Below, piece after piece: positions 1 through 64,000 of a DNA stretch of 64,000 bases (position 1 is the stretch's first letter; each line of letters opens with the position of its first letter). Made by a program: the position numbers and the translations under genes. Below the pieces are notes generated by a model. It saw nothing but the letters and a program-made list of their open reading frames with translations, was not told the origin of the DNA and made no database searches. The stretch is from the NCBI GenBank assembly GCA_017792345.1, contig CP051228.1:3936148-4000147 (forward strand), in the 5' to 3' direction. The stretch comes from Mesoflavibacter sp. GTDB taxonomy: Bacteria; Pseudomonadota; Alphaproteobacteria; UBA8366; Aestuariispiraceae.

Positions 1-1481
1 TTGTGGACAGCGACATCGTTCAGCATCGCATTGTCGCCGCGGCTTGCGCGCGCCTGGATGTGGTTCGTGATGGTCGTGGTGAGCGCGTCGCTGTGCCCGT
101 AGAGCTTGAGGGCGGCGGAGCCCTGGTCGTCGAGGATCTGCTGGGCTCCGTCCGCCTCGTCGACGATCACGATGTCGAAGGAGCGCGCCACATGCTCGAA
201 ATAGCGCAGGCGAACGGGGCTGAAATGCGGCGGGATCTCGGTATCAGTCGAAGCGATGTGACCGGCCCAGATGTCGTGTTCGACGAGTTCGCGCGCTCCG
301 GCGTGCCGACCGCAGACGGAAGCGAGCGGGCAGAGCTTCTCGCGTGGCCGCCGACCGCCGCCTTCCTGTCGGAGGCGTCGACAGGGCGGCGCCATATGCG
401 GGAAGGGCGCGTCGTCCTCTGAGGCGAAGGCCGCCAGAGTGCAGTTGGTGCCGAAGAGCCGCGCGCTCGGCGCGCTCGCGCCGATCCCTGCAGGATCGGA
501 GGAGAGTCGCTCCGCCAGGCGGTTCGTATGTCGGCGGCGCGTATTCTCGGACTGGCCGACGAGCAGGCCGACGGGGCAGTCGAGTTGGTCGAGCCGCTCG
601 ATGAAGGCGGCGGTTACCTGAATCGAGGGGAAGAGGAAGAGGGCGCGCACACCGTGACGTTTGAAGGCCCGCGCCATGATATGGAGGAGCGTCGTCTTTC
701 CGGCGCTCGGCAGCCCGATCAGGTGCTTCACCCCGTCGAATTCAATGGCGTCAGCGTCCTCCAAGCCGCTCGCCCCCGGTCGCTTAAGGGCTGCGCGGGC
801 GGCGCCCGTCTCGGGGTCTTCGAGTCGGGCACGCCAGTACATCGGCTCCAGCCCGCGCGCATGTTCGACGCGGTCCATGTCGTCCGCCTCAGCCAGGATG
901 TCGGTCCAGCTTAGTCGGAAGTGAGCCGCAGGCGTCCTGGTCATATCGTGCTGCGGCGCGGGCGGCAGCGTCGAAGGCAGTTCCGAGACGGTTCCTCGAT
1001 AATCTTCGATCGCCTCAGAGCGGGGCGCGATGGAGATGGCTTGCGTGGGGGTGGCGGTCGGCTGCTGGACCGGCTTGTCCAGGAAGAGGGAGACGAGCAG
1101 CGCTTCGAGGTCGGTGATGTCGTAGGGTGCGAGTGTGCCCCAGCCCGTCTGGAAGGTGAGATTGCGGTCGATCACAAAGCGCCGGTCGAAGCCGAGATCT
1201 TCGCCGAAGCCGAGCTGCCCCGCATCTCGGAGATCGTGGTAGTCGCTGTATTTCTGGGCGAGCCGGATCAGGCCCTTGCGCGTCGTGACCGCCTGGCCAA
1301 GATGGCGAAGGTTTGCGAGAATCAGCTCGCCTTGCGGGTGGGCCGTATGCCGCGTGACTGTGGTGAATCCCGAGAGGAGGACCGGCATGGGCGTGAGCGT
1401 GTTGAAGCCAAGAAGCCGGGCCGCGACGCATAGATAGTTGAGGCGGTCGATCCCGCGATAGAGATGCGTCGTCTCACGCAC
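1..1481 (-). CDS. DinG-like Fe-S superfamily 2 helicase, partial (pPIWI-RE-type island)
   Basis: Reading leftwards from a GTG at 1481 the frame stays open for 493 codons and leaves the window, so the C-terminal half is missing. About 250 unrecognised N-terminal residues precede a Walker A loop (GLPSAGKTT, residues 256-264), four cysteines at 347, 367, 384 and 390 as in the Fe-S insertion of DinG/XPD helicases, and a Walker B of DEAD form (IVDEADGAQ, D441-D444). AAGGAG lies just upstream of the GTG, and the start overlaps the stop of the nuclease gene by 8 bases, so the pair is translationally coupled. A DinG-type helicase next to a nuclease-fold protein is the known gene pairing of pPIWI-RE loci; a PIWI gene is predicted further left but cannot be seen. 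Helicase call is firm, system assignment is inference. It could instead belong to another helicase-nuclease defence system. Confidence 0.72.
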   Translation of the reverse strand, partial: MRETTHLYRGIDRLNYLCVAARLLGFNTLTPMPVLLSGFTTVTRHTAHPQGELILANLRHLGQAVTTRKGLIRLAQKYSDYHDLRDAGQLGFGEDLGFDRRFVIDRNLTFQTGWGTLAPYDITDLEALLVSLFLDKPVQQPTATPTQAISIAPRSEAIEDYRGTVSELPSTLPPAPQHDMTRTPAAHFRLSWTDILAEADDMDRVEHARGLEPMYWRARLEDPETGAARAALKRPGASGLEDADAIEFDGVKHLIGLPSAGKTTLLHIMARAFKRHGVRALFLFPSIQVTAAFIERLDQLDCPVGLLVGQSENTRRRHTNRLAERLSSDPAGIGASAPSARLFGTNCTLAAFASEDDAPFPHMAPPCRRLRQEGGGRRPREKLCPLASVCGRHAGARELVEHDIWAGHIASTDTEIPPHFSPVRLRYFEHVARSFDIVIVDEADGAQQILDDQGSAALKLYGHSDALTTTITNHIQARASRGDNAMLNDVAVH

Positions 1482-2592
1482 CCTTCAGCTCCTTCAGGAA
1501 GTCGGCGCTCGACATGATCTCCAATGAGGGGAGGGAAGGGTCAAGCCGAGCTCGGAGCTGCGGAATGAAAGCCGGTGTCACGACGATGATCGGATCAGGA
1601 ATGCAGATGATCCGACGGCTGTAGCGTGCCAAGCGCCCGATCCCGGCGTTCAGTCGCCGGGCGAGCGAGATAGGAGAGAGATTGGCTTTGAGATCCAGGG
1701 CGATCGCGCCGTCGATCAGCACGTCGCAGGCGTCCATTCGGTCATAGAGGACCGCATCGCGTCCAAGGGCGCGCGCTTCGTCATAGAGGGCGCATTCGTC
1801 CAAGCCGGGTGAGACCCAGAATGTCAGGACCGCGTCGCCGACTTCGATGAGATCCTCTGTCCAAGGAACCGACACGCCGGTTCGCCCGCGGCCATGGCGC
1901 ATCTCGCATATCGGCGTCGCGCACGATCCGGTTGCGCGCCGCAACCGCGATCCGCAGTGTTCGCACGTCGAAACCACGCCGTCGATCGGCCTCGGCGTCG
2001 GCTGGTAGATCTCGTTTTGCAGGACGCCGGCGAGACCCATCGTGCGTGCAGATGTCATGAAGGCGTGGAGCGCTCCGCGGGTGGTTACCGGGGTGCGGAC
2101 GATGAACTCGCGGACGGCGCTATAGACCCGCTCACGGTCGCTGCCGGCGACCGAGCTCTTGATCTGCTCCATGAGCCTGGCGAAAAGGACGCCTTCCTCT
2201 AGGTCGGCCAGGTTGGACGCGCCACGGACGAGGTCTGCGCAGTCAGGTGTCGGGACGCCCTGATCGGTCAGGAGGCGGACACTGGCAAGGCCGTCGTCCG
2301 TGCTCAAGGCGCCAAGGGGCCAATCCTTGAACGAGGTGCGGCACAGGCTGAGGACGTCGTGGAGGCTTGCCGAGAAATCGGGGCGACTTTCCTCGATGGC
2401 GGCTCGCCCAAGGAGGGCAAGGGTCGTCCGCCCCTCTTGGTCCAGATCCACCTCCCGCGTGGCAGCGCGCATCCGGCGCTTTTCATATTCGCGTCGCACC
2501 AGAATGGCGAGCCGGGTCGCGAGCATTTCTGAGGTGGACGCACTCCCACCGTCGGGAGAAGAAGGAGGTAGCGTGGGGTCAGACGTCTGCAT
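1474..2592 (-). CDS. Restriction-endonuclease-fold protein with zinc motif (pPIWI-RE-associated type)
   Basis: 372 residues. The N-terminal 200 residues are alpha-helical in character and unrecognised. Four cysteines at 210, 213, 224 and 229 form a probable zinc ribbon. The C-terminal part has a PD-(D/E)xK-like core: a strand ending in D290/D294 (CDVLIDG) followed by LDLK at 299-302, where D300 and K302 would be the paired catalytic residues. This order, a Cys4 motif and then a nuclease core, beside a DinG-like helicase fits the REase partner of pPIWI-RE loci, which are thought to act against invading DNA. The first ATG at 2592 is used; no good ribosome site is visible, and a 6-base inverted repeat (CGTCTG/CAGACG) surrounds it. 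Nuclease fold is read from the motif only; activity is not shown. A TnsA-like transposition nuclease was considered, but no transposase partner is seen. Confidence 0.6.
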   Translation of the reverse strand: MQTSDPTLPPSSPDGGSASTSEMLATRLAILVRREYEKRRMRAATREVDLDQEGRTTLALLGRAAIEESRPDFSASLHDVLSLCRTSFKDWPLGALSTDDGLASVRLLTDQGVPTPDCADLVRGASNLADLEEGVLFARLMEQIKSSVAGSDRERVYSAVREFIVRTPVTTRGALHAFMTSARTMGLAGVLQNEIYQPTPRPIDGVVSTCEHCGSRLRRATGSCATPICEMRHGRGRTGVSVPWTEDLIEVGDAVLTFWVSPGLDECALYDEARALGRDAVLYDRMDACDVLIDGAIALDLKANLSPISLARRLNAGIGRLARYSRRIICIPDPIIVVTPAFIPQLRARLDPSLPSLEIMSSADFLKELKGA

Positions 2593-2692
2593 CGAGCAGA
2601 CGATAAACGAGGTTGCATCTAAAACTCAAGATTGAATGGCGCATAGATTTCTGAACATCCTCTTCCCTAAATTTTGAGGCAAGGAGGCCGGT

Positions 2693-3673
2693 ATGGGCAA
2701 AGCCAATGTCAGTGATGAGTTCAAACGAGATCCGGTCGCGCGGTTTGTGGATCGGGGGTGCCCGGCTTCGGAAGTGTCTTAACGGATTGGTGTCAGCCAG
2801 CATTCGCTGTATGCCTGAATGCGAAAACTCGTGAAAGGGGCGGCCATTTCCAAAGAGAAGGGCACGGAGATCCGCCGGTTGAGGCTGGAATTGGCCCGTG
2901 TCACGGAGAAACGCGGCATCCTAAAAAGGACGACGGCGTGTTTCGCTCGGGATTCAAAGTGAGAAACGCGCTCGTGACCGAGCATCGCGCGTTGTTCTCG
3001 GTGCGTGCGAAGTGCCAGTGCCTTCGCATCCGGCCTAGCGGGTTCTATGCTTGGCTGAAGACGCCTCTGACCAAACGAGCCCGGGAAGACAAGCGTCAGG
3101 CTGAACTGCTCCGAACGACTTGGGACGACAGTGGCAAGGTCTACGGATATCGCAAACTGCTTGACAGTCTGCTCGACGAAGGAGAGCGCGTTCAGTTCGA
3201 AGCGTGTCGCCCGACTGGCGCGGATAGCAGGAATAACGGCTCAGATCGGCTACAAACGCAGTCCCGGCAAATATGGCGGCAAACTGTCCCTGGCCGTCGA
3301 CAACGCGCTGAACCGGCAGTTCGACGCGGTGGCACCGGATCGGGCCTGGGTGACCGATATAACCTATATCCGAACGCTGGATGGGGGCGCGAATCTGGCC
3401 GTTGTCATCGATCTCAAATCCCGCCGGTTCGTCGGGTGGTCGATGCAAAACCTTCAGACCACGGAAGTCGCGCTACAAGCCCTGCACATGGCCGTCTGGC
3501 GTCGGAAGCCTAAGGGTCGCATGTTGATCCACTCGTACCAGGGCTCCCAGTTCACAAGCATGGATTGTGCGGCTTTCACCCGAACCCACAAACTTGAGCC
3601 TTCAATGAGCCGAAGGGGCATTTGCCACGACAACGCCGTTGCTAATGGTCTGCTCCCCCGACCTGGTTCCTGA
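2693..3673 (+). mobile_element. IS3-family insertion sequence remnant, inactive
   Basis: An AAGGAGG site precedes an orfA start at 2693. OrfA is recognisable (MGKANVSDEFKRD, then GVSQHSLYA) but carries a TAA after EVS, with a frame change, and a TGA where the usual Trp of LYAW stands. OrfB-like sequence begins near 2959 (VRNALVTEHRALFSVRA) and continues through YAWLKTPLTKRARED, then shifts frame near 3190 to RVARLARIAGITAQIGYKR, DRAWVTDITYIRT and MSRRGICHDNAVA. The first catalytic Asp (VTDITYI) is kept, the second is changed (HSYQGSQFT for the usual HSDQGSQFT), and the glutamate region is lost because the match stops at about 3650. Terminal inverted repeats were not identified. The element is dead and 3'-truncated; it may have carried the deletion that damaged the genes to its right. 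Confidence 0.85.
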
Positions 3674-3688
3674 TGTCGGCGAACCTGG

Positions 3689-4219
3689 TTGGCAGAGGCC
3701 GGATACCGGAACGTGCAGCATGGCTGGAATTCGCATCAGGGCACTGGGACCGATGCGCGCGCGGCGCTGGTCGGGCTGGATATTCCCGTCGTCGAGACAC
3801 CGGCGGCCCTGTCCGCCGAATTGAATCCGGGCGGAATCGCCTATTTGCCGCTGGAAGCCCTGTCCCGCGAAATTTTCGACCTGCTGCGGCTGTGAGACAC
3901 CTTGGGGCTGCGGTCGGCGGTCAACTCGGTGCTGCGCGTCTTTGAATCCCTGCCGGGCACTATCCGGGGTGCAGGGCGTGTTTTATCCGCCCTACCGGAC
4001 ACTGCAGCAGGAGCCGGCGCTGCTTCTCGGTCAACCCCGGGCGATCTGACGGCGTTGTGGCAGGGTCAGCTGGACGATCCCTTCGCGGAGGCAAACGTGA
4101 CCGGCACGGCGGCTGCTGCACTCCTCGCCGCCGGGCATGCCGACGAGACGGCCACGGCGCAACGGGAGGCGACGCGCCTCTGGCGCGCCCGCGCGACGCT
4201 GGAAAGGAAATGCGCATAA
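3689..4219 (+). pseudogene. TrpD2/YbiB-like (anthranilate phosphoribosyltransferase-related) C-terminal remnant
   Basis: Only the C-terminal part of the family is left. The frame from 3689 gives IAYLPLEALSREIFDLLRL, an in-frame TGA at 3893-3895 in place of an expected Arg codon (LRLRD), then TLGLRSAVNSVLRVFES. A frame change near 3967 is needed to continue with VQGVFYPPYRTLQQ and EPALLLGQP. The tail TPGDLTALWQGQLDDPF and the following Ala-rich helix return to the first frame, with the segment between missing. The 5' end is lost at the junction with the IS3 remnant. The stop overlaps the start of the cysG remnant by 10 bases, preserving an old operon. Family assignment rests on remembered conserved motifs, not on a search. 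Confidence 0.65.
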
Positions 4220-4558
4220 AGACCTTTCCGATGTTCATCAAGATAGCGGGTCAGCGCATCGCGATCATCGGCGATGGCGAAGAGGCGGCGGCCAAGCTGC
4301 GGCGGCTGATGAAGACGGATGCCGAGATCTCCCTCTTTTCGCCAGCCCTTCGTCGCGACGCGATGCTCCGGTGTGAACTGGACCATTGCACGGCCAGCGG
4401 CGGAAGCAGGGGCGATGGTCAATGTCGTCGATGATACTGACGCGTCCATGACATATATCCCTTCCATCGTGTACCGCGATCCGGTTGTAGTCGCGATCGG
4501 GACGGAAGGGACCTTGCCCCCGATGCGAGTGAGTCAGCGGCATAACTTGGCCAAATGA
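4210..4558 (+). pseudogene. cysG-like siroheme synthase N-terminal domain remnant
   Basis: ATG at 4210 opens with the precorrin-2 dehydrogenase fold: TFPMFIKIAGQRIAIIGDG, then EEAAAKLRRLMKTDAEISL, matching the family pattern of a short Phe-rich start, a Gly-rich NAD loop and an Arg/Lys-rich helix. The frame is lost soon after. The overlapping +2 frame then carries AEAGAMVNVVDDTD and the diagnostic RDPVVVAIGTEG. Segments between are missing and nothing of the methyltransferase half remains, so this is a decayed fragment. CysG makes siroheme for nitrite and sulfite reductases. Its old neighbour was the TrpD2-like gene just upstream. No intact copy is seen in the window. Confidence 0.7.
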
Positions 4559-4747
4559 GGGGGCGGGCGAACGAATCCGCAATTAGGAAACGTATGTGGA
4601 AAGAGTAGGAGACGAAGGTATTTGGTGGTTCGGAAATGGATGTGTCAATTGACACAGTCGCTGACACAGTTTCCAAATGTTGCGCGAAAGAGGGTGGAGA
4701 AACAAAGGGTTAGGGAGGGGATGTCGCCTACCCGCGGAGCCATCATA

Positions 4748-4784
4748 AAAAAGTCGCCACGCTCGTTTGAGGTGGCGACTTTTT
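4748..4784. terminator. Bidirectional intrinsic terminator
   Basis: A perfect 13-bp inverted repeat, AAAAAGTCGCCAC at 4748-4760 and GTGGCGACTTTTT at 4772-4784, with an 11-base loop. T-runs follow on either strand. It lies 22 bases past the stop of the minus-strand azoreductase gene and is its natural terminator; it also shields that gene from the decayed region. The 190 bases to its left hold no gene that I can support. Confidence 0.88.
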
Positions 4785-4806
4785 GTTGTGCCCGGTTCGG
4801 ATACGG

Positions 4807-5466
4807 TCAGGCCGCGAGACTTAACTGCGATGCAATCGTTCGGACCGTCGGGTCGATAGCCGCCAGGGCGTCGTCGACGGATTGCTTGTGACGCTGATCG
4901 CCGAATTCCTGATACTCGATCGCCACGTGGTGGGTTTGGGCGATGCCCAGATAGTGCTGGATTGCCCGGATGTGGGTATCGAGATGGTTCATTGCTTCGC
5001 GGACGCCGCCCGGTTCGAACCCGAACTCGCCGGCGGATGTCAGCAGCGCCAGGTGCTTGCCCGAGAGGATCGGCCTCAGCGGGAAGTCGCCCCGCTCCAA
5101 ATCGAAGGAGAAAGTCCGCCCGATTCGGATCACGTGATCGACCCAGGCCTTCAGCGCCGTCGGCATACCGTAGTTATGCATGGGCGTACCGATCACGACG
5201 ACATCCGCGCGTTCCAACTCCGTGATCAATGTGTCCGACAGACTGAGGATATCATACTGCGCGGGCGACCTTGCCTCCGGTGCGGTGAAGGCGGCGGCGA
5301 TCCAGGCTTCCGTCAGTGCCGGGGGCGCATTCAGGCCGATATCGCGCCGAATGACCTGATCGTCGGGATGAATGGTCCGCCAGGAATCGATAAAGGCGGC
5401 GGAAAGCGTCCGGGTTAAGGATCTTTCGGCCCGGGGACTGGCGTCGATATGCAAAAGCGTCGTCAT
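4807..5466 (-). CDS. azoR: FMN-dependent NADH-azoreductase
   Basis: 219 residues, the usual length of the family. The N-terminal flavodoxin-like loop is HIDASPRAERSLTRTL, and the FMN-contacting segment GTPMHNYGMPTALKAWVDH is typical of AzoR; the later TSAGEFGFEPGG resembles the loop over the flavin. It is a cytoplasmic homodimer that reduces quinones and azo compounds with NADH. The start at 5466 was chosen because AAGGAG lies 7-12 bases upstream and the family begins at this Met; a longer open frame to 5859 is only the shadow of the LysR gene. It is transcribed in the same direction as, and just downstream of, the LysR regulator, which may control it. Confidence 0.92.
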   Translation of the reverse strand: MTTLLHIDASPRAERSLTRTLSAAFIDSWRTIHPDDQVIRRDIGLNAPPALTEAWIAAAFTAPEARSPAQYDILSLSDTLITELERADVVVIGTPMHNYGMPTALKAWVDHVIRIGRTFSFDLERGDFPLRPILSGKHLALLTSAGEFGFEPGGVREAMNHLDTHIRAIQHYLGIAQTHHVAIEYQEFGDQRHKQSVDDALAAIDPTVRTIASQLSLAA

Positions 5467-5581
5467 CGCGTGGCTCCTTGTTTGGTTGGCCACGGGAATG
5501 TCGGGCTGGCCGCGCGCAGCGACAAACGAGGATAGGGCATGCCATGGATGAAGTGAGTTCATCCCTATCCGGGCATTGCGA

Positions 5582-6520
5582 TCAGGCGATGCCGTCCAGC
5601 ATGGCGCCGACGGGGCCGTCGCGAAAGTCATCCGCCTCCGCCAACAGCCAATCCCGGAACGCGACGAACTTCGGCAGATCCGCATTCTGCGGCGCACAGG
5701 TGAAATAGCAGCTCTTGCTGGGCAGGCTCTGCGGATGGACAACGGCAAGGCGGCCCGATTCGATCTCCCGCGCTGCAGCCAGGAGACCGACCAGCGCGAC
5801 GCCGTGCCCGTCAATCGCCGCCTGGATACACATATGCTCATCCCCGAAAACCGAGGCATTGGCCGGTGCAGGACGGGCGGGATCGACCGAGTCCCACCAG
5901 AGTAACCAACCCGGGTCGCCCGGCTTGTAACCGCGCCATTCGTATTGGATCAAGGGCAGGCGCCTTAACTCATCGGCAGTCAGGGTCTGTCCCTTTGCGG
6001 TCAGTCGGGTGGGTGAGCAGACCGGAATGGCGGCATCGGTCAGAACCCAGGCCGCGAACAGGTCGCCGACCTCACCCCGGCCGTATCGGATCGCGACATC
6101 AATGCCATGGCGGGCGAAATCCAGGACATCGTCCGTCGCGACCAGACGAACCGCAATGTCCGGATACTGACTGGAAAAGCGATGGAGTCTCGGGGCGAGC
6201 CAATTGGTCGCGAAGGACATGGTTGCGGTGACGACCAACTCCCCCCGGGCGGAGGCGTCCTCCAGGGCGGTGCCGGCCTGTCGAAATGACTGGAAAGCCT
6301 GTCGTATCCAGGGGGCATAGGCGGCGCCGTCCGGTGTCAGCCGAAGCGCCCTTGGCAGGCGGTGAAACAGCTTTCGTCCCAGGTGATCTTCCAGAGTCCG
6401 GATTCGGTGACTGACGGCGGTCGGCGTGATGTTCAGTTCTTCCGCCGCGCGCTGAAAGCTGAGATGGCGGGCGGCGGCGTCGAAGGCTTCGAGGCTCTTG
6501 AGAGGCGGATATCCGGCCAT
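5582..6520 (-). CDS. LysR-family transcriptional regulator, GcvA-like
   Basis: 312 residues from the Met at 6520. The N-terminal winged helix-turn-helix reads LKSLEAFDAAARHLSFQRAA then LNITPTAVSHRIRTLEDHLG, the standard LysR DNA-binding helix. The rest is the periplasmic-binding-like effector domain, with LVVTATMSFATNWLAPRLHR at its start, as in the GcvA branch. A 14-residue upstream extension (to 6562) is open but lacks the family pattern, so the shorter start is used. The azoreductase gene follows by 115 bases in the same direction, and the ArsR operon lies divergently. The inducer is unknown; control of azoR is inferred from position alone. Confidence 0.9.
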   Translation of the reverse strand: MAGYPPLKSLEAFDAAARHLSFQRAAEELNITPTAVSHRIRTLEDHLGRKLFHRLPRALRLTPDGAAYAPWIRQAFQSFRQAGTALEDASARGELVVTATMSFATNWLAPRLHRFSSQYPDIAVRLVATDDVLDFARHGIDVAIRYGRGEVGDLFAAWVLTDAAIPVCSPTRLTAKGQTLTADELRRLPLIQYEWRGYKPGDPGWLLWWDSVDPARPAPANASVFGDEHMCIQAAIDGHGVALVGLLAAAREIESGRLAVVHPQSLPSKSCYFTCAPQNADLPKFVAFRDWLLAEADDFRDGPVGAMLDGIA

Positions 6521-6614
6521 GGCAATTCCCGTCGCGGAAAGAGGGCGCAGGACCGATAGCATCGCATAGGTGGGACGGTCCAGTCAGCCGGGTGATGAAC
6601 ATTAAACTAATTGG

Positions 6615-6657
6615 TTGACTATTGTTGTGTCCCGCTTATATTCAACCGCATGGTTGA
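6615..6657 (+). promoter_or_regulatory. ArsR operon promoter with overlapping operator
   Basis: A sigma70-type promoter, TTGACT at 6615-6620 and TATATT at 6637-6642, has a 16-base spacer. A palindrome TCAACC-GCAT-GGTTGA at 6642-6657 overlaps the end of the -10 element and the proposed ATG at 6650. The expected transcription start coincides with that ATG, so the message would be nearly leaderless. The palindrome is a natural operator for autorepression by the ArsR protein, blocking RNA polymerase. Inference from sequence only. Confidence 0.6.
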
Positions 6658-7033
6658 TTATCAAGTCATGGACCTCAACACGGTCTTTCACGCACTCGGC
6701 GACGCCACGCGCCGCCGGATGCTGAGCGATCTGGCGGGCGGTGATCGGACCGTCAGCCAGTTGGCGGAACCCTATGAGATGTCGCTGGCGGCGGCATCGA
6801 AACACATCAAGGCGTTGGAAAAGGCGGGTCTGATCAGACGGGAAATCCAGGGGCGTACGCATGTCTGCCGACTGGACCCCGCACCGCTCGCCGACGCGCA
6901 TGAATGGTTGAGCTTCTATGAACGCTTCTGGACCGGGCGCCTCGATACCCTCGAGCGGTTGCTGCGGGAGGAGGATGAAGAAGCGGCCCGACTGTCTGAA
7001 CAATCCCAATCCAATGAAGGAAATGACAAATGA
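6650..7033 (+). CDS. ArsR-family regulator (SRPBCC-linked type)
   Basis: 127 residues from 6650. A compact winged helix-turn-helix: DLNTVFHALGDATRRRMLSD, then TVSQLAEPYEMSLAAASKHI as the recognition region and LEKAGLIRREIQGRTHVCRL as the wing. The metal-binding cysteine pair of true arsenic or zinc sensors (ELCVCDL) is absent, as is usual for ArsR proteins paired with an AHSA1/SRPBCC partner. Its stop overlaps the start of that partner by four bases (ATGA). The ATG at 6650 lies just 8 bases after the -10 hexamer; a further in-frame ATG at 6668 is possible, and an earlier one at 6611 would fall inside the promoter. Confidence 0.92.
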   Translation: MVDYQVMDLNTVFHALGDATRRRMLSDLAGGDRTVSQLAEPYEMSLAAASKHIKALEKAGLIRREIQGRTHVCRLDPAPLADAHEWLSFYERFWTGRLDTLERLLREEDEEAARLSEQSQSNEGNDK

Positions 7034-7563
7034 GCGTTATCACCGCGAGTGCCGATTACGGCATTCTGACCGACGAGAAGACCTTGGAAATTCAGCGGCG
7101 TCTGCCGGGGCCGATCGACCGGGTCTGGTCCTATCTGGTCGATGGCGAAAAGCGCAGCAAATGGCTGGCTGCCGGCGACATGGAACCGAAGGCCGGTACG
7201 GCGTTCACGCTGACCTGGCGCAATGACGAACTGACGGATCCTCCGGGCGCGCGTCCCGACGGATTCTCCGATGATCACAGCATGGCGAGCCGGATTGTCG
7301 AGTTCGAACCGCCCCACAAGCTGACATTCACCTGGGGCGACAGCGGCGAAGTCACCTTCCTTTTGAAAGAGGCAGGGCAGGGCGTCTTGCTGACGGTCAT
7401 TCACCGCGGACTGCCGGATCGCAACATGACGCTCATGGTCGGGCCCGGCTGGCATATCCATCTCGACGTGTTGCGTTCGAAACTGTCCGGCGAAACGCCC
7501 GAACCGTTTTGGGACGGCTGGGTTCGGCTGCGCTCGGAGTATGAACGGCGTATTCCCGCTTAA
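7030..7563 (+). CDS. SRPBCC/AHSA1-family protein
   Basis: 177 residues of a single START-like ligand-binding fold. It begins with LEIQRRLPGPIDRVWSYLVD and KRSKWLAAGDMEPKAGTAF, then FEPPHKLTFTWGDSGEVTF and the C-terminal helix HIHLDVLRSKL, the order seen in activator-of-Hsp90 homology proteins. Translation is coupled to the ArsR regulator by an ATGA overlap. Such pairs are common; the ligand is generally unknown. The helix-grip pocket suggests binding of a small hydrophobic molecule, but no substrate can be read here. Confidence 0.88.
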   Translation: MSVITASADYGILTDEKTLEIQRRLPGPIDRVWSYLVDGEKRSKWLAAGDMEPKAGTAFTLTWRNDELTDPPGARPDGFSDDHSMASRIVEFEPPHKLTFTWGDSGEVTFLLKEAGQGVLLTVIHRGLPDRNMTLMVGPGWHIHLDVLRSKLSGETPEPFWDGWVRLRSEYERRIPA

Positions 7564-7591
7564 AACCAATGGCTAAGTAAGGAATGTTGTG

Positions 7592-8350
7592 ATGACACAT
7601 CACCCTGTTGCCGCCACGCGTGAGGAATGGATCGCCGCCCGCAAGGCACTTCTGACGGCGGAAAAGGACCACACCCAATTGGGGGATCGGCTGGCCAGAA
7701 TGCGCCAGGACCTGCCCTGGGTGCGGATCGATCGGGATTACAGGTTTCAATCGGCGAATGGCCCGGTCGGTTTCTCGGATCTGTTCGAAGGGCGCTCGCA
7801 ATTGCTGGTGCAGCATTTCATGTTTGGACCCGATTTCTCGGCAGGCTGTCCGTCCTGTTCGTCCATCGCCGATGGTGTCGAGGGGAGCGTCGTTCATCTG
7901 AACGCCCATGACGTAACCTTCGCCGCCGTCTCGCGGGCGCCGATTGAAACCCTGCTGGGCTATCGGGACCGAATGGGCTGGTCCTTCCCCTGGTATTCCA
8001 GCGGCGACGATACGTTCAACTTCGATTTCAACGTGTCCTTCACCGAGGAAGAACAGCGGCACGGCCAGGTGGACTACAATTACCGCCTCGGCGGCCACGC
8101 GATGGATCTGCGTCCGATACCGGGACCGGTGGAGCAGGCGGCTGCCGATTGCGGTACGGACGGCCTAACCTTCGGCAGGGACCGGCCCGGGATCAGCGCC
8201 TTCATACGCCGGGATGGCGTGATCTATCACACCTATTCGGCTTACTCGCGAGGCGTGGACGGGGTGTGGGGTGTCTATGCCTGGCTGGACCGCGCGCCGC
8301 TGGGGCGCAATGAAACCGGTCCATGGATGCGGCGTAACGACGAGTATTGA
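7592..8350 (+). CDS. DUF899 thioredoxin-like family protein
   Basis: 252 residues from the ATG at 7592; a GTG one codon earlier is less well spaced from AAGGA at 7579-7583. Family signatures are the N-terminal EEWIAARKALLTAEKDHTQL, LPWVRIDRDYRF, and QHFMFGPDFSAGCPSCSSIA, which contains the conserved Cys pair. IYHTYSAYSRGVDGVW and the C-terminal LDRAPLGRNE are also typical. DUF899 proteins have a thioredoxin-like fold without a settled function. It follows the SRPBCC gene by 28 bases and probably forms the third gene of the ArsR-controlled unit. Confidence 0.9.
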   Translation: MTHHPVAATREEWIAARKALLTAEKDHTQLGDRLARMRQDLPWVRIDRDYRFQSANGPVGFSDLFEGRSQLLVQHFMFGPDFSAGCPSCSSIADGVEGSVVHLNAHDVTFAAVSRAPIETLLGYRDRMGWSFPWYSSGDDTFNFDFNVSFTEEEQRHGQVDYNYRLGGHAMDLRPIPGPVEQAAADCGTDGLTFGRDRPGISAFIRRDGVIYHTYSAYSRGVDGVWGVYAWLDRAPLGRNETGPWMRRNDEY

Positions 8351-8396
8351 GGTCCTTGCTTTGTCGGGCAGGTCGGCCTGGGGCAAAACGATCCCG

Positions 8397-9509
8397 CTAA
8401 ACGGCGGTCAGAACCGTCAGGTGATTGTCCCAGGCCGTTCCCGGCAGGCGCGTTAACGCTTCGCCGTCACGCCACAACCCGCCCTGGCCATCGCTGAACA
8501 GAAATCCGGCAGCCAACGGGGCGACGCCGCAGACATCGGCGATTTCCAGCCTGCGCAGGCTTCGGCCTGTCCGGCCGTCGAGAATATGGGCAAACCCGCC
8601 GCGTGGCGCCGTGACCGCTATCTGCCCGGTTTGCGGGTTCGACGCGACGGATCCGATGTAATGCCGGGCCCGCGCGCCGTCCTCTTCCAGCGTATCCAAT
8701 GGGGTCAGGGTCCGGTCGCCGGGCCGGGCGACCGCCAGGATCGGGACAGTGTCCTGCTCCGGTCCCTGATACTGGCCGCCGATCCAGATTGCGCCATCCG
8801 GGGCTTCCGCGATATGGCGCAGCGACAATTGCCGCAGCGCGTCCGGCAGGGCTTGTCGGTCGAGACACGCGCCGGTCCGAAGATCGATACGCGTAACATT
8901 TGGTGCCATGGTGGCCAGATTGAGCTTCCGGCGCGGAAAGTCCGGATGGGTTTCGATACCGCCATTGGCGATGACCGCCATCCGCCCGTCGGCGGTCAAT
9001 AAACATTGATGAGGGCCGATGCCGCCCGTATCGAACTCTCCGACCCGGTGGTAGGAATCCGTGGCGTCGTAGATGCCCAGAACGCCCCGCACGCCGTCGA
9101 AGTCGTTCTCGGTGGCAAAGAGAAGCCTGCCGTCCGCGCTAAAGAAACCATGGCCGTAGAAATGCCGGTCGGGGCGGGCGCGAATAATCTGGGTCAGGCT
9201 TCCCTGGACCCGGTCGATGACAAGGGCGTTGGTGCCGGGACGGCGGGCGAACAGCACACAGAACCGCCCGTCCGGGGAAACGGCGCCGCCATGCCCGCGG
9301 CCTGCGAGCGGGAATTCGGCCAGAATGCGGCCGCCGCCGTCGAGCAGAGTTCCTGCGTCCCCGCCATCCGGCAACCGCCGGGACGACAGGTAGACCATGT
9401 TGCGATCAGAGCCGCCAAATGCGCTGCGAACGGTCAGCGGGAATGTGCTACCCGCCGCCATAAGGGCAAGGGCCGCACGGCGGTTTGGATCAATCGCCGT
9501 CGAGCGCAT
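8397..9509 (-). CDS. DUF1513 beta-propeller-like exported protein
   Basis: 370 residues. The N-terminus NRRAALALMAAGS followed by a hydrophobic stretch looks like a twin-arginine signal, so the protein is probably periplasmic. The body has repeated blade-like units (AVSPDGRFCVLFAR, FSADGRLLFATEND, LTADGRMAVIANGG, NPQTGQIAVTAPRGG) and the family motif GIGPHQCLLTADGR. The start overlaps the stop of the second imelysin gene by 20 bases, and it is the last gene of the iron-type set. DUF1513 proteins usually travel with imelysins and a di-heme oxidoreductase; their biochemical role is unknown. Confidence 0.9.
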   Translation of the reverse strand: MRSTAIDPNRRAALALMAAGSTFPLTVRSAFGGSDRNMVYLSSRRLPDGGDAGTLLDGGGRILAEFPLAGRGHGGAVSPDGRFCVLFARRPGTNALVIDRVQGSLTQIIRARPDRHFYGHGFFSADGRLLFATENDFDGVRGVLGIYDATDSYHRVGEFDTGGIGPHQCLLTADGRMAVIANGGIETHPDFPRRKLNLATMAPNVTRIDLRTGACLDRQALPDALRQLSLRHIAEAPDGAIWIGGQYQGPEQDTVPILAVARPGDRTLTPLDTLEEDGARARHYIGSVASNPQTGQIAVTAPRGGFAHILDGRTGRSLRRLEIADVCGVAPLAAGFLFSDGQGGLWRDGEALTRLPGTAWDNHLTVLTAV

Positions 9510-10590
9510 TGAAGCCGACCGTCAATCCGAGCGCATGTGCAATGTCCTCCGACAGAAGGGTGACTACACTCTTCATGGGAATGCGCGAATAGGCCAACTG
9601 GCTATGGCCCTCCTGGCTTTTCACGACCGCTTGGATATCCGGATCGATCGCATCGGCACGGGTGACGGCATCCTGCGCGGTTTTCAGTTCGTAATCGAGC
9701 TGCTGGGCGATCAAAGTCGTTTCTTCGTCCAGAAGTGCCGGAAGGTCCCAGGCGTCAATCAAGCGTGCCACGGCGTCCAGATTGGCATCGATGGCCTTGA
9801 GCGCCAGGCCGGAGCGCCAGAAGGGAAGTGTCTTCGGTTTGGACCGGTCCGGAGCGTCTCCCAGGGCGACCTCGAGCTTCAGCTCCGCCGTTGCCTGAAG
9901 TTGCTGTCGGACTGCCTTCAGAAGCTCCTGCATGGCCTCTTCCGAGGTGCGGTAGACCGGATTGTCATCCGCCGGATTGCGAAGTCGGGCGGCGATGCCG
10001 TCCTCCGCGTTCCAGGCGTTCAGCAATTGCCGGGAGACATCCGAGATCGCTTCGGCGGTCGCCTGGGCATAACGGCAACGAAACGCGTCGTCGCCCCTCG
10101 CGATAGCATCGCTGTCCGTCCCGAACAGAAGGTATTCCAGGGCCGGTAGTCCCTGCACCGCGACGCTTTTCTGCTGCAGGCTCTCCCGGTCGATGGCGGT
10201 ATCGTCCTTTTCCGCCAGAATGCCTTGAACCTGCCGCAGGCCCCGGCCTCGTGAATCCGGCCAGAAGAACAGTCGCTCAAAGCGGTTCTCTGCCCGCGCC
10301 GGTCCGAAGCGATAGGGCTCAACCGCCGAGAACGCCACAGCCAGTGGCGCGAATGCTTCCCGCGCGCGGGTCAGGCCGTCCGAATCTGGTTCCTCGCAAA
10401 GGGCGGACATTGCCTTAACCGCCGTCTCCGACGTCGCAACCAGGGCTTCATAATCCGGAATGATGACCTGCTCTATGGCATTGGAAACGGCCCCCGTCAG
10501 GGGCGCCGCGTCCGCCGGTGCCGGGTCGGGATGCAGGCCGACGGACAGTCCGAACACAATCGCCAGGATGGGCGCGCTTGTCGATTTCAT
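9490..10590 (-). CDS. Imelysin-family protein, second paralogue
   Basis: 366 residues from the Met at 10590, which starts a signal peptide (KSTSAPILAIVFGLSVGL, cleavage near PADA). The imelysin fold is seen in IIPDYEALVATSETAVKAM, VEPYRFGPARAENRFERLFF and the signature region VQGLPALEYLLFG. Here the usual GxHAIEFLLWG motif has become GLPALEYLLFG, losing the His that imelysins of the M75-like type keep, so metal handling may differ from the first paralogue. Its ATG overlaps the di-heme oxidoreductase stop by one base. A longer frame reaching to 10686 is not used, as it lacks a signal peptide start. Confidence 0.88.
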   Translation of the reverse strand: MKSTSAPILAIVFGLSVGLHPDPAPADAAPLTGAVSNAIEQVIIPDYEALVATSETAVKAMSALCEEPDSDGLTRAREAFAPLAVAFSAVEPYRFGPARAENRFERLFFWPDSRGRGLRQVQGILAEKDDTAIDRESLQQKSVAVQGLPALEYLLFGTDSDAIARGDDAFRCRYAQATAEAISDVSRQLLNAWNAEDGIAARLRNPADDNPVYRTSEEAMQELLKAVRQQLQATAELKLEVALGDAPDRSKPKTLPFWRSGLALKAIDANLDAVARLIDAWDLPALLDEETTLIAQQLDYELKTAQDAVTRADAIDPDIQAVVKSQEGHSQLAYSRIPMKSVVTLLSEDIAHALGLTVGFNALDGD

Positions 10591-12131
10591 CACAGGGACT
10601 CCAAGAACCGGATCAGATCGCGCCGGGCCTCCGGCGACATTTGCGTGACCGTGTCCCGGGCTGCCTGAGCTTCGCCGCCATGCCACAGGATTGCTTCCAG
10701 CAGGCTTCTGGCGCGGCCGTCATGAAGGAAGAATGTGTGACCGTTCACGGTCTCGGTCAGTCCGATCCCCCAAAGCGGCGGGGTGCGCCATTCTCGGCCC
10801 GACGCGCTACCGACCGGTCGTCCGTCCGCCAGGCCTTCGCCCATATCGTGAAGCAGCAGATCGGTATAGGGCCAGATCAACTGGAACCGGTGTTCCGCAT
10901 GGCCGGCATCGCGGCCGGTCACATATTTCGGCGTATGGCAGGCGGCGCAACCGGCCTGATAAAAATGCGCCTTGCCCCTAAGGACCGCTGGATCGTCAAC
11001 GTTTCGCCGGGCAGGGACCGCCAAATTCCGGGCATAGTGGGAGACCAGATCCAGGACGGGGGGCGGGGCTTCTGAATCGCCCAAATTCTCCTGTACGCCA
11101 TGCGGCATACGGCGGCATTCCGGCTGCCCCTCGGTGCAGTCGCCCCAAGGCCCCGGTACCAGCGGCGTGGACAGGCCGATATCCCCGGAAAATGCGTGGG
11201 CCGATTGTATCTCGACGGTCGGCATCGACGCTTTCCAGCCGAATCTGGCCAGGACCATCGCATCTGTGGCGGGATCGTAATAGTAGCTCGCGCGCCCGGA
11301 GATACCGTCCGCGTTTGAATCCTCCGGGTCGGCTTGGCGCAAAATGTCGTCGGGATGGATCGCCTCCAGCAAACCCAGCCCGATCATCGGTGAGGCGATG
11401 CGCGGCGACATCAATGTCTCCGGATGCAATGGCCCGTATCCCAGATCGGCGATGGAATAGGCCGGCTTGCGCAGGGTCGCAGGGGCTTCGCCCTTCAGTT
11501 CCACCGCAAATTCCTCATACTCAATCCGCATCCGCCCTTCGGCGGGAAGACCTGGGACAGCGAAATCCTGCAGCTGACCGCCATAGGTCGGTTCCGGGAT
11601 GCGCGCGAGGCGGCCGCTGTCGATCAAGGCCTTGTCTTCGTCCGATTGCGGCGGAATCGACAGCCGTAGAAACATGGATACCGCCGAGTCCTCGGGCCCG
11701 CTCGGCGGATGCCCGCGGCCGTCCTTCAAATGACAGCGCTGACAGGAGCGGGCATTGAACAGGGGGCCCAGCCCATCCGAGGCCCTCGTGGAGGACGGGG
11801 AGGCGACCCAAACCTTTTTGAACAGGCCGTTCCCCAGCTTGAAGCGTTCCTCGCCCTCGAAATCCAGATTGGCGGAAGGGTGAGAGAAGGCATTGCCGTC
11901 CGGTGTGGCGGTCGATGTGGCGGCACCGGCGGACATGGTTTCGAACCGTTCCGGCGTATCGAATTCTTTTGCCGGCGCAATGACGTCGGAAACGCGGGCG
12001 CGATCTTTGGCTGAAAGATCCGTGCGGCCCTGTCCCCCGGCGGCCAGGTGCGAGGCGGACATGCCGGTGGCGAGAAGGGCGAATGCCATTAGGCTCGCCA
12101 GTCCCTTTCGAGGGCGTGGCTTTGAAACCAT
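10590..12131 (-). CDS. Di-heme oxidoreductase (DUF1111, thiol oxidoreductase-like)
   Basis: 513 residues with an N-terminal signal (GLASLMAFALLATGMSASHL). Two c-type haem sites are visible: CQRCH near residue 134 and CAACH near residue 397, consistent with a periplasmic di-haem cytochrome of the CxxCH peroxidase-like family. Other family markers are GLGPLFNARSCQRCH, RFGWKASMPTVE and the C-terminal FFLHDGRARSLLEAI-LWHGGEA. AGAGG precedes the start. It lies between two imelysin genes, a conserved arrangement thought to serve oxidation or uptake of iron or copper. Electron donor and substrate cannot be inferred from the sequence. Confidence 0.92.
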   Translation of the reverse strand: MVSKPRPRKGLASLMAFALLATGMSASHLAAGGQGRTDLSAKDRARVSDVIAPAKEFDTPERFETMSAGAATSTATPDGNAFSHPSANLDFEGEERFKLGNGLFKKVWVASPSSTRASDGLGPLFNARSCQRCHLKDGRGHPPSGPEDSAVSMFLRLSIPPQSDEDKALIDSGRLARIPEPTYGGQLQDFAVPGLPAEGRMRIEYEEFAVELKGEAPATLRKPAYSIADLGYGPLHPETLMSPRIASPMIGLGLLEAIHPDDILRQADPEDSNADGISGRASYYYDPATDAMVLARFGWKASMPTVEIQSAHAFSGDIGLSTPLVPGPWGDCTEGQPECRRMPHGVQENLGDSEAPPPVLDLVSHYARNLAVPARRNVDDPAVLRGKAHFYQAGCAACHTPKYVTGRDAGHAEHRFQLIWPYTDLLLHDMGEGLADGRPVGSASGREWRTPPLWGIGLTETVNGHTFFLHDGRARSLLEAILWHGGEAQAARDTVTQMSPEARRDLIRFLESL

Positions 12132-12171
12132 GGATGCCTCTAATCAACGCCCGACAAAGGGGGCTGAAACA

Positions 12172-12205
12172 GAAAGCCGGACGGAATTTCTCCCGCCCGG
12201 CTTTC
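12172..12205 (-). terminator. Hairpin in the imelysin to di-heme oxidoreductase gap
   Basis: GAAAGCCGG at 12172-12180 pairs perfectly with CCGGCTTTC at 12197-12205. On the minus strand the hairpin follows the first imelysin stop by about 20 bases and is succeeded by TGTTTC, a weak T-tract. It may be a partial terminator that lowers expression of the downstream genes relative to imelysin, or a processing structure. Confidence 0.55.
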
Positions 12206-12225
12206 GAACCGTTACGGGTAAAGGA

Positions 12226-13491
12226 TTACTGGAACACGGCGTTCGGATTGTCGAGGCTGTCCGAGCCTTCGAACTCGATTGCCGAAAGGCCAAGTGTCGC
12301 AACCGCACGCTCAATCGAACGGGTTTGATCCACCAAGGCGTCGACGACGTCCTGAACGACCGCATTGCCGGCTTCGTTTCCTTCGCCGATCATTTGGTCA
12401 TAGGCTTCGATGGATTCTGCCCGGGCCCGCATGACAGCCAGCGCCGCGACGGCGGCGTCGAGCTTGGTCCGAAGCTCTTCATCCAACGCGGCGTCCTGAT
12501 CCCGAACGAGATCCGATACCGACGGTCCGGCGACGACCGATCCGTCGATGCGCCGGTAGGTTCCGGTATAGACGTTGCGGATGCCGATCTGATCGAAATA
12601 GTGGGAATCGTGCGTATTGTCGGAGAAGCAGTCATGCTCTTCTTCCGGATCGTGCAGCATGAGGCCCAGCTTGATCCGCTCTCCGGCCAGTTCGCCATAG
12701 GAGAGGGAGCCCATGCCGGTCAGGATCGCGCTAATCCCCTGATCCGTATTGTCCATCAGGGCAGCGCGCGCCGCACCATCGGCGGTCCAGTTCGCAACCA
12801 TTTCCTCCAGATCGGCGATCAACAGCGTCGACGCGGCCTTCAGATAGGCGGCACGGCGGTCGCAATGGCCGTTGGTGCAGTTCTGGGTGTCGAAATCCGT
12901 CGCCGGGCGGTTTCCGGCGCCGGCATCGCTGCCGTTCAGATCCTGTCCCCAAAGCAGAAATTCGATGGCGTGATAGCCGCTTGCCACATTGGCTTCGACT
13001 TCCTCAGCCTCGTGCAAGGTCTCAGCAATCAGCGTCGGCGTGATGTCCGTCGCATCGACCTCGGTACCGTTTACCGTCAATTTGGGATTCGCGATGACGT
13101 TGACGGTGTAAAGCGCATTGGCGTCGGATTCCGTGCCGTAGGAGGAGGCGACATAATCGATCAGCCCCTCATCCAGGGGCCAGGCGTTCACGCGGCCTTC
13201 CCAATCGTCGACGATGGCGTTGCCGAACCGGTAGGCCTCCGTCTGTTGATAGGGTTCGCGGGCCGCAATCCAGGCGGCGCGCGCCGCTTGCAGCGTGGCG
13301 TCACTGGGCGCCGCGATCAGGGCGTCGATCGCACTGTCCAGGCCCCGCGCCGTGATCAGGGAATCCTCATAGGCGGCGTGGGCGATGTCGGAATAGGTAT
13401 CAAGCACCGCGCCTTTGTCGGCCGCCAGAGCGGATACCATCGGGATCGCTGCGAATACCGCGGCGATCATGGCTTTTTTTGCTGCGGTCAC
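12226..13491 (-). CDS. Imelysin-family iron-regulated periplasmic protein
   Basis: 421 residues from a GTG at 13491, chosen because GGAGG lies 7 bases upstream and the protein then starts directly with a signal peptide (VTAAKKAMIAAVFAAIP, cut near ALA-AD). The imelysin signature GYHAIEFLLWGQDL is intact, with the conserved His and Glu; EPYQQTEAYRFGN and MLHDPEEEHDCFSDNTHDSH are further family blocks. Imelysins resemble the iron-binding domain of EfeO and are induced by iron starvation. A 19-bp Fur-box-like palindrome lies 28 bases upstream. It is the first gene of a set running leftwards to DUF1513. It is probably periplasmic or surface-associated, binding metal rather than acting as a peptidase. 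Confidence 0.93.
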   Translation of the reverse strand: MTAAKKAMIAAVFAAIPMVSALAADKGAVLDTYSDIAHAAYEDSLITARGLDSAIDALIAAPSDATLQAARAAWIAAREPYQQTEAYRFGNAIVDDWEGRVNAWPLDEGLIDYVASSYGTESDANALYTVNVIANPKLTVNGTEVDATDITPTLIAETLHEAEEVEANVASGYHAIEFLLWGQDLNGSDAGAGNRPATDFDTQNCTNGHCDRRAAYLKAASTLLIADLEEMVANWTADGAARAALMDNTDQGISAILTGMGSLSYGELAGERIKLGLMLHDPEEEHDCFSDNTHDSHYFDQIGIRNVYTGTYRRIDGSVVAGPSVSDLVRDQDAALDEELRTKLDAAVAALAVMRARAESIEAYDQMIGEGNEAGNAVVQDVVDALVDQTRSIERAVATLGLSAIEFEGSDSLDNPNAVFQ

Positions 13492-13518
13492 GGGAGTCCT
13501 CCAGAATGAGAAGTTATT

Positions 13519-13537
13519 AATGCGAGTCACTCGCATT
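13519..13537 (-). promoter_or_regulatory. Fur-box-like palindrome upstream of imelysin
   Basis: AATGCGAGT-C-ACTCGCATT, a perfect 9-1-9 inverted repeat with the length and geometry of a Fur box, placed 28 bases before the imelysin GTG. The flanking sequence TTATTAATG gives an AT-rich promoter context. Fur, or an alphaproteobacterial relative such as Irr or Mur, is the likely binder. Iron repression is inferred. Confidence 0.75.
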
Positions 13538-13623
13538 TGCTGTAAGGCGAGTCAACCCGTCAAGAGGCAGGGCGGGAGAGTCAAAGCCGTCCCGCCCGAT
13601 CGATTAACGATATCCTTTGCTCG

Positions 13624-14715
13624 TCAGAAGAAGACGGCGGTCCCGACCAGCAGAACGGTGCCTTCGTTCTCGTTCGCCGCGCCGGCGGTGCCGTTGTCGC
13701 TGCGGGCATGGACCAGGTCGCCATAGGCGATCAGGCCTTCGGTGACCGTGTAGTCCATCGAGATGTTGTAAACGTCGATGGAATCTTCCGTGCCGTCATT
13801 GTTGGTTTCCCAACCGGTGGCGTAGCCGATTGCGAAACGCCCGGCACCGTAGTCCCAGCCGAGGCCCAGTTGGACGTTCTCGCCCGCATCGCACTGCGTA
13901 CCCTTCTGGCAGGCGGAGTCGCCGTTGTAGCCGTAGCCCGCGCCCAGCTCGATCGGGCCGAAGCCGACCTTCACGCCGGTGCGCCAGGCATTGACGTCCT
14001 CGACATCCGATCCGGACGTGTTGTCGTCGGCATCGGCATGCCGGTAGCCAAGCGAGGCAGTTACGGCAACATCCCCAAGTTCGACGCCGTAGGCCAAAGA
14101 GGATTCCAGGATGTTGGTGGCGGTGCTGGTGTCCGTGCCCTGGCTCTGCAGCGACACGTTGCTTTCCGGTGTGAATGCGAAACCAGCTTCGAAACCGCCA
14201 AAATTCGGGGTGTAGTAAGCGATCTTGTTGGCGTCGTCCGAACTGGCTTCGGTGCCCAGGAATCCGGCATCGCCGATCTGGGTGTAGACATTGCCGAATT
14301 CGCCGTCGAACCCTTCGCTATGGGCCTGGACGTCGTGGCCGCCGGTGGCCATTTCATCGACCGGATCGTCAACCGACCCGACCTGCAGAGTGCCCCAGCC
14401 GCCGCCGAACATCAGGTAGGCCTCGTCGAATGTGCCGCCGCCATTGCCGCCATTGCTCGCGAAACGCCATTCGATCGACGCCCCGTATTGCAGGCCATTA
14501 TCGGCGGTGGCGCGGGCGTCCCAGATCAACTCGGACTGGTCAGCAACGGCGGTCAGATTGACCCCGGTACCGGCCGAAGGCTGATCCTGGTCGGCGAATT
14601 GGAATTGATAGTCGAGCGACCCGGAGAAGGTCATCTCCATGTTCTGGGCATGGGCGGGCAGGGACGCCACGAACCCGGCCAGAATTGTTCCGGCGGTAAG
14701 CCAAGACTTGCGCAT
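13624..14715 (-). CDS. Outer-membrane porin (Gram-negative porin_4 type)
   Basis: 363 residues with a clear signal peptide (LTAGTILAGFVASLPAHA, cut before QN). The rest is a run of short alternating beta-strands with aromatic ends, such as MEMTFSGSLDYQFQF, GASIEWRFAS and AYLMFGGGWGTLQVG, and it ends in VGTAVFF with the C-terminal Phe needed for outer-membrane insertion. The family motif GTLQVGSVDDPVDEM follows the usual loop pattern. It would be a 16-strand trimeric diffusion pore. A strong Fur-box match lies about 165 bases upstream, so it may be iron-controlled and linked to the imelysin set downstream. A GGGCGGGA/TCCCGCCC repeat at 13570-13597 lies past its stop, without a T-tract. Confidence 0.92.
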   Translation of the reverse strand: MRKSWLTAGTILAGFVASLPAHAQNMEMTFSGSLDYQFQFADQDQPSAGTGVNLTAVADQSELIWDARATADNGLQYGASIEWRFASNGGNGGGTFDEAYLMFGGGWGTLQVGSVDDPVDEMATGGHDVQAHSEGFDGEFGNVYTQIGDAGFLGTEASSDDANKIAYYTPNFGGFEAGFAFTPESNVSLQSQGTDTSTATNILESSLAYGVELGDVAVTASLGYRHADADDNTSGSDVEDVNAWRTGVKVGFGPIELGAGYGYNGDSACQKGTQCDAGENVQLGLGWDYGAGRFAIGYATGWETNNDGTEDSIDVYNISMDYTVTEGLIAYGDLVHARSDNGTAGAANENEGTVLLVGTAVFF

Positions 14716-14878
14716 GATTACTCCTAACCGACGATTTCATAAGGCCGGAACTGTGCTGGGGCATTGGCTGGCAACGCCGTATCTCGGTCCCTGGCTATTC
14801 CGCGATGTTCAGGCATAGACGGCCGCGTCTTGCGGCGTTCCATTCGAATGTCATTTCACGGTAGGTTTAGGCGGTCAA

Positions 14879-14897
14879 GATAATAATAATCATTCGC
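14879..14897 (-). promoter_or_regulatory. Fur-box match upstream of the porin
   Basis: GATAATAATAATCATTCGC matches the classical Fur consensus GATAATGATAATCATTATC at 16 of 19 positions. It sits about 165 bases before the porin start and 31 bases past the stop of the HD hydrolase, in an otherwise gene-free 213-base gap. Because the flanking genes both point left, it should control the porin. Confidence 0.72.
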
Positions 14898-14928
14898 AAC
14901 AGCTGATGGGGCCAGAAGTCAATTCCAA

Positions 14929-15540
14929 TCAGCCCTGCATGGCTGCAGACAAATGACGGTATCGCGTGATCATCCTTGCCTTCGCCTCATCGGGCCGCAG
15001 CGGCGTAGGATCGAATGCACCACTTTTTGGGACCGCCGGTGATTTGCCCCAGAGTTTCCGCGCTTCGTCTTCCGTGAATCCGGCAATGCCGGTGGCTTCA
15101 ATGCGCGCGGCCTGAAGATCGGCCTTCTTGATCAGTTTCTTGAGGGGTACCGGCGTTTGGGGCGGCAGGCCGAAGCGAATGTGGATCGCCGACTGAAGCC
15201 GATCCTCCAACGCGCGATAGTCGATGCCGATTGCTGTCTTAAAGGGGGAAATCATATCCCCCACGACATATTCCGACGCATCGTGCAGCAGCGCTATCAG
15301 GCGTTGCGCTGCGGTGAGGCCAGGGCTCAATTCCACCGCCAGGGCCTCGACCATCACGCAGTGCTGAGCCACAGAAAATGCCCAGTCGCCAGTGGTCTGA
15401 CCGTTCCAGCGGGCAACCCGCGACAGGCCGTGGGCAATGTCTTCGATTTCGATATCGACAGGGCTGGGATTCAACAGATCCAGCCGCCGGCCGCTCAGCA
15501 TGCGCTGCCAGGCCCGTTTGGGTTCCGAACCGCCGGTCAT
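14929..15540 (-). CDS. HD-domain phosphohydrolase (YfbR/YedB-type)
   Basis: 203 residues from the Met at 15540, whose ATG overlaps the preceding stop (ATGA); an extension to 15576 lies wholly in the upstream gene. The HD metal site is visible as FSVAQHCVMVEALA (first His), LIALLHDASEYVVGDMISPF (His-Asp) and ALEDRLQSAI further on. Such proteins hydrolyse nucleotides or related phosphates. It is translationally coupled to the isomerase gene. The substrate is unknown. Confidence 0.86.
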   Translation of the reverse strand: MTGGSEPKRAWQRMLSGRRLDLLNPSPVDIEIEDIAHGLSRVARWNGQTTGDWAFSVAQHCVMVEALAVELSPGLTAAQRLIALLHDASEYVVGDMISPFKTAIGIDYRALEDRLQSAIHIRFGLPPQTPVPLKKLIKKADLQAARIEATGIAGFTEDEARKLWGKSPAVPKSGAFDPTPLRPDEAKARMITRYRHLSAAMQG

Positions 15541-16316
15541 TTCAGATAGGACTTCATCCAGTCGAGACCGGACCATGTGTCGTCGCGCGGCAGATACTCG
15601 CAGCCGACCCAGCCATCGTAACCAAGACGGTCGAGGCGATCGAACAGGGCGTGATAGTTCACTTCGCCGGTATCGGGTTCGTTCCGGCCGGGAACGCCGG
15701 CGATCTGGATATGGCCAATCACGCCGATGTGGCGTTCGATGGTGGCCATCAGATCGCCCTGCATGATCTGCCGGTGATAAATGTCCAACTGCAGCGCCAG
15801 GTTATTGGCCTGGACATTGTCCATGATACGGATCGCCTGTTCGGTCTTGTTGACGACATAGCCCGGCATGTCCCGGGTATTGATCGGCTCCACCATCAAT
15901 GTGACGCCGCCGCGTTCGGCATGGGGGGCGATGCGCCGAAGGTTGCCCTCCAGGGCGGAATGGTGAACCCGCTCGTCCAGAGTGACCGGGGCGATGCCCG
16001 CCATGACGTGAAGGCGCGGGCAATCCAGGGCGGCTGCATAATCCATGGCGGTTCTGAAACCCCGTTCGAACTCGGCTTCCCGACCGGGCAGGGCGCCGAT
16101 GCCCCTGTCCCCCCGGGACCAGTCGCCGGCGGGCGTGTTGAACAGGACAATATCGACGCCCGCGTCTTCGCGCGCTTTGGCGATGTCCTCTTTCAGAAAT
16201 TCATAAGGGAACTGGAACTCGACGCCCTTGAATCCTGCTTCCCGCGCCGCCGCGAACCGTTCCAGGAACGGTACTTCGGTGAACAGCATGGACAGGTTGG
16301 CCGCGAAACGGGGCAT
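15537..16316 (-). CDS. Hydroxypyruvate isomerase family protein (TIM barrel)
   Basis: 259 residues, normal for Hyi/OtnI. The xylose-isomerase-like barrel starts MPRFAANLSMLFTEVPFLER, the hallmark of the family, and carries the metal-binding glutamates in GGVTLMVEPINTRDMPGY and VGCEYLP, with LQLDIYHRQIMQGDL between them. It would interconvert hydroxypyruvate and tartronate semialdehyde, or act on a 2-oxo-tetronate, in the cytoplasm. No glyoxylate genes are adjacent; the neighbours are an HD hydrolase (overlapping) and a cell-wall peptidase gene. Confidence 0.88.
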   Translation of the reverse strand: MPRFAANLSMLFTEVPFLERFAAAREAGFKGVEFQFPYEFLKEDIAKAREDAGVDIVLFNTPAGDWSRGDRGIGALPGREAEFERGFRTAMDYAAALDCPRLHVMAGIAPVTLDERVHHSALEGNLRRIAPHAERGGVTLMVEPINTRDMPGYVVNKTEQAIRIMDNVQANNLALQLDIYHRQIMQGDLMATIERHIGVIGHIQIAGVPGRNEPDTGEVNYHALFDRLDRLGYDGWVGCEYLPRDDTWSGLDWMKSYLK

Positions 16317-16343
16317 GCGTCCTTTCCCGGGAATGACACTCCG

Positions 16344-17189
16344 TCAGAGGCGACGGAGCGTTCTCAAATCAGTGCCTTCGACCCGGCGAATATGCGCCCG
16401 CAAGTCCGTCAAGGTCCAGACCCGTGTCGACATATCGGTGGCATTGCAGTGAAGGATGCTGTCTGTCGCACATAGGATACCGACATGGCCGGGCCAGAAG
16501 GCCAGGTCGCCGCGCCGGAAATCGCCCGCGTCCAGGTCAACGGGGTGCCCGACCTGTTTCTCCTGCATATCGGAATCGCGCGGGCAGGGGATGCCGCAGG
16601 CCGTCAAAGCGAACTGTATCAAGGCGGAACAGTCCATACCCTCGCTGGATCGACCCCCCCAAAGATAGGGGGTTTCCAGGAACCGTTCGGCGACATTGAC
16701 CGGATCGGACTCGTGGTGATCCAGTGGCGCCAGATGGGCGCTGTACAGCCATTGTCCGTCCGCGATCTGGGACCAGCGACCATTGGTGTCGACGACATGA
16801 ACGCTGGCCCCGTGGGGCAGGGCCGAAACCGCAAAGCGCTTCAGTTCCGGGGCGGGATAGAGATGCGTTCGGATCGCGGAAATTTTGTGAGTGGGCGCGG
16901 GCTGCGAGTAAGACAGCGCGGCGGCATCGACATAGCCGACGTAACCGTCCCGGTCCGACTGGACCCAAGACCAACCGTCCGCCGTGTCATAGACCGTCAC
17001 CGCCTCGCCGAACAGGAACTCCGTATCGCGGGGGCGGTCCGCTTCCGGCGCCGGTCGAACGGGCAGAACCGGCGCGACGACATGGGCCGGCTCGCCGTCG
17101 ACAAAGCGGGCGGCGTCGATGCGTCCCTCAAGGGACCTTGCGGCAAGATCCGGGCGGTAAGCGTTGAGACGTCGGTCCAGGGCGCTCAA
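16344..17189 (-). CDS. NlpC/P60 (C40) peptidase with SH3 domains
   Basis: 281 residues. Two bacterial SH3-like segments (about 55-95 and 105-160: VTVYDTADGWSWVQSDRDGY and VHVVDTNGRWSQIADGQWLY) precede the catalytic domain: TPYLWGGRSSEGMDCSALIQ with the nucleophile Cys, WPGHVGIL with the catalytic His, and ILHCNA with the third polar residue. It should cleave gamma-D-Glu-diaminopimelate bonds in peptidoglycan peptides. No signal peptide is seen, so it may be a cytoplasmic recycling enzyme of the YkfC type. Its start overlaps the cheZ stop by four bases. Confidence 0.9.
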   Translation of the reverse strand: MSALDRRLNAYRPDLAARSLEGRIDAARFVDGEPAHVVAPVLPVRPAPEADRPRDTEFLFGEAVTVYDTADGWSWVQSDRDGYVGYVDAAALSYSQPAPTHKISAIRTHLYPAPELKRFAVSALPHGASVHVVDTNGRWSQIADGQWLYSAHLAPLDHHESDPVNVAERFLETPYLWGGRSSEGMDCSALIQFALTACGIPCPRDSDMQEKQVGHPVDLDAGDFRRGDLAFWPGHVGILCATDSILHCNATDMSTRVWTLTDLRAHIRRVEGTDLRTLRRL

Positions 17190-17731
17190 TCGAACAGCTT
17201 GTCGATTTCGTCTTGGGAAATCGACGCTTCCTTCTTCAGGGCGGGCCCATTCAGCAGCGCCGCGTCCCCTTCCGGCTTGGTGTCTTCGGCAAATTCTGAG
17301 GCGAGGCGATTGATCTCGTCATGTCCCCAAAGATCGATCATGACGTTCACCCGCTCTTCGACGAATTTCATGGACCGGACGATCTTCGTCACGCGCTGGC
17401 CGGTAATGTCCTGGAAGGTACAGGCCTCGATGGCCGCCATGGTCTTTTCATTGATCTGATCGCACAGGCCTTCACGATCTTCCGCTTTCTCGGCACTGCG
17501 CAACTTTTCGACCAGCTCATCCACCGTTTCCATATGCTCCAGAATGGATTGGGTGGCATCCTCGGTCGCGCCCACGATCGCGTCCAACTGATCCGACATG
17601 GTTTCGAACCGGGTCTGCTTGCCATCGGCCGCGACCATCTGGGCGATCTCTTCGCGGAACCGCTTGATGTATTGCACCAGACTGACGACTTCGGATTTTA
17701 GCTGCCTGTCGTTAACCGCCCGATCCGCCAT
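17186..17731 (-). CDS. cheZ: Chemotaxis protein CheZ, CheY-P phosphatase
   Basis: 181 residues. A long helical hairpin carries the catalytic block ACTFQDITGQRV, in which the conserved Asp and Gln position the attacking water for CheY-P dephosphorylation. A flexible linker leads to a C-terminal peptide ISQDEIDKLFD, the CheY-binding tail. That tail is nearly identical to the CheY-binding N-terminus of the switch protein FliM. No che operon surrounds it, as is common for alphaproteobacterial CheZ. It is translationally coupled to the NlpC/P60 gene and preceded by a lone RAM-domain gene in the same direction. Confidence 0.88.
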   Translation of the reverse strand: MADRAVNDRQLKSEVVSLVQYIKRFREEIAQMVAADGKQTRFETMSDQLDAIVGATEDATQSILEHMETVDELVEKLRSAEKAEDREGLCDQINEKTMAAIEACTFQDITGQRVTKIVRSMKFVEERVNVMIDLWGHDEINRLASEFAEDTKPEGDAALLNGPALKKEASISQDEIDKLFD

Positions 17732-17743
17732 CTGATTTCCCCC

Positions 17744-17983
17744 TTAGAACGCTTTGAACGCAAGTATCGTGAATGTATCCCGCACGCCCGGCAGTTTTTG
17801 GATGTGGTCGGTTACGAAACGGCCGACATCCAGATCTTCCGGCAGATAGCATTTCATCAGCAGATCGTATTGCCCGGATGTCGAGTAGACTTCCGACACG
17901 TGCTCAACGGATTCCACCGCCTCGGCGGCAGTCGTATAGGCTTCCCCCAGGTCGCATTTCACCTGAACGAATAACGTGCGCAT
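17744..17983 (-). CDS. Stand-alone Lrp/AsnC ligand-binding (RAM) domain protein
   Basis: 79 residues from the Met at 17983, with GGAGG upstream; a longer frame to 18052 is less likely. RTLFVQVKCDLGEAYTTA, VEHVSEVYSTSGQYDLLMK and the C-terminal VRDTFTILAFKAF cover the complete alpha-beta RAM fold. The DNA-binding half of Lrp is absent. Such proteins form oligomers that bind amino acids and may modulate full-length Lrp regulators. It precedes cheZ by 12 bases. Confidence 0.86.
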   Translation of the reverse strand: MRTLFVQVKCDLGEAYTTAAEAVESVEHVSEVYSTSGQYDLLMKCYLPEDLDVGRFVTDHIQKLPGVRDTFTILAFKAF

Positions 17984-18075
17984 GACGGATCGGACCTCCC
18001 GGCAACCTTTGCAGACGAGTGGAGAATGCCCCGCGCGACCGGAAAGGCGCAAGAAAAACCCGGTGGATAAAAGGC

Positions 18076-19470
18076 TTACCGCGCGCGCAACAGGAAGGCC
18101 GGAACCTGTTCCGTCTTGCCGTAAGGCACATCGGAGATATCCGGCAGAGGGTCGTCATTCGCTTCTGCCGCCGGGCTGCGTTCCCGACCGCCGCGGCGAC
18201 TGCGCCCTTCGCGGGGCTCTTCCTTCTTTGGCGCGCTCTTGCCGCGCGACCGAGAGCTGCGGCTTTGCCGGGCTTCGGTCTTCGGCTCTTCGGCGCGGGT
18301 CTCTTCGGCTGTTTCGACCGTATCTTCAGCGTCATCCGAAGCCGACGCAGTGCCGGATTCGACCAGCGGGATCTTCTTCCCGATCAGCTTTTCGATGGCG
18401 TCGAGATACTTGCGGTCATTGTCCGACGCGAAGGTGATCGATACGCCGCTACGGCCGGCGCGGCCCGTTCGGCCGATCCGGTGTACGTAGTCTTCCGAAT
18501 GGGTCGGGACGTCGTAATTGAAGACGTGACTGACCGACGGGATATCGAGGCCGCGCGCGGCGACATCGGAACAGACCAGGATATTGATTTCGTTCTTCTT
18601 GAACTTATCCAGCCATTCCAGCCGCTTATACTGATCCATGTCGCCATGCAGGGCGCCGGCCGAGAAGCCGGATTGTTCCAGCGCCCGGTACAGCGACGCG
18701 ACGTCACGCTTGCGGTTACAGAACACCAGCGCGTTCTTGATCGTATCGTCCTTCAACAGGCGATCCAGCGTCCTGCGCTTCTGGCGGCCATCGACCTTCA
18801 TCAGGCGCTGTTCGATCGTGTCGGCGGTGCTGGCCGGCGGCGCGACGGTGATTTCCTTCGGATTGCTGAGGAACTTCGATGCCAGCTTGCGGATTTCCGG
18901 CGGCATCGTGGCCGAGAACATCAGCGTCTGACGCAGCGGCGGCATCAGCGAGACCAGTTTCTCGACATCGGGGATGAAACCCATGTCCAGCATCCGGTCG
19001 CCTTCGTCGATCACCAGAACCTTCACGTCAGTCAGGATGACCTTGCCGCGTTCGCAATGGTCCAGCAGACGACCCGGCGTCGCGATCAGGACGTCGACAC
19101 CCCGGTTGATCTTGGCCTCTTGCTCCGAGAAGGAGACGCCGCCGATCAGAAGGGCCATGTTCAGCTTGTTGTACTTCCCATAGGTCTCGAAATTGTCGGC
19201 GACCTGCGCGGCCAATTCGCGCGTCGGCTCCAGGATCACCGTGCGCGGCATACGCGCCCGGCCACGACCCTGGGACAGGATATCGATCATCGGAAGGGTG
19301 AAGGACGCGGTCTTGCCCGTCCCGGTCTGCGCGCAGCCCAGAATGTCCCGGTTCATCAGGACATAGGGGATCGCTTTTTCTTGGATCGGGGTCGGGGTTT
19401 CATAGCCTGCGTCGCTGATCGCGCGCAGGATGGGGTCACTGAGACCGAGATCGGCAAAAGTCGTCGCCAT
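18076..19470 (-). CDS. DEAD-box RNA helicase, RhlE-like
   Basis: 464 residues. Motifs in order: the Q motif (GYETPTPIQEKAI), Walker A AQTGTGKTASF, Ia PTRELAAQVA, TPGRLLDH, motif II VLVIDEGDRMLDMGF, SAT (MFSATMPPEI), ARGLDIP, and HRIGRTGRAGRSG. Motif II reads DEGD in place of DEAD, so the third residue is Gly, an unusual change. The C-terminal 85 residues are charged and low in complexity (SRSSRSRGKSAPKKEEPREG), an RNA-binding tail. It should remodel RNA in ribosome assembly or decay. It is separated from its neighbours by clear gaps. Confidence 0.93.
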   Translation of the reverse strand: MATTFADLGLSDPILRAISDAGYETPTPIQEKAIPYVLMNRDILGCAQTGTGKTASFTLPMIDILSQGRGRARMPRTVILEPTRELAAQVADNFETYGKYNKLNMALLIGGVSFSEQEAKINRGVDVLIATPGRLLDHCERGKVILTDVKVLVIDEGDRMLDMGFIPDVEKLVSLMPPLRQTLMFSATMPPEIRKLASKFLSNPKEITVAPPASTADTIEQRLMKVDGRQKRRTLDRLLKDDTIKNALVFCNRKRDVASLYRALEQSGFSAGALHGDMDQYKRLEWLDKFKKNEINILVCSDVAARGLDIPSVSHVFNYDVPTHSEDYVHRIGRTGRAGRSGVSITFASDNDRKYLDAIEKLIGKKIPLVESGTASASDDAEDTVETAEETRAEEPKTEARQSRSSRSRGKSAPKKEEPREGRSRRGGRERSPAAEANDDPLPDISDVPYGKTEQVPAFLLRAR

Positions 19471-19671
19471 GCGTTCCTTCTCGCCGGTGGATTGCGTCAG
19501 AATCGACCAAATCCGGCGTCTTCAATTGCGGCGGACTATAGGCCGCGCGCCTTTCCTGTCAACGACGCGCCGTAAACCGAGCCGACTCAAGGACATGCGA
19601 TTGCCCAACTGTTGCCATACGGCTACGGTCTTCCGGTTCTGACATGCCCGGAATTGGCCCAAAGGTGACTT

Positions 19672-20214
19672 ATGTTAATCGACGCGACCCGATCCTTGCT
19701 GCTGACCATCGACATTCAAGAGCGATTGCTGCCGGCGATTCACGACGGGGACCGTGTCCTGACCAACACATTGAAGCTGATCCAGGCAGCGCGGCGTCTG
19801 GATGTTCCCGTGCTGTGCAGTGAGCAGTATCCAAGAGGCCTGGGGCCGAGCGTCGCGGATCTGTCCGCCGTGATGGAGGACGGAGAAATCCTGCCCAAGG
19901 TGCATTTCTCCTGCGCTGCGGACCCTGGCATTGCAAAGGTGGTGGCCCAGTCCGGCCGGCGGCAATTGATCCTATGCGGCGTCGAGGCGCATGTCTGTGT
20001 TCTTCAATCGGCGTTCGGCTTCAAGGAAGCGGGCTATGACGTCTTTGTCGTTCTGGATGCGGTCTCGAGCCGTGCGCCGGACAGCGTTCTGGTCGCGAAG
20101 GATCGGTTCCTGGCGGCCGGCATTTCGGTCGTGACGCTGGAAATGACCCTGTTCGAATGGCTTCACCAGGCCGCGACGCCCGAATTCAAGGATCTGCGGG
20201 GCCTTATCACCTGA
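19672..20214 (+). CDS. Isochorismatase-family cysteine hydrolase
   Basis: 180 residues, complete for the family. The catalytic triad is visible: Asp in LLLTIDIQERLL, Lys in EILPKVHFSC, and Cys in LCGVEAHVCVLQSAFGF. The family's non-proline cis-peptide segment is GVEAHVC. It would hydrolyse an amide or related bond of a small molecule; the close relative YcaC is an example of the octameric branch. AAAGG sits just upstream of the ATG. Its end overlaps by 8 bases the end of a convergent lipoprotein gene. No catabolic operon is nearby, so the substrate cannot be named. Confidence 0.9.
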   Translation: MLIDATRSLLLTIDIQERLLPAIHDGDRVLTNTLKLIQAARRLDVPVLCSEQYPRGLGPSVADLSAVMEDGEILPKVHFSCAADPGIAKVVAQSGRRQLILCGVEAHVCVLQSAFGFKEAGYDVFVVLDAVSSRAPDSVLVAKDRFLAAGISVVTLEMTLFEWLHQAATPEFKDLRGLIT

Positions 20215-20785
20215 TCCGGTTCGGCAGTTCGACTAGGCAGTTGAGGCACCTATCGCCGCGGTCCAAAGGCGAGTCGCTGGGCAGCAATTCCCGTATCGCC
20301 AGGGCGAAGGCGTCGTTGAATGCTTGATTGCCCGGGGCCGCGCCTTCCGGGAGTTTCAGCCAAAGCGAACTGAGATCCCGGTCCCGTTTGCAATAGACGA
20401 TCAACGCCCGGTCTGCGGTCCCGCCGTTCGGATCCGGTTTGGTCTCGCCCCGGCACAGCCGGGCGCCGATCGCGTTGGCCGGCGGTTGGAACAGGATCTC
20501 GATCCGTCCAGGGCCGGTTTCAACCTGTGGCGTTTCGGTAAAGTTTATCGGCAGGCCTTCGTTCCGTCCGCTCATCGCTGCGCCGACAGCGCGGTTCAAT
20601 GCGCCGTCATCGATCGAATAGGGGGTGCCGGCCACGACAAGCCGCATGTCCTTCCCGCCATGGAAGGCCATCAACTCCAGAAATTCGTAGGAATTCGCGA
20701 AATGCTGATTGTAGAGCGTGCCGCCGGAACAGGCCGATAGCAGCAGCACAACAGCCGGAGTAAGCCACTTCAAGGGACGCTCCAT
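20207..20785 (-). CDS. Putative lipoprotein of unknown function
   Basis: 192 residues with a lipoprotein signal: MERPLKWLTPAVVLLLSACS, with lipobox LSAC and Cys at 19. The mature part has two late cysteines in DRGDRCLNCLVELP (CxxC), and two more in RLCRGETK and VYCKRDRD. I do not recognise the family. It is convergent and overlapping with the isochorismatase-like gene and lies 73 bases downstream of parE in the same direction. Confidence 0.8.
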   Translation of the reverse strand: MERPLKWLTPAVVLLLSACSGGTLYNQHFANSYEFLELMAFHGGKDMRLVVAGTPYSIDDGALNRAVGAAMSGRNEGLPINFTETPQVETGPGRIEILFQPPANAIGARLCRGETKPDPNGGTADRALIVYCKRDRDLSSLWLKLPEGAAPGNQAFNDAFALAIRELLPSDSPLDRGDRCLNCLVELPNRIR

Positions 20786-20858
20786 TGGAAGTCTCCGCGT
20801 TCGATCCGCCCCCGTTGTCAGGATATGGGGCGGCAGGATCGAAAATCAAAGTGGCGGA

Positions 20859-22847
20859 TCAGACGTCCAAATCCTCGATAAACCGGGCATTGTCCTGGAT
20901 GTACTGGAAGCGCAATTCCGGCTTCTTGCCCATCAGGGTCTCGACGATCCGGGCGGTGCGGCGGCTTTCCTCCAGCTCGTCCTCACGGCTTCGGTCCGGC
21001 AGTTCGACGCGCAGCAGGGTGCGTTTGCCCGGATCCATCGTCGTTTCGCGCAATTGCGGCGGCGGCATTTCGCCCAGACCTTTGAAGCGGCTGATATCGA
21101 CCTTGGCATTCGCCTTGAATTCGGATTTCAGTGCCGCGTCCTTCGCCGCGTCATCCATCACATAGACGGACTTCCCGCCATGCGTCAGGCGATATAGCGG
21201 CGGCTGTGCCAGGAAGAGCCGCCCGGATTCCACCAATCCCGGCATTTCGCGATAGAAGAAGGTCATCAGCAGGGAAGCGATATGAGCGCCGTCGACATCG
21301 GCGTCGGTCATGATGATGACCCGTTCATAGCGCAGCTTGTCGAGGCGGAAATCGGCCCGTGTGCCGCAGCCGAGAGCCTGGATGATATCTTTCAATTCCT
21401 GGTTCTGTTTCAGCTTGTCGGCGGAGGCAGACGCGACGTTCAGGATCTTGCCTTTCATCGGCAGGATCGCCTGGGTTTTTCGATCCCGGGCCTGCTTGGC
21501 GCTGCCGCCGGCACTGTCGCCCTCGACCAGGAATATCTCGGTACCCTCGGCGCTTTCATCCGAACAATCGGCCAACTTGCCGGGCAGGCGCAGTTTGCGG
21601 GTCGGCGTCTTGCGGCGTTGCTCTTTCTGCTGTTTGCGGCGCTGCCGCTCGTCCACGCGCTCCAGAATGCGTTCCAGCAGATCGTTGGCGGAGGCGGGGT
21701 CTTCCGCCAGCCAGTGATCGAACCGGTCCTTCAAGGCGCTTTCGACCATCTTGCCGGCATCGACGGAAACCAGCTTTTCCTTGGTCTGGCCCTGGAATTG
21801 CGGGTCCGGGATGAAGACCGACAGCATGATGCTGGCCTCGCCGGTCACATCGTCGCCGGTGATCTGTGCCGCCTTCTTGTTGCCGACCAATTCGCCATAG
21901 GCGCGGATCGACTTGGCCAGGGCGGAGCGCATTGCGCTTTCGTGGGTGCCGCCCTGCGGCGTCGGCACGGTGTTGCAGTAGGTGTGGCAGAACCCGTCCC
22001 CGTCGGCGGGCCAATGGATGGCCCATTCCATCTGGCCGACGCCGTCCTGCGCCTTCCAGCCGGCGGCGAAGGGGCGGGGCGTAATGGTCGCGCGCGCACC
22101 CAGGGTGAAAGTCAGATAGTCCCTCAAACCGCCCGGGAAATGCAGAACGCCCTTTTGCGGCACCTCGCTGCCGGCGGGCAGCAGGGACGGCGCGCAGCTC
22201 CATCGGATTTCCACGCCTTTGAACAGATAGGCCTTGGATCGCGCCATCTTGTAGAGGCGCTCCGGCTCGAAGCGGATCTTGTCGCCGAAAATCTCGGCAT
22301 CGGGCTTGAAGGTAACGGATGTACCGCGCCGGTTCGGCGCATCTCCGACCTTGCGCAGCTTGTCTTGCGGCAGACCGCGCGAGAATGTCTGACGGAACAG
22401 GGTGCGGTCCCGCGCCACTTCGACCGTCAGCATTTCCGACAGGGCGTTGACCACGGAAATCCCGACACCGTGCAAACCGCCGGAGGTTGCATAGGCCTTG
22501 CCCGAGAATTTGCCGCCGGAATGGAGGGTGGTCAGGATCACTTCCAGAGCGGACTTGTCCTTGTATTTCGGATGCGGATCGATCGGGATGCCGCGCCCAT
22601 TGTCGCGCACCGTGCAGGTTCCGTCCTCGTCCAGTTCAAGCTCGATCCGGCTGGCATGGCCGGCCACAGCCTCGTCCATGGAATTGTCCAGGACTTCGGC
22701 GACGAGATGGTGGAACGCGCGCTCATCCGTGCCGCCGATATACATGCCGGGGCGGCGGCGCACGGGCTCCAGGCCCTCAAGGACCTCAATGTCTTTGGCG
22801 GAATAGTCGGCACCCTTGGCGCCGGAGTTCTGGAAAAGATCGCTCAT
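20859..22847 (-). CDS. parE: DNA topoisomerase IV subunit B
   Basis: 662 residues. The GHKL ATPase part carries VAEVLDNSMDEAVAG (catalytic Glu and Mg-binding Asn), RDNGRGIPID and TSGGLHGVGISVVNAL; the TOPRIM part carries LVEGDSAGGSAKQARD and MTDADVDGAHIASLL. RRRPGMYIGG and the final RFIEDLDV tail are type IV in character, and the length suits ParE rather than GyrB, as the GyrB-specific insertion is missing. It decatenates daughter chromosomes with ParC, which is not in this window. A divergent thioesterase gene starts 77 bases away. Confidence 0.93.
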   Translation of the reverse strand: MSDLFQNSGAKGADYSAKDIEVLEGLEPVRRRPGMYIGGTDERAFHHLVAEVLDNSMDEAVAGHASRIELELDEDGTCTVRDNGRGIPIDPHPKYKDKSALEVILTTLHSGGKFSGKAYATSGGLHGVGISVVNALSEMLTVEVARDRTLFRQTFSRGLPQDKLRKVGDAPNRRGTSVTFKPDAEIFGDKIRFEPERLYKMARSKAYLFKGVEIRWSCAPSLLPAGSEVPQKGVLHFPGGLRDYLTFTLGARATITPRPFAAGWKAQDGVGQMEWAIHWPADGDGFCHTYCNTVPTPQGGTHESAMRSALAKSIRAYGELVGNKKAAQITGDDVTGEASIMLSVFIPDPQFQGQTKEKLVSVDAGKMVESALKDRFDHWLAEDPASANDLLERILERVDERQRRKQQKEQRRKTPTRKLRLPGKLADCSDESAEGTEIFLVEGDSAGGSAKQARDRKTQAILPMKGKILNVASASADKLKQNQELKDIIQALGCGTRADFRLDKLRYERVIIMTDADVDGAHIASLLMTFFYREMPGLVESGRLFLAQPPLYRLTHGGKSVYVMDDAAKDAALKSEFKANAKVDISRFKGLGEMPPPQLRETTMDPGKRTLLRVELPDRSREDELEESRRTARIVETLMGKKPELRFQYIQDNARFIEDLDV

Positions 22848-22924
22848 ATCGGCATTATACGGTCAGACCCGACTCTATCAAGCCTATAAGGTATAGGTAA
22901 GAGGTCGGCGATACTAGATATAGG

Positions 22925-23323
22925 ATGCGCGTCATGAGTGAGTCGTCCCAGAGTGATCCGCGCGGAGAACTGCAGATCCGCACCCTGGCCATGCCGGCGG
23001 ATACCAACCCGTCCGGGGATATCTTCGGCGGTTGGGTCCTGTCCCAGATGGACGTCGCCGGCGGCATCCTCGCCGCCACCAAGGCGAAAGGAAGGGTCGC
23101 AACGGTCGCGGTCGACGGCATGACCTTCTATCTGCCGGTTTTCGTCGGCGATATCGTCTGCTGCTATGGCGACGTCGTCCGGATCGGTCGGACATCCATC
23201 GCGGTCAATGTCCAGGCCTGGGCCCTGCGAGCCAATTCGACCGAACGATGCCTAGTCACCGAAGGTGTCTACACCTATGTCGCTATCGGAAGCGACCGGA
23301 AACCCAGGCCGATCGAGTCCTGA
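22925..23323 (+). CDS. Acyl-CoA thioesterase, YciA-like hotdog fold
   Basis: 132 residues (129 if the ATG at 22934 is used). TLAMPADTNPSGDIFGGWVL holds the catalytic Asp/Asn region of the YciA family, and FYLPVFVGDIVCCYGDVV the second strand pair; YTYVAIGSDRKPRPI closes the fold. It hydrolyses acyl-CoA thioesters in the cytoplasm as a hexamer. It is divergent from parE, and a small secreted-protein gene follows 13 bases downstream, so the two probably form an operon. Confidence 0.92.
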   Translation: MRVMSESSQSDPRGELQIRTLAMPADTNPSGDIFGGWVLSQMDVAGGILAATKAKGRVATVAVDGMTFYLPVFVGDIVCCYGDVVRIGRTSIAVNVQAWALRANSTERCLVTEGVYTYVAIGSDRKPRPIES

Positions 23324-23336
23324 GCGGAGGATCCGA

Positions 23337-23705
23337 ATGCGCAGCCTGCTATCCGCCGCCATCCTAATCCTCTGCACGGCGGCACCGCTGGCCGCCGGCG
23401 AGGCGGATGTGGTTGCGGTGAACGTGACCGCGCAAGGGGACGGGACCTATCGTTTTGATGTGACCGTCCGGCACGCGGATGAGGGCTGGGACCATTATGC
23501 CGACGGTTGGGAAGTGCTGGCGGCGGATGGCACGCCGCTTGGATACCGCAAGCTTCTCCACCCCCATGTCGACGAACAACCATTCACCCGCTCTTTGTCA
23601 GGTGTTGAGATCCCGGACGGCATCAATGAAGTCGTGGTGCGCGCCCATGACAGTGTCCATGAATGGGGCGGGGCGGAAATGACCGTCGCGGTGCCGCGAG
23701 ACTAA
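23337..23705 (+). CDS. Small exported protein of unknown function
   Basis: 122 residues from the Met at 23337, with GCGGAGG upstream. MRSLLSAAILILCTAAPLAA is a clean signal peptide ending in an AXA site. The mature protein is beta-rich (VVAVNVTAQGDGTYRFDVTV, EVLAADGTPLGYRKLLHPH, INEVVVRAHDSVHEWGG), resembling a single immunoglobulin-like or DUF-type sandwich domain. No catalytic residues stand out. It is probably cotranscribed with the thioesterase gene. Its end overlaps the convergent GFA gene by four bases. Confidence 0.82.
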   Translation: MRSLLSAAILILCTAAPLAAGEADVVAVNVTAQGDGTYRFDVTVRHADEGWDHYADGWEVLAADGTPLGYRKLLHPHVDEQPFTRSLSGVEIPDGINEVVVRAHDSVHEWGGAEMTVAVPRD

Positions 23706-24106
23706 ACGTCGCCGCCGATATCCTCGGCCTGCATCAGCGGCAACCAATCCAGCCGGCTGCCGCAGTAAAACTGTTTCGACGGTACGAGATCCCGCCTGTT
23801 GTCCAACGTGCCGACGCGGATGCCGTAGACTTTCGAACCGCCGGTGTTCGGAGCGGAGTAAATCGGCGTCCCGCAGGTCGGGCAGAAGCTTTGCTGCCGT
23901 TCGCGGCCGCTGTCGGCGGTCTTCACATAGACCGTCGGTTCCCCCTTCAACAGGGTCAGCCCGTCCGGGGCGGTCAAGGCGACCGTGCGGTAGGCGCTGC
24001 CGGACAGGGTCTGACAATCGGTGCAGTGACAGACGATCACATCCTTCGGGTCGATGTCGGCTTCGTATTCGATCCCGCCGCAATGGCAACGCCCGGTCAT
24101 CCGCAT
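23702..24106 (-). CDS. GFA-family (Gfa-like CENP-V) zinc protein
   Basis: 134 residues. Zinc ligands are arranged as in glutathione-dependent formaldehyde-activating enzymes: GRCHCGGIEYEA, VCHCTDCQTLSGSAYRT and FCPTCGTPIYS. Most members have no proven activity on glutathione and formaldehyde, so the enzyme name is not applied. It follows uvrA by four bases in the same direction and may be its cotranscribed passenger. Confidence 0.9.
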   Translation of the reverse strand: MRMTGRCHCGGIEYEADIDPKDVIVCHCTDCQTLSGSAYRTVALTAPDGLTLLKGEPTVYVKTADSGRERQQSFCPTCGTPIYSAPNTGGSKVYGIRVGTLDNRRDLVPSKQFYCGSRLDWLPLMQAEDIGGDV

Positions 24107-24110
24107 TCGT

Positions 24111-26972
24111 TCATCCCGCCTTCTTTTGCGCCTGCTTGCCCAGATAGGGGGCGAGATAGCGGCCGGTGTGCGAGCGTTCGGATTTCACGATCTCCTCCGG
24201 CGTGCCCTGGGCGACGATCTCGCCGCCGCGCGTGCCGCCGTCCGGTCCCAGATCGATGATCCAATCGGCGGTCTTGATGACCTCCAGATTGTGCTCGATC
24301 ACGACAACGGTATTGCCGGATTCAACAAGTGTTTGAAGGGCTTCCAGCAGCTTGCTGACATCGTGGAAATGCAGGCCCGTCGTCGGTTCATCCAGCACAT
24401 AAAGCGTCCGGCCCGTCGCTTTCTTGGACAATTCCTTGGCCAGTTTGACGCGCTGGGCCTCGCCGCCCGACAGGGTCGTGGCCTGCTGTCCGACCTTGAT
24501 ATAGCCCAGGCCGACCCGCTGCAGCGTCACCAGCTTGTCGCGGATCGACGGCACGGCCTTGAAGAATTCCGCCCCTTCATCGACCGTCATATCGAGCACA
24601 TCGGCGATGGACTTGTCGCGATAGTGGATTTCCAGCGTTTCGCGATTGTAGCGGTGGCCGTGACATTGGTCGCATTGAACATACACGTCCGGCAGAAAGT
24701 GCATCTCGATCTTGATCACGCCGTCGCCCTGGCAGGCCTCGCAGCGCCCGCCCTTGACGTTGAAGCTGAACCGGCCCGGCTGGTAACCGCGCGCCTTCGC
24801 TTCCGGCAGCCCGGCGAACCAGTCGCGGATCGGGGTGAAGGCGCCGGTATAGGTCGCGGGGTTCGAACGCGGTGTCCGGCCGATGGGCGACTGATCGATA
24901 TCGATGATCTTGTCGAGGAAATTGGTGCCCTCGATCTTGTCGTGATGGCCGGGATGGTCGCGGCTGCCCATCAATGTTCGGGACAGGGCACGCTGCATGG
25001 TTTCAATGATCAGCGTCGACTTGCCCGATCCGCTGACGCCCGTAACGACGGTCAGTGTCCCCAGCGGGATCGTCGCGTCGACATTGCGCAGATTGTTCTC
25101 GCGCGCCCCGATGACCTTCAGCAGCTGACCCTTATGCCCTTTGCGGCGCTTCTTCGGGATTTCGATCTGCTTCATCCCGGTCAGGTATTGCGCGGTCAGG
25201 GAGCGGGGGTTCTGCATCACCTCCGCCGGAAGGCCGGCCGCGACGACTTCGCCGCCATGCACGCCGGCGCCGGGTCCCATATCGACCAGATAATCCGCCG
25301 CGCGGATCGCGTCCTCGTCATGTTCGACCACAATGACGGTGTTGCCGAGATCGCGCAGCCGCCGCAGCGTATCCAGCAGGCGGTCATTGTCGCGCTGATG
25401 CAGACCGATGGACGGCTCGTCCAAAACGTATAGCACCCCGGTCAGACCCGACCCGATCTGCGAGGCTAGCCGGATACGCTGGCTTTCACCGCCACTCAAC
25501 GTGCCGGAATTCCGGCTGAGTGTCAGATAGTCCAGGCCGACATTGTTGAGGAAACCCAGCCGCTCGTTGATTTCTTTCAGAATGCGGTAGGCGATTTCCT
25601 TCTGCTTGGCGCTGAGATGCGCATCCAGATCTTCGAACCAGGCACCGGCTTCCGCGATGGACATCTGGCCGACTTCGCCGATATGCCGGCCGCCGACTTT
25701 CACGGCCAAGGCCTCGGGCTTCAGACGGTGGCCGCCGCAAGCGGGGCAGGGGGTTACGGTCTGATACTTGGCCAGTTCCTCGCGCGACCAACTCGATTCC
25801 GTCTCGCGATAGCGGCGTTCCATGTTGGGAATGACGCCTTCGAACGGTTTCGATGTCTTGTAGGAGCGCAGTCCGTCATCATAGCGGAACTCGATCGCTT
25901 CTTCCCCGCTGCCGTGCAGGATGCAGTTCCGGACCCGTTCATCGAGTTCGGCGAAGGGCGCTTTCAGAGATGCGCCGTAATGCCGGGCGATGGCCTCCAG
26001 GGTTTGCTTGTAATAGGGGGAGGAGGAATTCGACCAGGGGGCGATGGCGCCCTGCCACAGGGATTTGGTCTTGTCCGGGACGATCAGTTCGATGTCGAAC
26101 TCCATATCCGTTCCCAACCCGTCGCAGGTCGGGCAGGCGCCGAACGGATTGTTGAAGCTGAACAGGCGGGGTTCGATCTCCTCGATCGTGAAGCCCGATA
26201 CCGGACAGGCGAACTTGGCGGAAAAGATCGTCTGCTCGCCGCCATCGGCATTCTCCGCGAACAGCAATCCGTCGGAAATCTGCAGCGCTGTCTCGATGGA
26301 ATCCGCCAGGCGCTGTTCCAAACCTTCGCGGACCACGATACGGTCGACAACGACGTCGATCGTGTGTTTCAGCTTCTTGTCCAGCGTCGGCACGTCTTCG
26401 ATTTCATAGAACTTGCCGTCGACCTTCACCCGCTGGAATCCGCGTTTCTGCAGTTCGCCGAATTCCTTGCGATACTCGCCCTTGCGGCCGCGCACCATCG
26501 GCGCCAGCAGGTAGAGGCGCGTGCCGTCTTCCATCCCCATGATCCGGTCGACCATCTGGGTTACCGTCTGGCTTTCGATCGGCAGGCCGGTCGCGGGGGA
26601 ATAGGGCACCCCAACGCGCGCCCAGAGCAGGCGCATGTAATCGTAGATTTCCGTCACCGTCCCGACGGTGGAGCGGGGATTGCGGGAGGTTGTCTTTTGC
26701 TCGATGGAAATCGCCGGTGACAGACCTTCGATCAGGTCCACATCCGGCTTCTGCATCATCTCCAGGAATTGCCGGGCATAGGCCGACAGGCTTTCGACAT
26801 AGCGCCGTTGTCCGTCGGCATAGATCGTATCGAAGGCGAGAGAAGATTTGCCCGAACCGCTGAGACCCGTGATCACCACCAGCTTGTCCCGGGGCAAGTC
26901 GACATCGACATTCTTCAAATTATGCTCACGCGCGCCGCGAACGGATATCGTGTCGTTGACCATGGACCCCAC
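24111..26972 (-). CDS. uvrA: Excinuclease ABC subunit A
   Basis: 953 residues, normal length. Two ABC modules: Walker [17 protein letters not shown] and [15 protein letters not shown], signatures [12 protein letters not shown] and [12 protein letters not shown], and Walker B in [16 protein letters not shown] and [16 protein letters not shown]. Zinc modules are seen in ACPTCDGLG and in the pair CEACQGDG / CDQCHGHR. UvrA scans DNA for bulky lesions and loads UvrB. The Met at 26972 or the one at 26963 ([10 protein letters not shown]) may be the start. No alphaproteobacterial LexA site (GTTC-N7-GTTC) was found upstream. Confidence 0.96.
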
Positions 26973-27243
26973 CGGTGAGTGCTGAGAATTTTCGGAGCAA
27001 GGGAATATAGGGGACCATTCCGTGAACTTCGAGTCCGGATGCGGTGCCTTACCCAGTTATCCCCAGGAAATGCTGACATCTGTTGTCATTCCCGGCTTCC
27101 CCGATCCAAGGCGGTGCACGCGCGGCAAGAATTCGCAAAATCGCGTCGCCTGAATGGAATATTCCTTAACCAAATCTTGGCTATTTTCGGCGATCTGTAG
27201 ATCGGTGACTTTTCGCAGTGCAAAAATTTGGGGGAATTGCAAC
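26973..27243. other. Divergent uvrA / chemoreceptor intergenic region
   Basis: 271 bases hold both promoters. The side toward the receptor is AT-rich (ATTCCTTAACCAAATC). An open frame upstream of the receptor (from 27154) lacks the family pattern and is not treated as coding. I see no operator palindrome. Confidence 0.5.
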
Positions 27244-29439
27244 ATGGCGATGGCAGACGGGGTGTCGGAAGACGAGGTCGAATCGCCCGGGACGGGGATT
27301 GCATCCGCCCGGTTCGGTTTGAAGGTGAAATTGCTGGTCGCCATGGGGGTGATCGCGGCGACGACCGTCATCTCGGCCGGAATCAGCGGTCTGTCCTTCG
27401 ACCGCATTTCCGATCAGATGACCCTTTTCAGCACGCGCACCTTGTCCGATCTGGAAACCGCCCAACGCGTCAGCGCCCTGGGACCCAGTGTCGGGGCCGG
27501 GGCGGCGAACCTGATCGCGTCCCCCAACGAAGAGGAGCGCGTCCAGCGGTTCCAGAGATTGGAACAGGATATCGCCGAACTGCGCAGCGTCGTTCAGCAA
27601 TTGTCCGGTGCAGAGGCGGCGGATGCCGATATCCAGGCAACGATCGAGGCGCTTGCGGACAATCTTCGATCCATCAACGCCGCGGTCGGCCGCCGCACGC
27701 AGCAGGAGTTGGATGTCGCCGCGGCATTTGAAGAAATCGCTGCGTCCCGCAAGGCGCTTAACGATCGACTGGGCCCCTATATCGAAGAATTGAGCGGCTC
27801 CGTCGGCGACAATTTCAACAATATGATGACGCAGCCGGACAAGATGATGGAGTTCTTGTTCCCGCTGTTCGGATCCTACGGGAAAGTACAGGTCCTTCAG
27901 TCGGTCCAGGCGTTTTCCGACCAGGTCATGACCCATGTGGTGACGGTCGCGACCGCCCCGACGGAAGACCGGATGCGCGAAGCCGATGGCGAAGTTCAGG
28001 AATTGTTGCGCTGGGCGTCGGATACGCGGTCCGCCTTGAACGCAGATTTCACCGATTCCGGCCGTGCGGTCGCGGACTTGCTGAAAACATTCTTCGAAGT
28101 TCTGGGAAAGGAGGAAGGTCTGGCTTTCCACCGGGCCCAGGTCTTCACCCTTCAGACGGAGCTGGATTCTCTTCTAACCGCGAACCGGCAATTGGTGGAA
28201 AGCCTGGAACAGTTCACCGTCGAGGCCGCAAGTGAGGCAGCGGAAAGCGGCCGGGATTCGATCGGGCTCGTCGAGGAAACCGTCCAACGCTCCGAACTCT
28301 GGCTGGTCGCCATCAGTGCCCTGTCCATCCTTCTGGCATTTGGTATCGGCTATTTCTACGTCGGGCGTATGGTTGTCGGCCGATTGCTGAACCTGTCCGG
28401 CGCGATGGAACGGATCGCCGGCGGCGATCTGGAATCGGAAATCGACACGGGCCAGAGCGACGAGATCGGCAGCATGAGCCGGGCGCTTGTGACGCTGCGT
28501 GAGAATTCCCGCAAGGTCGAAAGCATGCGCGCGGAAAAGGAAGTCGCCGACCGCAATGCGGAACGCGAACGCCGCGCGGCCCTGAATCGCTTGGCCGATG
28601 ACTTCAACAGCCGAGTAGCCGCCATTGTCCAAAGCGTCGATGTCGCCGTTTCCGGTCTGACCGATGCCGTCAACGGAATGGCGCAGGATACGACCCGGTC
28701 GGCCGAACAGGCCCGCGCCGCGTCGCTGTCGGCACAGACTGCCGCGGACCGGATCGGGACTGTGTCCCAGACCTCCCAGGAACTGTCCTATTCCATGCGC
28801 GATATGAGCGCCCGGACCAGTGAGGCCTCGCGGATATCCGGCGCCGTGACCCAGGACGCGGAACGCACCGATACGGCGGTTGATTCTCTGTCCGAGGCGG
28901 CGTCGCGCATCGGCGATGTGGTCGCCTTGATCTCAGATATTGCGGAGCAGACCAATCTGCTGGCCTTGAACGCGACCATCGAGGCCGCGCGGGCCGGGGA
29001 GGCGGGCAAAGGCTTCGCGGTCGTCGCCAATGAGGTAAAGAGCCTCGCCAATCAAACGGCCTCCGCCACCGGCGATATCGTCGCCCAGGTCGATGCAATC
29101 AAATCGGCGGTGCGCGAGGCCGCGGATACGACGAAGCTGGTCACCGACGGGATCGGGAATGTCGACCGGGTGGTCTCCGAAATTGCCGACGCCACGCAGC
29201 AGCAGACGGACGCCACCGCGGCCATTCACGAAACGATGCAGTCGACGTCGCAAGAGATCGAATCCGTGAACGGGCAGGTCGGCACCATCATGGCCGCGTC
29301 CGAACAGGTTCAGTCCGCATCCGATGCGCTGGTTCGAGGCGTTGGCGAAGTCCGGCAAAGCACGGGCGATCTTGCGCGCGAACTGGAGCGGTTCGTCATG
29401 GACATTCGGCAGGACGAAAGCGGATCGGCGAAAGGCTAG
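27244..29439 (+). CDS. Methyl-accepting chemotaxis protein
   Basis: 731 residues from the ATG at 27244. A first transmembrane segment ([20 protein letters not shown]) precedes a long helical sensor region of about 310 residues. A second one ([20 protein letters not shown]) is followed by a HAMP domain ([33 protein letters not shown]) and the signalling hairpin with its tip [19 protein letters not shown] and [18 protein letters not shown]. The large periplasmic helical domain resembles helical-bundle sensors; the ligand is unknown. No CheR-docking pentapeptide is seen at the C-terminus. It is divergent from uvrA. Confidence 0.93.
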
Positions 29440-29470
29440 GTCTCACCGGCCAAAGCACGCATCGCTTATC

Positions 29471-30640
29471 TCAGCCGGCCAGGACCGATCCGATCCGGTC
29501 GATGGCGCGCAGGATGTTTTCTTTCGAATTGGCGTAGGAAATCCGCAGATAGCCTTCGCCATGAACGCCGAAGCTGGTGCCGGCAATGGCGGCGACATGG
29601 GCCTCGTTCAACAGGCGGTCCTGCAGGGTGCGTGCATCGAGGCCGGTACCGGAAATGTTCGGAAAGGCATAGAACGCGCCGCCGGGATCGACACAGCGCA
29701 CGCCGGGCAGGCCGTTCAGGGCGGCGACGGTCGCCTGGCGCCGTTCGTCGAAGGCCGCCACCATATCCAGCGCGGCGTCCTGCGGTCCTTCCAAGGCCGC
29801 GATCCCGGCAAATTGAGCAGCGGCGTTGACGCAGGAATGGTCATTGATCGCAAGCCGAGTTGCTTTCTCGACCAGGCTTTCCGGCCAGACGGCATAGCCC
29901 AGCCGCCATCCGGTCATCGCGTAGGTCTTGGACCAGCCGTCCAACATGATGGCCCGGTCGGCCAGATGGGGATATTGCAGGATCGACCGATGCTGCCGTC
30001 CACCATACAGCATGCAGGAATAGATCTCGTCCGACAGGATCGCGACGCCGGGATGGTTCGCCAGTCCGGCGGCCAGTTTGTCCATTTCCTCGACCGGCGT
30101 GACGCCACCGGTCGGATTGGCCGGACTGTTGACGATGATCAGTCGGGTTCTCGGTGTGATCAGCGACAGCAGTTCTTCGGCGGAAAAGGCAAAGCCGTTC
30201 TCCTCGCGCAGGGGAAGCGGGACCGCAGTTGCGCCGCTGAATTCGATGGAGGAGCGGTAGATCGGGAAGCCGGGGTCGGGATAGATGATCTCCGCGCCCG
30301 GTTCCCCGAACATCAGCATGGCGAAGAACATCGTAACCTTGCCGCCCGGTACGACCACGACCCGGTCAGGATCGACCTCGACCCCATGGCGGCGCGCCAG
30401 GTCGGCGCTGACCGCCTGCCGCAGGGCCGGAATGCCATTCGCTGCGGTATAGCCGTGATGTCCGTCTTTCAGCGCTTTGGCCGCCGCCTCCACAATATGG
30501 GGCGGAGTCGGAAAGTCGGGCTGTCCGATACCCAGATTGATCATGTCCGCGCCGCCGGCTGCCAGCTTGTTCGCCTTGGCCAGAACGTCGAAGGCGGTTT
30601 CCGTTCCAAGTCGGTCCATCCGGGCGGCGAGGGTCGGCAT
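29471..30640 (-). CDS. Class I/II pyridoxal-phosphate aminotransferase
   Basis: 389 residues. Fold type I markers: INLGIGQPDFPTPPHIVEAA, the substrate/PLP segment VNSPANPTGGVTP, the Asp of VAILSDEIYS, the PLP-binding Lys in DGWSKTYAMTGWRLGYAVW, and the C-terminal Arg in GYLRISYANS. This is the aspartate/alanine-type subgroup. The amino-acid specificity cannot be fixed. It is convergent with the chemoreceptor gene and stands alone. Confidence 0.92.
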   Translation of the reverse strand: MPTLAARMDRLGTETAFDVLAKANKLAAGGADMINLGIGQPDFPTPPHIVEAAAKALKDGHHGYTAANGIPALRQAVSADLARRHGVEVDPDRVVVVPGGKVTMFFAMLMFGEPGAEIIYPDPGFPIYRSSIEFSGATAVPLPLREENGFAFSAEELLSLITPRTRLIIVNSPANPTGGVTPVEEMDKLAAGLANHPGVAILSDEIYSCMLYGGRQHRSILQYPHLADRAIMLDGWSKTYAMTGWRLGYAVWPESLVEKATRLAINDHSCVNAAAQFAGIAALEGPQDAALDMVAAFDERRQATVAALNGLPGVRCVDPGGAFYAFPNISGTGLDARTLQDRLLNEAHVAAIAGTSFGVHGEGYLRISYANSKENILRAIDRIGSVLAG

Positions 30641-30765
30641 CGGGGCGATCTCCTAAAACAACGGGGAAGGGGCGAAATGACGGGCAAGACTAGGGTGATC
30701 CCAGTCAGGACGGCAAGGTATTGAGTGGCGAAGTGGGTGAATCCGGCGGAGACAGAACTTCCGCG

Positions 30766-32085
30766 CTAAACCTCGTCGTCCTCTACGCCGATATCGAACA
30801 GTTCCGTCGCGGCCAGGGTGGAGATATCCAGAAGCTTGTGATTCCGCGGATCCTCCGGGTCGATCATATTGGAGATGCGCGAATACATTTCAGGGATATG
30901 CGCCTCGCTGCCATTGGCCAGGGTCTGGCGGATGCCGTAGCGGATGTTGCGGCGTTCCTTGTCGCTGAGGCGGCTCAACATGCTCTTGGTGATCCAGATC
31001 GATCCGTCGCGGGAGAAATCGCTGAGCCGTGACGCCCGGTTGATCGTATCGCCCAGGGCGGTGAATTCGATGAAGGTCGGCCCTTCGAAGGTCCCGAACC
31101 ACTCCTCGCCCTGTTCCAGTCCGAAATTCAGGTGCAGCGTCGTGCCCCAGTTCTTCCGGCTCTGCCATTCGCGGTTCACCTTGCGCATGGCGGCCCGCAT
31201 CTCGAACGAACATTGAATGGCGTTCATGATGTAGTTGGAATCCGGCTGCGGCAGGAAATAGTACAGCATGCCGTCCCCGGCATGTTTGCCATAGGTGGCG
31301 TAGTACTTCCGCAGATAGGGCTGCATCGTCGTCCAGATCGAGTTGATCAGCTCGAAATACTGTTCCGGCGGCAGCTCGGCGCAGATGCGCATGGAACTTT
31401 GCAGATCCGCGACCAGGACGGCGAGGGACGTGACATAGGGGCGCCGAACTCTCAGCAGGTCGCGAATGACGATGTCGCGGCGGCTGAGCCAGGTCAGGAA
31501 GCTTTCCTGCTCGCGCTCTTCCGGCGCTACCGTGAAGAAAATGCCTTCGCGGAAGAAAGTGGCATAGAGCTTATGCCATTTCTGCGGTTCGTCGCGCGCC
31601 GCCAGATTGACCTCGGCGTCGCTGGTCATCTGATGCGTCGGTACAGCCTGGACCCGGTCATAGAGTTGGCCCAGAAGTTCGGCTTCGCGCGAATCCAGAT
31701 TGGGATTGCTCAGGAACAGAAAGGCCTTCGACGCCCGCCGCTTGGCGATTGTCAGATGGAATTTCAACAGTTCCGGAAGACCGTCCGCCTTGCGTGCGAT
31801 CGGACTGGAAAGCAGCAGGTTGAATAGGCTGGAATCCTCGATCGCCGGGGGCAGGCCGTTTTCTCGCCCGAACAGGTCTTTCAGGGCGTAGTCGTTCGCC
31901 CATTCCACCTGAAATTTGTGATTGATCAGATAGGCAGGGGTGGACAGGTCCTCGACCGACAGATGGCGCAAGACGCGCTCTGCTGTCGCGTTGCCCGATG
32001 CCATCCCACTGCCGGAAATCGCCGTCACATTGGACGGACTCCTCCCGGCGGAATCCGACGTCTCCCGCATTGTCCCCTCCCTCAC
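30766..32085 (-). CDS. Class III adenylate/guanylate cyclase domain protein
   Basis: 439 residues, no transmembrane segment. An N-terminal PAS-like region (about 45-150, TPAYLINHKFQVEWANDYAL) precedes the cyclase homology domain. Catalytic pieces are visible: the first metal Asp in VLVADLQSSM, the base-recognising Lys and second metal Asp in KHAGDGMLYYF, and FTALGDTINRASRLSD with the transition-state Asn and Arg. It should make cAMP or cGMP in the cytoplasm in response to a signal sensed by the N-terminal domain. Which nucleotide is made is undecided. The start may be 32085 or the Met five codons later. A 17-bp palindrome lies about 155 bases upstream. Confidence 0.88.
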   Translation of the reverse strand: MREGTMRETSDSAGRSPSNVTAISGSGMASGNATAERVLRHLSVEDLSTPAYLINHKFQVEWANDYALKDLFGRENGLPPAIEDSSLFNLLLSSPIARKADGLPELLKFHLTIAKRRASKAFLFLSNPNLDSREAELLGQLYDRVQAVPTHQMTSDAEVNLAARDEPQKWHKLYATFFREGIFFTVAPEEREQESFLTWLSRRDIVIRDLLRVRRPYVTSLAVLVADLQSSMRICAELPPEQYFELINSIWTTMQPYLRKYYATYGKHAGDGMLYYFLPQPDSNYIMNAIQCSFEMRAAMRKVNREWQSRKNWGTTLHLNFGLEQGEEWFGTFEGPTFIEFTALGDTINRASRLSDFSRDGSIWITKSMLSRLSDKERRNIRYGIRQTLANGSEAHIPEMYSRISNMIDPEDPRNHKLLDISTLAATELFDIGVEDDEV

Positions 32086-32416
32086 TCGCGGCGTTCTTCC
32101 GCAAAGTGGATGGTGACGGCCTTCTGCCGCCAGAACGGGCCCTGCCAGACCCGGTCCCGACTAACGCTATAGGAAATGGAACCGAACTATAATCGGGACG
32201 ACGAAAAATGATTCAAATAATCAATGCTGTAAACAGATATTCGGAATCATTCCGAAAAGATTAAATGTTTTTTCTATATCTAGTAGTACTGTCATTAACC
32301 ATCCCCAAACGGGACGAAAACTCGACCGTGCCGAATGCCCAACCCTTCACTTGACGGGGGGGCGCCCACGGCGTAAAAGCGCCGCCGCTAAGGACGCTCG
32401 TTCGCGCCGTCCCATG
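32086..32416. other. AT-rich intergenic region with palindrome
   Basis: 330 bases without a gene. A perfect palindrome TTCGGAAT-C-ATTCCGAA spans 32240-32256 in an unusually AT-rich stretch, upstream of the minus-strand cyclase and a possible operator for it. On the other side TTGACG at 32351-32356 and TAAAAG at 32374-32379, spaced 17 bases, could serve the tRNA-His gene, whose 5' leader would then be about 30 bases. Confidence 0.5.
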
Positions 32417-32493
32417 GTGGCTGTAGTTCAGTTGGTTAGAACGCCGGATTGTGATTCCGGAGGTCGTGGGTTCAAGTCCCATCAGCCACCCCA
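32417..32493 (+). tRNA. tRNA-His(GTG)
   Basis: Cloverleaf with acceptor GTGGCTG/CAGCCAC, D-arm TAGTTCAGTTGGTTAGAA, anticodon arm CCGGATTGTGATTCCGG with anticodon GTG, and T-arm GTGGGTTCAAGTCCCAT. The extra G at 32416 faces the discriminator C at 32490, the G-1 identity mark of histidine tRNA. CCA is encoded at 32491-32493. Confidence 0.97.
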
Positions 32494-32580
32494 GCTTTCC
32501 CGGAATCAAACTTTCGATATGTCGGTTTTTCAAGAAGCCGGATTGAAACCGTAAATCGCGCTGTCTAAAGTTGCGACCAA

Positions 32581-33489
32581 ATGGGGCTGGGCGGGCGAGA
32601 AATGTTCGAAAATTCTGAAACACTGCATACTCGGATGCAAAGTGGCGCGAAGCGGTTTCTTCCCTTGGAGCGCCGGCGCCAGATCGCGCGCGCCTCATAC
32701 TTCCTTAAGGACACCACGGCATTCAAAGAGTTTGTCGCCAGTTTCGGCGCAGCAGGACAGGACGAGGTGCGTGCACTGCGTCGCGACGGGTTCTTGCGGT
32801 ACCCTGAAATGGCGCTGGAAGGCATTCCGGAACTCGTCCAAAGCGTCGGCGGCAAGCTGAATGACAAGATTGCCGAACTCGGCGTCGAATGTCCTGTCTC
32901 GCCGATCCCTCAGAGCGTCCGGCTGGCGGAACCCGGCCTGCACGCCTTGCTTCGCAATCGGGAACTGAATGATTGCCTGCGCGGATATTTCCGCGCGCGG
33001 CCGTTGTTTCACAGTTTCGACGCCTGGGTCGGTTTATCGAATGGCGGAAAGAGTGGGTCGCCCCTGCTGCATTTGGACAGCGGTGGCGAGAAGATCATTC
33101 GGCTGTACATTTATTTGAACGAAGTCGGCCCGCAGAATGGTGCGTTCTCCTTTTTGCCGAGGTCTCTATCCCGCCGCTTCAGTGACCGCAGCGGCTATCT
33201 GGGAAATGCGATACAGGACAGCGATTTCCTTCGGATCGGTGGCGAAATCGGCATTGGTTGGGATGATATACGTCAGGTGAGCGGTCCCGCAGGGACTGGA
33301 TTCTTGATCGACACGGCGCAATGCTTCCACTTCGGCAGTCGAATTTCCGTTGATCGTCGGTTGACCATCATCCTGACCTGGATGATCAATCCTGATGCCC
33401 ACGAGGCACATGCCGCACGTTCAGACCTGCGTCAGATTTTGTCGGCGGCGGGGGAAAACTTGGACGACTATCCGTCCCTGGTTGAATGA
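32581..33489 (+). CDS. PhyH-like non-haem iron oxygenase family protein
   Basis: 302 residues (295 from the Met at 32602). The C-terminal half looks like a phytanoyl-CoA dioxygenase double-stranded beta-helix: an HxD iron motif in LLHLDSGGEKIIRLYIYLN, then GAFSFLPRSL, a distal His in AQCFHFGSRI and the 2-oxoglutarate-type Arg in VDRRLTIILTWMINP. The N-terminal part (about 1-110) is helical and unrecognised. The substrate is unknown. It sits between tRNA-His and mnmC, convergent with mnmC with only 7 bases between stops. Its codon usage is slightly more AT-tolerant than the neighbours', which hints at transfer beside a tRNA, but no integrase is present. Confidence 0.7.
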   Translation: MGLGGREMFENSETLHTRMQSGAKRFLPLERRRQIARASYFLKDTTAFKEFVASFGAAGQDEVRALRRDGFLRYPEMALEGIPELVQSVGGKLNDKIAELGVECPVSPIPQSVRLAEPGLHALLRNRELNDCLRGYFRARPLFHSFDAWVGLSNGGKSGSPLLHLDSGGEKIIRLYIYLNEVGPQNGAFSFLPRSLSRRFSDRSGYLGNAIQDSDFLRIGGEIGIGWDDIRQVSGPAGTGFLIDTAQCFHFGSRISVDRRLTIILTWMINPDAHEAHAARSDLRQILSAAGENLDDYPSLVE

Positions 33490-33496
33490 TCCCGCC

Positions 33497-35401
33497 TTAT
33501 CGTCCCCGCTTGATTTGGCGCAGTTGAAATCGGGATGGTGCCAGGGCCGCCAGGACTTGATCTGAAACCGGCACCGCATCACCGTCTATCAGCGACGCGA
33601 CCAGATCCGCCAGCAACAGGGCCGCTTGAAATCCGCGCGCGCCCAACGCCGTCGTCGCATAGAGGCCGGGTAGATATGCCGGGTCCGGCATTTCGTCCGG
33701 CGGTTTTCCGTCGGCGAGTCCGGCAAAATCCCTGCCGAATTTGACAGGGTCCTGTATCGGCCCTGCAAGTGGCAAATGATCTCCGGTGTCGCACCGTAAG
33801 CCGGTCCAGACCGTATCGACGACCGCCTCGGAGGCTGCCAAGGGCCGTTTATGCCTGTCCATGAGCTCGGCGGTCCAATCCTCCCGAATGTCGACTGGCG
33901 CCAACTTGGCCCGCGGCGCAGCCGTTGCCCCAATTGTAAATCGCCCATCGCGATCCGCCGAGGTCACGTACCCGTTCTCAAGGACCGCACAGTCCGGGCC
34001 ACCCGGCCCCCGCATCATGATGCATTGCCCCGATCCGATGCGCATACCGAATCCTCCCGGTGTGGGGGGAAGAAGCGGAAAGGCACCCGGTCCGCAGGCC
34101 AGAATGACCGCATCCGCCTGGAGGAGGATCCGATCCTCGTTGCCGACCAATACCCAAGTTGTCCCGTCCCTGCGCAGAGCGGCAACATCGGCCTGGATAT
34201 CGGCGGGGGCCCCCAAGAGTGACAGCAGCGTGTCGGGATCAACCGATCCCGCATGGGGCAGGAATAGCCCATCCGGCATTGCATCGTTCTGTGCGACGGT
34301 GCTCAAGCAGTCTTCTGGCCACGCCAGCCATTCTTTGAGACGGTGCAGTTTGGCCGCGCCTTCCGGCCCGTCTTCGGCAATTCGAAGGCTTCTCGGCCCA
34401 ATCCAGGCCACCCCGTTCTCCAGGTTGTCCAGTTCCCGGACGGCGTCCCAGTAAGCCTGGCGCCAGAAGGAGGCGAAGGGTTGATCGCCGCGGATCAGTT
34501 TCGGGGCGATCAACGCGCGGGGCAGCGTACTGGCCGCATAGGCGCGGCTGTCGGCTCCTGCGATCTGCGTCGGGGACCGGCCCGCGTCGCGCAAGGCCCG
34601 GCACATGGCCCGGCCCGCAATTCCATCGCCGATAACGGCGATCCTGGCATCGCGGGGCAGGGCGTCCGGTCGCCTGCACCATTCAGGTGCGTTACTATGC
34701 GGCGTCCCGGTAAAGACCGCGGCGATGCAGTCCCGTTTCCGCCCGAATCCGGGCCGCTTCTCAACCACAAAACCTTGAGCGGACAGACCGCGCCGAACCT
34801 CACCGGCGGCTGTGAAAGACGCCAGCCGGGCGCCGGGTGCGCTGTTCCGGGCGACCTGTGCCAGAACCTCCGGTCGCCACATATCCGGGTTCCTCGACGG
34901 GGCGAACCCATCCAGGAACCAGGCATCGGCCTGGAACGACAGGGCGGCAAGCATGGCGGCGGCGTCGCCGATCAACAGGATCAGACGGATCCGTCCCTGC
35001 GCCAGCCGAATTCGATGAATGCCGGGAATCGCTCCGGGCCATGCGGCAATCAGTTCCTCCGACCGTTGCCGGTGATCCGGAAAAGCGTCATAGGCGCGCC
35101 GCAAATCCGCGCGCGACAGCGGAAAGGCCTCGACGGACAGGAAGGTCATATACGCGTCGGGGCCGGCATTCCGCGCCCAAGTTTCCCAGGCTTCGAGGAA
35201 GTTCAAGCCGGTCCCGAACCCTGTTTCGGCGACGCAGAGGCGGTCTTTGTGGCACAGGTCCGTAAAGCCGGTTCCGTCCAGGAAGGTGTGGCGAACCTCC
35301 CCTTGCGGATCGTCGACCGAATAGTAGACGTCCCCGAACCGCGCCGCATAGGGAACCGTCCCGCGCCATTCCAGCCTGTTGTCTTCGGAGGACCCCGTCA
35401 T
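33497..35401 (-). CDS. mnmC: Bifunctional tRNA mnm5s2U34 biosynthesis protein MnmC
   Basis: 634 residues from the Met at 35401 (MTGSSEDNRLEWRG); a longer frame to 35515 has no family support. The N-terminal methyltransferase (MnmD) carries the SAM loop VAETGFGTGLNFLEAWETW and FLDGFAPSRNPDMW; the C-terminal FAD oxidoreductase (MnmC1) begins IAVIGDGIAGRAMCRALRDA and ends with YATTALGARGFQAALLLADL. The fused enzyme converts cmnm5s2U34 to mnm5s2U34 in tRNA wobble positions. Both domains look complete. Confidence 0.94.
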   Translation of the reverse strand: MTGSSEDNRLEWRGTVPYAARFGDVYYSVDDPQGEVRHTFLDGTGFTDLCHKDRLCVAETGFGTGLNFLEAWETWARNAGPDAYMTFLSVEAFPLSRADLRRAYDAFPDHRQRSEELIAAWPGAIPGIHRIRLAQGRIRLILLIGDAAAMLAALSFQADAWFLDGFAPSRNPDMWRPEVLAQVARNSAPGARLASFTAAGEVRRGLSAQGFVVEKRPGFGRKRDCIAAVFTGTPHSNAPEWCRRPDALPRDARIAVIGDGIAGRAMCRALRDAGRSPTQIAGADSRAYAASTLPRALIAPKLIRGDQPFASFWRQAYWDAVRELDNLENGVAWIGPRSLRIAEDGPEGAAKLHRLKEWLAWPEDCLSTVAQNDAMPDGLFLPHAGSVDPDTLLSLLGAPADIQADVAALRRDGTTWVLVGNEDRILLQADAVILACGPGAFPLLPPTPGGFGMRIGSGQCIMMRGPGGPDCAVLENGYVTSADRDGRFTIGATAAPRAKLAPVDIREDWTAELMDRHKRPLAASEAVVDTVWTGLRCDTGDHLPLAGPIQDPVKFGRDFAGLADGKPPDEMPDPAYLPGLYATTALGARGFQAALLLADLVASLIDGDAVPVSDQVLAALAPSRFQLRQIKRGR

Positions 35402-35609
35402 GATCGCCGAGGATATGCCCAACGGGCGGCATACGGGCAAAAGAAAAGCGACGACACGAAGGGGCCTACTCTTAATCTCATCGGCCGTCGTCGTGCGTCG
35501 CCAGGGAGCCCTCATCCCGTGAAGCCGGGGGTTGGGCGGTTGGTCGATGCGCAGACCGTAAGTGCGTCATGTTACAGGAAATTTACCAGATCATGTTTCT
35601 TCCGTTACC

Positions 35610-36158
35610 CTATTTCGGGCTCTTGTCCTCTCCGACGAGCAATTCTCCCGCGGCCTGCGTCAACAAGGCCTCGAACTCTGATTCCAGCGACCCGGAGGCG
35701 CGGGGCAGGACTCCCATAACTTCGACGAGGCGCTGGATCTCGTCGCAAACCATGACATGCAGGATGATGCGTTCGGTCCGGGATTCGGGAATGTAGGGCT
35801 TTCCCTGGCAGGCGGAAATGCCGGTATAGGCTGTCGGCGTGTCGACCAGCACCAGCACGCGCGGGCCGCCGCCGCCTTCCGGAATGCCGCCGCCGGCGGG
35901 CGTGAAGCGCATGTACTGATCCCGCGCCGACAGGGTATCCGCGACGAATCCGGCCATGTCCGGATCGCCGCCGAAGGGGTTGTTGACCGCATGGACCGGA
36001 ACCGGCCGACCGGCGCGCGCCTCGGCGCCAAGGGCCCTCATGCTGCCATAGGCACCGACATAGGTGACCTGTGTGCGGGGACCAGCCTCGTCACAGGACG
36101 CAACAAGCATCGCGGCGCTCATTACCAGGGTGGCGAGGGCGGTGAAGGGCTTGCGCAT
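35610..36158 (-). CDS. Putative lipoprotein
   Basis: 182 residues from the Met at 36158. MRKPFTALATLVMSAAMLVA is followed by SCD, with the lipobox LVASC. The mature part starts AGPRTQVTYVGAYGSMRALG and has GGIPEGGGGPRVLVLVDTPT and ISACQGKPYIPESRTERIIL. I do not recognise the family. It is divergent from nnr, 89 bases away, and convergent with the sequences past mnmC. Confidence 0.78.
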   Translation of the reverse strand: MRKPFTALATLVMSAAMLVASCDEAGPRTQVTYVGAYGSMRALGAEARAGRPVPVHAVNNPFGGDPDMAGFVADTLSARDQYMRFTPAGGGIPEGGGGPRVLVLVDTPTAYTGISACQGKPYIPESRTERIILHVMVCDEIQRLVEVMGVLPRASGSLESEFEALLTQAAGELLVGEDKSPK

Positions 36159-36247
36159 ATCGGTCTCCGTATCGGGGCAGCGAATTGATACTGTGGCGGG
36201 CGGTCGAGGGGATTTCAATCCGACGCGGAATGGGAAAGACTGATCGT

Positions 36248-37783
36248 ATGAGCGACGATCTCCTCGAATTGAATGGCCTTCCCCCTGGTATCGATGCGGC
36301 GGCATGGAACCAGCACGCCTTACTCACGCCGTCCGAGATGGCGATGGCGGACCAGCTGGCGATTGAGGCTGGAACCGACGGCTATGTCTTGATGCGCAAC
36401 GCGGGCCAAGCCGTCGCCGACGCGATTGCCGCGCGCTACGACAGGGGGCCTGTGGCCGTGCTTTGCGGGCCCGGGAACAATGGTGGTGACGGATTTGTCG
36501 TCGCGGAACGGCTCCGGCAATCCGGTTGGAATGTCCGCTTGGGGCTGTTGGGGGAGCGTGCGGCACTTTCAGGCGATGCGGCACGTGCGGCCGCCGATTA
36601 TACGGGTCCGGTCGAACCGCTTTCGCCGGCCCTTCTGGATGGCGCTGAGCTTGTTGTCGACGCGCTGTTCGGTGCGGGATTGAACCGCGCTGTATCGGGG
36701 GCGGCACTGGAGACCTTGCGGGCGGCAGAGGGCCTTCCGGTCGTTGGGATCGATACGCCGAGCGGCCTGTCCGGCCTCGATGGCTCGGATTTCGAAACGG
36801 ACATGGTCTCAGCCGATCTGACGGTCACTTTTTTCCGCAAGAAGCCTGGGCATCTCTTGCTGCCGGGTAGGGTACTCTGCGGTGACTTGATCCTGGCTGA
36901 GATTGGTCTGCCGGACACTGTCCTGTCATCGATCGTTCCGCAAGCCGCCGAGAACCACCCCGATCTTTGGCGGTCGGCCCTTCCGGTCGCGACACCGTTT
37001 TCGCATAAATACAGTCGGGGTTTCGTTCTGATTGCCGGCGGTGCGGATATGATCGGCGCGGCCAGCCTGGCGGCACGCGCGGCACAACGTTCGGGCGCGG
37101 GTATCGTCTCGGTCGCGGCGCCCCTGCAGCAGGCACCGCTTTACAAACTGGCCCTGGAAAGCGCCGTGATCCGGACGGTGAAGGATACGCGGGCCTTTAT
37201 CGAAATTCTCGAGGATCAGCGGATTGGCGCGTCGGTCGTCGGGCCGGGACTTGGGCTTTCAAGTCCCGGGGGTCATGAAAAGGTTCTGGCCGTTCTGCGC
37301 CGCCGTTGCCCGGCAGTCCTTGATGCGGATGCGCTGACCTTGTTCGCCGATGCGCCGGACGCCCTGTTCTCGGAAATCGTCGCGCCGACGGTTCTGACCC
37401 CGCATGACGGTGAGTTCGCGCGGCTATTCCCGGATCTTGCGGGGGGGCCGGACAAGCTTGCCCGCGCGCGCGCTGCCGCGGCCCGCAGCGGCGCGGTGGT
37501 CGTCCTGAAGGGATATGACACGGTCATCGCCGACCCGTCCGGGCATGCGGTGATCAACACCAATGCACCGCCCGAACTGGCGACGGCCGGAGCAGGCGAT
37601 GTGCTCTGCGGCGTCCTCGCGGCATTCCTGGCCGGGGGGATGCCGGCTTTCGCGGCGGCGTCGGCAGCGGTCTTCCTCCATGGTGCGGCGGCGAGCATCT
37701 CTCCTGATGGATTGATTGCAAGCGATCTGCCCGATCGTCTTCCCAAAGTGATTGCACAGACGCATTCCGGTTCGGGCATTTGA
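36248..37783 (+). CDS. nnr: Bifunctional NAD(P)H-hydrate epimerase / ADP-dependent dehydratase
   Basis: 511 residues from 36248; an in-frame Met at 36230 is an alternative. The N-terminal YjeF epimerase domain has AVLCGPGNNGGDGFVVAERL and VVGIDTPSGLSGLDG; the C-terminal ribokinase-like dehydratase has HKYSRGFVLIAGG, TVLTPHDGEFARLF, VVLKGYDTVIAD and TAGAGDVLCGVLAAFLAGG, with the catalytic Asp of GAGD. It repairs damaged nicotinamide nucleotide hydrates. Stand-alone gene, divergent from a lipoprotein. Confidence 0.94.
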   Translation: MSDDLLELNGLPPGIDAAAWNQHALLTPSEMAMADQLAIEAGTDGYVLMRNAGQAVADAIAARYDRGPVAVLCGPGNNGGDGFVVAERLRQSGWNVRLGLLGERAALSGDAARAAADYTGPVEPLSPALLDGAELVVDALFGAGLNRAVSGAALETLRAAEGLPVVGIDTPSGLSGLDGSDFETDMVSADLTVTFFRKKPGHLLLPGRVLCGDLILAEIGLPDTVLSSIVPQAAENHPDLWRSALPVATPFSHKYSRGFVLIAGGADMIGAASLAARAAQRSGAGIVSVAAPLQQAPLYKLALESAVIRTVKDTRAFIEILEDQRIGASVVGPGLGLSSPGGHEKVLAVLRRRCPAVLDADALTLFADAPDALFSEIVAPTVLTPHDGEFARLFPDLAGGPDKLARARAAAARSGAVVVLKGYDTVIADPSGHAVINTNAPPELATAGAGDVLCGVLAAFLAGGMPAFAAASAAVFLHGAAASISPDGLIASDLPDRLPKVIAQTHSGSGI

Positions 37784-37943
37784 CGGCAATTTCGCCGAAT
37801 TGCGTTTAATTACCTTTTGTAAAGGATTGACCTATAACGTGTCTTGCTGTGTGGTTATTTCGGGGATTCCCGATTCGGTCGGGAATGCAAGGGGTAGAAC
37901 GGGTCCTGGCGGATTCGTTACTGGCAAGAATGGGGTACGTGCC

Positions 37944-38189
37944 ATGTTCTTTAGACGCAGTTTGCCCGTCGACAGGGTCGCGATCGGTCGTTCTTTCAGC
38001 CGTCGGCGCAGGGACGATGCCATTGAGGTTGCTCAGGTTCTGGGGATTTCACCCGACGGGTTCGGGATTCCCCATGTCCGGTACGAACTGACCGTCGAAA
38101 GGCCGTCCTCACGCGGGGTCTATCCCGCCGGAACGAAAGTTCTGTCCCTGTCGCAGTTTTCCGTGACCTATCCAGAGTCCTACGCCTAG
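37944..38189 (+). CDS. Small conserved-looking protein of unknown function
   Basis: 81 residues from the Met at 37944 (MFFRRSLPVDRVAIGRSF). A basic RRRRDDAIEVAQVLGI segment and a beta-rich VRYELTVERPSSRGVY and PAGTKVLSLSQFSVTY end suggest a small cytoplasmic protein, perhaps RNA- or DNA-associated because of its charge. No family is recognised. It lies between nnr and tRNA-Leu. Start choice is tentative, as the frame extends upstream. Confidence 0.6.
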   Translation: MFFRRSLPVDRVAIGRSFSRRRRDDAIEVAQVLGISPDGFGIPHVRYELTVERPSSRGVYPAGTKVLSLSQFSVTYPESYA

Positions 38190-38329
38190 CTGACGATCCG
38201 GCGAGATTCCGCGCAAAAGACCGGAATTGACGCTTTGACGCGGGGTGACGCGTTTGCTATGACGCGCGCGCTTCGATGAAAGTCGGGGCGCGCGATCCGT
38301 TGAAGGGTGTTGTCGGATATCCGAACCGT

Positions 38330-38414
38330 GCGGGCGTGGCGAAATTGGTAGACGCGCCAGATTTAGGTTCTGGTGGGGCAACCCGTGGGGGTTCGAGTCC
38401 CTCCGCCCGCACCA
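38330..38414 (+). tRNA. tRNA-Leu(TAG)
   Basis: Class II cloverleaf of 85 bases with acceptor GCGGGCG/CGCCCGC, anticodon arm with TTTAGGT (anticodon TAG), a long variable arm GGTGGGGCAACCCGT, and T-arm GGGGTTCGAGTCCCTC. Discriminator A at 38411 and encoded CCA at 38412-38414. It sits 97 bases before tig. Confidence 0.97.
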
Positions 38415-38511
38415 GACGCCGTATTCCATACAGGCGATTTCGGCACGATCCGATCCCGAAACGGGGACGCGATACATATTCTAGAAACGTCGAGCCGGGG
38501 CCCAATCTCCT

Positions 38512-39939
38512 ATGCAGGTAAGCGAAACGAAAAACGAAGGTCTGAGCCGCGAATTCACCGTGACGGTCGGTGCGGATGAGATCGATCAGAAGGTCGAAGC
38601 GAAGCTGGTCGAAGTCGGTCAGACCATGAAACTCCCCGGCTTTCGTCCCGGCAAAGTGCCGATGAAGATCCTGCGGCAGCGCTTCGGCAATGCCGTTCTG
38701 GGCGAAGTGCTGGAAGCCGCCGTCGGCGAGACCAGCCAGTCGGTCCTGACCGAACGCGCGCTGAAGCCGGCCATGCAGCCGAAAATCGAAATCTCCAGCT
38801 TCGATCCGGGCGCTGACCTCGTCTATACGATGGGCGTCGAGATCATGCCGGAAATCGAGCCGGTCGACTTCTCCACCCTGACGCTGACCCGCTACAAGCC
38901 GGAGATCGCCGACGAGGAAGTCGAGAACGCGCTGGGCGAGCTGGCGAAGAACAACCGCGCTACGCAGAAGATCGAGAAAGACCGCAAGACCCAGTCCGGC
39001 GACGTGGTCGTCATGGACTTCAAGGGCTTTGTCGACGGCGAAGCCTTCCAGGGCGGCGAGGCCAGCGACTTCCGTCTGGAACTGGGCAGCGGCCAGTTCA
39101 TCCCGGGCTTCGAAGACCAGTTGATCGGTCAGGCCGCCGGTGAAGACATCAAAGTCCAGGTCAAGTTCCCGGACGAATACGGCGCCGCCAATCTGGCCGG
39201 TAAGGATGCGATCTTCGAGTGCAAGATCAGCGAGATCCACGAATACACCGAACGCCAGCTGGACGATGAGTTCGCCAAGGAGCTGGGTCTGGAATCGCTG
39301 GACGATCTGCGCGGCCAGATGCGCGGCCGGATCGAAGGCGAGTACGCCGAACTGGCCCGCGCGCGGACCAAGCGCGAGCTGCTGGACGTCCTGTTCGAGA
39401 AGCATGATTTCGAAGTGCCGGCCGGCATGGTCGACAGCGAATTCGAACAGATCTGGGAACAGTTCGCCAAGGCGCGCGAAGAAGGCAATGTCGACGAGGA
39501 CGACAAGGAAAAGGACGAAGAGGTCCTGAAGTCCGAATATCGCGACATCGCCAAGCGCCGAGTCCTGCTGGGCCTGCTGCTGAGCCATGTCGGCGACACC
39601 GCCAACGTGCAGGTCACGCAGGAGGAGCTGCAGCGCGCGGTCTTCGAACAGGCACGCCGCTATCCCGGCCAGGAACAGCAGGTCTTCGAGCATTTCACGA
39701 AGAACCCGGAAATGATGGCCAGCCTGCGCGCGCCGATCTTCGAAGAGAAGACCGTCGACTACATCCTTGAACTGGCGCAGGTGACCGACGTGTCGCTGCC
39801 GGTCGACAAGTTGCTGGAAACCGACGATTCGGACGAGGACGCTTCGGCCGGCAAGGGCAAGGCCAAGAAGGCGGCGAAGAAATCCGCCGCGAAGAAGGCC
39901 TCCGCCAAGAAAGCCGCGGCGAAGAAGTCCGACGACTGA
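38512..39939 (+). CDS. tig: Trigger factor, ribosome-associated chaperone
   Basis: 475 residues. The N-terminal ribosome-binding domain carries the signature LPGFRPGKVPMKILRQRFG; the FKBP-like peptidyl-prolyl isomerase domain (about 160-245) has GDVVVMDFKGFVDGEAFQGG and LELGSGQFIPGFEDQLIG; the helical C-terminal arms follow. The last 28 residues are an unusual Lys/Ala-rich tail (KKAAKKSAAKKASAKKAAAK) of histone-H1 type, common in some alphaproteobacterial trigger factors. It heads the tig-clpP-clpX-lon block and has its own terminator. Confidence 0.95.
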   Translation: MQVSETKNEGLSREFTVTVGADEIDQKVEAKLVEVGQTMKLPGFRPGKVPMKILRQRFGNAVLGEVLEAAVGETSQSVLTERALKPAMQPKIEISSFDPGADLVYTMGVEIMPEIEPVDFSTLTLTRYKPEIADEEVENALGELAKNNRATQKIEKDRKTQSGDVVVMDFKGFVDGEAFQGGEASDFRLELGSGQFIPGFEDQLIGQAAGEDIKVQVKFPDEYGAANLAGKDAIFECKISEIHEYTERQLDDEFAKELGLESLDDLRGQMRGRIEGEYAELARARTKRELLDVLFEKHDFEVPAGMVDSEFEQIWEQFAKAREEGNVDEDDKEKDEEVLKSEYRDIAKRRVLLGLLLSHVGDTANVQVTQEELQRAVFEQARRYPGQEQQVFEHFTKNPEMMASLRAPIFEEKTVDYILELAQVTDVSLPVDKLLETDDSDEDASAGKGKAKKAAKKSAAKKASAKKAAAKKSDD

Positions 39940-39958
39940 TTTCCGCGTGACAGAACGG

Positions 39959-39997
39959 AACGGCTGTCGGACTTGACTGTCCGGCAGCCGTTTTTCG
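39959..39997 (+). terminator. Intrinsic terminator after tig
   Basis: AACGGCTGTCGGAC at 39959-39972 pairs with GTCCGGCAGCCGTT at 39979-39992 (one G-U pair), followed by TTTTTCG. It lies 20 bases past the tig stop. Confidence 0.85.
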
Positions 39998-40140
39998 TCT
40001 GCGGCGCGGGAAGGGCGTCTTTTCGCCGATCGGGGTCTTTACATCCCGGACGGCGCACTTAACTCTGCCATTCGCGGTGCGGCTCGGGGCGCCCGCGGAA
40101 CCACGATCACCCCCGGGGAATCAGGGAGCTTTGTTGAGAC

Positions 40141-40776
40141 ATGCGGGATCCAGTCGATCTGTATATGAACACGCTGGTGCCGATGGTCGTCGAACAGACC
40201 AATCGCGGCGAGCGCGCTTACGACATCTATTCCCGCCTCCTCAAGGAACGCATCATCTTTTTGACGGGCGGGGTCGACGATCACGTCGCCAGCCTGATCT
40301 GCGCGCAGTTGCTGTTCCTGGAATCGGAAAACCCCAGCAAGGACATCGCCTTCTACATCAATTCGCCGGGCGGCGTCGTGACGTCGGGCATGTCGATCTA
40401 TGACACGATGCAGTATATCCGTCCGCAAGTGTCGACCGTTTGCCTTGGCCAGGCCGCGTCCATGGGGTCGTTGCTGCTGACGGCCGGGGCGGCCGGCAAG
40501 CGATTCGCACTGCCTTACAGCCGAATCATGGTGCACCAGCCGTCCGGCGGGGCCCAGGGGCAGGCGACGGACATCGAAATCCAGGCGCGCGAAATCCTGC
40601 GTATGCGCGAGATGCTGAACGGCATCTATGTCCGCCATACCGGCCGACCCTTGGAAGAGATTGAAAAGGCCATGGAGCGGGACAAGTTCATGAGCGCGAC
40701 CGAAGCCAAGGAATTCGGGTTGATCGACGAGGTCGTCGACAGCCGCCCGAAGCCTGACGGAGAGGCGGAAAGCTGA
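40141..40776 (+). CDS. clpP: ATP-dependent Clp protease proteolytic subunit
   Basis: 211 residues. The catalytic triad is Ser107 ([10 protein letters not shown]), His132 (IMVHQPSGG) and Asp181 (ERDKFMSA). [20 protein letters not shown] forms the substrate-channel region. ClpP tetradecamers degrade proteins unfolded by ClpX, whose gene follows 258 bases later. AGGGAG precedes the start. A short N-terminal propeptide is likely removed. Confidence 0.96.
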
Positions 40777-40802
40777 TCGTTCCGCGATTGGCTCAAAGAC
40801 CG

Positions 40803-40907
40803 TTTCCGGGCCTGTCGGCCCTCGAAATCCGGTTGCGACATACACCGGAAGCGGCGCAATACGCCACTTCCGGTGGTGCGTGACGGATATGCGACAGGCC
40901 TTGGAAA
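40803..40907. repeat. Nested inverted repeat in the clpP-clpX gap
   Basis: Pairing arms from outside inwards: TTTCC 40803-40807 with GGAAA 40903-40907; GGCCTGTCG 40809-40817 with CGACAGGCC 40892-40900; ATCCG 40827-40831 with CGGAT 40884-40888; CACCGGAAGCGGCG 40843-40856 with CGCCACTTCCGGTG 40862-40875 (one mismatch, 5-base loop). The whole could fold into one long hairpin of about 100 bases. No T-tract follows, so it is not a plain terminator. Confidence 0.75.
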
Positions 40908-40940
40908 TCTGCGATTTTCCGTTTGAGGGGGCCGGTCGCT

Positions 40941-40960
40941 CCGTCTACCATAATAGACGG
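40941..40960. repeat. Second hairpin upstream of clpX
   Basis: CCGTCTA at 40941-40947 and TAGACGG at 40954-40960 form a perfect 7-bp stem with loop CCATAA, 75 bases before the clpX start. No T-tract follows. With the long inverted repeat to its left it makes the clpP-clpX gap highly structured. Confidence 0.55.
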
Positions 40961-41034
40961 TTGGCATCCGGTGCCCTGCATCGGGCGGAAAACGGAAAAG
41001 ATCGGAAACGATCGAAGAAGGATCCGAAGATACG

Positions 41035-42303
41035 ATGACCAAATCCAGCGGCAGCGACGGAAAGAACACGCTCTACTGCTCCTTCTGCGGCAAGAGCCAG
41101 CACGAGGTGCGGAAGCTGATCGCCGGCCCGACCGTGTTCATCTGCGATGAATGCGTCGAGCTGTGCATGGATATCATCCGCGAGGATCACAAATCCAGCG
41201 TCTCCAAGACGTCGGACGGCGTACCGACGCCGCAAGAGATCCGTCAGGTTCTGGACGATTATGTGATCGGGCAGGACTATGCCAAGCGGGTGCTGTCCGT
41301 GGCGGTCCACAACCATTACAAGCGCCTGGCGCACGGCCAGAAGCAGAACGATGTCGAACTGCAGAAGTCGAACATCCTGCTGGTCGGGCCGACCGGTTGC
41401 GGTAAGACGCTGCTGGCCCAGACGCTGGCGCGTATCCTGGACGTGCCGTTCACGATGGCCGACGCGACGACCCTGACCGAAGCGGGCTATGTCGGCGAGG
41501 ATGTCGAGAACATCATCCTGAAACTGCTGCAGGCTGCTGACTACAATGTCGAACGTGCCCAGCGCGGCATCGTCTATATCGATGAGGTCGACAAGATCAG
41601 CCGCAAGTCCGACAACCCCTCAATCACGCGTGACGTGTCGGGTGAGGGCGTGCAGCAGGCCCTTCTGAAAATCATGGAGGGCACGGTTGCTTCCGTCCCG
41701 CCGCAAGGGGGGCGCAAGCATCCGCAGCAGGAATTCCTGCAGGTCGACACGACGAACATTCTGTTCATCTGTGGCGGCGCCTTCGCGGGGCTGGAGAAGA
41801 TCATCGCGTCGCGCGGCAAGGGATCGTCCATTGGTTTCGGGGCCGATGTCCGTGCCGAGGATGACCGTAAGGTCGGCGCGATCCTGCGTGAGGTCGAACC
41901 GGAGGATATGCTGAAATTCGGCCTGATCCCGGAATTCGTCGGCCGCGTGCCGATGATCGCGACCTTGGAGGATCTGGACGAGGACGCGCTGATCGACATC
42001 CTGACGAAGCCGCGCAATGCGCTGGTCAAGCAGTATGCGAAACTGTTCGAAATGGAAGGCGTCGGTCTGGAGTTCACCGCCGATGCGCTGTCCGCCATTG
42101 CCCAGCGGGCGATCGAGCGGAAGACCGGCGCGCGGGGCCTTCGGTCGATCATGGAAGCGATCCTGCTGGACACGATGTACGAATTGCCGAGCCTGGAAGG
42201 GGTCGAGGAAATCGTCATCAACAAAGAGGTCGTGGAGGGGCGTGCCGAGCCGCTCTACATCTATTCCGATCGCCGTGACGAGGTCGAAATCAACGCCTCC
42301 TAA
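41035..42303 (+). CDS. clpX: Clp protease ATP-binding unfoldase ClpX
   Basis: 422 residues. The N-terminal C4 zinc-binding domain is [11 protein letters not shown] and [10 protein letters not shown]; the AAA+ part has Walker [37 protein letters not shown], Walker [13 protein letters not shown] and [19 protein letters not shown]. The ClpP-docking loop is present in the IGFGAD region. It recognises ssrA-tagged and other substrates and feeds ClpP. The start was chosen because the zinc domain begins right after. Confidence 0.97.
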
Positions 42304-42324
42304 GGCCGCGTGAAAGTTAAAAGG

Positions 42325-42359
42325 GGCCGTCCGTGTCTTCGCGCGGGCGGCCTTTTCTT
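42325..42359 (+). terminator. Intrinsic terminator after clpX
   Basis: GGCCGTCCG at 42325-42333 pairs with CGGGCGGCC at 42344-42352 (one G-U pair), followed by TTTTCTT, just past the clpX stop. Confidence 0.82.
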
Positions 42360-42408
42360 ATCCAAGCCCCCAAGAGCGCGAATTTCCCTGAGATTCGACC
42401 AGGGTTCG

Positions 42409-42440
42409 CTTGAAGTGAGGCGCAAAGCGCACCACAATAA
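42409..42440 (+). promoter_or_regulatory. Possible sigma32 heat-shock promoter of lon
   Basis: CTTGAA at 42409-42414 and CCACAATAA at 42432-42440, 17 bases apart, resemble the RpoH consensus (CTTGAA and CCCCAT-like). The -10 element is a partial match. Position upstream of lon, a classic heat-shock gene, supports it. Confidence 0.42.
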
Positions 42441-42608
42441 AGATGACCCGACTGGCGTGGGTCCGACACGGGTGGCCTAGAGAAAGGTTGCCGTAGCAAC
42501 GGGTTCGGACGCGCGCACGAAATGGCGCGTAATCCATTGTCCTAACCCGGACAATAAACGGAGTACGCGGGACGCGAATGCGGGTCCCCCGTTTTGGAGA
42601 GATTGCCG

Positions 42609-45026
42609 ATGTATGAGTTGAATCCAGGTGTGGAACTGCCGGTTTTGCCGCTGCGGGATATCGTCGTATTCCCCCATATGATCGTGCCGCTGTTTGTTGG
42701 ACGCGATAAATCGGTCCGGGCCCTGGAAGACGTCATGCAGGACGACAAGCAGATCCTGCTGGTGACGCAGAAGAACGCCGGCGAAGACGATCCCAAGCCG
42801 GAAGACATCTACGAAATCGGGACGGTCGCGACCGTGCTGCAGCTTCTGAAACTGCCTGACGGCACGGTGAAGGTGCTGGTCGAGGGCGTTCAGCGGGCGA
42901 AGATTTCGGCCTATACCGCGACGGAAGATTTCTTCCAGGTGCGCGCCGATATGATCGAGGATCCGGAAGAAGCCGAGGCCGATCTACAGGCTTTGAGCCG
43001 CGCGGTCGTCGGCCAGTTCGAACAGTATATCAAGCTGAACAAGAAGGTTCCGGCCGAAGTGATGATCTCGATCAATCAGATCGAGGAACCGTCGCGCCTG
43101 GCCGATACTGTCGCCCAGCATTTGACGCTGAAGATCTCCGACAAGCAGGACCTACTGGAAATCGATACGGTGTCCGGCCGGATGGAGAAGATTTTCGGCT
43201 TCATGGAAGGCGAGATCAGCGTTCTTCAGGTCGAAAAGCGCATCCGCAACCGTGTGAAGCGCCAGATGGAGAAGACCCAGCGCGAGTACTATCTGAATGA
43301 GCAGATGAAGGCCATTCAGAAGGAATTGGGCGAGGGCGAAGACGGCAAGGACGAACTGTCCGAGCTGGAAGAACAGATCGAAAAAACGCGCCTTTCCAAG
43401 GAAGCCAAGGAAAAGGCTTATGCCGAGCTGAAAAAGCTGCGGTCGATGAGCCCGATGTCGGCCGAAGCGACCGTCGTGCGCAACTATCTGGATTGGATGC
43501 TGTCGATTCCGTGGAAGAAGCGGTCGAAAGTCAAATCCGACCTGAAGGAAGCGCAGGACGTTCTCGACGTCGACCATTACGGTCTGGAAAAAGTCAAAGA
43601 GCGCATTCTGGAATATCTCGCGGTTCAGGCCCGCCAGAAGAAACTCAAAGGTCCGATCCTCTGCCTCGTCGGCCCGCCCGGCGTCGGGAAGACCTCCCTT
43701 GGCAAATCGATTGCGAAGTCGACCGGGCGCCAGTTCGTCCGGATGAGCCTGGGCGGTGTGCGGGACGAATCCGAAGTCCGCGGCCATCGCCGGACCTATA
43801 TCGGGTCCATGCCCGGCAAGATCATTCAGGGTATGAAGAAGGCGAAGAAGTCGAATCCGCTCTTCCTGCTGGACGAAATCGACAAGCTAGGCGCCGATTG
43901 GCGCGGCGATCCGTCTTCGGCGCTGCTGGAGGTGCTGGATCCGGAGCAGAATTCCACCTTCAACGACCATTATCTGGAGGTCGATTACGACCTGTCGGAT
44001 GTGATGTTCGTGACCACGGCGAACACGCTGCGTATGCCGCAGCCGCTGATGGACCGCATGGAGATCATTCGCATCCCCGGCTATACCGAGGATGAGAAGG
44101 TCGAAATCGCCAAGCGCCACCTGTTGCAGAAACAGCGCGAAGAGAACGGCCTGACCGAAGAGGAATGGTCGATTTCGGACAATGCCCTGCGCGATCTGAT
44201 TCGCTACTACACCCGCGAGGCCGGGGTCCGGAATCTGGAGCGCGAAATCGCCAACCTGGCCCGCAAGGCGATCAAAGAGATCATGATGGGCGAGCGCGAG
44301 TCCGTCGCGGTGAATACCCAGAATCTCGGGAAGTATGCCGGCGTCCGGAAGTATCGTTTCGGCGAGATCGAGGAACAGGACATGGTCGGTGTGGTCACCG
44401 GCTTAGCCTGGACCGAAGTTGGCGGCGAGTTGCTGTCGATCGAAGGCGTGCTGGTTCCGGGCAAGGGCCGTGTTACCAAGACCGGTAAACTCGGCGACGT
44501 CATGCAGGAATCGATTCAGGCCGCCGAAAACCTGATCAAGAGCCGGGCGGTTTCCTTCGGCATCAAACCGACCGTTTTCGACAAGAACGACATTCACGTT
44601 CATGTGCCGGAAGGGGCGACCCCGAAAGATGGACCGTCGGCCGGTGTCGCCATGGTGACGTCGATCGTTTCGATTCTGACCGGCATTCCGGTGCGCCGCG
44701 AAGTCGCGATGACCGGCGAAATTACGCTGCGCGGCCGGGTTCTGCCGATCGGCGGATTGAAGGAGAAACTTCTGGCGGCGTTGCGCGGCGGTATCAAGAC
44801 GGTGCTGATCCCGCACGACAACGAGAAGGATCTCGCGGATATCCCCGAGAATGTGAAGAAAGGTCTGGAAATCATTCCGGTCCGGACGGTCGACGAAGTC
44901 CTTGGGCATGCGCTGGTCGCGCCCCTGGTGCCGATCGAATGGGATCCGGAAGAGGACGCGAAAGCCGAAGTGCCTGTTACGGCAGGCGAATCGGCCGAAG
45001 ACCTGGACGGGGTTGTTACGCACTAA
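42609..45026 (+). CDS. lon: ATP-dependent protease Lon
   Basis: 805 residues from the Met at 42609, with GGAGAG 8 bases upstream. The N-terminal substrate domain ([20 protein letters not shown]) precedes the AAA+ module with Walker [18 protein letters not shown] and Walker [10 protein letters not shown]. The proteolytic domain carries the Ser of [11 protein letters not shown] and the Lys of [18 protein letters not shown], the Ser-Lys dyad. Lon degrades misfolded and regulatory proteins. It lies between clpX and hup, the common alphaproteobacterial order. Confidence 0.97.
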
Positions 45027-45065
45027 CGCGCGAATTTCCGTTCTGTTCTATAAAATCTGGTGCAT

Positions 45066-45097
45066 TGACGCATCGGCGAAGCATCGCCGGTGCGTCA
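45066..45097 (+). terminator. Hairpin terminator after lon
   Basis: TGACGCATCGGCGA at 45066-45079 pairs with TCGCCGGTGCGTCA at 45084-45097 (one G-U), loop AGCA. Only TTGCTATC follows, so it may act with a Rho site rather than alone. Confidence 0.65.
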
Positions 45098-45185
45098 TTG
45101 CTATCGGGGATGGTCAAAACTATCCACATACCGTTGCAGAATGCTAAAAACCCCCAGAAAACCGGGGAAAATTAAGCGTTTCGCG

Positions 45186-45215
45186 TTGACGCCCATCCCG
45201 AAATCCCCGTAAACT
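45186..45215 (+). promoter_or_regulatory. hup promoter
   Basis: TTGACG at 45186-45191 and TAAACT at 45210-45215, with an 18-base spacer, about 60 bases before the HU start. Sigma70-like. Confidence 0.55.
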
Positions 45216-45280
45216 CCCCGGCGTTCGGATAGTTCTATCCGCCCAACTCAACATCATCCCGAAACATTAGGGGGGTTCCT

Positions 45281-45553
45281 GTGAATAAGAACGATCTCGT
45301 CGCCGCCGTCGCCGATTCCGCCGACCTGTCCAAAGCCGATGCCGCGAAAGCGGTCGATGGCGTCCTCGAAGCCATCACCGGTCAGCTGAAGTCGGGTGGC
45401 GAAGTCCGCATCGTCGGTTTCGGCACCTTCTCGGTGAGCAAGCGCGCGGCCTCCACGGGCCGGAATCCTCAGACCGGTGCGACCATCCAGATTCCGGCGT
45501 CCAACCAGCCGAAGTTCAAGGCCGGTAAGGCGCTGAAGGACGCGGTCAACTAA
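45281..45553 (+). CDS. hup: DNA-binding protein HU
   Basis: 90 residues from a GTG at 45281. MNKNDLVAAVADSADLSKAD and GEVRIVGFGTFSVSKRAAST, then GRNPQTGATIQIPAS and FKAGKALKDAVN, are standard HU, with the DNA-inserting Pro in IPAS. It compacts and bends DNA. It follows lon with its own promoter and terminator. Confidence 0.96.
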   Translation: MNKNDLVAAVADSADLSKADAAKAVDGVLEAITGQLKSGGEVRIVGFGTFSVSKRAASTGRNPQTGATIQIPASNQPKFKAGKALKDAVN

Positions 45554-45576
45554 GACCCTGCAAGTCCTTGGAATTT

Positions 45577-45607
45577 AACCGGCCGTCCGAAAGGGCGGCC
45601 GGTTTTT
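45577..45607 (+). terminator. Intrinsic terminator after hup
   Basis: AACCGGCCGTCC at 45577-45588 pairs with GGGCGGCCGGTT at 45593-45604 (one G-U, loop GAAA), followed by TTT. Confidence 0.9.
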
Positions 45608-45681
45608 CTTTGTGCGAACCGGGAGGATGCAAATCCGGATTTGAACGCCCGGACCGCACGGGGTATAGACCGCCTTGGAAT

Positions 45682-45757
45682 GGGCGGTTAGCTCAGCTGG
45701 GAGAGCATCTCGTTTACACCGAGAGGGTCGGCGGTTCGATCCCGTCACCGCCCACCA
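45682..45757 (+). tRNA. tRNA-Val(TAC)
   Basis: 76 bases with acceptor GGGCGGT/ACCGCCC, D-arm AGCTCAGCTGGGAGAGC, anticodon arm with TTTACAC (anticodon TAC), T-arm GGCGGTTCGATCCCGTC, discriminator A at 45754 and encoded CCA at 45755-45757. It lies about 75 bases past the hup terminator. Confidence 0.97.
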
Positions 45758-45806
45758 TTCCCCTCATGACATTTCTGCCATGGATGACGCCCGGGGTATC
45801 GGGACT

Positions 45807-46016
45807 CTAGTCGGTGTCGTACGTCAGCAAATCTCCGGGTTGGCATTCGAGTTCCCGGCAGATTGCGGCAAGTGTTTCGAATCGCACCCCTTTCACCTTG
45901 CCGGATTTCAGCAGGGACAGGTTCTGTTCGCTGATCCCTATTCGTGCGGCCAGCTCGCGGGATTTCATTTTTCTGTGCGCGAGAACGACGTCCAGCCGAA
46001 CGACAATACCAGACAT
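45807..46016 (-). CDS. XRE-family HTH transcriptional regulator
   Basis: 69 residues from the Met at 46016. LDVVLAHRKMKSRELAARIG, ISEQNLSLLKSGKVKGVRFE and LAAICRELECQPGDLLTY form the complete Cro/CI-type five-helix fold of the YozG branch. Its ATG overlaps the stop of the DUF2975 gene by one base (TGATG). It would bind DNA and probably controls its own pair. Confidence 0.9.
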   Translation of the reverse strand: MSGIVVRLDVVLAHRKMKSRELAARIGISEQNLSLLKSGKVKGVRFETLAAICRELECQPGDLLTYDTD

Positions 46017-46567
46017 CAGACAAACTCCCGGTTCTCTTGGGCGATTCGCACCGCTTCGAGCAAAACCCAACTCAGAACAAGAAACAGAGCGCCGAGGCCG
46101 AGGGCAAGGATATCGCTGGATCCGACGGAAATGGTCAAAGCACGGTTTCCGACCCCCAAATGGAATATCGAGAAAACAGATGCGACGGCACCGGCAATGG
46201 GCTGCAACAGGGAATGCAGCAGCAATGTCAGGGCGAATGCCCGTAGATTCGATATTGGGGCGTCGCTGAAAACGTCACCGCGCGCAAAGGATTGGAACAT
46301 GGCCGCCAGCCGCCAGAAGCCGAAACAGAGAATCGCCGCCGGTAGGGCAAAGGCCGCATAGGCGCCCAACTTCCCGGCCAGTGGCACGGCGTTCAGAACC
46401 GCGGGGTCCGACGGCAATTCCGGGGGCAAGGAATCGATCAACGCGACGGATAGTTCGGGAAACAGCCAAACAAGGGCCGGAAGAAAAAGGTTCGCCGGTA
46501 TCGCGACAAGACAAAGAGCGGCGAGCACGCGGCAGGTGTTCCGAAGAGGGCGGGGCATAGGCGTCAT
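46016..46567 (-). CDS. DUF2975 membrane protein
   Basis: 183 residues with four predicted membrane segments: VLAALCLVAIPANLFLPALV, LGAYAAFALPAAILCFGFWR, LRAFALTLLLHSLLQPIAGA and ILALGLGALFLVLSWVLLEA. FQSFARGDVFSD is the family's cytoplasmic loop. DUF2975 proteins are usually paired with a small YozG-type XRE regulator, as here. The unit points leftwards between tRNA-Val and tRNA-Asp. Function is unknown. Confidence 0.88.
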   Translation of the reverse strand: MTPMPRPLRNTCRVLAALCLVAIPANLFLPALVWLFPELSVALIDSLPPELPSDPAVLNAVPLAGKLGAYAAFALPAAILCFGFWRLAAMFQSFARGDVFSDAPISNLRAFALTLLLHSLLQPIAGAVASVFSIFHLGVGNRALTISVGSSDILALGLGALFLVLSWVLLEAVRIAQENREFV

Positions 46568-46877
46568 GATAACCTCACAATGAAAATTTAATGCAAAACA
46601 TTAAAAATTTAATCCTTTGTCAACATGCTTTTGAGGAGCCACCGATGGGATGCCTCTGGCCCGGCCATCCGCGTGAGTCGGCGATAATGAGAAATCCCGC
46701 CGGTCGGATCGATGAAACCTTGTACGGTTTCACAAGGCTTGAAAGGTCGTGGAGTGGTGAGGTTCACGGCCTCTTCCAAAAAACGTAACATCGGATGCGT
46801 TGGCTGCTTGACACTGTGGGCAGGGTGCAATATCACCCCGCTCACCGCAGACGGAAACGTCATCGCGGGCCCTGTGC
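46568..46877. other. DUF2975 to tRNA-Asp intergenic region
   Basis: 310 bases with the AT-rich repeat at its left end, a palindrome TGAAACC-TTGTAC-GGTTTCA at 46713-46732, and a good sigma70 promoter for the tRNA: TTGACA at 46808-46813, 17 bases, TATCAC at 46831-46836, about 35 bases before the mature 5' end. No gene is supported. Confidence 0.65.
46587..46605 (-). promoter_or_regulatory. AT-rich inverted repeat before DUF2975
   Basis: TTTAATG at 46587-46593 and CATTAAA at 46599-46605, with spacer CAAAA, lie 20-38 bases upstream of the DUF2975 start in a run of A and T. This is a plausible operator for the XRE regulator, or part of the promoter. Confidence 0.5.
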
Positions 46878-46954
46878 GGGGGTGTAGCTCAGTTGGTTAG
46901 AGTGCCGGCCTGTCACGCCGGAGGTCGCGGGTTCGAGCCCCGTCACTCCCGCCA
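46878..46954 (+). tRNA. tRNA-Asp(GTC)
   Basis: 77 bases with acceptor GGGGGTG/CACTCCC (one G-U), D-arm TAGCTCAGTTGGTTAGAG, anticodon arm CCGGCCTGTCACGCCGG (anticodon GTC), T-arm GCGGGTTCGAGCCCCGT, discriminator G at 46951 and encoded CCA at 46952-46954. Confidence 0.97.
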
Positions 46955-47272
46955 CTTCTTCCATAAGAAGTAGACACGATCGAATACGCAGGCAGCGAAT
47001 GCTGCACTGCGTCATTCGGTGTCGTATGCGCCCTTTATGTTGCAATATCCTGCCAGTATAATGATGACGGTTTGCATCCCGTGACGGCGTGTAAAGCGGT
47101 CGCGGGTGCCTTGACCGGGGGGGCCGTCCGTGCAACATGGCGCGGACAAGATGACGGGCGCCGGGAGCCATGTCCGTATCGGGCATAACGGCTTTCGCGT
47201 CAGGGAATTACCGGGTGTTTCGGACCCGCGGTACAGGCGGCCGGAATCCCGCGTTTCGATACGGGGACCGCG
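46955..47272 (+). other. nuo operon upstream region
   Basis: 318 bases without a gene. A weak hairpin CTTCTT-CCAT-AAGAAG directly follows the tRNA. TATAAT at 47057-47062 is a good -10 element but has only a weak -35 (TTTATG) 17 bases before it, so it could be a nuo promoter about 210 bases upstream of nuoA. Confidence in the exact promoter is low. Confidence 0.4.
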
Positions 47273-47638
47273 ATGGAAGAGCTTTTAAGCGAATACTTTC
47301 CGATCCTGGTGTTCCTCGGCATCGCGATCGGTATCGCGATCCTGATGATCGCCGCCAGCATGCTAATCGCACGGCAGGCGCCGGATTCCGAAAAGCTGTC
47401 CGCTTATGAATGCGGGTTCGAAGCCTTCGACGATGCGCGTTCGCGCTTCGATGTCCGGTTCTATCTGGTCACGCTTCTCTTCATCATCTTCGATCTGGAA
47501 GTCGCCTTCCTGTTCCCCTGGGCCGTCGCGCTGGGCGATATCGGCCTGTTCGGGTTCTGGTCGATGGTGATCTTCCTCGGGATCCTGACCATCGGGTTTA
47601 TCTACGAATGGCGCAAAGGGGCACTGGAATGGGAGTGA
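47273..47638 (+). CDS. nuoA: NADH-quinone oxidoreductase subunit A
   Basis: 121 residues, three membrane helices ([59 protein letters not shown]). [20 protein letters not shown] is the conserved loop with the Cys near the quinone cavity. It is the first gene of complex I here; GGGGA precedes the start. nuoB overlaps its end by 10 bases. Confidence 0.95.
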
Positions 47639-48174
47639 CCACCACACAGCAGGGCGCCGTCCTTCCGCCGGGCGAGATGCAGGACCGGGCGATCGGCGCC
47701 GTCACCGACGAGCTGCAGGACAAGGGCTTCGTCGTCGCCAATATGGACAAGCTGGTCAATTGGGCCCGCACGGGGTCGATGTGGCCGATGACCTTCGGCC
47801 TGGCCTGTTGCGCGGTGGAGATGATCCACGCCTATATGCCGCGCTATGACCTGGACCGGTTCGGCGTTGTCGTGCGTGCCAGCCCGCGTCAGTCGGATGT
47901 GATGATCGTCGCCGGCACGCTGACCAACAAGATGGCCCCGGCACTGCGCAAGGTCTATGACCAGATGGCGGAACCGCGCTGGGTGATCTCCATGGGGTCC
48001 TGCGCCAATGGCGGCGGCTACTATCACTACAGCTATTCCGTCGTGCGCGGCTGCGACCGCATCGTGCCGGTCGACATCTATGTGCCGGGTTGCCCGCCGA
48101 CTGCCGAAGCGTTGGTTTATGGCGTGCTGCAGCTTCAGAAGAAAATTCGCCGCACCGGAACGATCGCCCGCTGA
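47629..48174 (+). CDS. nuoB: NADH-quinone oxidoreductase subunit B
   Basis: 181 residues from 47629. Cluster N2 ligands are visible in [14 protein letters not shown] (tandem Cys), [12 protein letters not shown] and [15 protein letters not shown]. It carries the terminal 4Fe-4S centre next to the quinone. The start overlaps nuoA in a different frame. Confidence 0.95.
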
Positions 48175-48205
48175 TCGCGGCGCAAGAGGGGGCTGAGACA
48201 GTCTG

Positions 48206-48838
48206 ATGAGCGCTAATCTGGAAGCCTTGAAGGATCTGGGCGCCTATATCGTCGCCAAGTTCGGCGACGAGATCGATGGCCATGAGCTGATCAACGGTCA
48301 GCTTGTCGTGACCGTCGGTCCGCAGAACCTGCTGAAGCTCTGCAAGTTCCTGCGCGACGATGCGCAGTGCCTGTTCCAGCAGGTGTCCGATATCTGTGGG
48401 GTCGACTATCCCGATCGCGAGAAGCGGTTCGAGGTCGTCTACAACCTGCTCAGCTTCAAGCACAACCTGCGCTGCCGGGTGAAGGTGAATGCCGATGAGG
48501 ACACTGCCGTCCCGTCGGTGGTCAAGATTTGGCCCGCTGCCAATTGGTTCGAGCGCGAGGTCTGGGACATGTACGGCGTGTTCTTCGCCGACCATCCGGA
48601 TCTGCGCCGCATCCTGACCGATTACGGTTTCGACGGCCATCCGCAGCGCCGCGACTTCCCGCTGACCGGCTATGTCGAAGTGCGCTATGACGACGAACAG
48701 CGCCGCGTGGTTTACGAGCCGGTCCGGCTGACGCAGGAATTCCGCAGCTTCGACTTCATGAGCCCCTGGGAAGGCATGACGCCGACCCTGCCGGGCGATG
48801 AGAAGGCCGAGGCCCAGAAGGAAGGGGACAAGGCATGA
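48206..48838 (+). CDS. nuoC: NADH-quinone oxidoreductase subunit C
   Basis: 210 residues. [20 protein letters not shown] and [20 protein letters not shown] are the family signatures, ending with [20 protein letters not shown]. The peripheral-arm subunit is separate from nuoD, not fused as in E. coli. Its stop overlaps nuoD by four bases (ATGA). Confidence 0.95.
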
Positions 48839-50055
48839 GTGTCGCGGAGACACACGGCAAGTCTTACAGCGGAACCAGCCAGGATCCGACGATCAAGACG
48901 TTGACCATGAATTTCGGGCCGCAGCACCCGGCGGCGCACGGCGTGCTGCGCATGGTCATGGAAATGGACGGGGAGGTCGTCGAGCGCCTGGACCCGCATA
49001 TCGGTCTGTTGCATCGCGGCACCGAAAAGCTGATCGAGTACAAGACCTACCTTCAGGCGATCCCGTATTTCGACCGTTTGGACTATGTCGCGCCGATGGC
49101 GCAGGAACACGCCTTCGTCCTGGCGACGGAGAAGCTGCTGGGCATTCAGCCGCCGATTCGCGGCCAGTATATGCGCGTCTTGTTTGACGAGATCAGCCGC
49201 ATCCTGAACCACCTGCTGAACGTGCCGGCCTATGCCATGGATGTTGGGGCGATGACCCCGATGCTCTGGGCCTTCGAAGAGCGCGAGAAGCTGATGGAGT
49301 TCTACGAGGGGGTCTGCGGCGCGCGTCTGCACGCGGCCTTCTACCGCGTCGGCGGCGTCCACCAGGACATGCCGGCCGATATGGCGGCGAAGATTGAGGA
49401 ATGGGCCGACGGCTTCCCGAAATTCATCGACGACATGGAAAGCCTGCTGACCGAGAACCGGATCTTCAAGCAGCGTTCCGTCGATATCGGCATCATCTCG
49501 CCGGAAGACGCGATGGCCTGGGGCATGAGCGGCCCGGTGATTCGCGGTTCCGGCATTCCGTGGGATCTGCGCAAGTCGCAGCCCTATGATGTCTACGACA
49601 AAATGGATTTCGACATTCCGGTCGGTAAGAACGGCGACTGCTACAGCCGTTACCTGGTCCGGGTCGAGGAAATGCGCCAGTCGCTGAAGATCGTGAAGCA
49701 GTGCCTGGCGGAAATGCCGGCCGGCCCGGTCCTGTCGACAGATAGCAAGGTCGCGCCGCCGCGCCGGGGCGACATGAAGAAGTCGATGGAGGCGTTGATC
49801 CATCACTTCAAACTTTACACCGAAGGGTTCCACGTTCCGGAAGGCGAGACCTATACGGCCGTCGAGGCGCCGAAGGGCGAGTTCGGCGTCTATCTGGTGT
49901 CCGACGGTTCCAACAAGCCCTATCGCTGTAAGATCCGTGCGCCGGGATTCGCGCATCTGCAGGCGATGGATTACGTCTGCAAGGGACATATGCTGGCCGA
50001 CTCGGTCGCCATTCTGGGCGGGTTCGATGTCGTGTTCGGCGAGATCGACCGCTAA
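48835..50055 (+). CDS. nuoD: NADH-quinone oxidoreductase subunit D
   Basis: 406 residues. [40 protein letters not shown] and the C-terminal [16 protein letters not shown] are typical of the hydrogenase-like subunit that lines the quinone pocket. The final Asp-Arg-type end is intact. Confidence 0.96.
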
Positions 50056-50088
50056 GGCGGCGGTTCGAGCAAAGGAAGCGGTTACGAG

Positions 50089-50694
50089 ATGACGGCTGAG
50101 AACTTCGAATTTACCGGCAAGCATCGCGCCGAAGCGGAGCGCGCCATTGCGAAATACCCGCAAGGCCGCCAACAGTCCGCCGTTCTGGCACTGCTGTTCG
50201 AGGCGCAGGAGCAGAACCACGCCAACGGTCATTACGTGACCGAGGCGGCGATGCGGAAGATCTCCGACATGCTGGATATGCCCTATATCCGCGTCATGGA
50301 GGTCGCCAGCTTCTTCACCCAGATCAATCTGGAGCCGGTCGGCGAATTCCATATCCAGCTCTGCGGCACCACGCCGTGCATGCTGCGCGGGGCGGAGGAC
50401 ATCCGGGCCGCCATCGAATCGAAGCTGGGCATTCACGCCGGCCAGACGACGCAGGACCGCAAGTTCACGCTGACCGAGGTGGAATGCCTGGGCGCGTGCT
50501 GCAATGCGCCGATGGTCCAGATCAACGACGATTATTTCGAAGACCTGACACCCGCCATCATGACGGACCTGATCGACCGGCTCGCCAAGGGCGATGCCGT
50601 GACGCCGGGGCCGCAGAACGGCCGGATGTGTTCGGAGCCGGAAGGCGGACCGCAGACGCTGCAGTCCGGCCCGGCGCCGCAGGTCAAGAACTGA
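50089..50694 (+). CDS. nuoE: NADH-quinone oxidoreductase subunit E
   Basis: 201 residues. Thioredoxin-like 2Fe-2S domain with Cys ligands in QLCGTTPCMLRGAEDI and TEVECLGACCNAPMVQIN. A C-terminal extension (about 165-201) is rich in Gly and Pro, as in other alphaproteobacterial NuoE. It passes electrons near the FMN. Confidence 0.95.
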   Translation: MTAENFEFTGKHRAEAERAIAKYPQGRQQSAVLALLFEAQEQNHANGHYVTEAAMRKISDMLDMPYIRVMEVASFFTQINLEPVGEFHIQLCGTTPCMLRGAEDIRAAIESKLGIHAGQTTQDRKFTLTEVECLGACCNAPMVQINDDYFEDLTPAIMTDLIDRLAKGDAVTPGPQNGRMCSEPEGGPQTLQSGPAPQVKN

Positions 50695-50712
50695 CGGAAG
50701 GGGGCTGAAACC

Positions 50713-52026
50713 ATGCCGGATTGGTCTCCGCTTAAGGACGAAGATCGCATCTTCCAGAATCTCTACGGCTATCACCCGTGGAACCTGGAAGCGGCGAAGA
50801 AACGTGGCGCCTGGAAGGACACGAAGTCCCTGGTCGAACTGGGCCGCGAGAAGATCTGCGAGATCGTCAAGGCCTCCGGTCTGCGCGGCCGCGGCGGCGC
50901 GGGTTTCCCGACGGGCCTGAAATGGTCCTTCATGCCGCCCGCCAATCCGGAGAAGCCGTCCTATCTGGTGGTGAACGCGGATGAATCCGAGCCCGGGACC
51001 TGCAAGGACCGGGAAATCATGCGGAACGACCCGCACACCTTCATCGAAGGCTGTCTGCTGGCGTCGGTCGGCATGGGCTCGCATGCCTGCTACATCTACA
51101 TCCGCGGCGAATACCGCCTTGAGTACCGGGTGATGGAGCAGGCGATCGCGGAGGCCTATGAGGCCGGTCTGGTCGGCAAGAATGCCTGCGGGTCGGGCTA
51201 TGATTTCGACATCTACATGCACCATGGCGCCGGGGCCTATATCTGCGGCGAGGAAACCGCGCTGCTGGAGAGCCTGGAAGGCAAGAAGGGCCAGCCGCGC
51301 TTGAAGCCGCCTTTCCCGGCCATGGCGGGCCTCTATGGCTGCCCGACGACCGTGAACAATGTCGAGAGCATTGCGGTCACCGGTGAGATCCTGCGCCGGG
51401 GTGCCGAATGGTTCCTGGGCTTCGGTCGCGAGAACAATGCCGGTACCAAGCTGTTCTGCGTGTCCGGGCACGTGGAGAAGCCCTGTAACGTTGAAGAAGC
51501 CATGTCGATCCCGCTGAAGGAATTGCTGGAGCGGCATTGCGGCGGCGTGCGCGGCGGCTGGGACAATCTGAAGGCCGTCATTCCGGGCGGATCGTCGGTT
51601 CCGCTGCTGCCGAAGGACATCTGCGACGACGTCCTGATGGATTTCGACGCGTTGAAGGAAGTGAAGTCCGGGCTGGGCACCGCGGCGGTGATCGTGATGG
51701 ATCAGTCGACCGACGTCATCAAGGCGATTGCCCGGCTGAGCTACTTCTACAAGCATGAAAGCTGCGGCCAGTGCACGCCGTGCCGCGAAGGCACCGGCTG
51801 GATGTGGCGCGTTATGGAACGTCTGGTGCGCGGCGAGGCCGAGATAGAAGAGATCGACACCCTGCTGGAAGTTACCAAACAGGTCGAAGGGCATACGATC
51901 TGTGCCCTGGGCGACGCGGCGGCCTGGCCGATCCAGGGCCTGGTCCGTCACTTCCGCGACGAGATCGAAGACCGCATCAAGAACCGTACGCGCGTGGCAA
52001 TGCCGGGCGCGGCGGCGGCTGAATGA
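50713..52026 (+). CDS. nuoF: NADH-quinone oxidoreductase subunit F
   Basis: 437 residues. FMN/NADH site [19 protein letters not shown] and [15 protein letters not shown]-like [15 protein letters not shown]; 4Fe-4S ligands in [15 protein letters not shown] and [15 protein letters not shown]. It oxidises NADH. Two small membrane-protein genes follow before nuoG. Confidence 0.96.
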
Positions 52027-52036
52027 GGTAGAATCG

Positions 52037-52249
52037 ATGGAAATGACGCCAACAGTGATCGAGATGTTTATACCACTAGTTCTGGTGGGAATGTGGGCGT
52101 CTATCATCCCCGGATGGGTGATTTCATCGAAGGTCGGTAAGAGCGGTGCTTGGTCCCTGATAATTCTTTTTCCAATTCTTGGAATGATGATCTTCTTGGC
52201 TATGTTGGCGTTTGGGAAGTGGCCAGTGATCGAGGGGGAGGCTGCCTGA
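52037..52249 (+). CDS. Small membrane protein between nuoF and nuoG, copy 1
   Basis: 70 residues from the ATG at 52037, 10 bases past the nuoF stop. Two membrane segments: MFIPLVLVGMWASIIPGWVI and WSLIILFPILGMMIFLAMLA, joined by SSKVGKSGAW, ending AFGKWPVIEG. The DNA is visibly AT-richer than nuoF and nuoG and uses codons with A or T in third position. It shares the pattern Arg/Lys-x-Gly-x2-Gly-x-Trp and AF-x2-WPV with the next gene, so the two look like tandem paralogues. No known complex I subunit matches. It may be an accessory or assembly factor, or a passenger. Confidence 0.72.
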   Translation: MEMTPTVIEMFIPLVLVGMWASIIPGWVISSKVGKSGAWSLIILFPILGMMIFLAMLAFGKWPVIEGEAA

Positions 52250-52455
52250 TGCTTACCCCAATAGATTTGTTCTATCTTGCCTTGTTTATGGGATATCTGG
52301 CGATGGTTTGGCGAATCGTCCGGCGCGCAGGATACCCCGGTTGGTGGGTGCTTACACAGATGGTCCCAGGACTGAATCTTGCGATGATCTATATTTTCGC
52401 ATTTTCCGATTGGCCGGTTCTGCGCGAGCAGACTGATACGCCGACGCCTGCTTGA
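52249..52455 (+). CDS. Small membrane protein between nuoF and nuoG, copy 2
   Basis: 68 residues. Its ATG overlaps the previous stop by one base (TGATG), so translation is coupled. Two membrane segments: LFYLALFMGYLAMVWRIV and WVLTQMVPGLNLAMIYIF, with RRAGYPGWW between them and FAFSDWPVLRE at the end. The GYPGWW loop followed by a Pro-x-Leu-Asn helix is seen in many small bacterial membrane proteins of unknown function. Paralogue of the preceding gene, similarly AT-rich. nuoG starts 26 bases later. Confidence 0.74.
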   Translation: MLTPIDLFYLALFMGYLAMVWRIVRRAGYPGWWVLTQMVPGLNLAMIYIFAFSDWPVLREQTDTPTPA

Positions 52456-52481
52456 GAACCGGACGCTAGAGGAACGCACAG

Positions 52482-54563
52482 ATGGCGACGATAACGGTCA
52501 AGATTAACGGCGAAGAGCACGAGGTCGAACAGGGCATGACCGTCCTGCAGGCCTGTGAGAAGGCCGGCGTGGAAGTGCCGCGCTTCTGCTATCACGAACG
52601 GCTGTCAATCGCCGGCAATTGCCGCATGTGCCTGGTCGAAGTGAAGCCCGGCCCGCCGAAGCCGGCGGCATCCTGTGCCCTGCCGGTCGCGCCGAACCAG
52701 GAAATCTTCACCGATACCGAAATGGTCCATAAGGCGCGCAACGGCGTCATGGAATTCCTGCTGATCAACCATCCGCTGGATTGCCCGATCTGCGACCAGG
52801 GCGGCGAATGCGACCTGCAGGACCAAGCCATGGCCTATGGCCGCAGCGGTTCGCGCTATGACGAGAACAAGCGCGCGGTCAAAGACAAGTATATGGGCCC
52901 GCTGATCAATACGATCATGACCCGCTGCATTCACTGCACGCGCTGTGTCCGCTTTGTTGCGGAAGTGGCCGGTGTCGAAGAGATCGGCCTCTTGAACCGC
53001 GGCGAGAATGCCGAGATTTCCAGCCTGGAAAAGGCGGTCGACAGCGAATTGTCGGCCAACGTGATCGACCTGTGCCCGGTCGGCGCGCTGACGTCGAAGC
53101 CTTATGCTTTCGAAGCACGCCCCTGGGAATTGAAGAAGACCGAAAGCATCGATGTGATGGACGCCGTCGGCTCCAACATCCGCATCGATACGCGCGGCAA
53201 TGAAGTGATGCGCGTCCTGCCGCGTCTGAACGAAGACGTGAACGAGGAATGGATTTCCGACAAGTCGCGCTATGCCTGCGACGGCCTGCGCCGTCAGCGG
53301 CTGGACCGGCCCTATGTGCGCGGTGAGGACGGCAAGCTGAAGCCGGCGTCCTGGCCGGATGCCATGACGGCCATCGCCAAGGCCGCTTCCGGCCTTAAAG
53401 GCACTGAAATTGCCGCAATTTCCGGCGATCAGGCCTGTGCCGAAAGCGTCTATTCGCTGAAGAAGCTGATGACCGCGCTGGGATCGCCCAATACCGACTG
53501 TCGTCAGGACGGGGCGAAGCTGGATAGCGGTGTCCGCGCCGGCTATTTGTTCAACACGACCATCGCCGGGATCGAACAGGCCGATGCGCTGTTGATCGTC
53601 GGGGCGAACCTGCGTTGGGAAGCGCCGATCATCAATGCCCGTATCCGCAAGCGGTGGCTGCACGGCAATCTGAAAGTGGCGTCCGTCGGCCCGGCGGTTC
53701 AGACGACCTATGACGTCGACCAGCTCGGCGCCGGTCCGGAAACGCTGAAGGAACTGGCGGACGGCAAGCACGCTTTCGCCGAAGTTCTGAAAAACGCCGA
53801 ACGCCCGATGCTGATCGTCGGTCCGGGCGCCGTGGCGCGCGAAGACGGTGCGGCGGTGCTGGCGGCGGCGAAGAAGATCGCCGATATGTGCGGCCTGATC
53901 AAAGACGACTGGAACGGCTTCAACGTCCTGCACACGGCCGCGGGCCGCGTCGGCGCGCTGGATCTGGGCTTCACCCCGGAAGAGGGTGGGGCGGACGTCG
54001 CCGGGATCGTGGCGGACGCCAAGGGTGGCAAGATCAAGCTGGTCTACCTGCTGGGGGCGGACGAGATGGATCTGACCGCCGTCAAGGAAAGCGGTGCCTT
54101 CGTGGTCTACCAGGGGCATCACGGCGATGCCGGGGCCCATGCGGCGGATGTGATCCTGCCGGGCGCGGCCTATACCGAAAAGAACGGCACCTTCGTGAAT
54201 ACCGAAGGGCGGGTGCAGCTGGCGCGGCGTGCCAATTTCCCGCCGGGCGAGGCCAAGGACGATTGGGCGATCCTGCGCGCCCTGTCGGAAACCCTGGGCA
54301 AGCCGCTGCCGTGGATCGATTTCGACGGGCTGCGTCAGTCCATGCGGGGCGAGTTCCCGCATCTGGCACGGATTGATGATGCGGAAGCCGCGACCTGGGC
54401 CGATTTCGGCGCGGCGGGTCCGATGGACTCCGCGCCCTTCCAGTCGCCGATCGAAAACTTTTATATGACGGACCCGATTTCGCGGGCGTCCGAGACGATG
54501 GCGGAGTGCACGCAGGTCTTCGTGCTGGACCGTCAGGAAAAGGGGACCGGCACCAATGGCTGA
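52482..54563 (+). CDS. nuoG: NADH-quinone oxidoreductase subunit G
   Basis: 693 residues. N-terminal 2Fe-2S ligands in [20 protein letters not shown], then [20 protein letters not shown] and the 4Fe-4S set [18 protein letters not shown], followed by [20 protein letters not shown]. The rest is a molybdopterin-oxidoreductase-like domain without cofactor. The length matches alphaproteobacterial NuoG. Its end overlaps nuoH by 8 bases. Confidence 0.96.
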
Positions 54564-55602
54564 GCTGTTTGACGGCATTTGGTGGAGCGGCTACGTCTGG
54601 CCGACCATTCTGACGGTCCTGCTGATCGTCGCGATCATGGTGCCGATTCTGATCGCCGTGGCCTATCTGACCCTGGCCGAACGCAAGGTCATCGGCTGGA
54701 TGCAGCTGCGCAAAGGGCCGAACGTCGTCGGGCCGTTCGGGCTGTTGCAGCCTTTGGCGGACGGCCTGAAGCTGATGCTGAAGGAAACGGTCATCCCGTC
54801 GGGCGCGAACCCGGTTCTGTTCCTGATCGCGCCGATGCTGACCTTCATCCTGGCGCTGATCGCCTGGGCGGTCATTCCCTTCGACGAGGGCTGGGTGCTG
54901 GCCGACATCAATGTCGGGGTTCTGTATCTCTTCGCGATTTCGTCGCTGGGTGTCTACGGCATCATCATCGCCGGCTGGGCTTCCAACTCCAAATACGCCT
55001 TCCTGGGCGCGCTGCGTTCCGCCGCACAGATGGTCTCCTACGAGGTTTCCATCGGCTTCGTCATCGTCACGGTCCTGATCTGTGTCGGGTCGCTCAATCT
55101 AAGCGATATCGTCCGGGCCCAGGCGGGCGGCGGGTTCTGGAACTGGTATTTCCTGCCGTTGCTGCCGATGTTCGTCGTCTTCGTGATCTCGGCCCTGGCC
55201 GAAACGAACCGCGCGCCGTTCGACCTGCCGGAAGCGGAGGCGGAGCTGGTGTCCGGCTATAACGTCGAATATTCGGCGATGGCCTTCGCCCTGTTCTTCC
55301 TGGGCGAATACGCGAACATGATCTTGATGAGCGGCATGACCACGGTGCTGTTCCTGGGCGGATGGCTGCCGCCGTTCGACATTGCGCCCTTCACCTGGGT
55401 GCCGGGTCCGATCTGGTTCGCGCTGAAGATCGCCTTCGTGCTGTTCATCTTCCTGTGGGTGCGCGCGACTTTCCCGCGCTACCGCTATGACCAGCTGATG
55501 CGCCTGGGCTGGAAGGTCTTCCTGCCGCTGTCGCTGTTCTGGGTGATCGCGACGGCCGGCTTCCTGGTTGCCTTCGACCTGCTGCCCAACGCGGCCAATT
55601 GA
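54556..55602 (+). CDS. nuoH: NADH-quinone oxidoreductase subunit H
   Basis: 348 residues, eight membrane helices. [20 protein letters not shown] and [20 protein letters not shown] are the invariant loops that form the quinone entrance. The start at 54556 overlaps the nuoG end by 8 bases. Confidence 0.96.
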
Positions 55603-55621
55603 GACAGAGGAGAGCTTCACC

Positions 55622-56110
55622 ATGACTAGCCTCGACCGGACCGCGAAATCCTTCCTGCTGAGCGAATTGCTCAGCGGCATGGCCTTGACCTTCAAGACCA
55701 TGTTCAAGCCGAAGCACACGATCAACTATCCCTATGAGAAGGGACCGTTGAGCCCGCGCTTCCGCGGTGAACATGCGCTGCGCCGCTATCCCAATGGGGA
55801 AGAGCGCTGCATCGCCTGCAAGCTGTGCGAGGCTGTGTGCCCGGCCCAGGCCATCACCATCGAGGCCGAGCCGCGCGCCGACGGATCCCGCCGGACCACG
55901 CGCTACGACATCGATATGACGAAATGCATCTACTGCGGCTACTGCCAGGAGGCCTGCCCGGTCGATGCCATCGTCGAGGGGCCGAATTTCGAATTCGCCA
56001 CCGAAACCCGCGAAGAGCTGTTCTACAACAAGGACAAGCTGCTCGCGAACGGTGAGCGTTGGGAGGCGGAAATCGCCTCCAACCTTGAATTGGACGCGCC
56101 CTACCGGTAA
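55622..56110 (+). CDS. nuoI: NADH-quinone oxidoreductase subunit I
   Basis: 162 residues from the ATG at 55622. Two 4Fe-4S motifs: [20 protein letters not shown] and [20 protein letters not shown]. It bridges the peripheral arm and the N2 centre. An upstream frame extension has no family support. Confidence 0.96.
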
Positions 56111-56139
56111 GGCCGGGCGACACTACGAGGGGGGAACCG

Positions 56140-56748
56140 ATGGCATTCGCCGGGTTCATGTTCTACATCTTCGCCGCGATCACCGTGGCGTGTGGGGTGA
56201 TGGTCATCACCTCGCGCAATCCGGTGCATTCGGTGCTCTATCTGATCCTCGCCTTTTTCAACGCCGCGGGGCTCTTTGTCCTGATCGGGGCGGAGTTCCT
56301 GGCGATGATCCTCGTCGTGGTCTATGTCGGCGCGGTCGCGGTCCTGTTCCTGTTCGTGGTGATGATGCTGGACGTAAACTTCGTCGCACTGCGCAAGGGT
56401 GTGAAGAAATACGTCTATATCGGCGCCACGCTGGGCGGTGTCCTGTTCGTCGAACTGGCATTGGCGGCCACGTCCTGGACGTTGGGGCCCGATGTCGCGA
56501 CGCTGACGCTGGGCCCGGTCGCGGGCGAAGTCCACAACACGCGCGCCATCGGCCAGGTGATCTATACCGACTACATCTATCTGTTCCAGGGCGCGGGCAT
56601 GATCCTGCTGGTCGCCATGCTGGGCGCAATCGTCCTGACGCTGCGCAGCCGCCCGGGCGTTAAGAAACAGGTCATCGCCGACCAGGTGAACCGGTCGTCC
56701 AAGGACGAGGTCACCGTGGTCAAGGTGCCGACCGGCAGCGGCGTGTAA
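56140..56748 (+). CDS. nuoJ: NADH-quinone oxidoreductase subunit J
   Basis: 202 residues, five membrane helices. [20 protein letters not shown] and [20 protein letters not shown] are characteristic; the latter contains the pi-bulge helix TM3 of ND6. A polar C-terminal tail follows the last helix. Membrane arm of complex I. Confidence 0.95.
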
Positions 56749-56764
56749 GGGAAGGGCGAGGGAT

Positions 56765-57073
56765 ATGATTATCGGTCTCGAACATTACCTGACGGTTGCG
56801 GCGATCCTGTTCACGCTGGGCCTGTTCGGCATCTTCCTGAACCGCCGCAATGTCATCGTCATTCTGATGTCGGTGGAACTGATGCTGCTGGCGGTGAACA
56901 TCAATCTGGTGGCCTTCTCGGCCTATCTGCAGGATCTGACGGGCCAGATCTTCGCCATGTTCGTCCTGACCGTGGCGGCGGCCGAAGCCGCGATCGGTCT
57001 GGCCATCCTCGTCGTGTTCTATCGCAACCGCGCCTCCATCGCGGTCGACGACGTCAGCAATATGAAGGGCTAG
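56765..57073 (+). CDS. nuoK: NADH-quinone oxidoreductase subunit K
   Basis: 102 residues, three membrane helices. [20 protein letters not shown] carries the conserved Glu (MSVELML) used in proton transfer, and [20 protein letters not shown] the second conserved Glu. Confidence 0.95.
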
Positions 57074-57083
57074 AGACAGAGCC

Positions 57084-59081
57084 ATGGAAGCACTGATCGT
57101 ATTCCTTCCGCTGATCGGGGCGCTGATCGCCGGATTCGGCGGCCGCGCCATCGGCGGGCATAAAGGCGACGTCTTCGCGCAGTGGGTTTCGTCCGGCCTG
57201 CTGGTCGTGGCCGCGATCCTGTCCTGGATCACCTTCATTCAGGTTGGTGGCCTGTTCAATGGCGGTAACGCCATGGAAGGCTACAAGATCGAGCTGCTGC
57301 GCTGGGTCGTCGTCGGCGATTTCGCTTTCGACTGGTCGCTGCGCATCGACACGCTGACCGCCGTGATGCTGGTCGTCGTCACCACGGTGTCGTCGTTGGT
57401 GCATATCTATTCCATCGGCTACATGCACCACGACCCCAGCATTCCGCGGTTCCAGGCCTATCTCAGCCTGTTCACCTTCATGATGCTGATGCTGGTGACG
57501 GCCGATAACCTGGTTCAGATGTTCTTCGGCTGGGAAGGCGTCGGCCTGGCGTCCTATCTGCTGATCGGGTTCTGGTACAAGAAGCCGTCCGCGAACGCGG
57601 CGGCGATCAAGGCCTTCGTCGTAAACCGCGTCGGCGATTTCGGCTTTGCGCTCGGTATCTTCGGCACCTTCGTGATGACCGGCGCTTTGGCCTTCGACCA
57701 GATCTTCGCCGAAATCCCGATGATCATCGACGGGACCTCCAGCTTCACCGGGGTTGAGCTGTTCGGCATGACGCTCGACGCTCAGGCCTCCATCACCGCG
57801 ATCTGTCTGCTGCTGTTCATGGGCGCGATGGGCAAGTCGGCTCAGCTGGGTCTGCACACCTGGCTGCCGGACGCGATGGAAGGGCCGACACCGGTTTCCG
57901 CGCTGATCCACGCTGCCACCATGGTGACCGCCGGCGTGTTCATGGTCTGCCGCCTGTCGCCGATGTTCGAATTTTCCGAAACGGCGCTGATGGTCGTGAC
58001 CTTCGTGGGGGCCTGCACCGCCTTCTTCGCGGCGACGGTCGGCCTGACGCAGAACGATATCAAGCGGGTGATCGCCTATTCGACCTGCTCGCAGCTCGGC
58101 TACATGTTCTTCGCGGCGGGGGTTTCGGCCTATCCGGCGGCGATGTTCCACCTGTTCACGCACGCCTTCTTCAAGGCGCTGTTGTTCCTCGGTGCCGGCG
58201 CGGTGATCCACGCCGTTTCGGACGAGCAGGACATGCGCAAGATGGGCGGCCTGGCAAAACCGATCTGGAAGACCTGCGTCTTGATGTGGATCGGCTCCCT
58301 GGCGCTCGGTGGGATCGGTATCCCGGGCACCTATATCGGCTTCGCCGGCTTCTTCTCGAAGGATATCATCCTGGAATCCGCCTATGGCGCGCATACCGGG
58401 ATCGGCATGTTCGCCTTCTGGCTGGGGGTCGCTGCGGCCATCATGACCGCCTTCTATTCCTGGCGCCTGTTGTGGATGACCTTCCATACGCCGCCGCGCG
58501 CGGATGAGCGGGTCATGGCCCATGTCCATGAATCGCCCAATGTCATGCTGGTGCCGCTCTATATCCTGGCCTTCGGTGCGATTTTCGCTGGCGCGGCCTT
58601 CTACCCGTTCTTCACCGGCCATAACTGGCAGGCGTTCTGGGGCGACTCGATCCTCATCCTGGAACAGCATGCGGCGTTGGAAAACGCCCATCATGTCCCG
58701 CTTTGGGTCAAGTGGATCCCACTGGTCGTCGGCATCATCGGCATCCTGGGGGCGATCCATGTCTATCGCCGGGGGCTGGAGAAGGGCCGCGCGATCGGTC
58801 AGTTCTGGGGTCCGTTCTACCAGTTCTCGTTCAACAAATGGTATTTCGACGAACTCTACGACTTCCTGTTCGTCCGCCCGTCCTTCGCCATCGGCCGCTT
58901 GTTCTGGAAGCGCGGCGACGGGACGGTCATCGACGGTCTGGGACCGGATGGGGTCGCGAAATCCACTAATCTGGCGGCGGGGCGCGTCAGCCTGCTGCAG
59001 AGCGGATATCTTTATCACTATGCGTTTGCCATGCTGATCGGCGTCGTCGTCCTGATCAGCTTCTACCTCCTGGCAGGCTAA
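57084..59081 (+). CDS. nuoL: NADH-quinone oxidoreductase subunit L
   Basis: 665 residues, antiporter-like with about 16 helices. Key pieces: [39 protein letters not shown] (Lys and Asp/His proton residues) and the long C-terminal lateral helix with [16 protein letters not shown] at its end. It is the distal proton pump. Confidence 0.95.
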
Positions 59082-59100
59082 GAAGGGACCCGTAGGGACG

Positions 59101-60636
59101 ATGTCGCAAACCACTATGCCTCTTCTAAGCCTGACGACCTTCTTGCCGCTGGTCGGGGCCCTGTTCCTGATGGTCTCGCGTGGCCAGTCGGAAGCCGAAA
59201 CCGCGCGGAACGCCCGGTATGTCGCGCTGTTCACCTCGCTGTTCGTGTTCCTGCTGTCGCTGCTGATCCTGGCGAATTTCGATGGGTCTTCGGCCGAATT
59301 CCAGTTGGTCGAGTATCAGCCCTGGCTGGAAAGCGTCGGCATCAGCTACAAAATGGGCGTCGACGGGATTTCCGTATGGTTCGTCCTGTTGTCGACCCTG
59401 CTGACCCCAATCTGCATCCTGGCGAGCTGGAACGCGATCCAGACCCGTGTGCGCGAATACATGATCGCCTTCCTGGTTCTGGAAACCATGATGGTCGGCA
59501 TGTTCTGCGCACTGGACATGCTGCTGTTCTACATCTTCTTCGAAGGCGTGTTGCTGCCGATGTTCCTGATCATCGGGGTCTGGGGCGGCGCGCGGCGGAT
59601 CTACGCGGCGTTCAAATTCTTCCTCTACACGCTGCTCGGCTCGATCCTGATGCTGGTCGCGCTGATCGCGATGTACTATTTCGCCGGCGGCACGACCGAT
59701 ATCCCGACCCTCATGGCGACGAACTTCCCCGAAGATATGCAGAAGCTGATCTGGCTCGCCTTCTTCGCCAGCTTCGCGGTCAAGGTGCCGATGTGGCCGG
59801 TCCATACCTGGCTGCCGGATGCCCACGTGGAAGCGCCGACGGCGGGTTCGGTGATCCTGGCCGGCGTGCTGTTGAAGATGGGCGGCTACGGGTTCCTGCG
59901 TTTCTCGATCCCGATGATGCCGCTGGCATCGGCCGATTTCGCCTGGATCGTTTTCGCGCTGTCCTGTGTCGCGGTGGTTTACACCTCGCTGGTGGCCTTG
60001 GTTCAGGAAGACATGAAGAAGCTGATCGCCTATTCCTCGATTGCCCATATGGGCTTCGTGACGGCGGCGATCTTCTCGGTCAATGAGACCGCCATTGCCG
60101 GGTCGATCATCCAGATGCTCAGCCACGGGCTGGTGTCGGGCGCGTTGTTCCTGTGCGTCGGCGTCGTCTATGACCGCCTGCACACCCGCGAGATTGCACG
60201 TTATGGCGGCCTGGCCAGCAATATGCCGCGTTATGCCCTGGTCTTCATGCTGTTCACTATGGCCTCGGTCGGTCTGCCGGGCACCAGCGGCTTCGTCGGC
60301 GAATTCCTGATCCTCTACGGGGCGTTCGAGCACAATACCTGGGTCGCGGCCTTCCTGGCGACGGGCATGATCCTGGGGGCGGCTTACATGCTCTACCTCT
60401 ATCGCCGGGTCATCTTCGGGGAACTGACGAAGGGCGACGTGAAGGCGATGATGGATATGAGCCCGCGTGAGATCGCGATCTTTGCGCCGCTGATCATCCT
60501 GACGATCTGGATGGGCGTCTATCCGTCGACCTTCATCGACCCGATCGAGGCGTCCGTCATCAACCTGGTTCAGAATTACGATGCGGCGATTGCCGCGGCG
60601 CGCGACAGCGCATCCGCGCTGGCCGGCAATCAATAA
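59101..60636 (+). CDS. nuoM: NADH-quinone oxidoreductase subunit M
   Basis: 511 residues, about 14 helices. [20 protein letters not shown] holds the conserved Glu; [20 protein letters not shown] the conserved Lys/His region; [20 protein letters not shown] follows. Antiporter-like proton pump. Confidence 0.95.
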
Positions 60637-60657
60637 GGAAGAGAGGGGCCGACCCCT

Positions 60658-62109
60658 ATGATGTTCGAATCCTCCATGCTCGCCCCCGCGCTGCCTGAAA
60701 TCGCATTGGCCTGCGCGATCATGGCCCTGATGATGGTCGGCGTGTTCTCGCCCGCCAAGGCGGCGCTCGGCCGGGTGTCTTTCCTGTCCGTGATCGCCCT
60801 GGTCGGCACCGGCATCTTGATCGCCGTTGTCGGCGGCGATTATCGCCTGGCGCTCGGCGATCTGTTCGTCGTCGACAGCTTCGCCTTCTTCATGAAGCTT
60901 CTGGTCATCATCGCGGCGCTGCTGGCCCTGGTGATGAGCGACGGTTATATCCGTCGCGAGGGGATGAGCCGCTTCGAATACCCGGTTCTGCTCTGCTTCG
61001 CGACACTGGGCATGTTGCTGATGATCTCGGCCAACGACCTGATGTCGCTCTATATCGGCCTGGAACTGCAAAGCCTGTCGCTCTATGTCGTCGCCGCCTT
61101 CCAGCGCGACCAGTTGCGCTCGACCGAGGCCGGGCTGAAATACTTCGTGCTGGGGGCGCTCAGCTCCGGGCTGCTGCTCTATGGCTGCTCGCTGATCTAC
61201 GGCTTCGCCGGGACCACCAGCTTCGACGGTCTGGCCACGCAGCTTGCCGCCGTCGACCAGGCACCGACCGGCCTGATTGTCGGCCTCGTCTTCCTGTCCG
61301 CCGGTCTGGCGTTCAAGATCTCTGCCGTGCCGTTCCATATGTGGACGCCGGACGTCTATGAAGGCGCGCCGACGCCGGTCACCGCCTTCTTCGCGGTGGC
61401 GCCCAAGATCGCGGCGATGGCCCTGATCCTGCGCGTGATGCTTGGCCCGTTCGGGGAGCTGATCGACGAATGGCGTCAGATCATCTGGCTGATTTCCGTC
61501 GCTTCGATGATCCTCGGCGCGCTCGCCGCCATCGCCCAGACCAATATCAAGCGCCTGATGGCCTATTCCTCCATCGGCCATGTCGGCTATGCCCTGATGG
61601 GCCTGGCCGCCGGGACCGAGGCCGGGGCAGGCGGCGTGATGCTGTATATGGCGATCTATCTCGTCATGAATGTCGGCACCTTCGCCTGCATCCTGTCGAT
61701 GAAAGTCAAGGACCGCATGGTCGAGAATATTTCCGACCTCGCGGGCCTGTCCAAGACACGGCCGGGCATGGCGCTCGCGCTGATGCTCTTCATGTTCTCG
61801 ATGGCGGGTATCCCGCCGCTGGCCGGGTTCTTCGGCAAGTTCTTCGTCTTCGCGGCGGCGATCGAAGCCGGCCTGATCTATCTGGCCGTTATCGGCGCCC
61901 TGGCGAGCGTGGTCAGCGCCTTCTATTACCTGCGCATCATCAAGGTGATGTATTTCGATGAGGGTGAAGAGGTTCTGGACCCGGTCGAGGGCCGGTCGAT
62001 GAAGGCGATCATGCTGGTTACCTCCATCGCCATTCTGGTCTTCATCCTGGCGCCGCAGACCATCGCCGACTATACGGCGCATGCCGCCACGGCCCTGTTC
62101 TCGGGGTGA
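60658..62109 (+). CDS. nuoN: NADH-quinone oxidoreductase subunit N
   Basis: 483 residues, about 14 helices. [20 protein letters not shown] contains the conserved Glu, [20 protein letters not shown] the conserved Lys/His loop, and [20 protein letters not shown] the later motif. It is the last complex I gene, overlapping birA by four bases (GTGA). Confidence 0.95.
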
Positions 62110-62831
62110 TATCGAAACTGCCTGCCGGCTGGACGGAACATCGTTTCGACAGCCTGGGATCGACGATGGACGCCGCCCGCGACATGGCGGAATCCGGGGG
62201 GGGCGACCGCATCCTGGTCCGGGCGGATATGCAAAGCGGCGGCCGGGGACGATACGGCCGCCCCTGGACGTCCGAAGCGGGCAATCTCTATCTGACCGTC
62301 ATCCTGCGGGAAAGCCGGCCGCTCAGCGATTGCGCGCAGTTGAGCTTTGTTGCATCGCTGGCCCTGGCGGACGCCATCCCGCTCGACACGGTCCGCCTTA
62401 AATGGCCGAATGACGTGCTGATCCACGGCTGCAAGACGGCGGGGATCCTGCTTGAAGCGGGGGGCGAGGCTGCACGTCCCTGGATTCTGATCGGGATCGG
62501 GGTCAACGTTGCCCACCACCCGGTTGATATGCCCTATGCGGCGACGTCGCTGGCGGCGGAAGGCCTCGCTACCGACCTGGATGCACTATGCCGCGAAATC
62601 GCCCTGGGAATCGACCATTGGCGTGGGATTTGGCATAAGCAGGGCGCAACGGCGCTGCACCGCGCCTGGCTGGACCGCGCCAAGGGCGTGGGGGAGCCCA
62701 TCCGCGTGCGACTGCGCGAACGGCAATTGGACGGTGTCTTCGAGGCCCTGGATGGGGAAGGAAGATTGATCGTGCGAACCGACGACGGAAAACGTCATGC
62801 CATCGCGGCAGGCGACGTCTTCTTCGACTGA
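62106..62831 (+). CDS. birA: Biotin--[acetyl-CoA-carboxylase] ligase
   Basis: 241 residues from a GTG at 62106. The biotinyl-AMP site [40 protein letters not shown] and [12 protein letters not shown] are the catalytic motifs. The N-terminal DNA-binding domain of E. coli BirA is absent, so it is a ligase only, not a repressor. It is cotranscribed with nuo. Confidence 0.94.
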
Positions 62832-62843
62832 AGGAACGGAACC

Positions 62844-63620
62844 ATGTTGCTTGCCATCGATTCAGGAAACACGAATGTCGTGTTCGGTGTGTTCGACGGG
62901 GTGGATTTCGTTAAGGCCTTTCGCTGTGCCAATGATCCGAAGCGCACGGCGGACGAATATATCGTCTGGCTCAGCGAGCTGATGAAGCTGAACGGCCTGG
63001 ACTACAACGACATTACCGGAACCGTGATCGGCAGCGTGGTGCCGGAAACGGAATTCAACTTGATCAGCCTGTGCCGGCGCTATTTCGACGGCGAACCCGT
63101 GGTGATCGGGGACGATGGGGTCGAACTTGGCATCGAGGTGCTGATCGACCGGCCGGAGCAGGCCGGCGCCGACCGTCTGGTCAATGCGCGTGAGGCCCAT
63201 GTCACCTATGGCGGCCCGCTGATCTGTATCGATTTCGGAACGGCGACGACCTTCGATGTCGTCGACGGGGACGGAAACTATCGCGGGGGCGTGATTGCGC
63301 CCGGGATCAATCTATCTTTGGAGGCGCTGTATATGGCGTCGGCCAAGCTTCCGCTTGTGGAAATTGCGCCGTCCAAGACGGTGATCGGAAAGACCACCCA
63401 GCATGCCATGCAATCCGGCATATTCTGGGGCTATGTCAGTATGATCGAAGGCATGGTCGAACGCATTCGATTGGAATATGGAGAAGATATGAAAGTTGTC
63501 GCCACCGGCGGTCTCGCGGACCTTTTCGCGGAGAAGACGTCGGTCATTCAGCACACCGACCGCGCCCTGACAGTGCGCGGCCTGATTGGCATCTACCGTA
63601 AGAACCGGGGCAATCGATGA
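62844..63620 (+). CDS. coaX: Type III pantothenate kinase
   Basis: 258 residues. ASKHA fold motifs: LLAIDSGNTNVVFGVFDG (phosphate loop), DRLVNAREAHVTYGGP and IDFGTATTFDVVDGDGNYRG. It phosphorylates pantothenate in CoA synthesis and needs a monovalent cation. The stop overlaps the start of ribonuclease J by four bases (ATGA). Confidence 0.95.
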   Translation: MLLAIDSGNTNVVFGVFDGVDFVKAFRCANDPKRTADEYIVWLSELMKLNGLDYNDITGTVIGSVVPETEFNLISLCRRYFDGEPVVIGDDGVELGIEVLIDRPEQAGADRLVNAREAHVTYGGPLICIDFGTATTFDVVDGDGNYRGGVIAPGINLSLEALYMASAKLPLVEIAPSKTVIGKTTQHAMQSGIFWGYVSMIEGMVERIRLEYGEDMKVVATGGLADLFAEKTSVIQHTDRALTVRGLIGIYRKNRGNR

Positions 63621-64000
63621 TCGGTTTTCGCGAAACCGATACGCCTGGAGCCGAGGAATTTCTGTTTCTGCCGCTTGGCGGGACCGGCGAGATTGGGATG
63701 AACCTCAATCTCTACGGTCACGATGAGAAATGGCTGATGGTCGATTGCGGGATCACCTTTGGTGATGAGCGGACACCGGGCATCGACGTGATCATGCCCG
63801 ATCCTGCCTTTATCGAAGAGCGGATCGAGGATTTGTGCGGGCTGGTGCTGACCCATGCACATGAGGACCATCTGGGCGCGGTGCAGTATCTGTGGCAGCG
63901 GTTCAAATGCCCGGTCTATGCGACGCCTTTCACGGCCGCCGTTCTGCGCCGCAAGCTGGTCGAGGCGAGTTTCGGCAATGATGTCGAAATCATTGAAGTG
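63617..64000 (+). CDS. rnj: Ribonuclease J, N-terminal part
   Basis: 128 codons are seen before the window ends. After EEFLFLPLGGTGEIGMNLNL comes the metallo-beta-lactamase signature LVLTHAHEDHLGAVQYL, whose HxHxDH set binds two zinc ions. The beta-CASP domain must lie beyond the edge. RNase J is a 5'-to-3' exonuclease and endonuclease in RNA turnover. It is the last gene of the nuo-birA-coaX-rnj run. Confidence 0.93.
   Translation, partial: MIGFRETDTPGAEEFLFLPLGGTGEIGMNLNLYGHDEKWLMVDCGITFGDERTPGIDVIMPDPAFIEERIEDLCGLVLTHAHEDHLGAVQYLWQRFKCPVYATPFTAAVLRRKLVEASFGNDVEIIEV

What the first reader, a model, noticed from the sequence alone, without database searches (positions are those of the whole stretch)
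1..2592. Probable pPIWI-RE-type nuclease-helicase defence locus cut by the window edge
The sequence shows two coupled minus-strand genes: a protein with a Cys4 motif and a D...DxK nuclease core, and a helicase with a Walker A loop, four DinG-like cysteines and a DEAD box after an unknown 250-residue N-terminal domain. Known pPIWI-RE islands pair a DinG-type helicase with such a nuclease and a PIWI protein. The PIWI gene is not visible; its presence further left on the minus strand is inference.
Basis: partly seen in the sequence, partly recalled or inferred. Interest (0 to 1): 0.85.

Follow-up and report, generated by a model that had tools for sequence, protein, structure and literature searches.

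The report
Argonaute-like defence protein fused to NLR-ATPase
The two genes at the window edge belong to a four-gene bacterial locus, probably antiviral, in which an Argonaute-like (PIWI) protein is joined in one giant chain to an ATPase built like plant and animal immune receptors and paired with a probable RNA-cutting toxin, an arrangement I did not find described.

Summary
Window 1474-2592 (-) is the Y + zinc-ribbon + REase nuclease. Window 1-1481 (-) is the start of a 1,126-aa PprDinG helicase. Left of the window lies the predicted PIWI gene, but it is not ordinary: it is one 3,131-aa open frame. Its first ~930 aa are PIWI-RE (X-MID-RNase H). The rest carries an intact STAND/NLR-type ATPase plus a second, degenerate one. 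A fourth gene overlaps it by 8 nt and encodes a Walker-less STAND-like domain with a C-terminal HEPN motif (R-x4-H). The fusion occurs in 10 further loci, all with helicase and fourth gene; the 7 loci read far enough upstream all have the nuclease first. Helicase and PIWI trees place the 11 fused loci in one clade apart from five three-gene loci. STAND-HEPN pairs without PIWI are widespread. Best reading: a guide-programmed, NLR-like alarm in which PIWI-RE/DinG sense invader DNA, STAND relays and HEPN cuts RNA. The architecture is shown; the mechanism is inferred. New variant of a known kind; six full-text searches did not show the fusion. It is rare and patchy.

The parts
1474..2592 (-). Gene 1: PprRE nuclease (372 aa): helical Y domain, Cys4 zinc ribbon, REase core
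2080..2382 (-). pPIWI_RE domain Y (aa 71-171)
   Evidence: E 1.1e-7
1483..1806 (-). pPIWI_RE REase domain (aa 263-370) with D...DxK
   Evidence: E 6.2e-11; motif in 13 of 13 aligned rows
1..1481 (-). Gene 2: PprDinG helicase, 1,126 aa, GTG start at 1481; only its first 493 aa lie in the window. It continues left (whole gene L002:16249-19629), and genes 3 and 4 lie wholly left of the window: gene 3, PIWI-RE fused to tandem STAND ATPase, L002:6850-16245; gene 4, STAND-like plus HEPN motif, L002:5742-6857 (window position = L002 position - 18148). See the paragraph PARTS LEFT OF THE WINDOW in the full report.
   Evidence: (PprDinG 1.4e-162)
2758..3673 (+). Two overlapping partial transposase frames next to the nuclease gene (IS3-type is a recalled label); neighbour, not part of the system
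   Evidence: rve domain 8.4e-23

Best explanation
A four-gene pPIWI-RE system in which nucleic-acid sensing is wired directly to an NLR-like switch. SHOWN by sequence and models: REase nuclease, DinG-type helicase, PIWI-RE fused to a tandem STAND ATPase (one intact, one degenerate), and a partner with a Walker-less STAND-like domain plus HEPN motif, in one tight operon. INFERRED: PIWI-RE loads a small guide, probably RNA as measured for PsPIWI-RE, and with the helicase recognises complementary invader DNA, possibly at R-loops. Target binding lets the STAND ATPase bind ATP and assemble with the partner through their STAND-like domains. Assembly brings HEPN domains together, and they cut cellular or invader RNA, stopping the infected cell. 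The REase (and PIWI itself where its Asp residues are intact) cuts the invader DNA in parallel.
For: Domain assignments. STAND/NLR fold for the ATPase: Z 20.3, rmsd 4.1, 314 aligned to paby2304, with ORC2, plant NLR and CED-4 chains next; Walker A/B residues invariant across 10 and 31 rows. P4 model with mean pLDDT 91.5; N-domain like paby2304 (Z 10.6, rmsd 5.0, 242 aligned) and CED-4 (Z 10.5, rmsd 4.7, 234 aligned); HEPN motif in 62 of 64; HEPN_Swt1 profile in 6 of 30 members, best 7.7e-4. The fusion recurs in 11 loci (own, L006, L007, L013, L018, L052, L061, L066, L078, L108, L109; L006 and L018 are near-copies), 11 of 11 with helicase and P4. STAND plus P4 without PIWI in view: 47 of 80 sampled loci, 2 of the 47 with the ATPase frame cut at the left end of the locus so that PIWI cannot be excluded there. 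The pair therefore looks like an autonomous module with which PIWI-RE became joined. Two fused PIWI domains have lost RNase H Asp residues (L108 one, L109 both) while REase core and HEPN motif stay, which fits a sensing rather than slicing role.
Against: No experiment shows defence, guide binding, ATP-driven assembly or RNase activity for any fused member that I found. Own P4 has no Pfam hit by itself up to E 1 or 0.1; relatives' HEPN hits are weak, and the three seen lie under Pfam's cut-off; no solved structure matched the HEPN part. So the HEPN call rests on motif, weak profile hits of relatives and helix layout. The P4 N-domain Z of about 10.5 is only moderate by the tool's own caution. 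29 of the 80 sampled STAND loci have no detected P4; 6 of these 29 have under 900 nt after the ATPase frame, so for 23 the partner is missing, different or too diverged. Nine of 11 fused PIWIs keep both Asp residues, so slicing may matter. Nothing in the sequence shows what guides are used or where they come from. The one tested PIWI-RE that I found was reported to affect cell division and ciprofloxacin sensitivity, not phage (PMC10991935, passages).
Confidence: 0.5

Rival explanations
1. The HEPN partner is a guide maker, not an alarm: it cuts transcripts into 5'-OH RNA pieces that PIWI-RE loads, and in clade A a fused polynucleotide kinase dresses their 5' ends.
For: PsPIWI-RE cleaves DNA with RNA guides, 5'-OH ones included; 10 nt was the shortest active guide (PMC10991935, section 15). 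The P4 kinase part has AAA_33 hits of 5.4e-4 to 7.4e-15 in four relatives; its best solved match is 4gp6, 8.6e-9, deposited as 'Metallophosphoesterase' (a Pnkp kinase domain by recall), and it also meets Pnkp1 (0.0028) and T4 polynucleotide kinase (0.0049). The kinase is present in 8 of 8 clade A fused loci.
Against: P4 without kinase stands beside PIWI-less STAND proteins in many phyla; kinase-bearing P4 also occurs without PIWI (L011, L014); kinase is absent in the 3 clade B fused loci, own included. Kinase presence tracks one clade, so it is one event, not many. HEPN cleavage leaving 5'-OH ends is recalled, not tested.
Confidence: 0.22
2. Plain restriction system: the STAND part is only an ATP-driven scaffold that positions helicase and REase on DNA, and P4 is structural.
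For: REase core kept in 13 of 13 rows and helicase motifs in 16 of 16; seven pPIWI-RE loci without fusion show no STAND tail or P4 in view and are presumed to function.
Against: HEPN motif kept across phyla (62 of 64), hard to explain for a purely structural part.
Confidence: 0.15
3. Housekeeping or replication role rather than defence.
For: Deletion of P. stutzeri piwi-re affected cell division and ciprofloxacin sensitivity (PMC10991935, passages).
Against: Patchy, accessory distribution: 0 of 5 other same-genus and 0 of 8 other same-family genomes; seven fused plasmid records; next to a tRNA at a point where synteny breaks.
Confidence: 0.08
4. The fusion is an assembly or annotation artefact.
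For: One copy (L006) is annotated as two frames.
Against: Open frames of 3,092-3,394 aa in independent assemblies, including separate annotated proteins, and consistent helicase and PIWI trees.
Confidence: 0.02

Closest known systems
pPIWI-RE three-gene island (Burroughs, Iyer and Aravind 2013, PMC3702460; abstract and passages)
   Same: Same REase (Y + zinc ribbon + REase), DinG-type helicase (Fe-S cysteines) and PIWI-RE (X-MID-RNase H), same order, near-zero gene spacing
   Different: PIWI is fused to a ~2,200-aa tandem STAND tail and followed by a STAND-like/HEPN gene; the passages report only a rare N-terminal zincin fusion of the standalone kind
STAND + P4 two-gene module without PIWI (unnamed; Salinibacter L010, Thiodictyon L012, many phyla)
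   Same: Same ATPase motifs, same downstream partner with HEPN motif
   Different: No PIWI, helicase or REase of this kind in view; no name or description found in my searches
SPARTA-type short Argonaute systems (TIR-APAZ; PMC11156904, search listing only)
   Same: Works alike if the reading holds: an Argonaute-like sensor switches on a cell-level effector
   Different: Different PIWI branch, different effector, no STAND ATPase, helicase or REase (recalled)
Swt1-like HEPN fused to AAA ATPase (Ava_2192) and HEPN-STAND proteins (PMC3710099, passages)
   Same: HEPN coupled to AAA/STAND NTPases in bacteria
   Different: No pPIWI-RE link appears in the 12 of 23 passages shown
iSTAND systems (PMC7159879, passages)
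   Same: Use of inactive STAND domains in conflict systems
   Different: Those pair with MoxR-vWA; no PIWI-RE in the passages shown

Membership tests
pPIWI-RE three-gene system | REase protein with domain Y and zinc ribbon | tested here: met
pPIWI-RE three-gene system | DinG-type helicase with Fe-S cysteines | tested here: met
pPIWI-RE three-gene system | Domain Z at the helicase N-terminus | tested here: inconclusive
   2.2e-4, 21.6 bits under the cut-off of 25; PprDinG model covers it
pPIWI-RE three-gene system | PIWI-RE X, MID and RNase H domains | tested here: met
   all three over Pfam's cut-off
pPIWI-RE three-gene system | Gene order REase, DinG, PIWI with tight spacing | tested here: met
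   8-nt overlap, then 3-nt gap
pPIWI-RE three-gene system | Family-typical R and E residues | tested here: inconclusive
   An RxR motif is invariant in 6 rows (R782, R784); which column is the family's E was not established
pPIWI-RE three-gene system | Catalytic Asp pair of the PIWI domain (not kept in every member) | tested here: met
   own D676 and D742 align with conserved Asp columns; match to PsPIWI-RE D525/D610 is by motif position, not by alignment
STAND NTPases | Walker A and B and NLR-like fold with winged helix | tested here: met
STAND NTPases | Ligand-driven oligomerisation | not testable with these tools
   needs biochemistry
HEPN ribonucleases | R-x4-6-H motif | tested here: met
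   own R342/H347; 62 of 64 P4 frames
HEPN ribonucleases | Helical-bundle fold | tested here: inconclusive
   helical C-terminal part with the motif at the end of one helix; the PDB comparison was filled by the N-domain
HEPN ribonucleases | RNase activity | not testable with these tools
   needs biochemistry
Named PADLOC defence families other than pPIWI-RE | Profile match of genes 3 and 4 | tested here: not met
   at E up to 1, gene 3 hits only pPIWI-RE models plus DruK at 0.034; gene 4 none

The most novel reading that the evidence does not exclude
A nucleic-acid-guided NLR: an Argonaute-superfamily domain serves as the ligand sensor of a STAND receptor, so base pairing of a guide with invader DNA triggers assembly of a resistosome-like complex whose HEPN partners destroy RNA. 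It would join guide-directed and NLR-type immunity in one polypeptide.
Probability: 0.4. Interest if true: 0.92.

Novelty: new variant of a known kind. Interest (0 to 1): 0.76.

Why it matters
pPIWI-RE islands were predicted in 2013 and I found no published demonstration of what they do in defence. A recurrent fusion to an NLR-like switch, together with an RNase-like partner, gives a concrete, testable hypothesis of what target recognition leads to. If right, it links Argonaute-type guide recognition to NLR-type signalling in one molecule. The STAND-HEPN pair itself, present in many phyla, appears in none of my literature searches and is worth testing on its own.

Tried and rejected
Two independent fusions: my first ATPase tree (91 rows) put the own row away from the alphaproteobacterial PIWI fusions, the P4 tree (48 rows, L108 and L109 not yet in it) did so too on weakly supported branches, and a one-clade test on the ATPase rows rejected the group (p 1.35e-9). 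That group left out the PIWI-less Agrobacterium row nested inside it, and the own row was a long branch. Adding L108 and L109 moved the own ATPase row beside them (100/95). Helicase and PIWI trees put all 11 fused loci in one clade (100/99 and 98/98). I withdrew the idea. In the 55-row ATPase tree the PIWI label still needs 3 changes, with 0% of 200 bootstrap trees at one change; the 12 PIWI rows plus L011 and L017 sit together with support of only 60/40. So a single origin with losses is favoured by helicase and PIWI, not proven by the ATPase, and the P4 tree was not rebuilt. The programs warned of long branches.

Guide RNA gene: Rfam over 20 kb found only the tRNA. Phage origin: none in phage records for the tail, none in viral contigs for the PIWI part (only one peptide pattern was usable). 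Attachment-site duplication: no second exact copy of the tRNA's last 18 nt in the about 82 kb examined. WYL regulator: divergent beside 4 of 4 clade A plasmid loci (L006, L007, L013, L018); none in L002 or this window. Solved structure for the P4 HEPN part: none found, which shows nothing either way. Taxon of the own genome and of G034, G650, G878, G895, G1280: not identified.
Full report
WHAT WAS CHECKED. The two genes are real and as described. Window 1474-2592 (-) encodes 372 aa matching pPIWI_RE_REase (6.2e-11) and domain Y (1.1e-7) and PADLOC PprRE (2.7e-37). The second gene starts at GTG 1481 and is cut by the window. The held genome is one contig of 4,907,657 bases and the window is G000:C1:3936148-4000147, so I read the DNA to the left (L002). 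The helicase is 1,126 aa and matches PprDinG over residues 11-1113 at 1.4e-162.

THE MISSING PIWI GENE IS A GIANT. Three nucleotides after the helicase starts one 3,131-aa frame. Its N-terminus is PIWI-RE: X 1.7e-13, MID 3.1e-8, RNase H 1.4e-20, PprPIWI over residues 19-926. Residues 2463-2598 match AAA_22 (5.9e-9). An AlphaFold model of residues 2325-3131 (mean pLDDT 79.5) gives a STAND/NLR fold at about model residues 110-490: paby2304 Z 20.3, rmsd 4.1, 314 aligned; ORC2 18.5, 5.6, 349; plant NLR RPP1 17.2, 4.4, 305; CED-4 16.0, 4.8, 299. Model residues 504-803 align to CED-4 with Z 15.7, rmsd 4.9, 279 aligned: a second STAND-like domain in which I see no Walker A motif. The stretch of about 1,400 aa between PIWI and ATPase has no Pfam match.

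A FOURTH GENE. P4 starts at a GTG that overlaps gene 3 by 8 nt. Its model has mean pLDDT 91.5. Residues 1 to about 260 resemble paby2304 (Z 10.6, rmsd 5.0, 242 aligned) and CED-4 (10.5, 4.7, 234), a moderate score by the tool's own caution; the family consensus has no Walker A motif at the P-loop position. The C-terminal part is helical with an R-x4-H motif, R342 and H347 being invariant in 37 and in 30 aligned rows. The motif is present near the end of the HEPN part in 62 of 64 P4 frames; L042 has only a 63-aa frame and L107 is cut by the end of the stretch I fetched. HEPN_Swt1 hits 6 of 30 members at E up to 0.1, best 7.7e-4, and not the own protein.

PARTS LEFT OF THE WINDOW (L002 coordinates, all minus strand unless said; window position = L002 position - 18148, so negative). 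Helicase 16249-19629. Gene 3, 6850-16245: PIWI-RE part (aa 1-930) 13456-16245; first STAND ATPase with winged helix (about aa 2434-2814) 7804-8946; second, degenerate STAND-like domain (about aa 2828-3127) 6865-7764. Gene 4 (P4) 5742-6857, HEPN motif R342-H347 at 5817-5834. tRNA-Asn (plus strand) 3119-3193.

THE ARCHITECTURE RECURS. Plasmid tblastn with the PIWI part found 15 records. Seven of them also hold the tail nearby on the same strand (Azospirillum 2, Microvirga 1, Bradyrhizobium 4); I read the gene order in four of those seven: Microvirga, two Azospirillum (near-copies) and one Bradyrhizobium. Of these 80, 4 have PIWI-RE fused upstream and 51 have P4 downstream, mostly adjacent; 29 have no detected P4, 6 of them with under 900 nt left after the ATPase frame. 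Two further fusions came from PF13032 searches, L108 and L109. In all, 11 loci hold the fusion, own included; 11 of 11 have helicase and P4, and 7 of 7 with enough upstream sequence have the REase first. One of the 11 (L006) has its PIWI part split into two frames. Seven loci with a three-gene or other unfused PIWI-RE have no tail or P4 in view (L008, L009, L103, L104, L105, L106, L119); in L106 and L119 the PIWI gene was found by PF13032 and not by my own profile.

RARITY. PF13032 matched 2 of 385 genomes of the own class, 3 of 398 of the phylum, one of them under the cut-off, 2 of 98 relatives, 3 of 300 in the order of G650, 2 of 297 and 1 of 117 in the families of G878 and G895. These sets overlap. 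Over the cut-off, six distinct genomes: three intact fusions (own, G878, G895), one decayed (G034), two without fusion (G650, G1280). None of 5 other same-genus and none of 8 other same-family genomes has it.

DESCENT. Helicase tree (16 rows): 11 fused loci form one clade, 100/99. PIWI tree (16 rows): the same, 98/98. Both split into clade A (eight loci; plasmid hosts are alphaproteobacteria by their records, the other four hosts by recall) and clade B (own, L108, L109), and the ATPase tree shows the same clade B, 100/95. Clade A P4 carries a C-terminal kinase in 8 of 8, clade B in 0 of 3. With the kinase-bearing relatives in the query, the best solved match is 4gp6 at 8.6e-9, deposited as 'Metallophosphoesterase' (a bacterial Pnkp kinase by recall); Pnkp1 and T4 polynucleotide kinase follow at 0.0028 and 0.0049. 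Among 52 P4 frames from loci without any PIWI, 2 have the kinase (L011, L014). Against a simple single origin: the ATPase tree alone supports it only weakly (60/40), the first ATPase and P4 trees, made before L108 and L109 were known, placed the own rows elsewhere, and several rows are long branches.

ACTIVE SITES. REase D...DxK and Cys4 are kept in 13 of 13 rows; helicase Walker A/B and four cysteines in 16 of 16. Both PIWI Asp residues are present in 9 of 11 fused PIWIs; L108 lacks the first and L109 both. Three-gene rows from Calothrix, Tolypothrix and two Cupriavidus lack the first; the Hymenobacter row has both.

CONTEXT. Homology to a same-genus genome (76-81% identity) runs to the 3' end of tRNA-Asn, 2.5 kb beyond P4, and none of the next 17 kb of that genome matches the about 79 kb of own DNA to the right (a 104-bp third match comes from that genome's left flank). 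Two partial transposase frames lie next to the nuclease gene. This looks like a variable region; its right end was not found.

MECHANISM. PsPIWI-RE is an RNA-guided DNA endonuclease in vitro that accepts 5'-OH guides (PMC10991935, passages and section 15). The 2013 authors proposed sensing of DNA-RNA hybrids with helicase and REase following (PMC3702460, abstract and passages). The STAND tail and HEPN partner suggest an added relay and RNA-cutting arm. That step is inference from domain knowledge, at about 0.5. The main rival, a HEPN guide maker, is helped by the clade A kinase but weakened by PIWI-less STAND-HEPN pairs.

NOVELTY. Six searches: 'pPIWI-RE' 1 paper; 'PIWI-RE' anywhere in a word 202, mostly other uses, 30 listed; PIWI, DinG, STAND, WYL 266, 20 listed; HEPN, Argonaute, STAND, fusion 365, 20 listed; family names 9; prokaryotic Argonaute with HEPN and NTPase terms 13, 12 listed. 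Passages shown for PMC3702460, PMC10991935, PMC11981726, PMC7159879, PMC3710099, PMC5303251 and PMC7641849 do not mention this fusion. The library holds only open-licence papers and I saw only parts of the lists, so absence is not proof. I file it as a new variant of the pPIWI-RE system.

Noticed in passing
   Followed up: partly
L011:9551-18004: Agrobacterium leguminum Ti plasmid carries a PIWI-less version (WYL regulator, STAND ATPase, HEPN-kinase) nested inside the PIWI-fused clade of the ATPase tree, so probably a loss of the PIWI trio.
   Followed up: partly
L014:12968-15746: Bradyrhizobium sp. 186 keeps only the last ~370 aa of a fusion protein (94% identical to B. elkanii) plus P4: a remnant.
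   Followed up: no
L107:11185-18999: Genome G034, same class as own, holds a 75-aa PIWI fragment before a shortened ATPase and P4: a decayed fusion locus.
   Followed up: partly
L015, L026, L039, L045, L085: Several cyanobacterial and actinobacterial ATPase relatives have no P4 detected downstream; their partner, if any, is unknown.
   Followed up: no
L103:2723-8983: An ISL3 transposase sits between REase and helicase genes of a three-gene pPIWI-RE island in Cupriavidus sp. P-10.
   Followed up: no
L104:7556-13866: Hymenobacter plasmid has a divergent PIWI-RE spread over three frames and an extra ATP-dependent DNA helicase gene downstream.
   Followed up: no
L006:11944-21720: Azospirillum ramasamyi fusion gene is annotated as two frames while A. 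oryzae (L018) has one.
   Followed up: no
L002:2127-2867, window 5582-9509: Ordinary neighbours: CheZ-like gene left of the tRNA; LysR regulator and a DUF1513 gene to the right of the partial transposase frames.
   Followed up: partly
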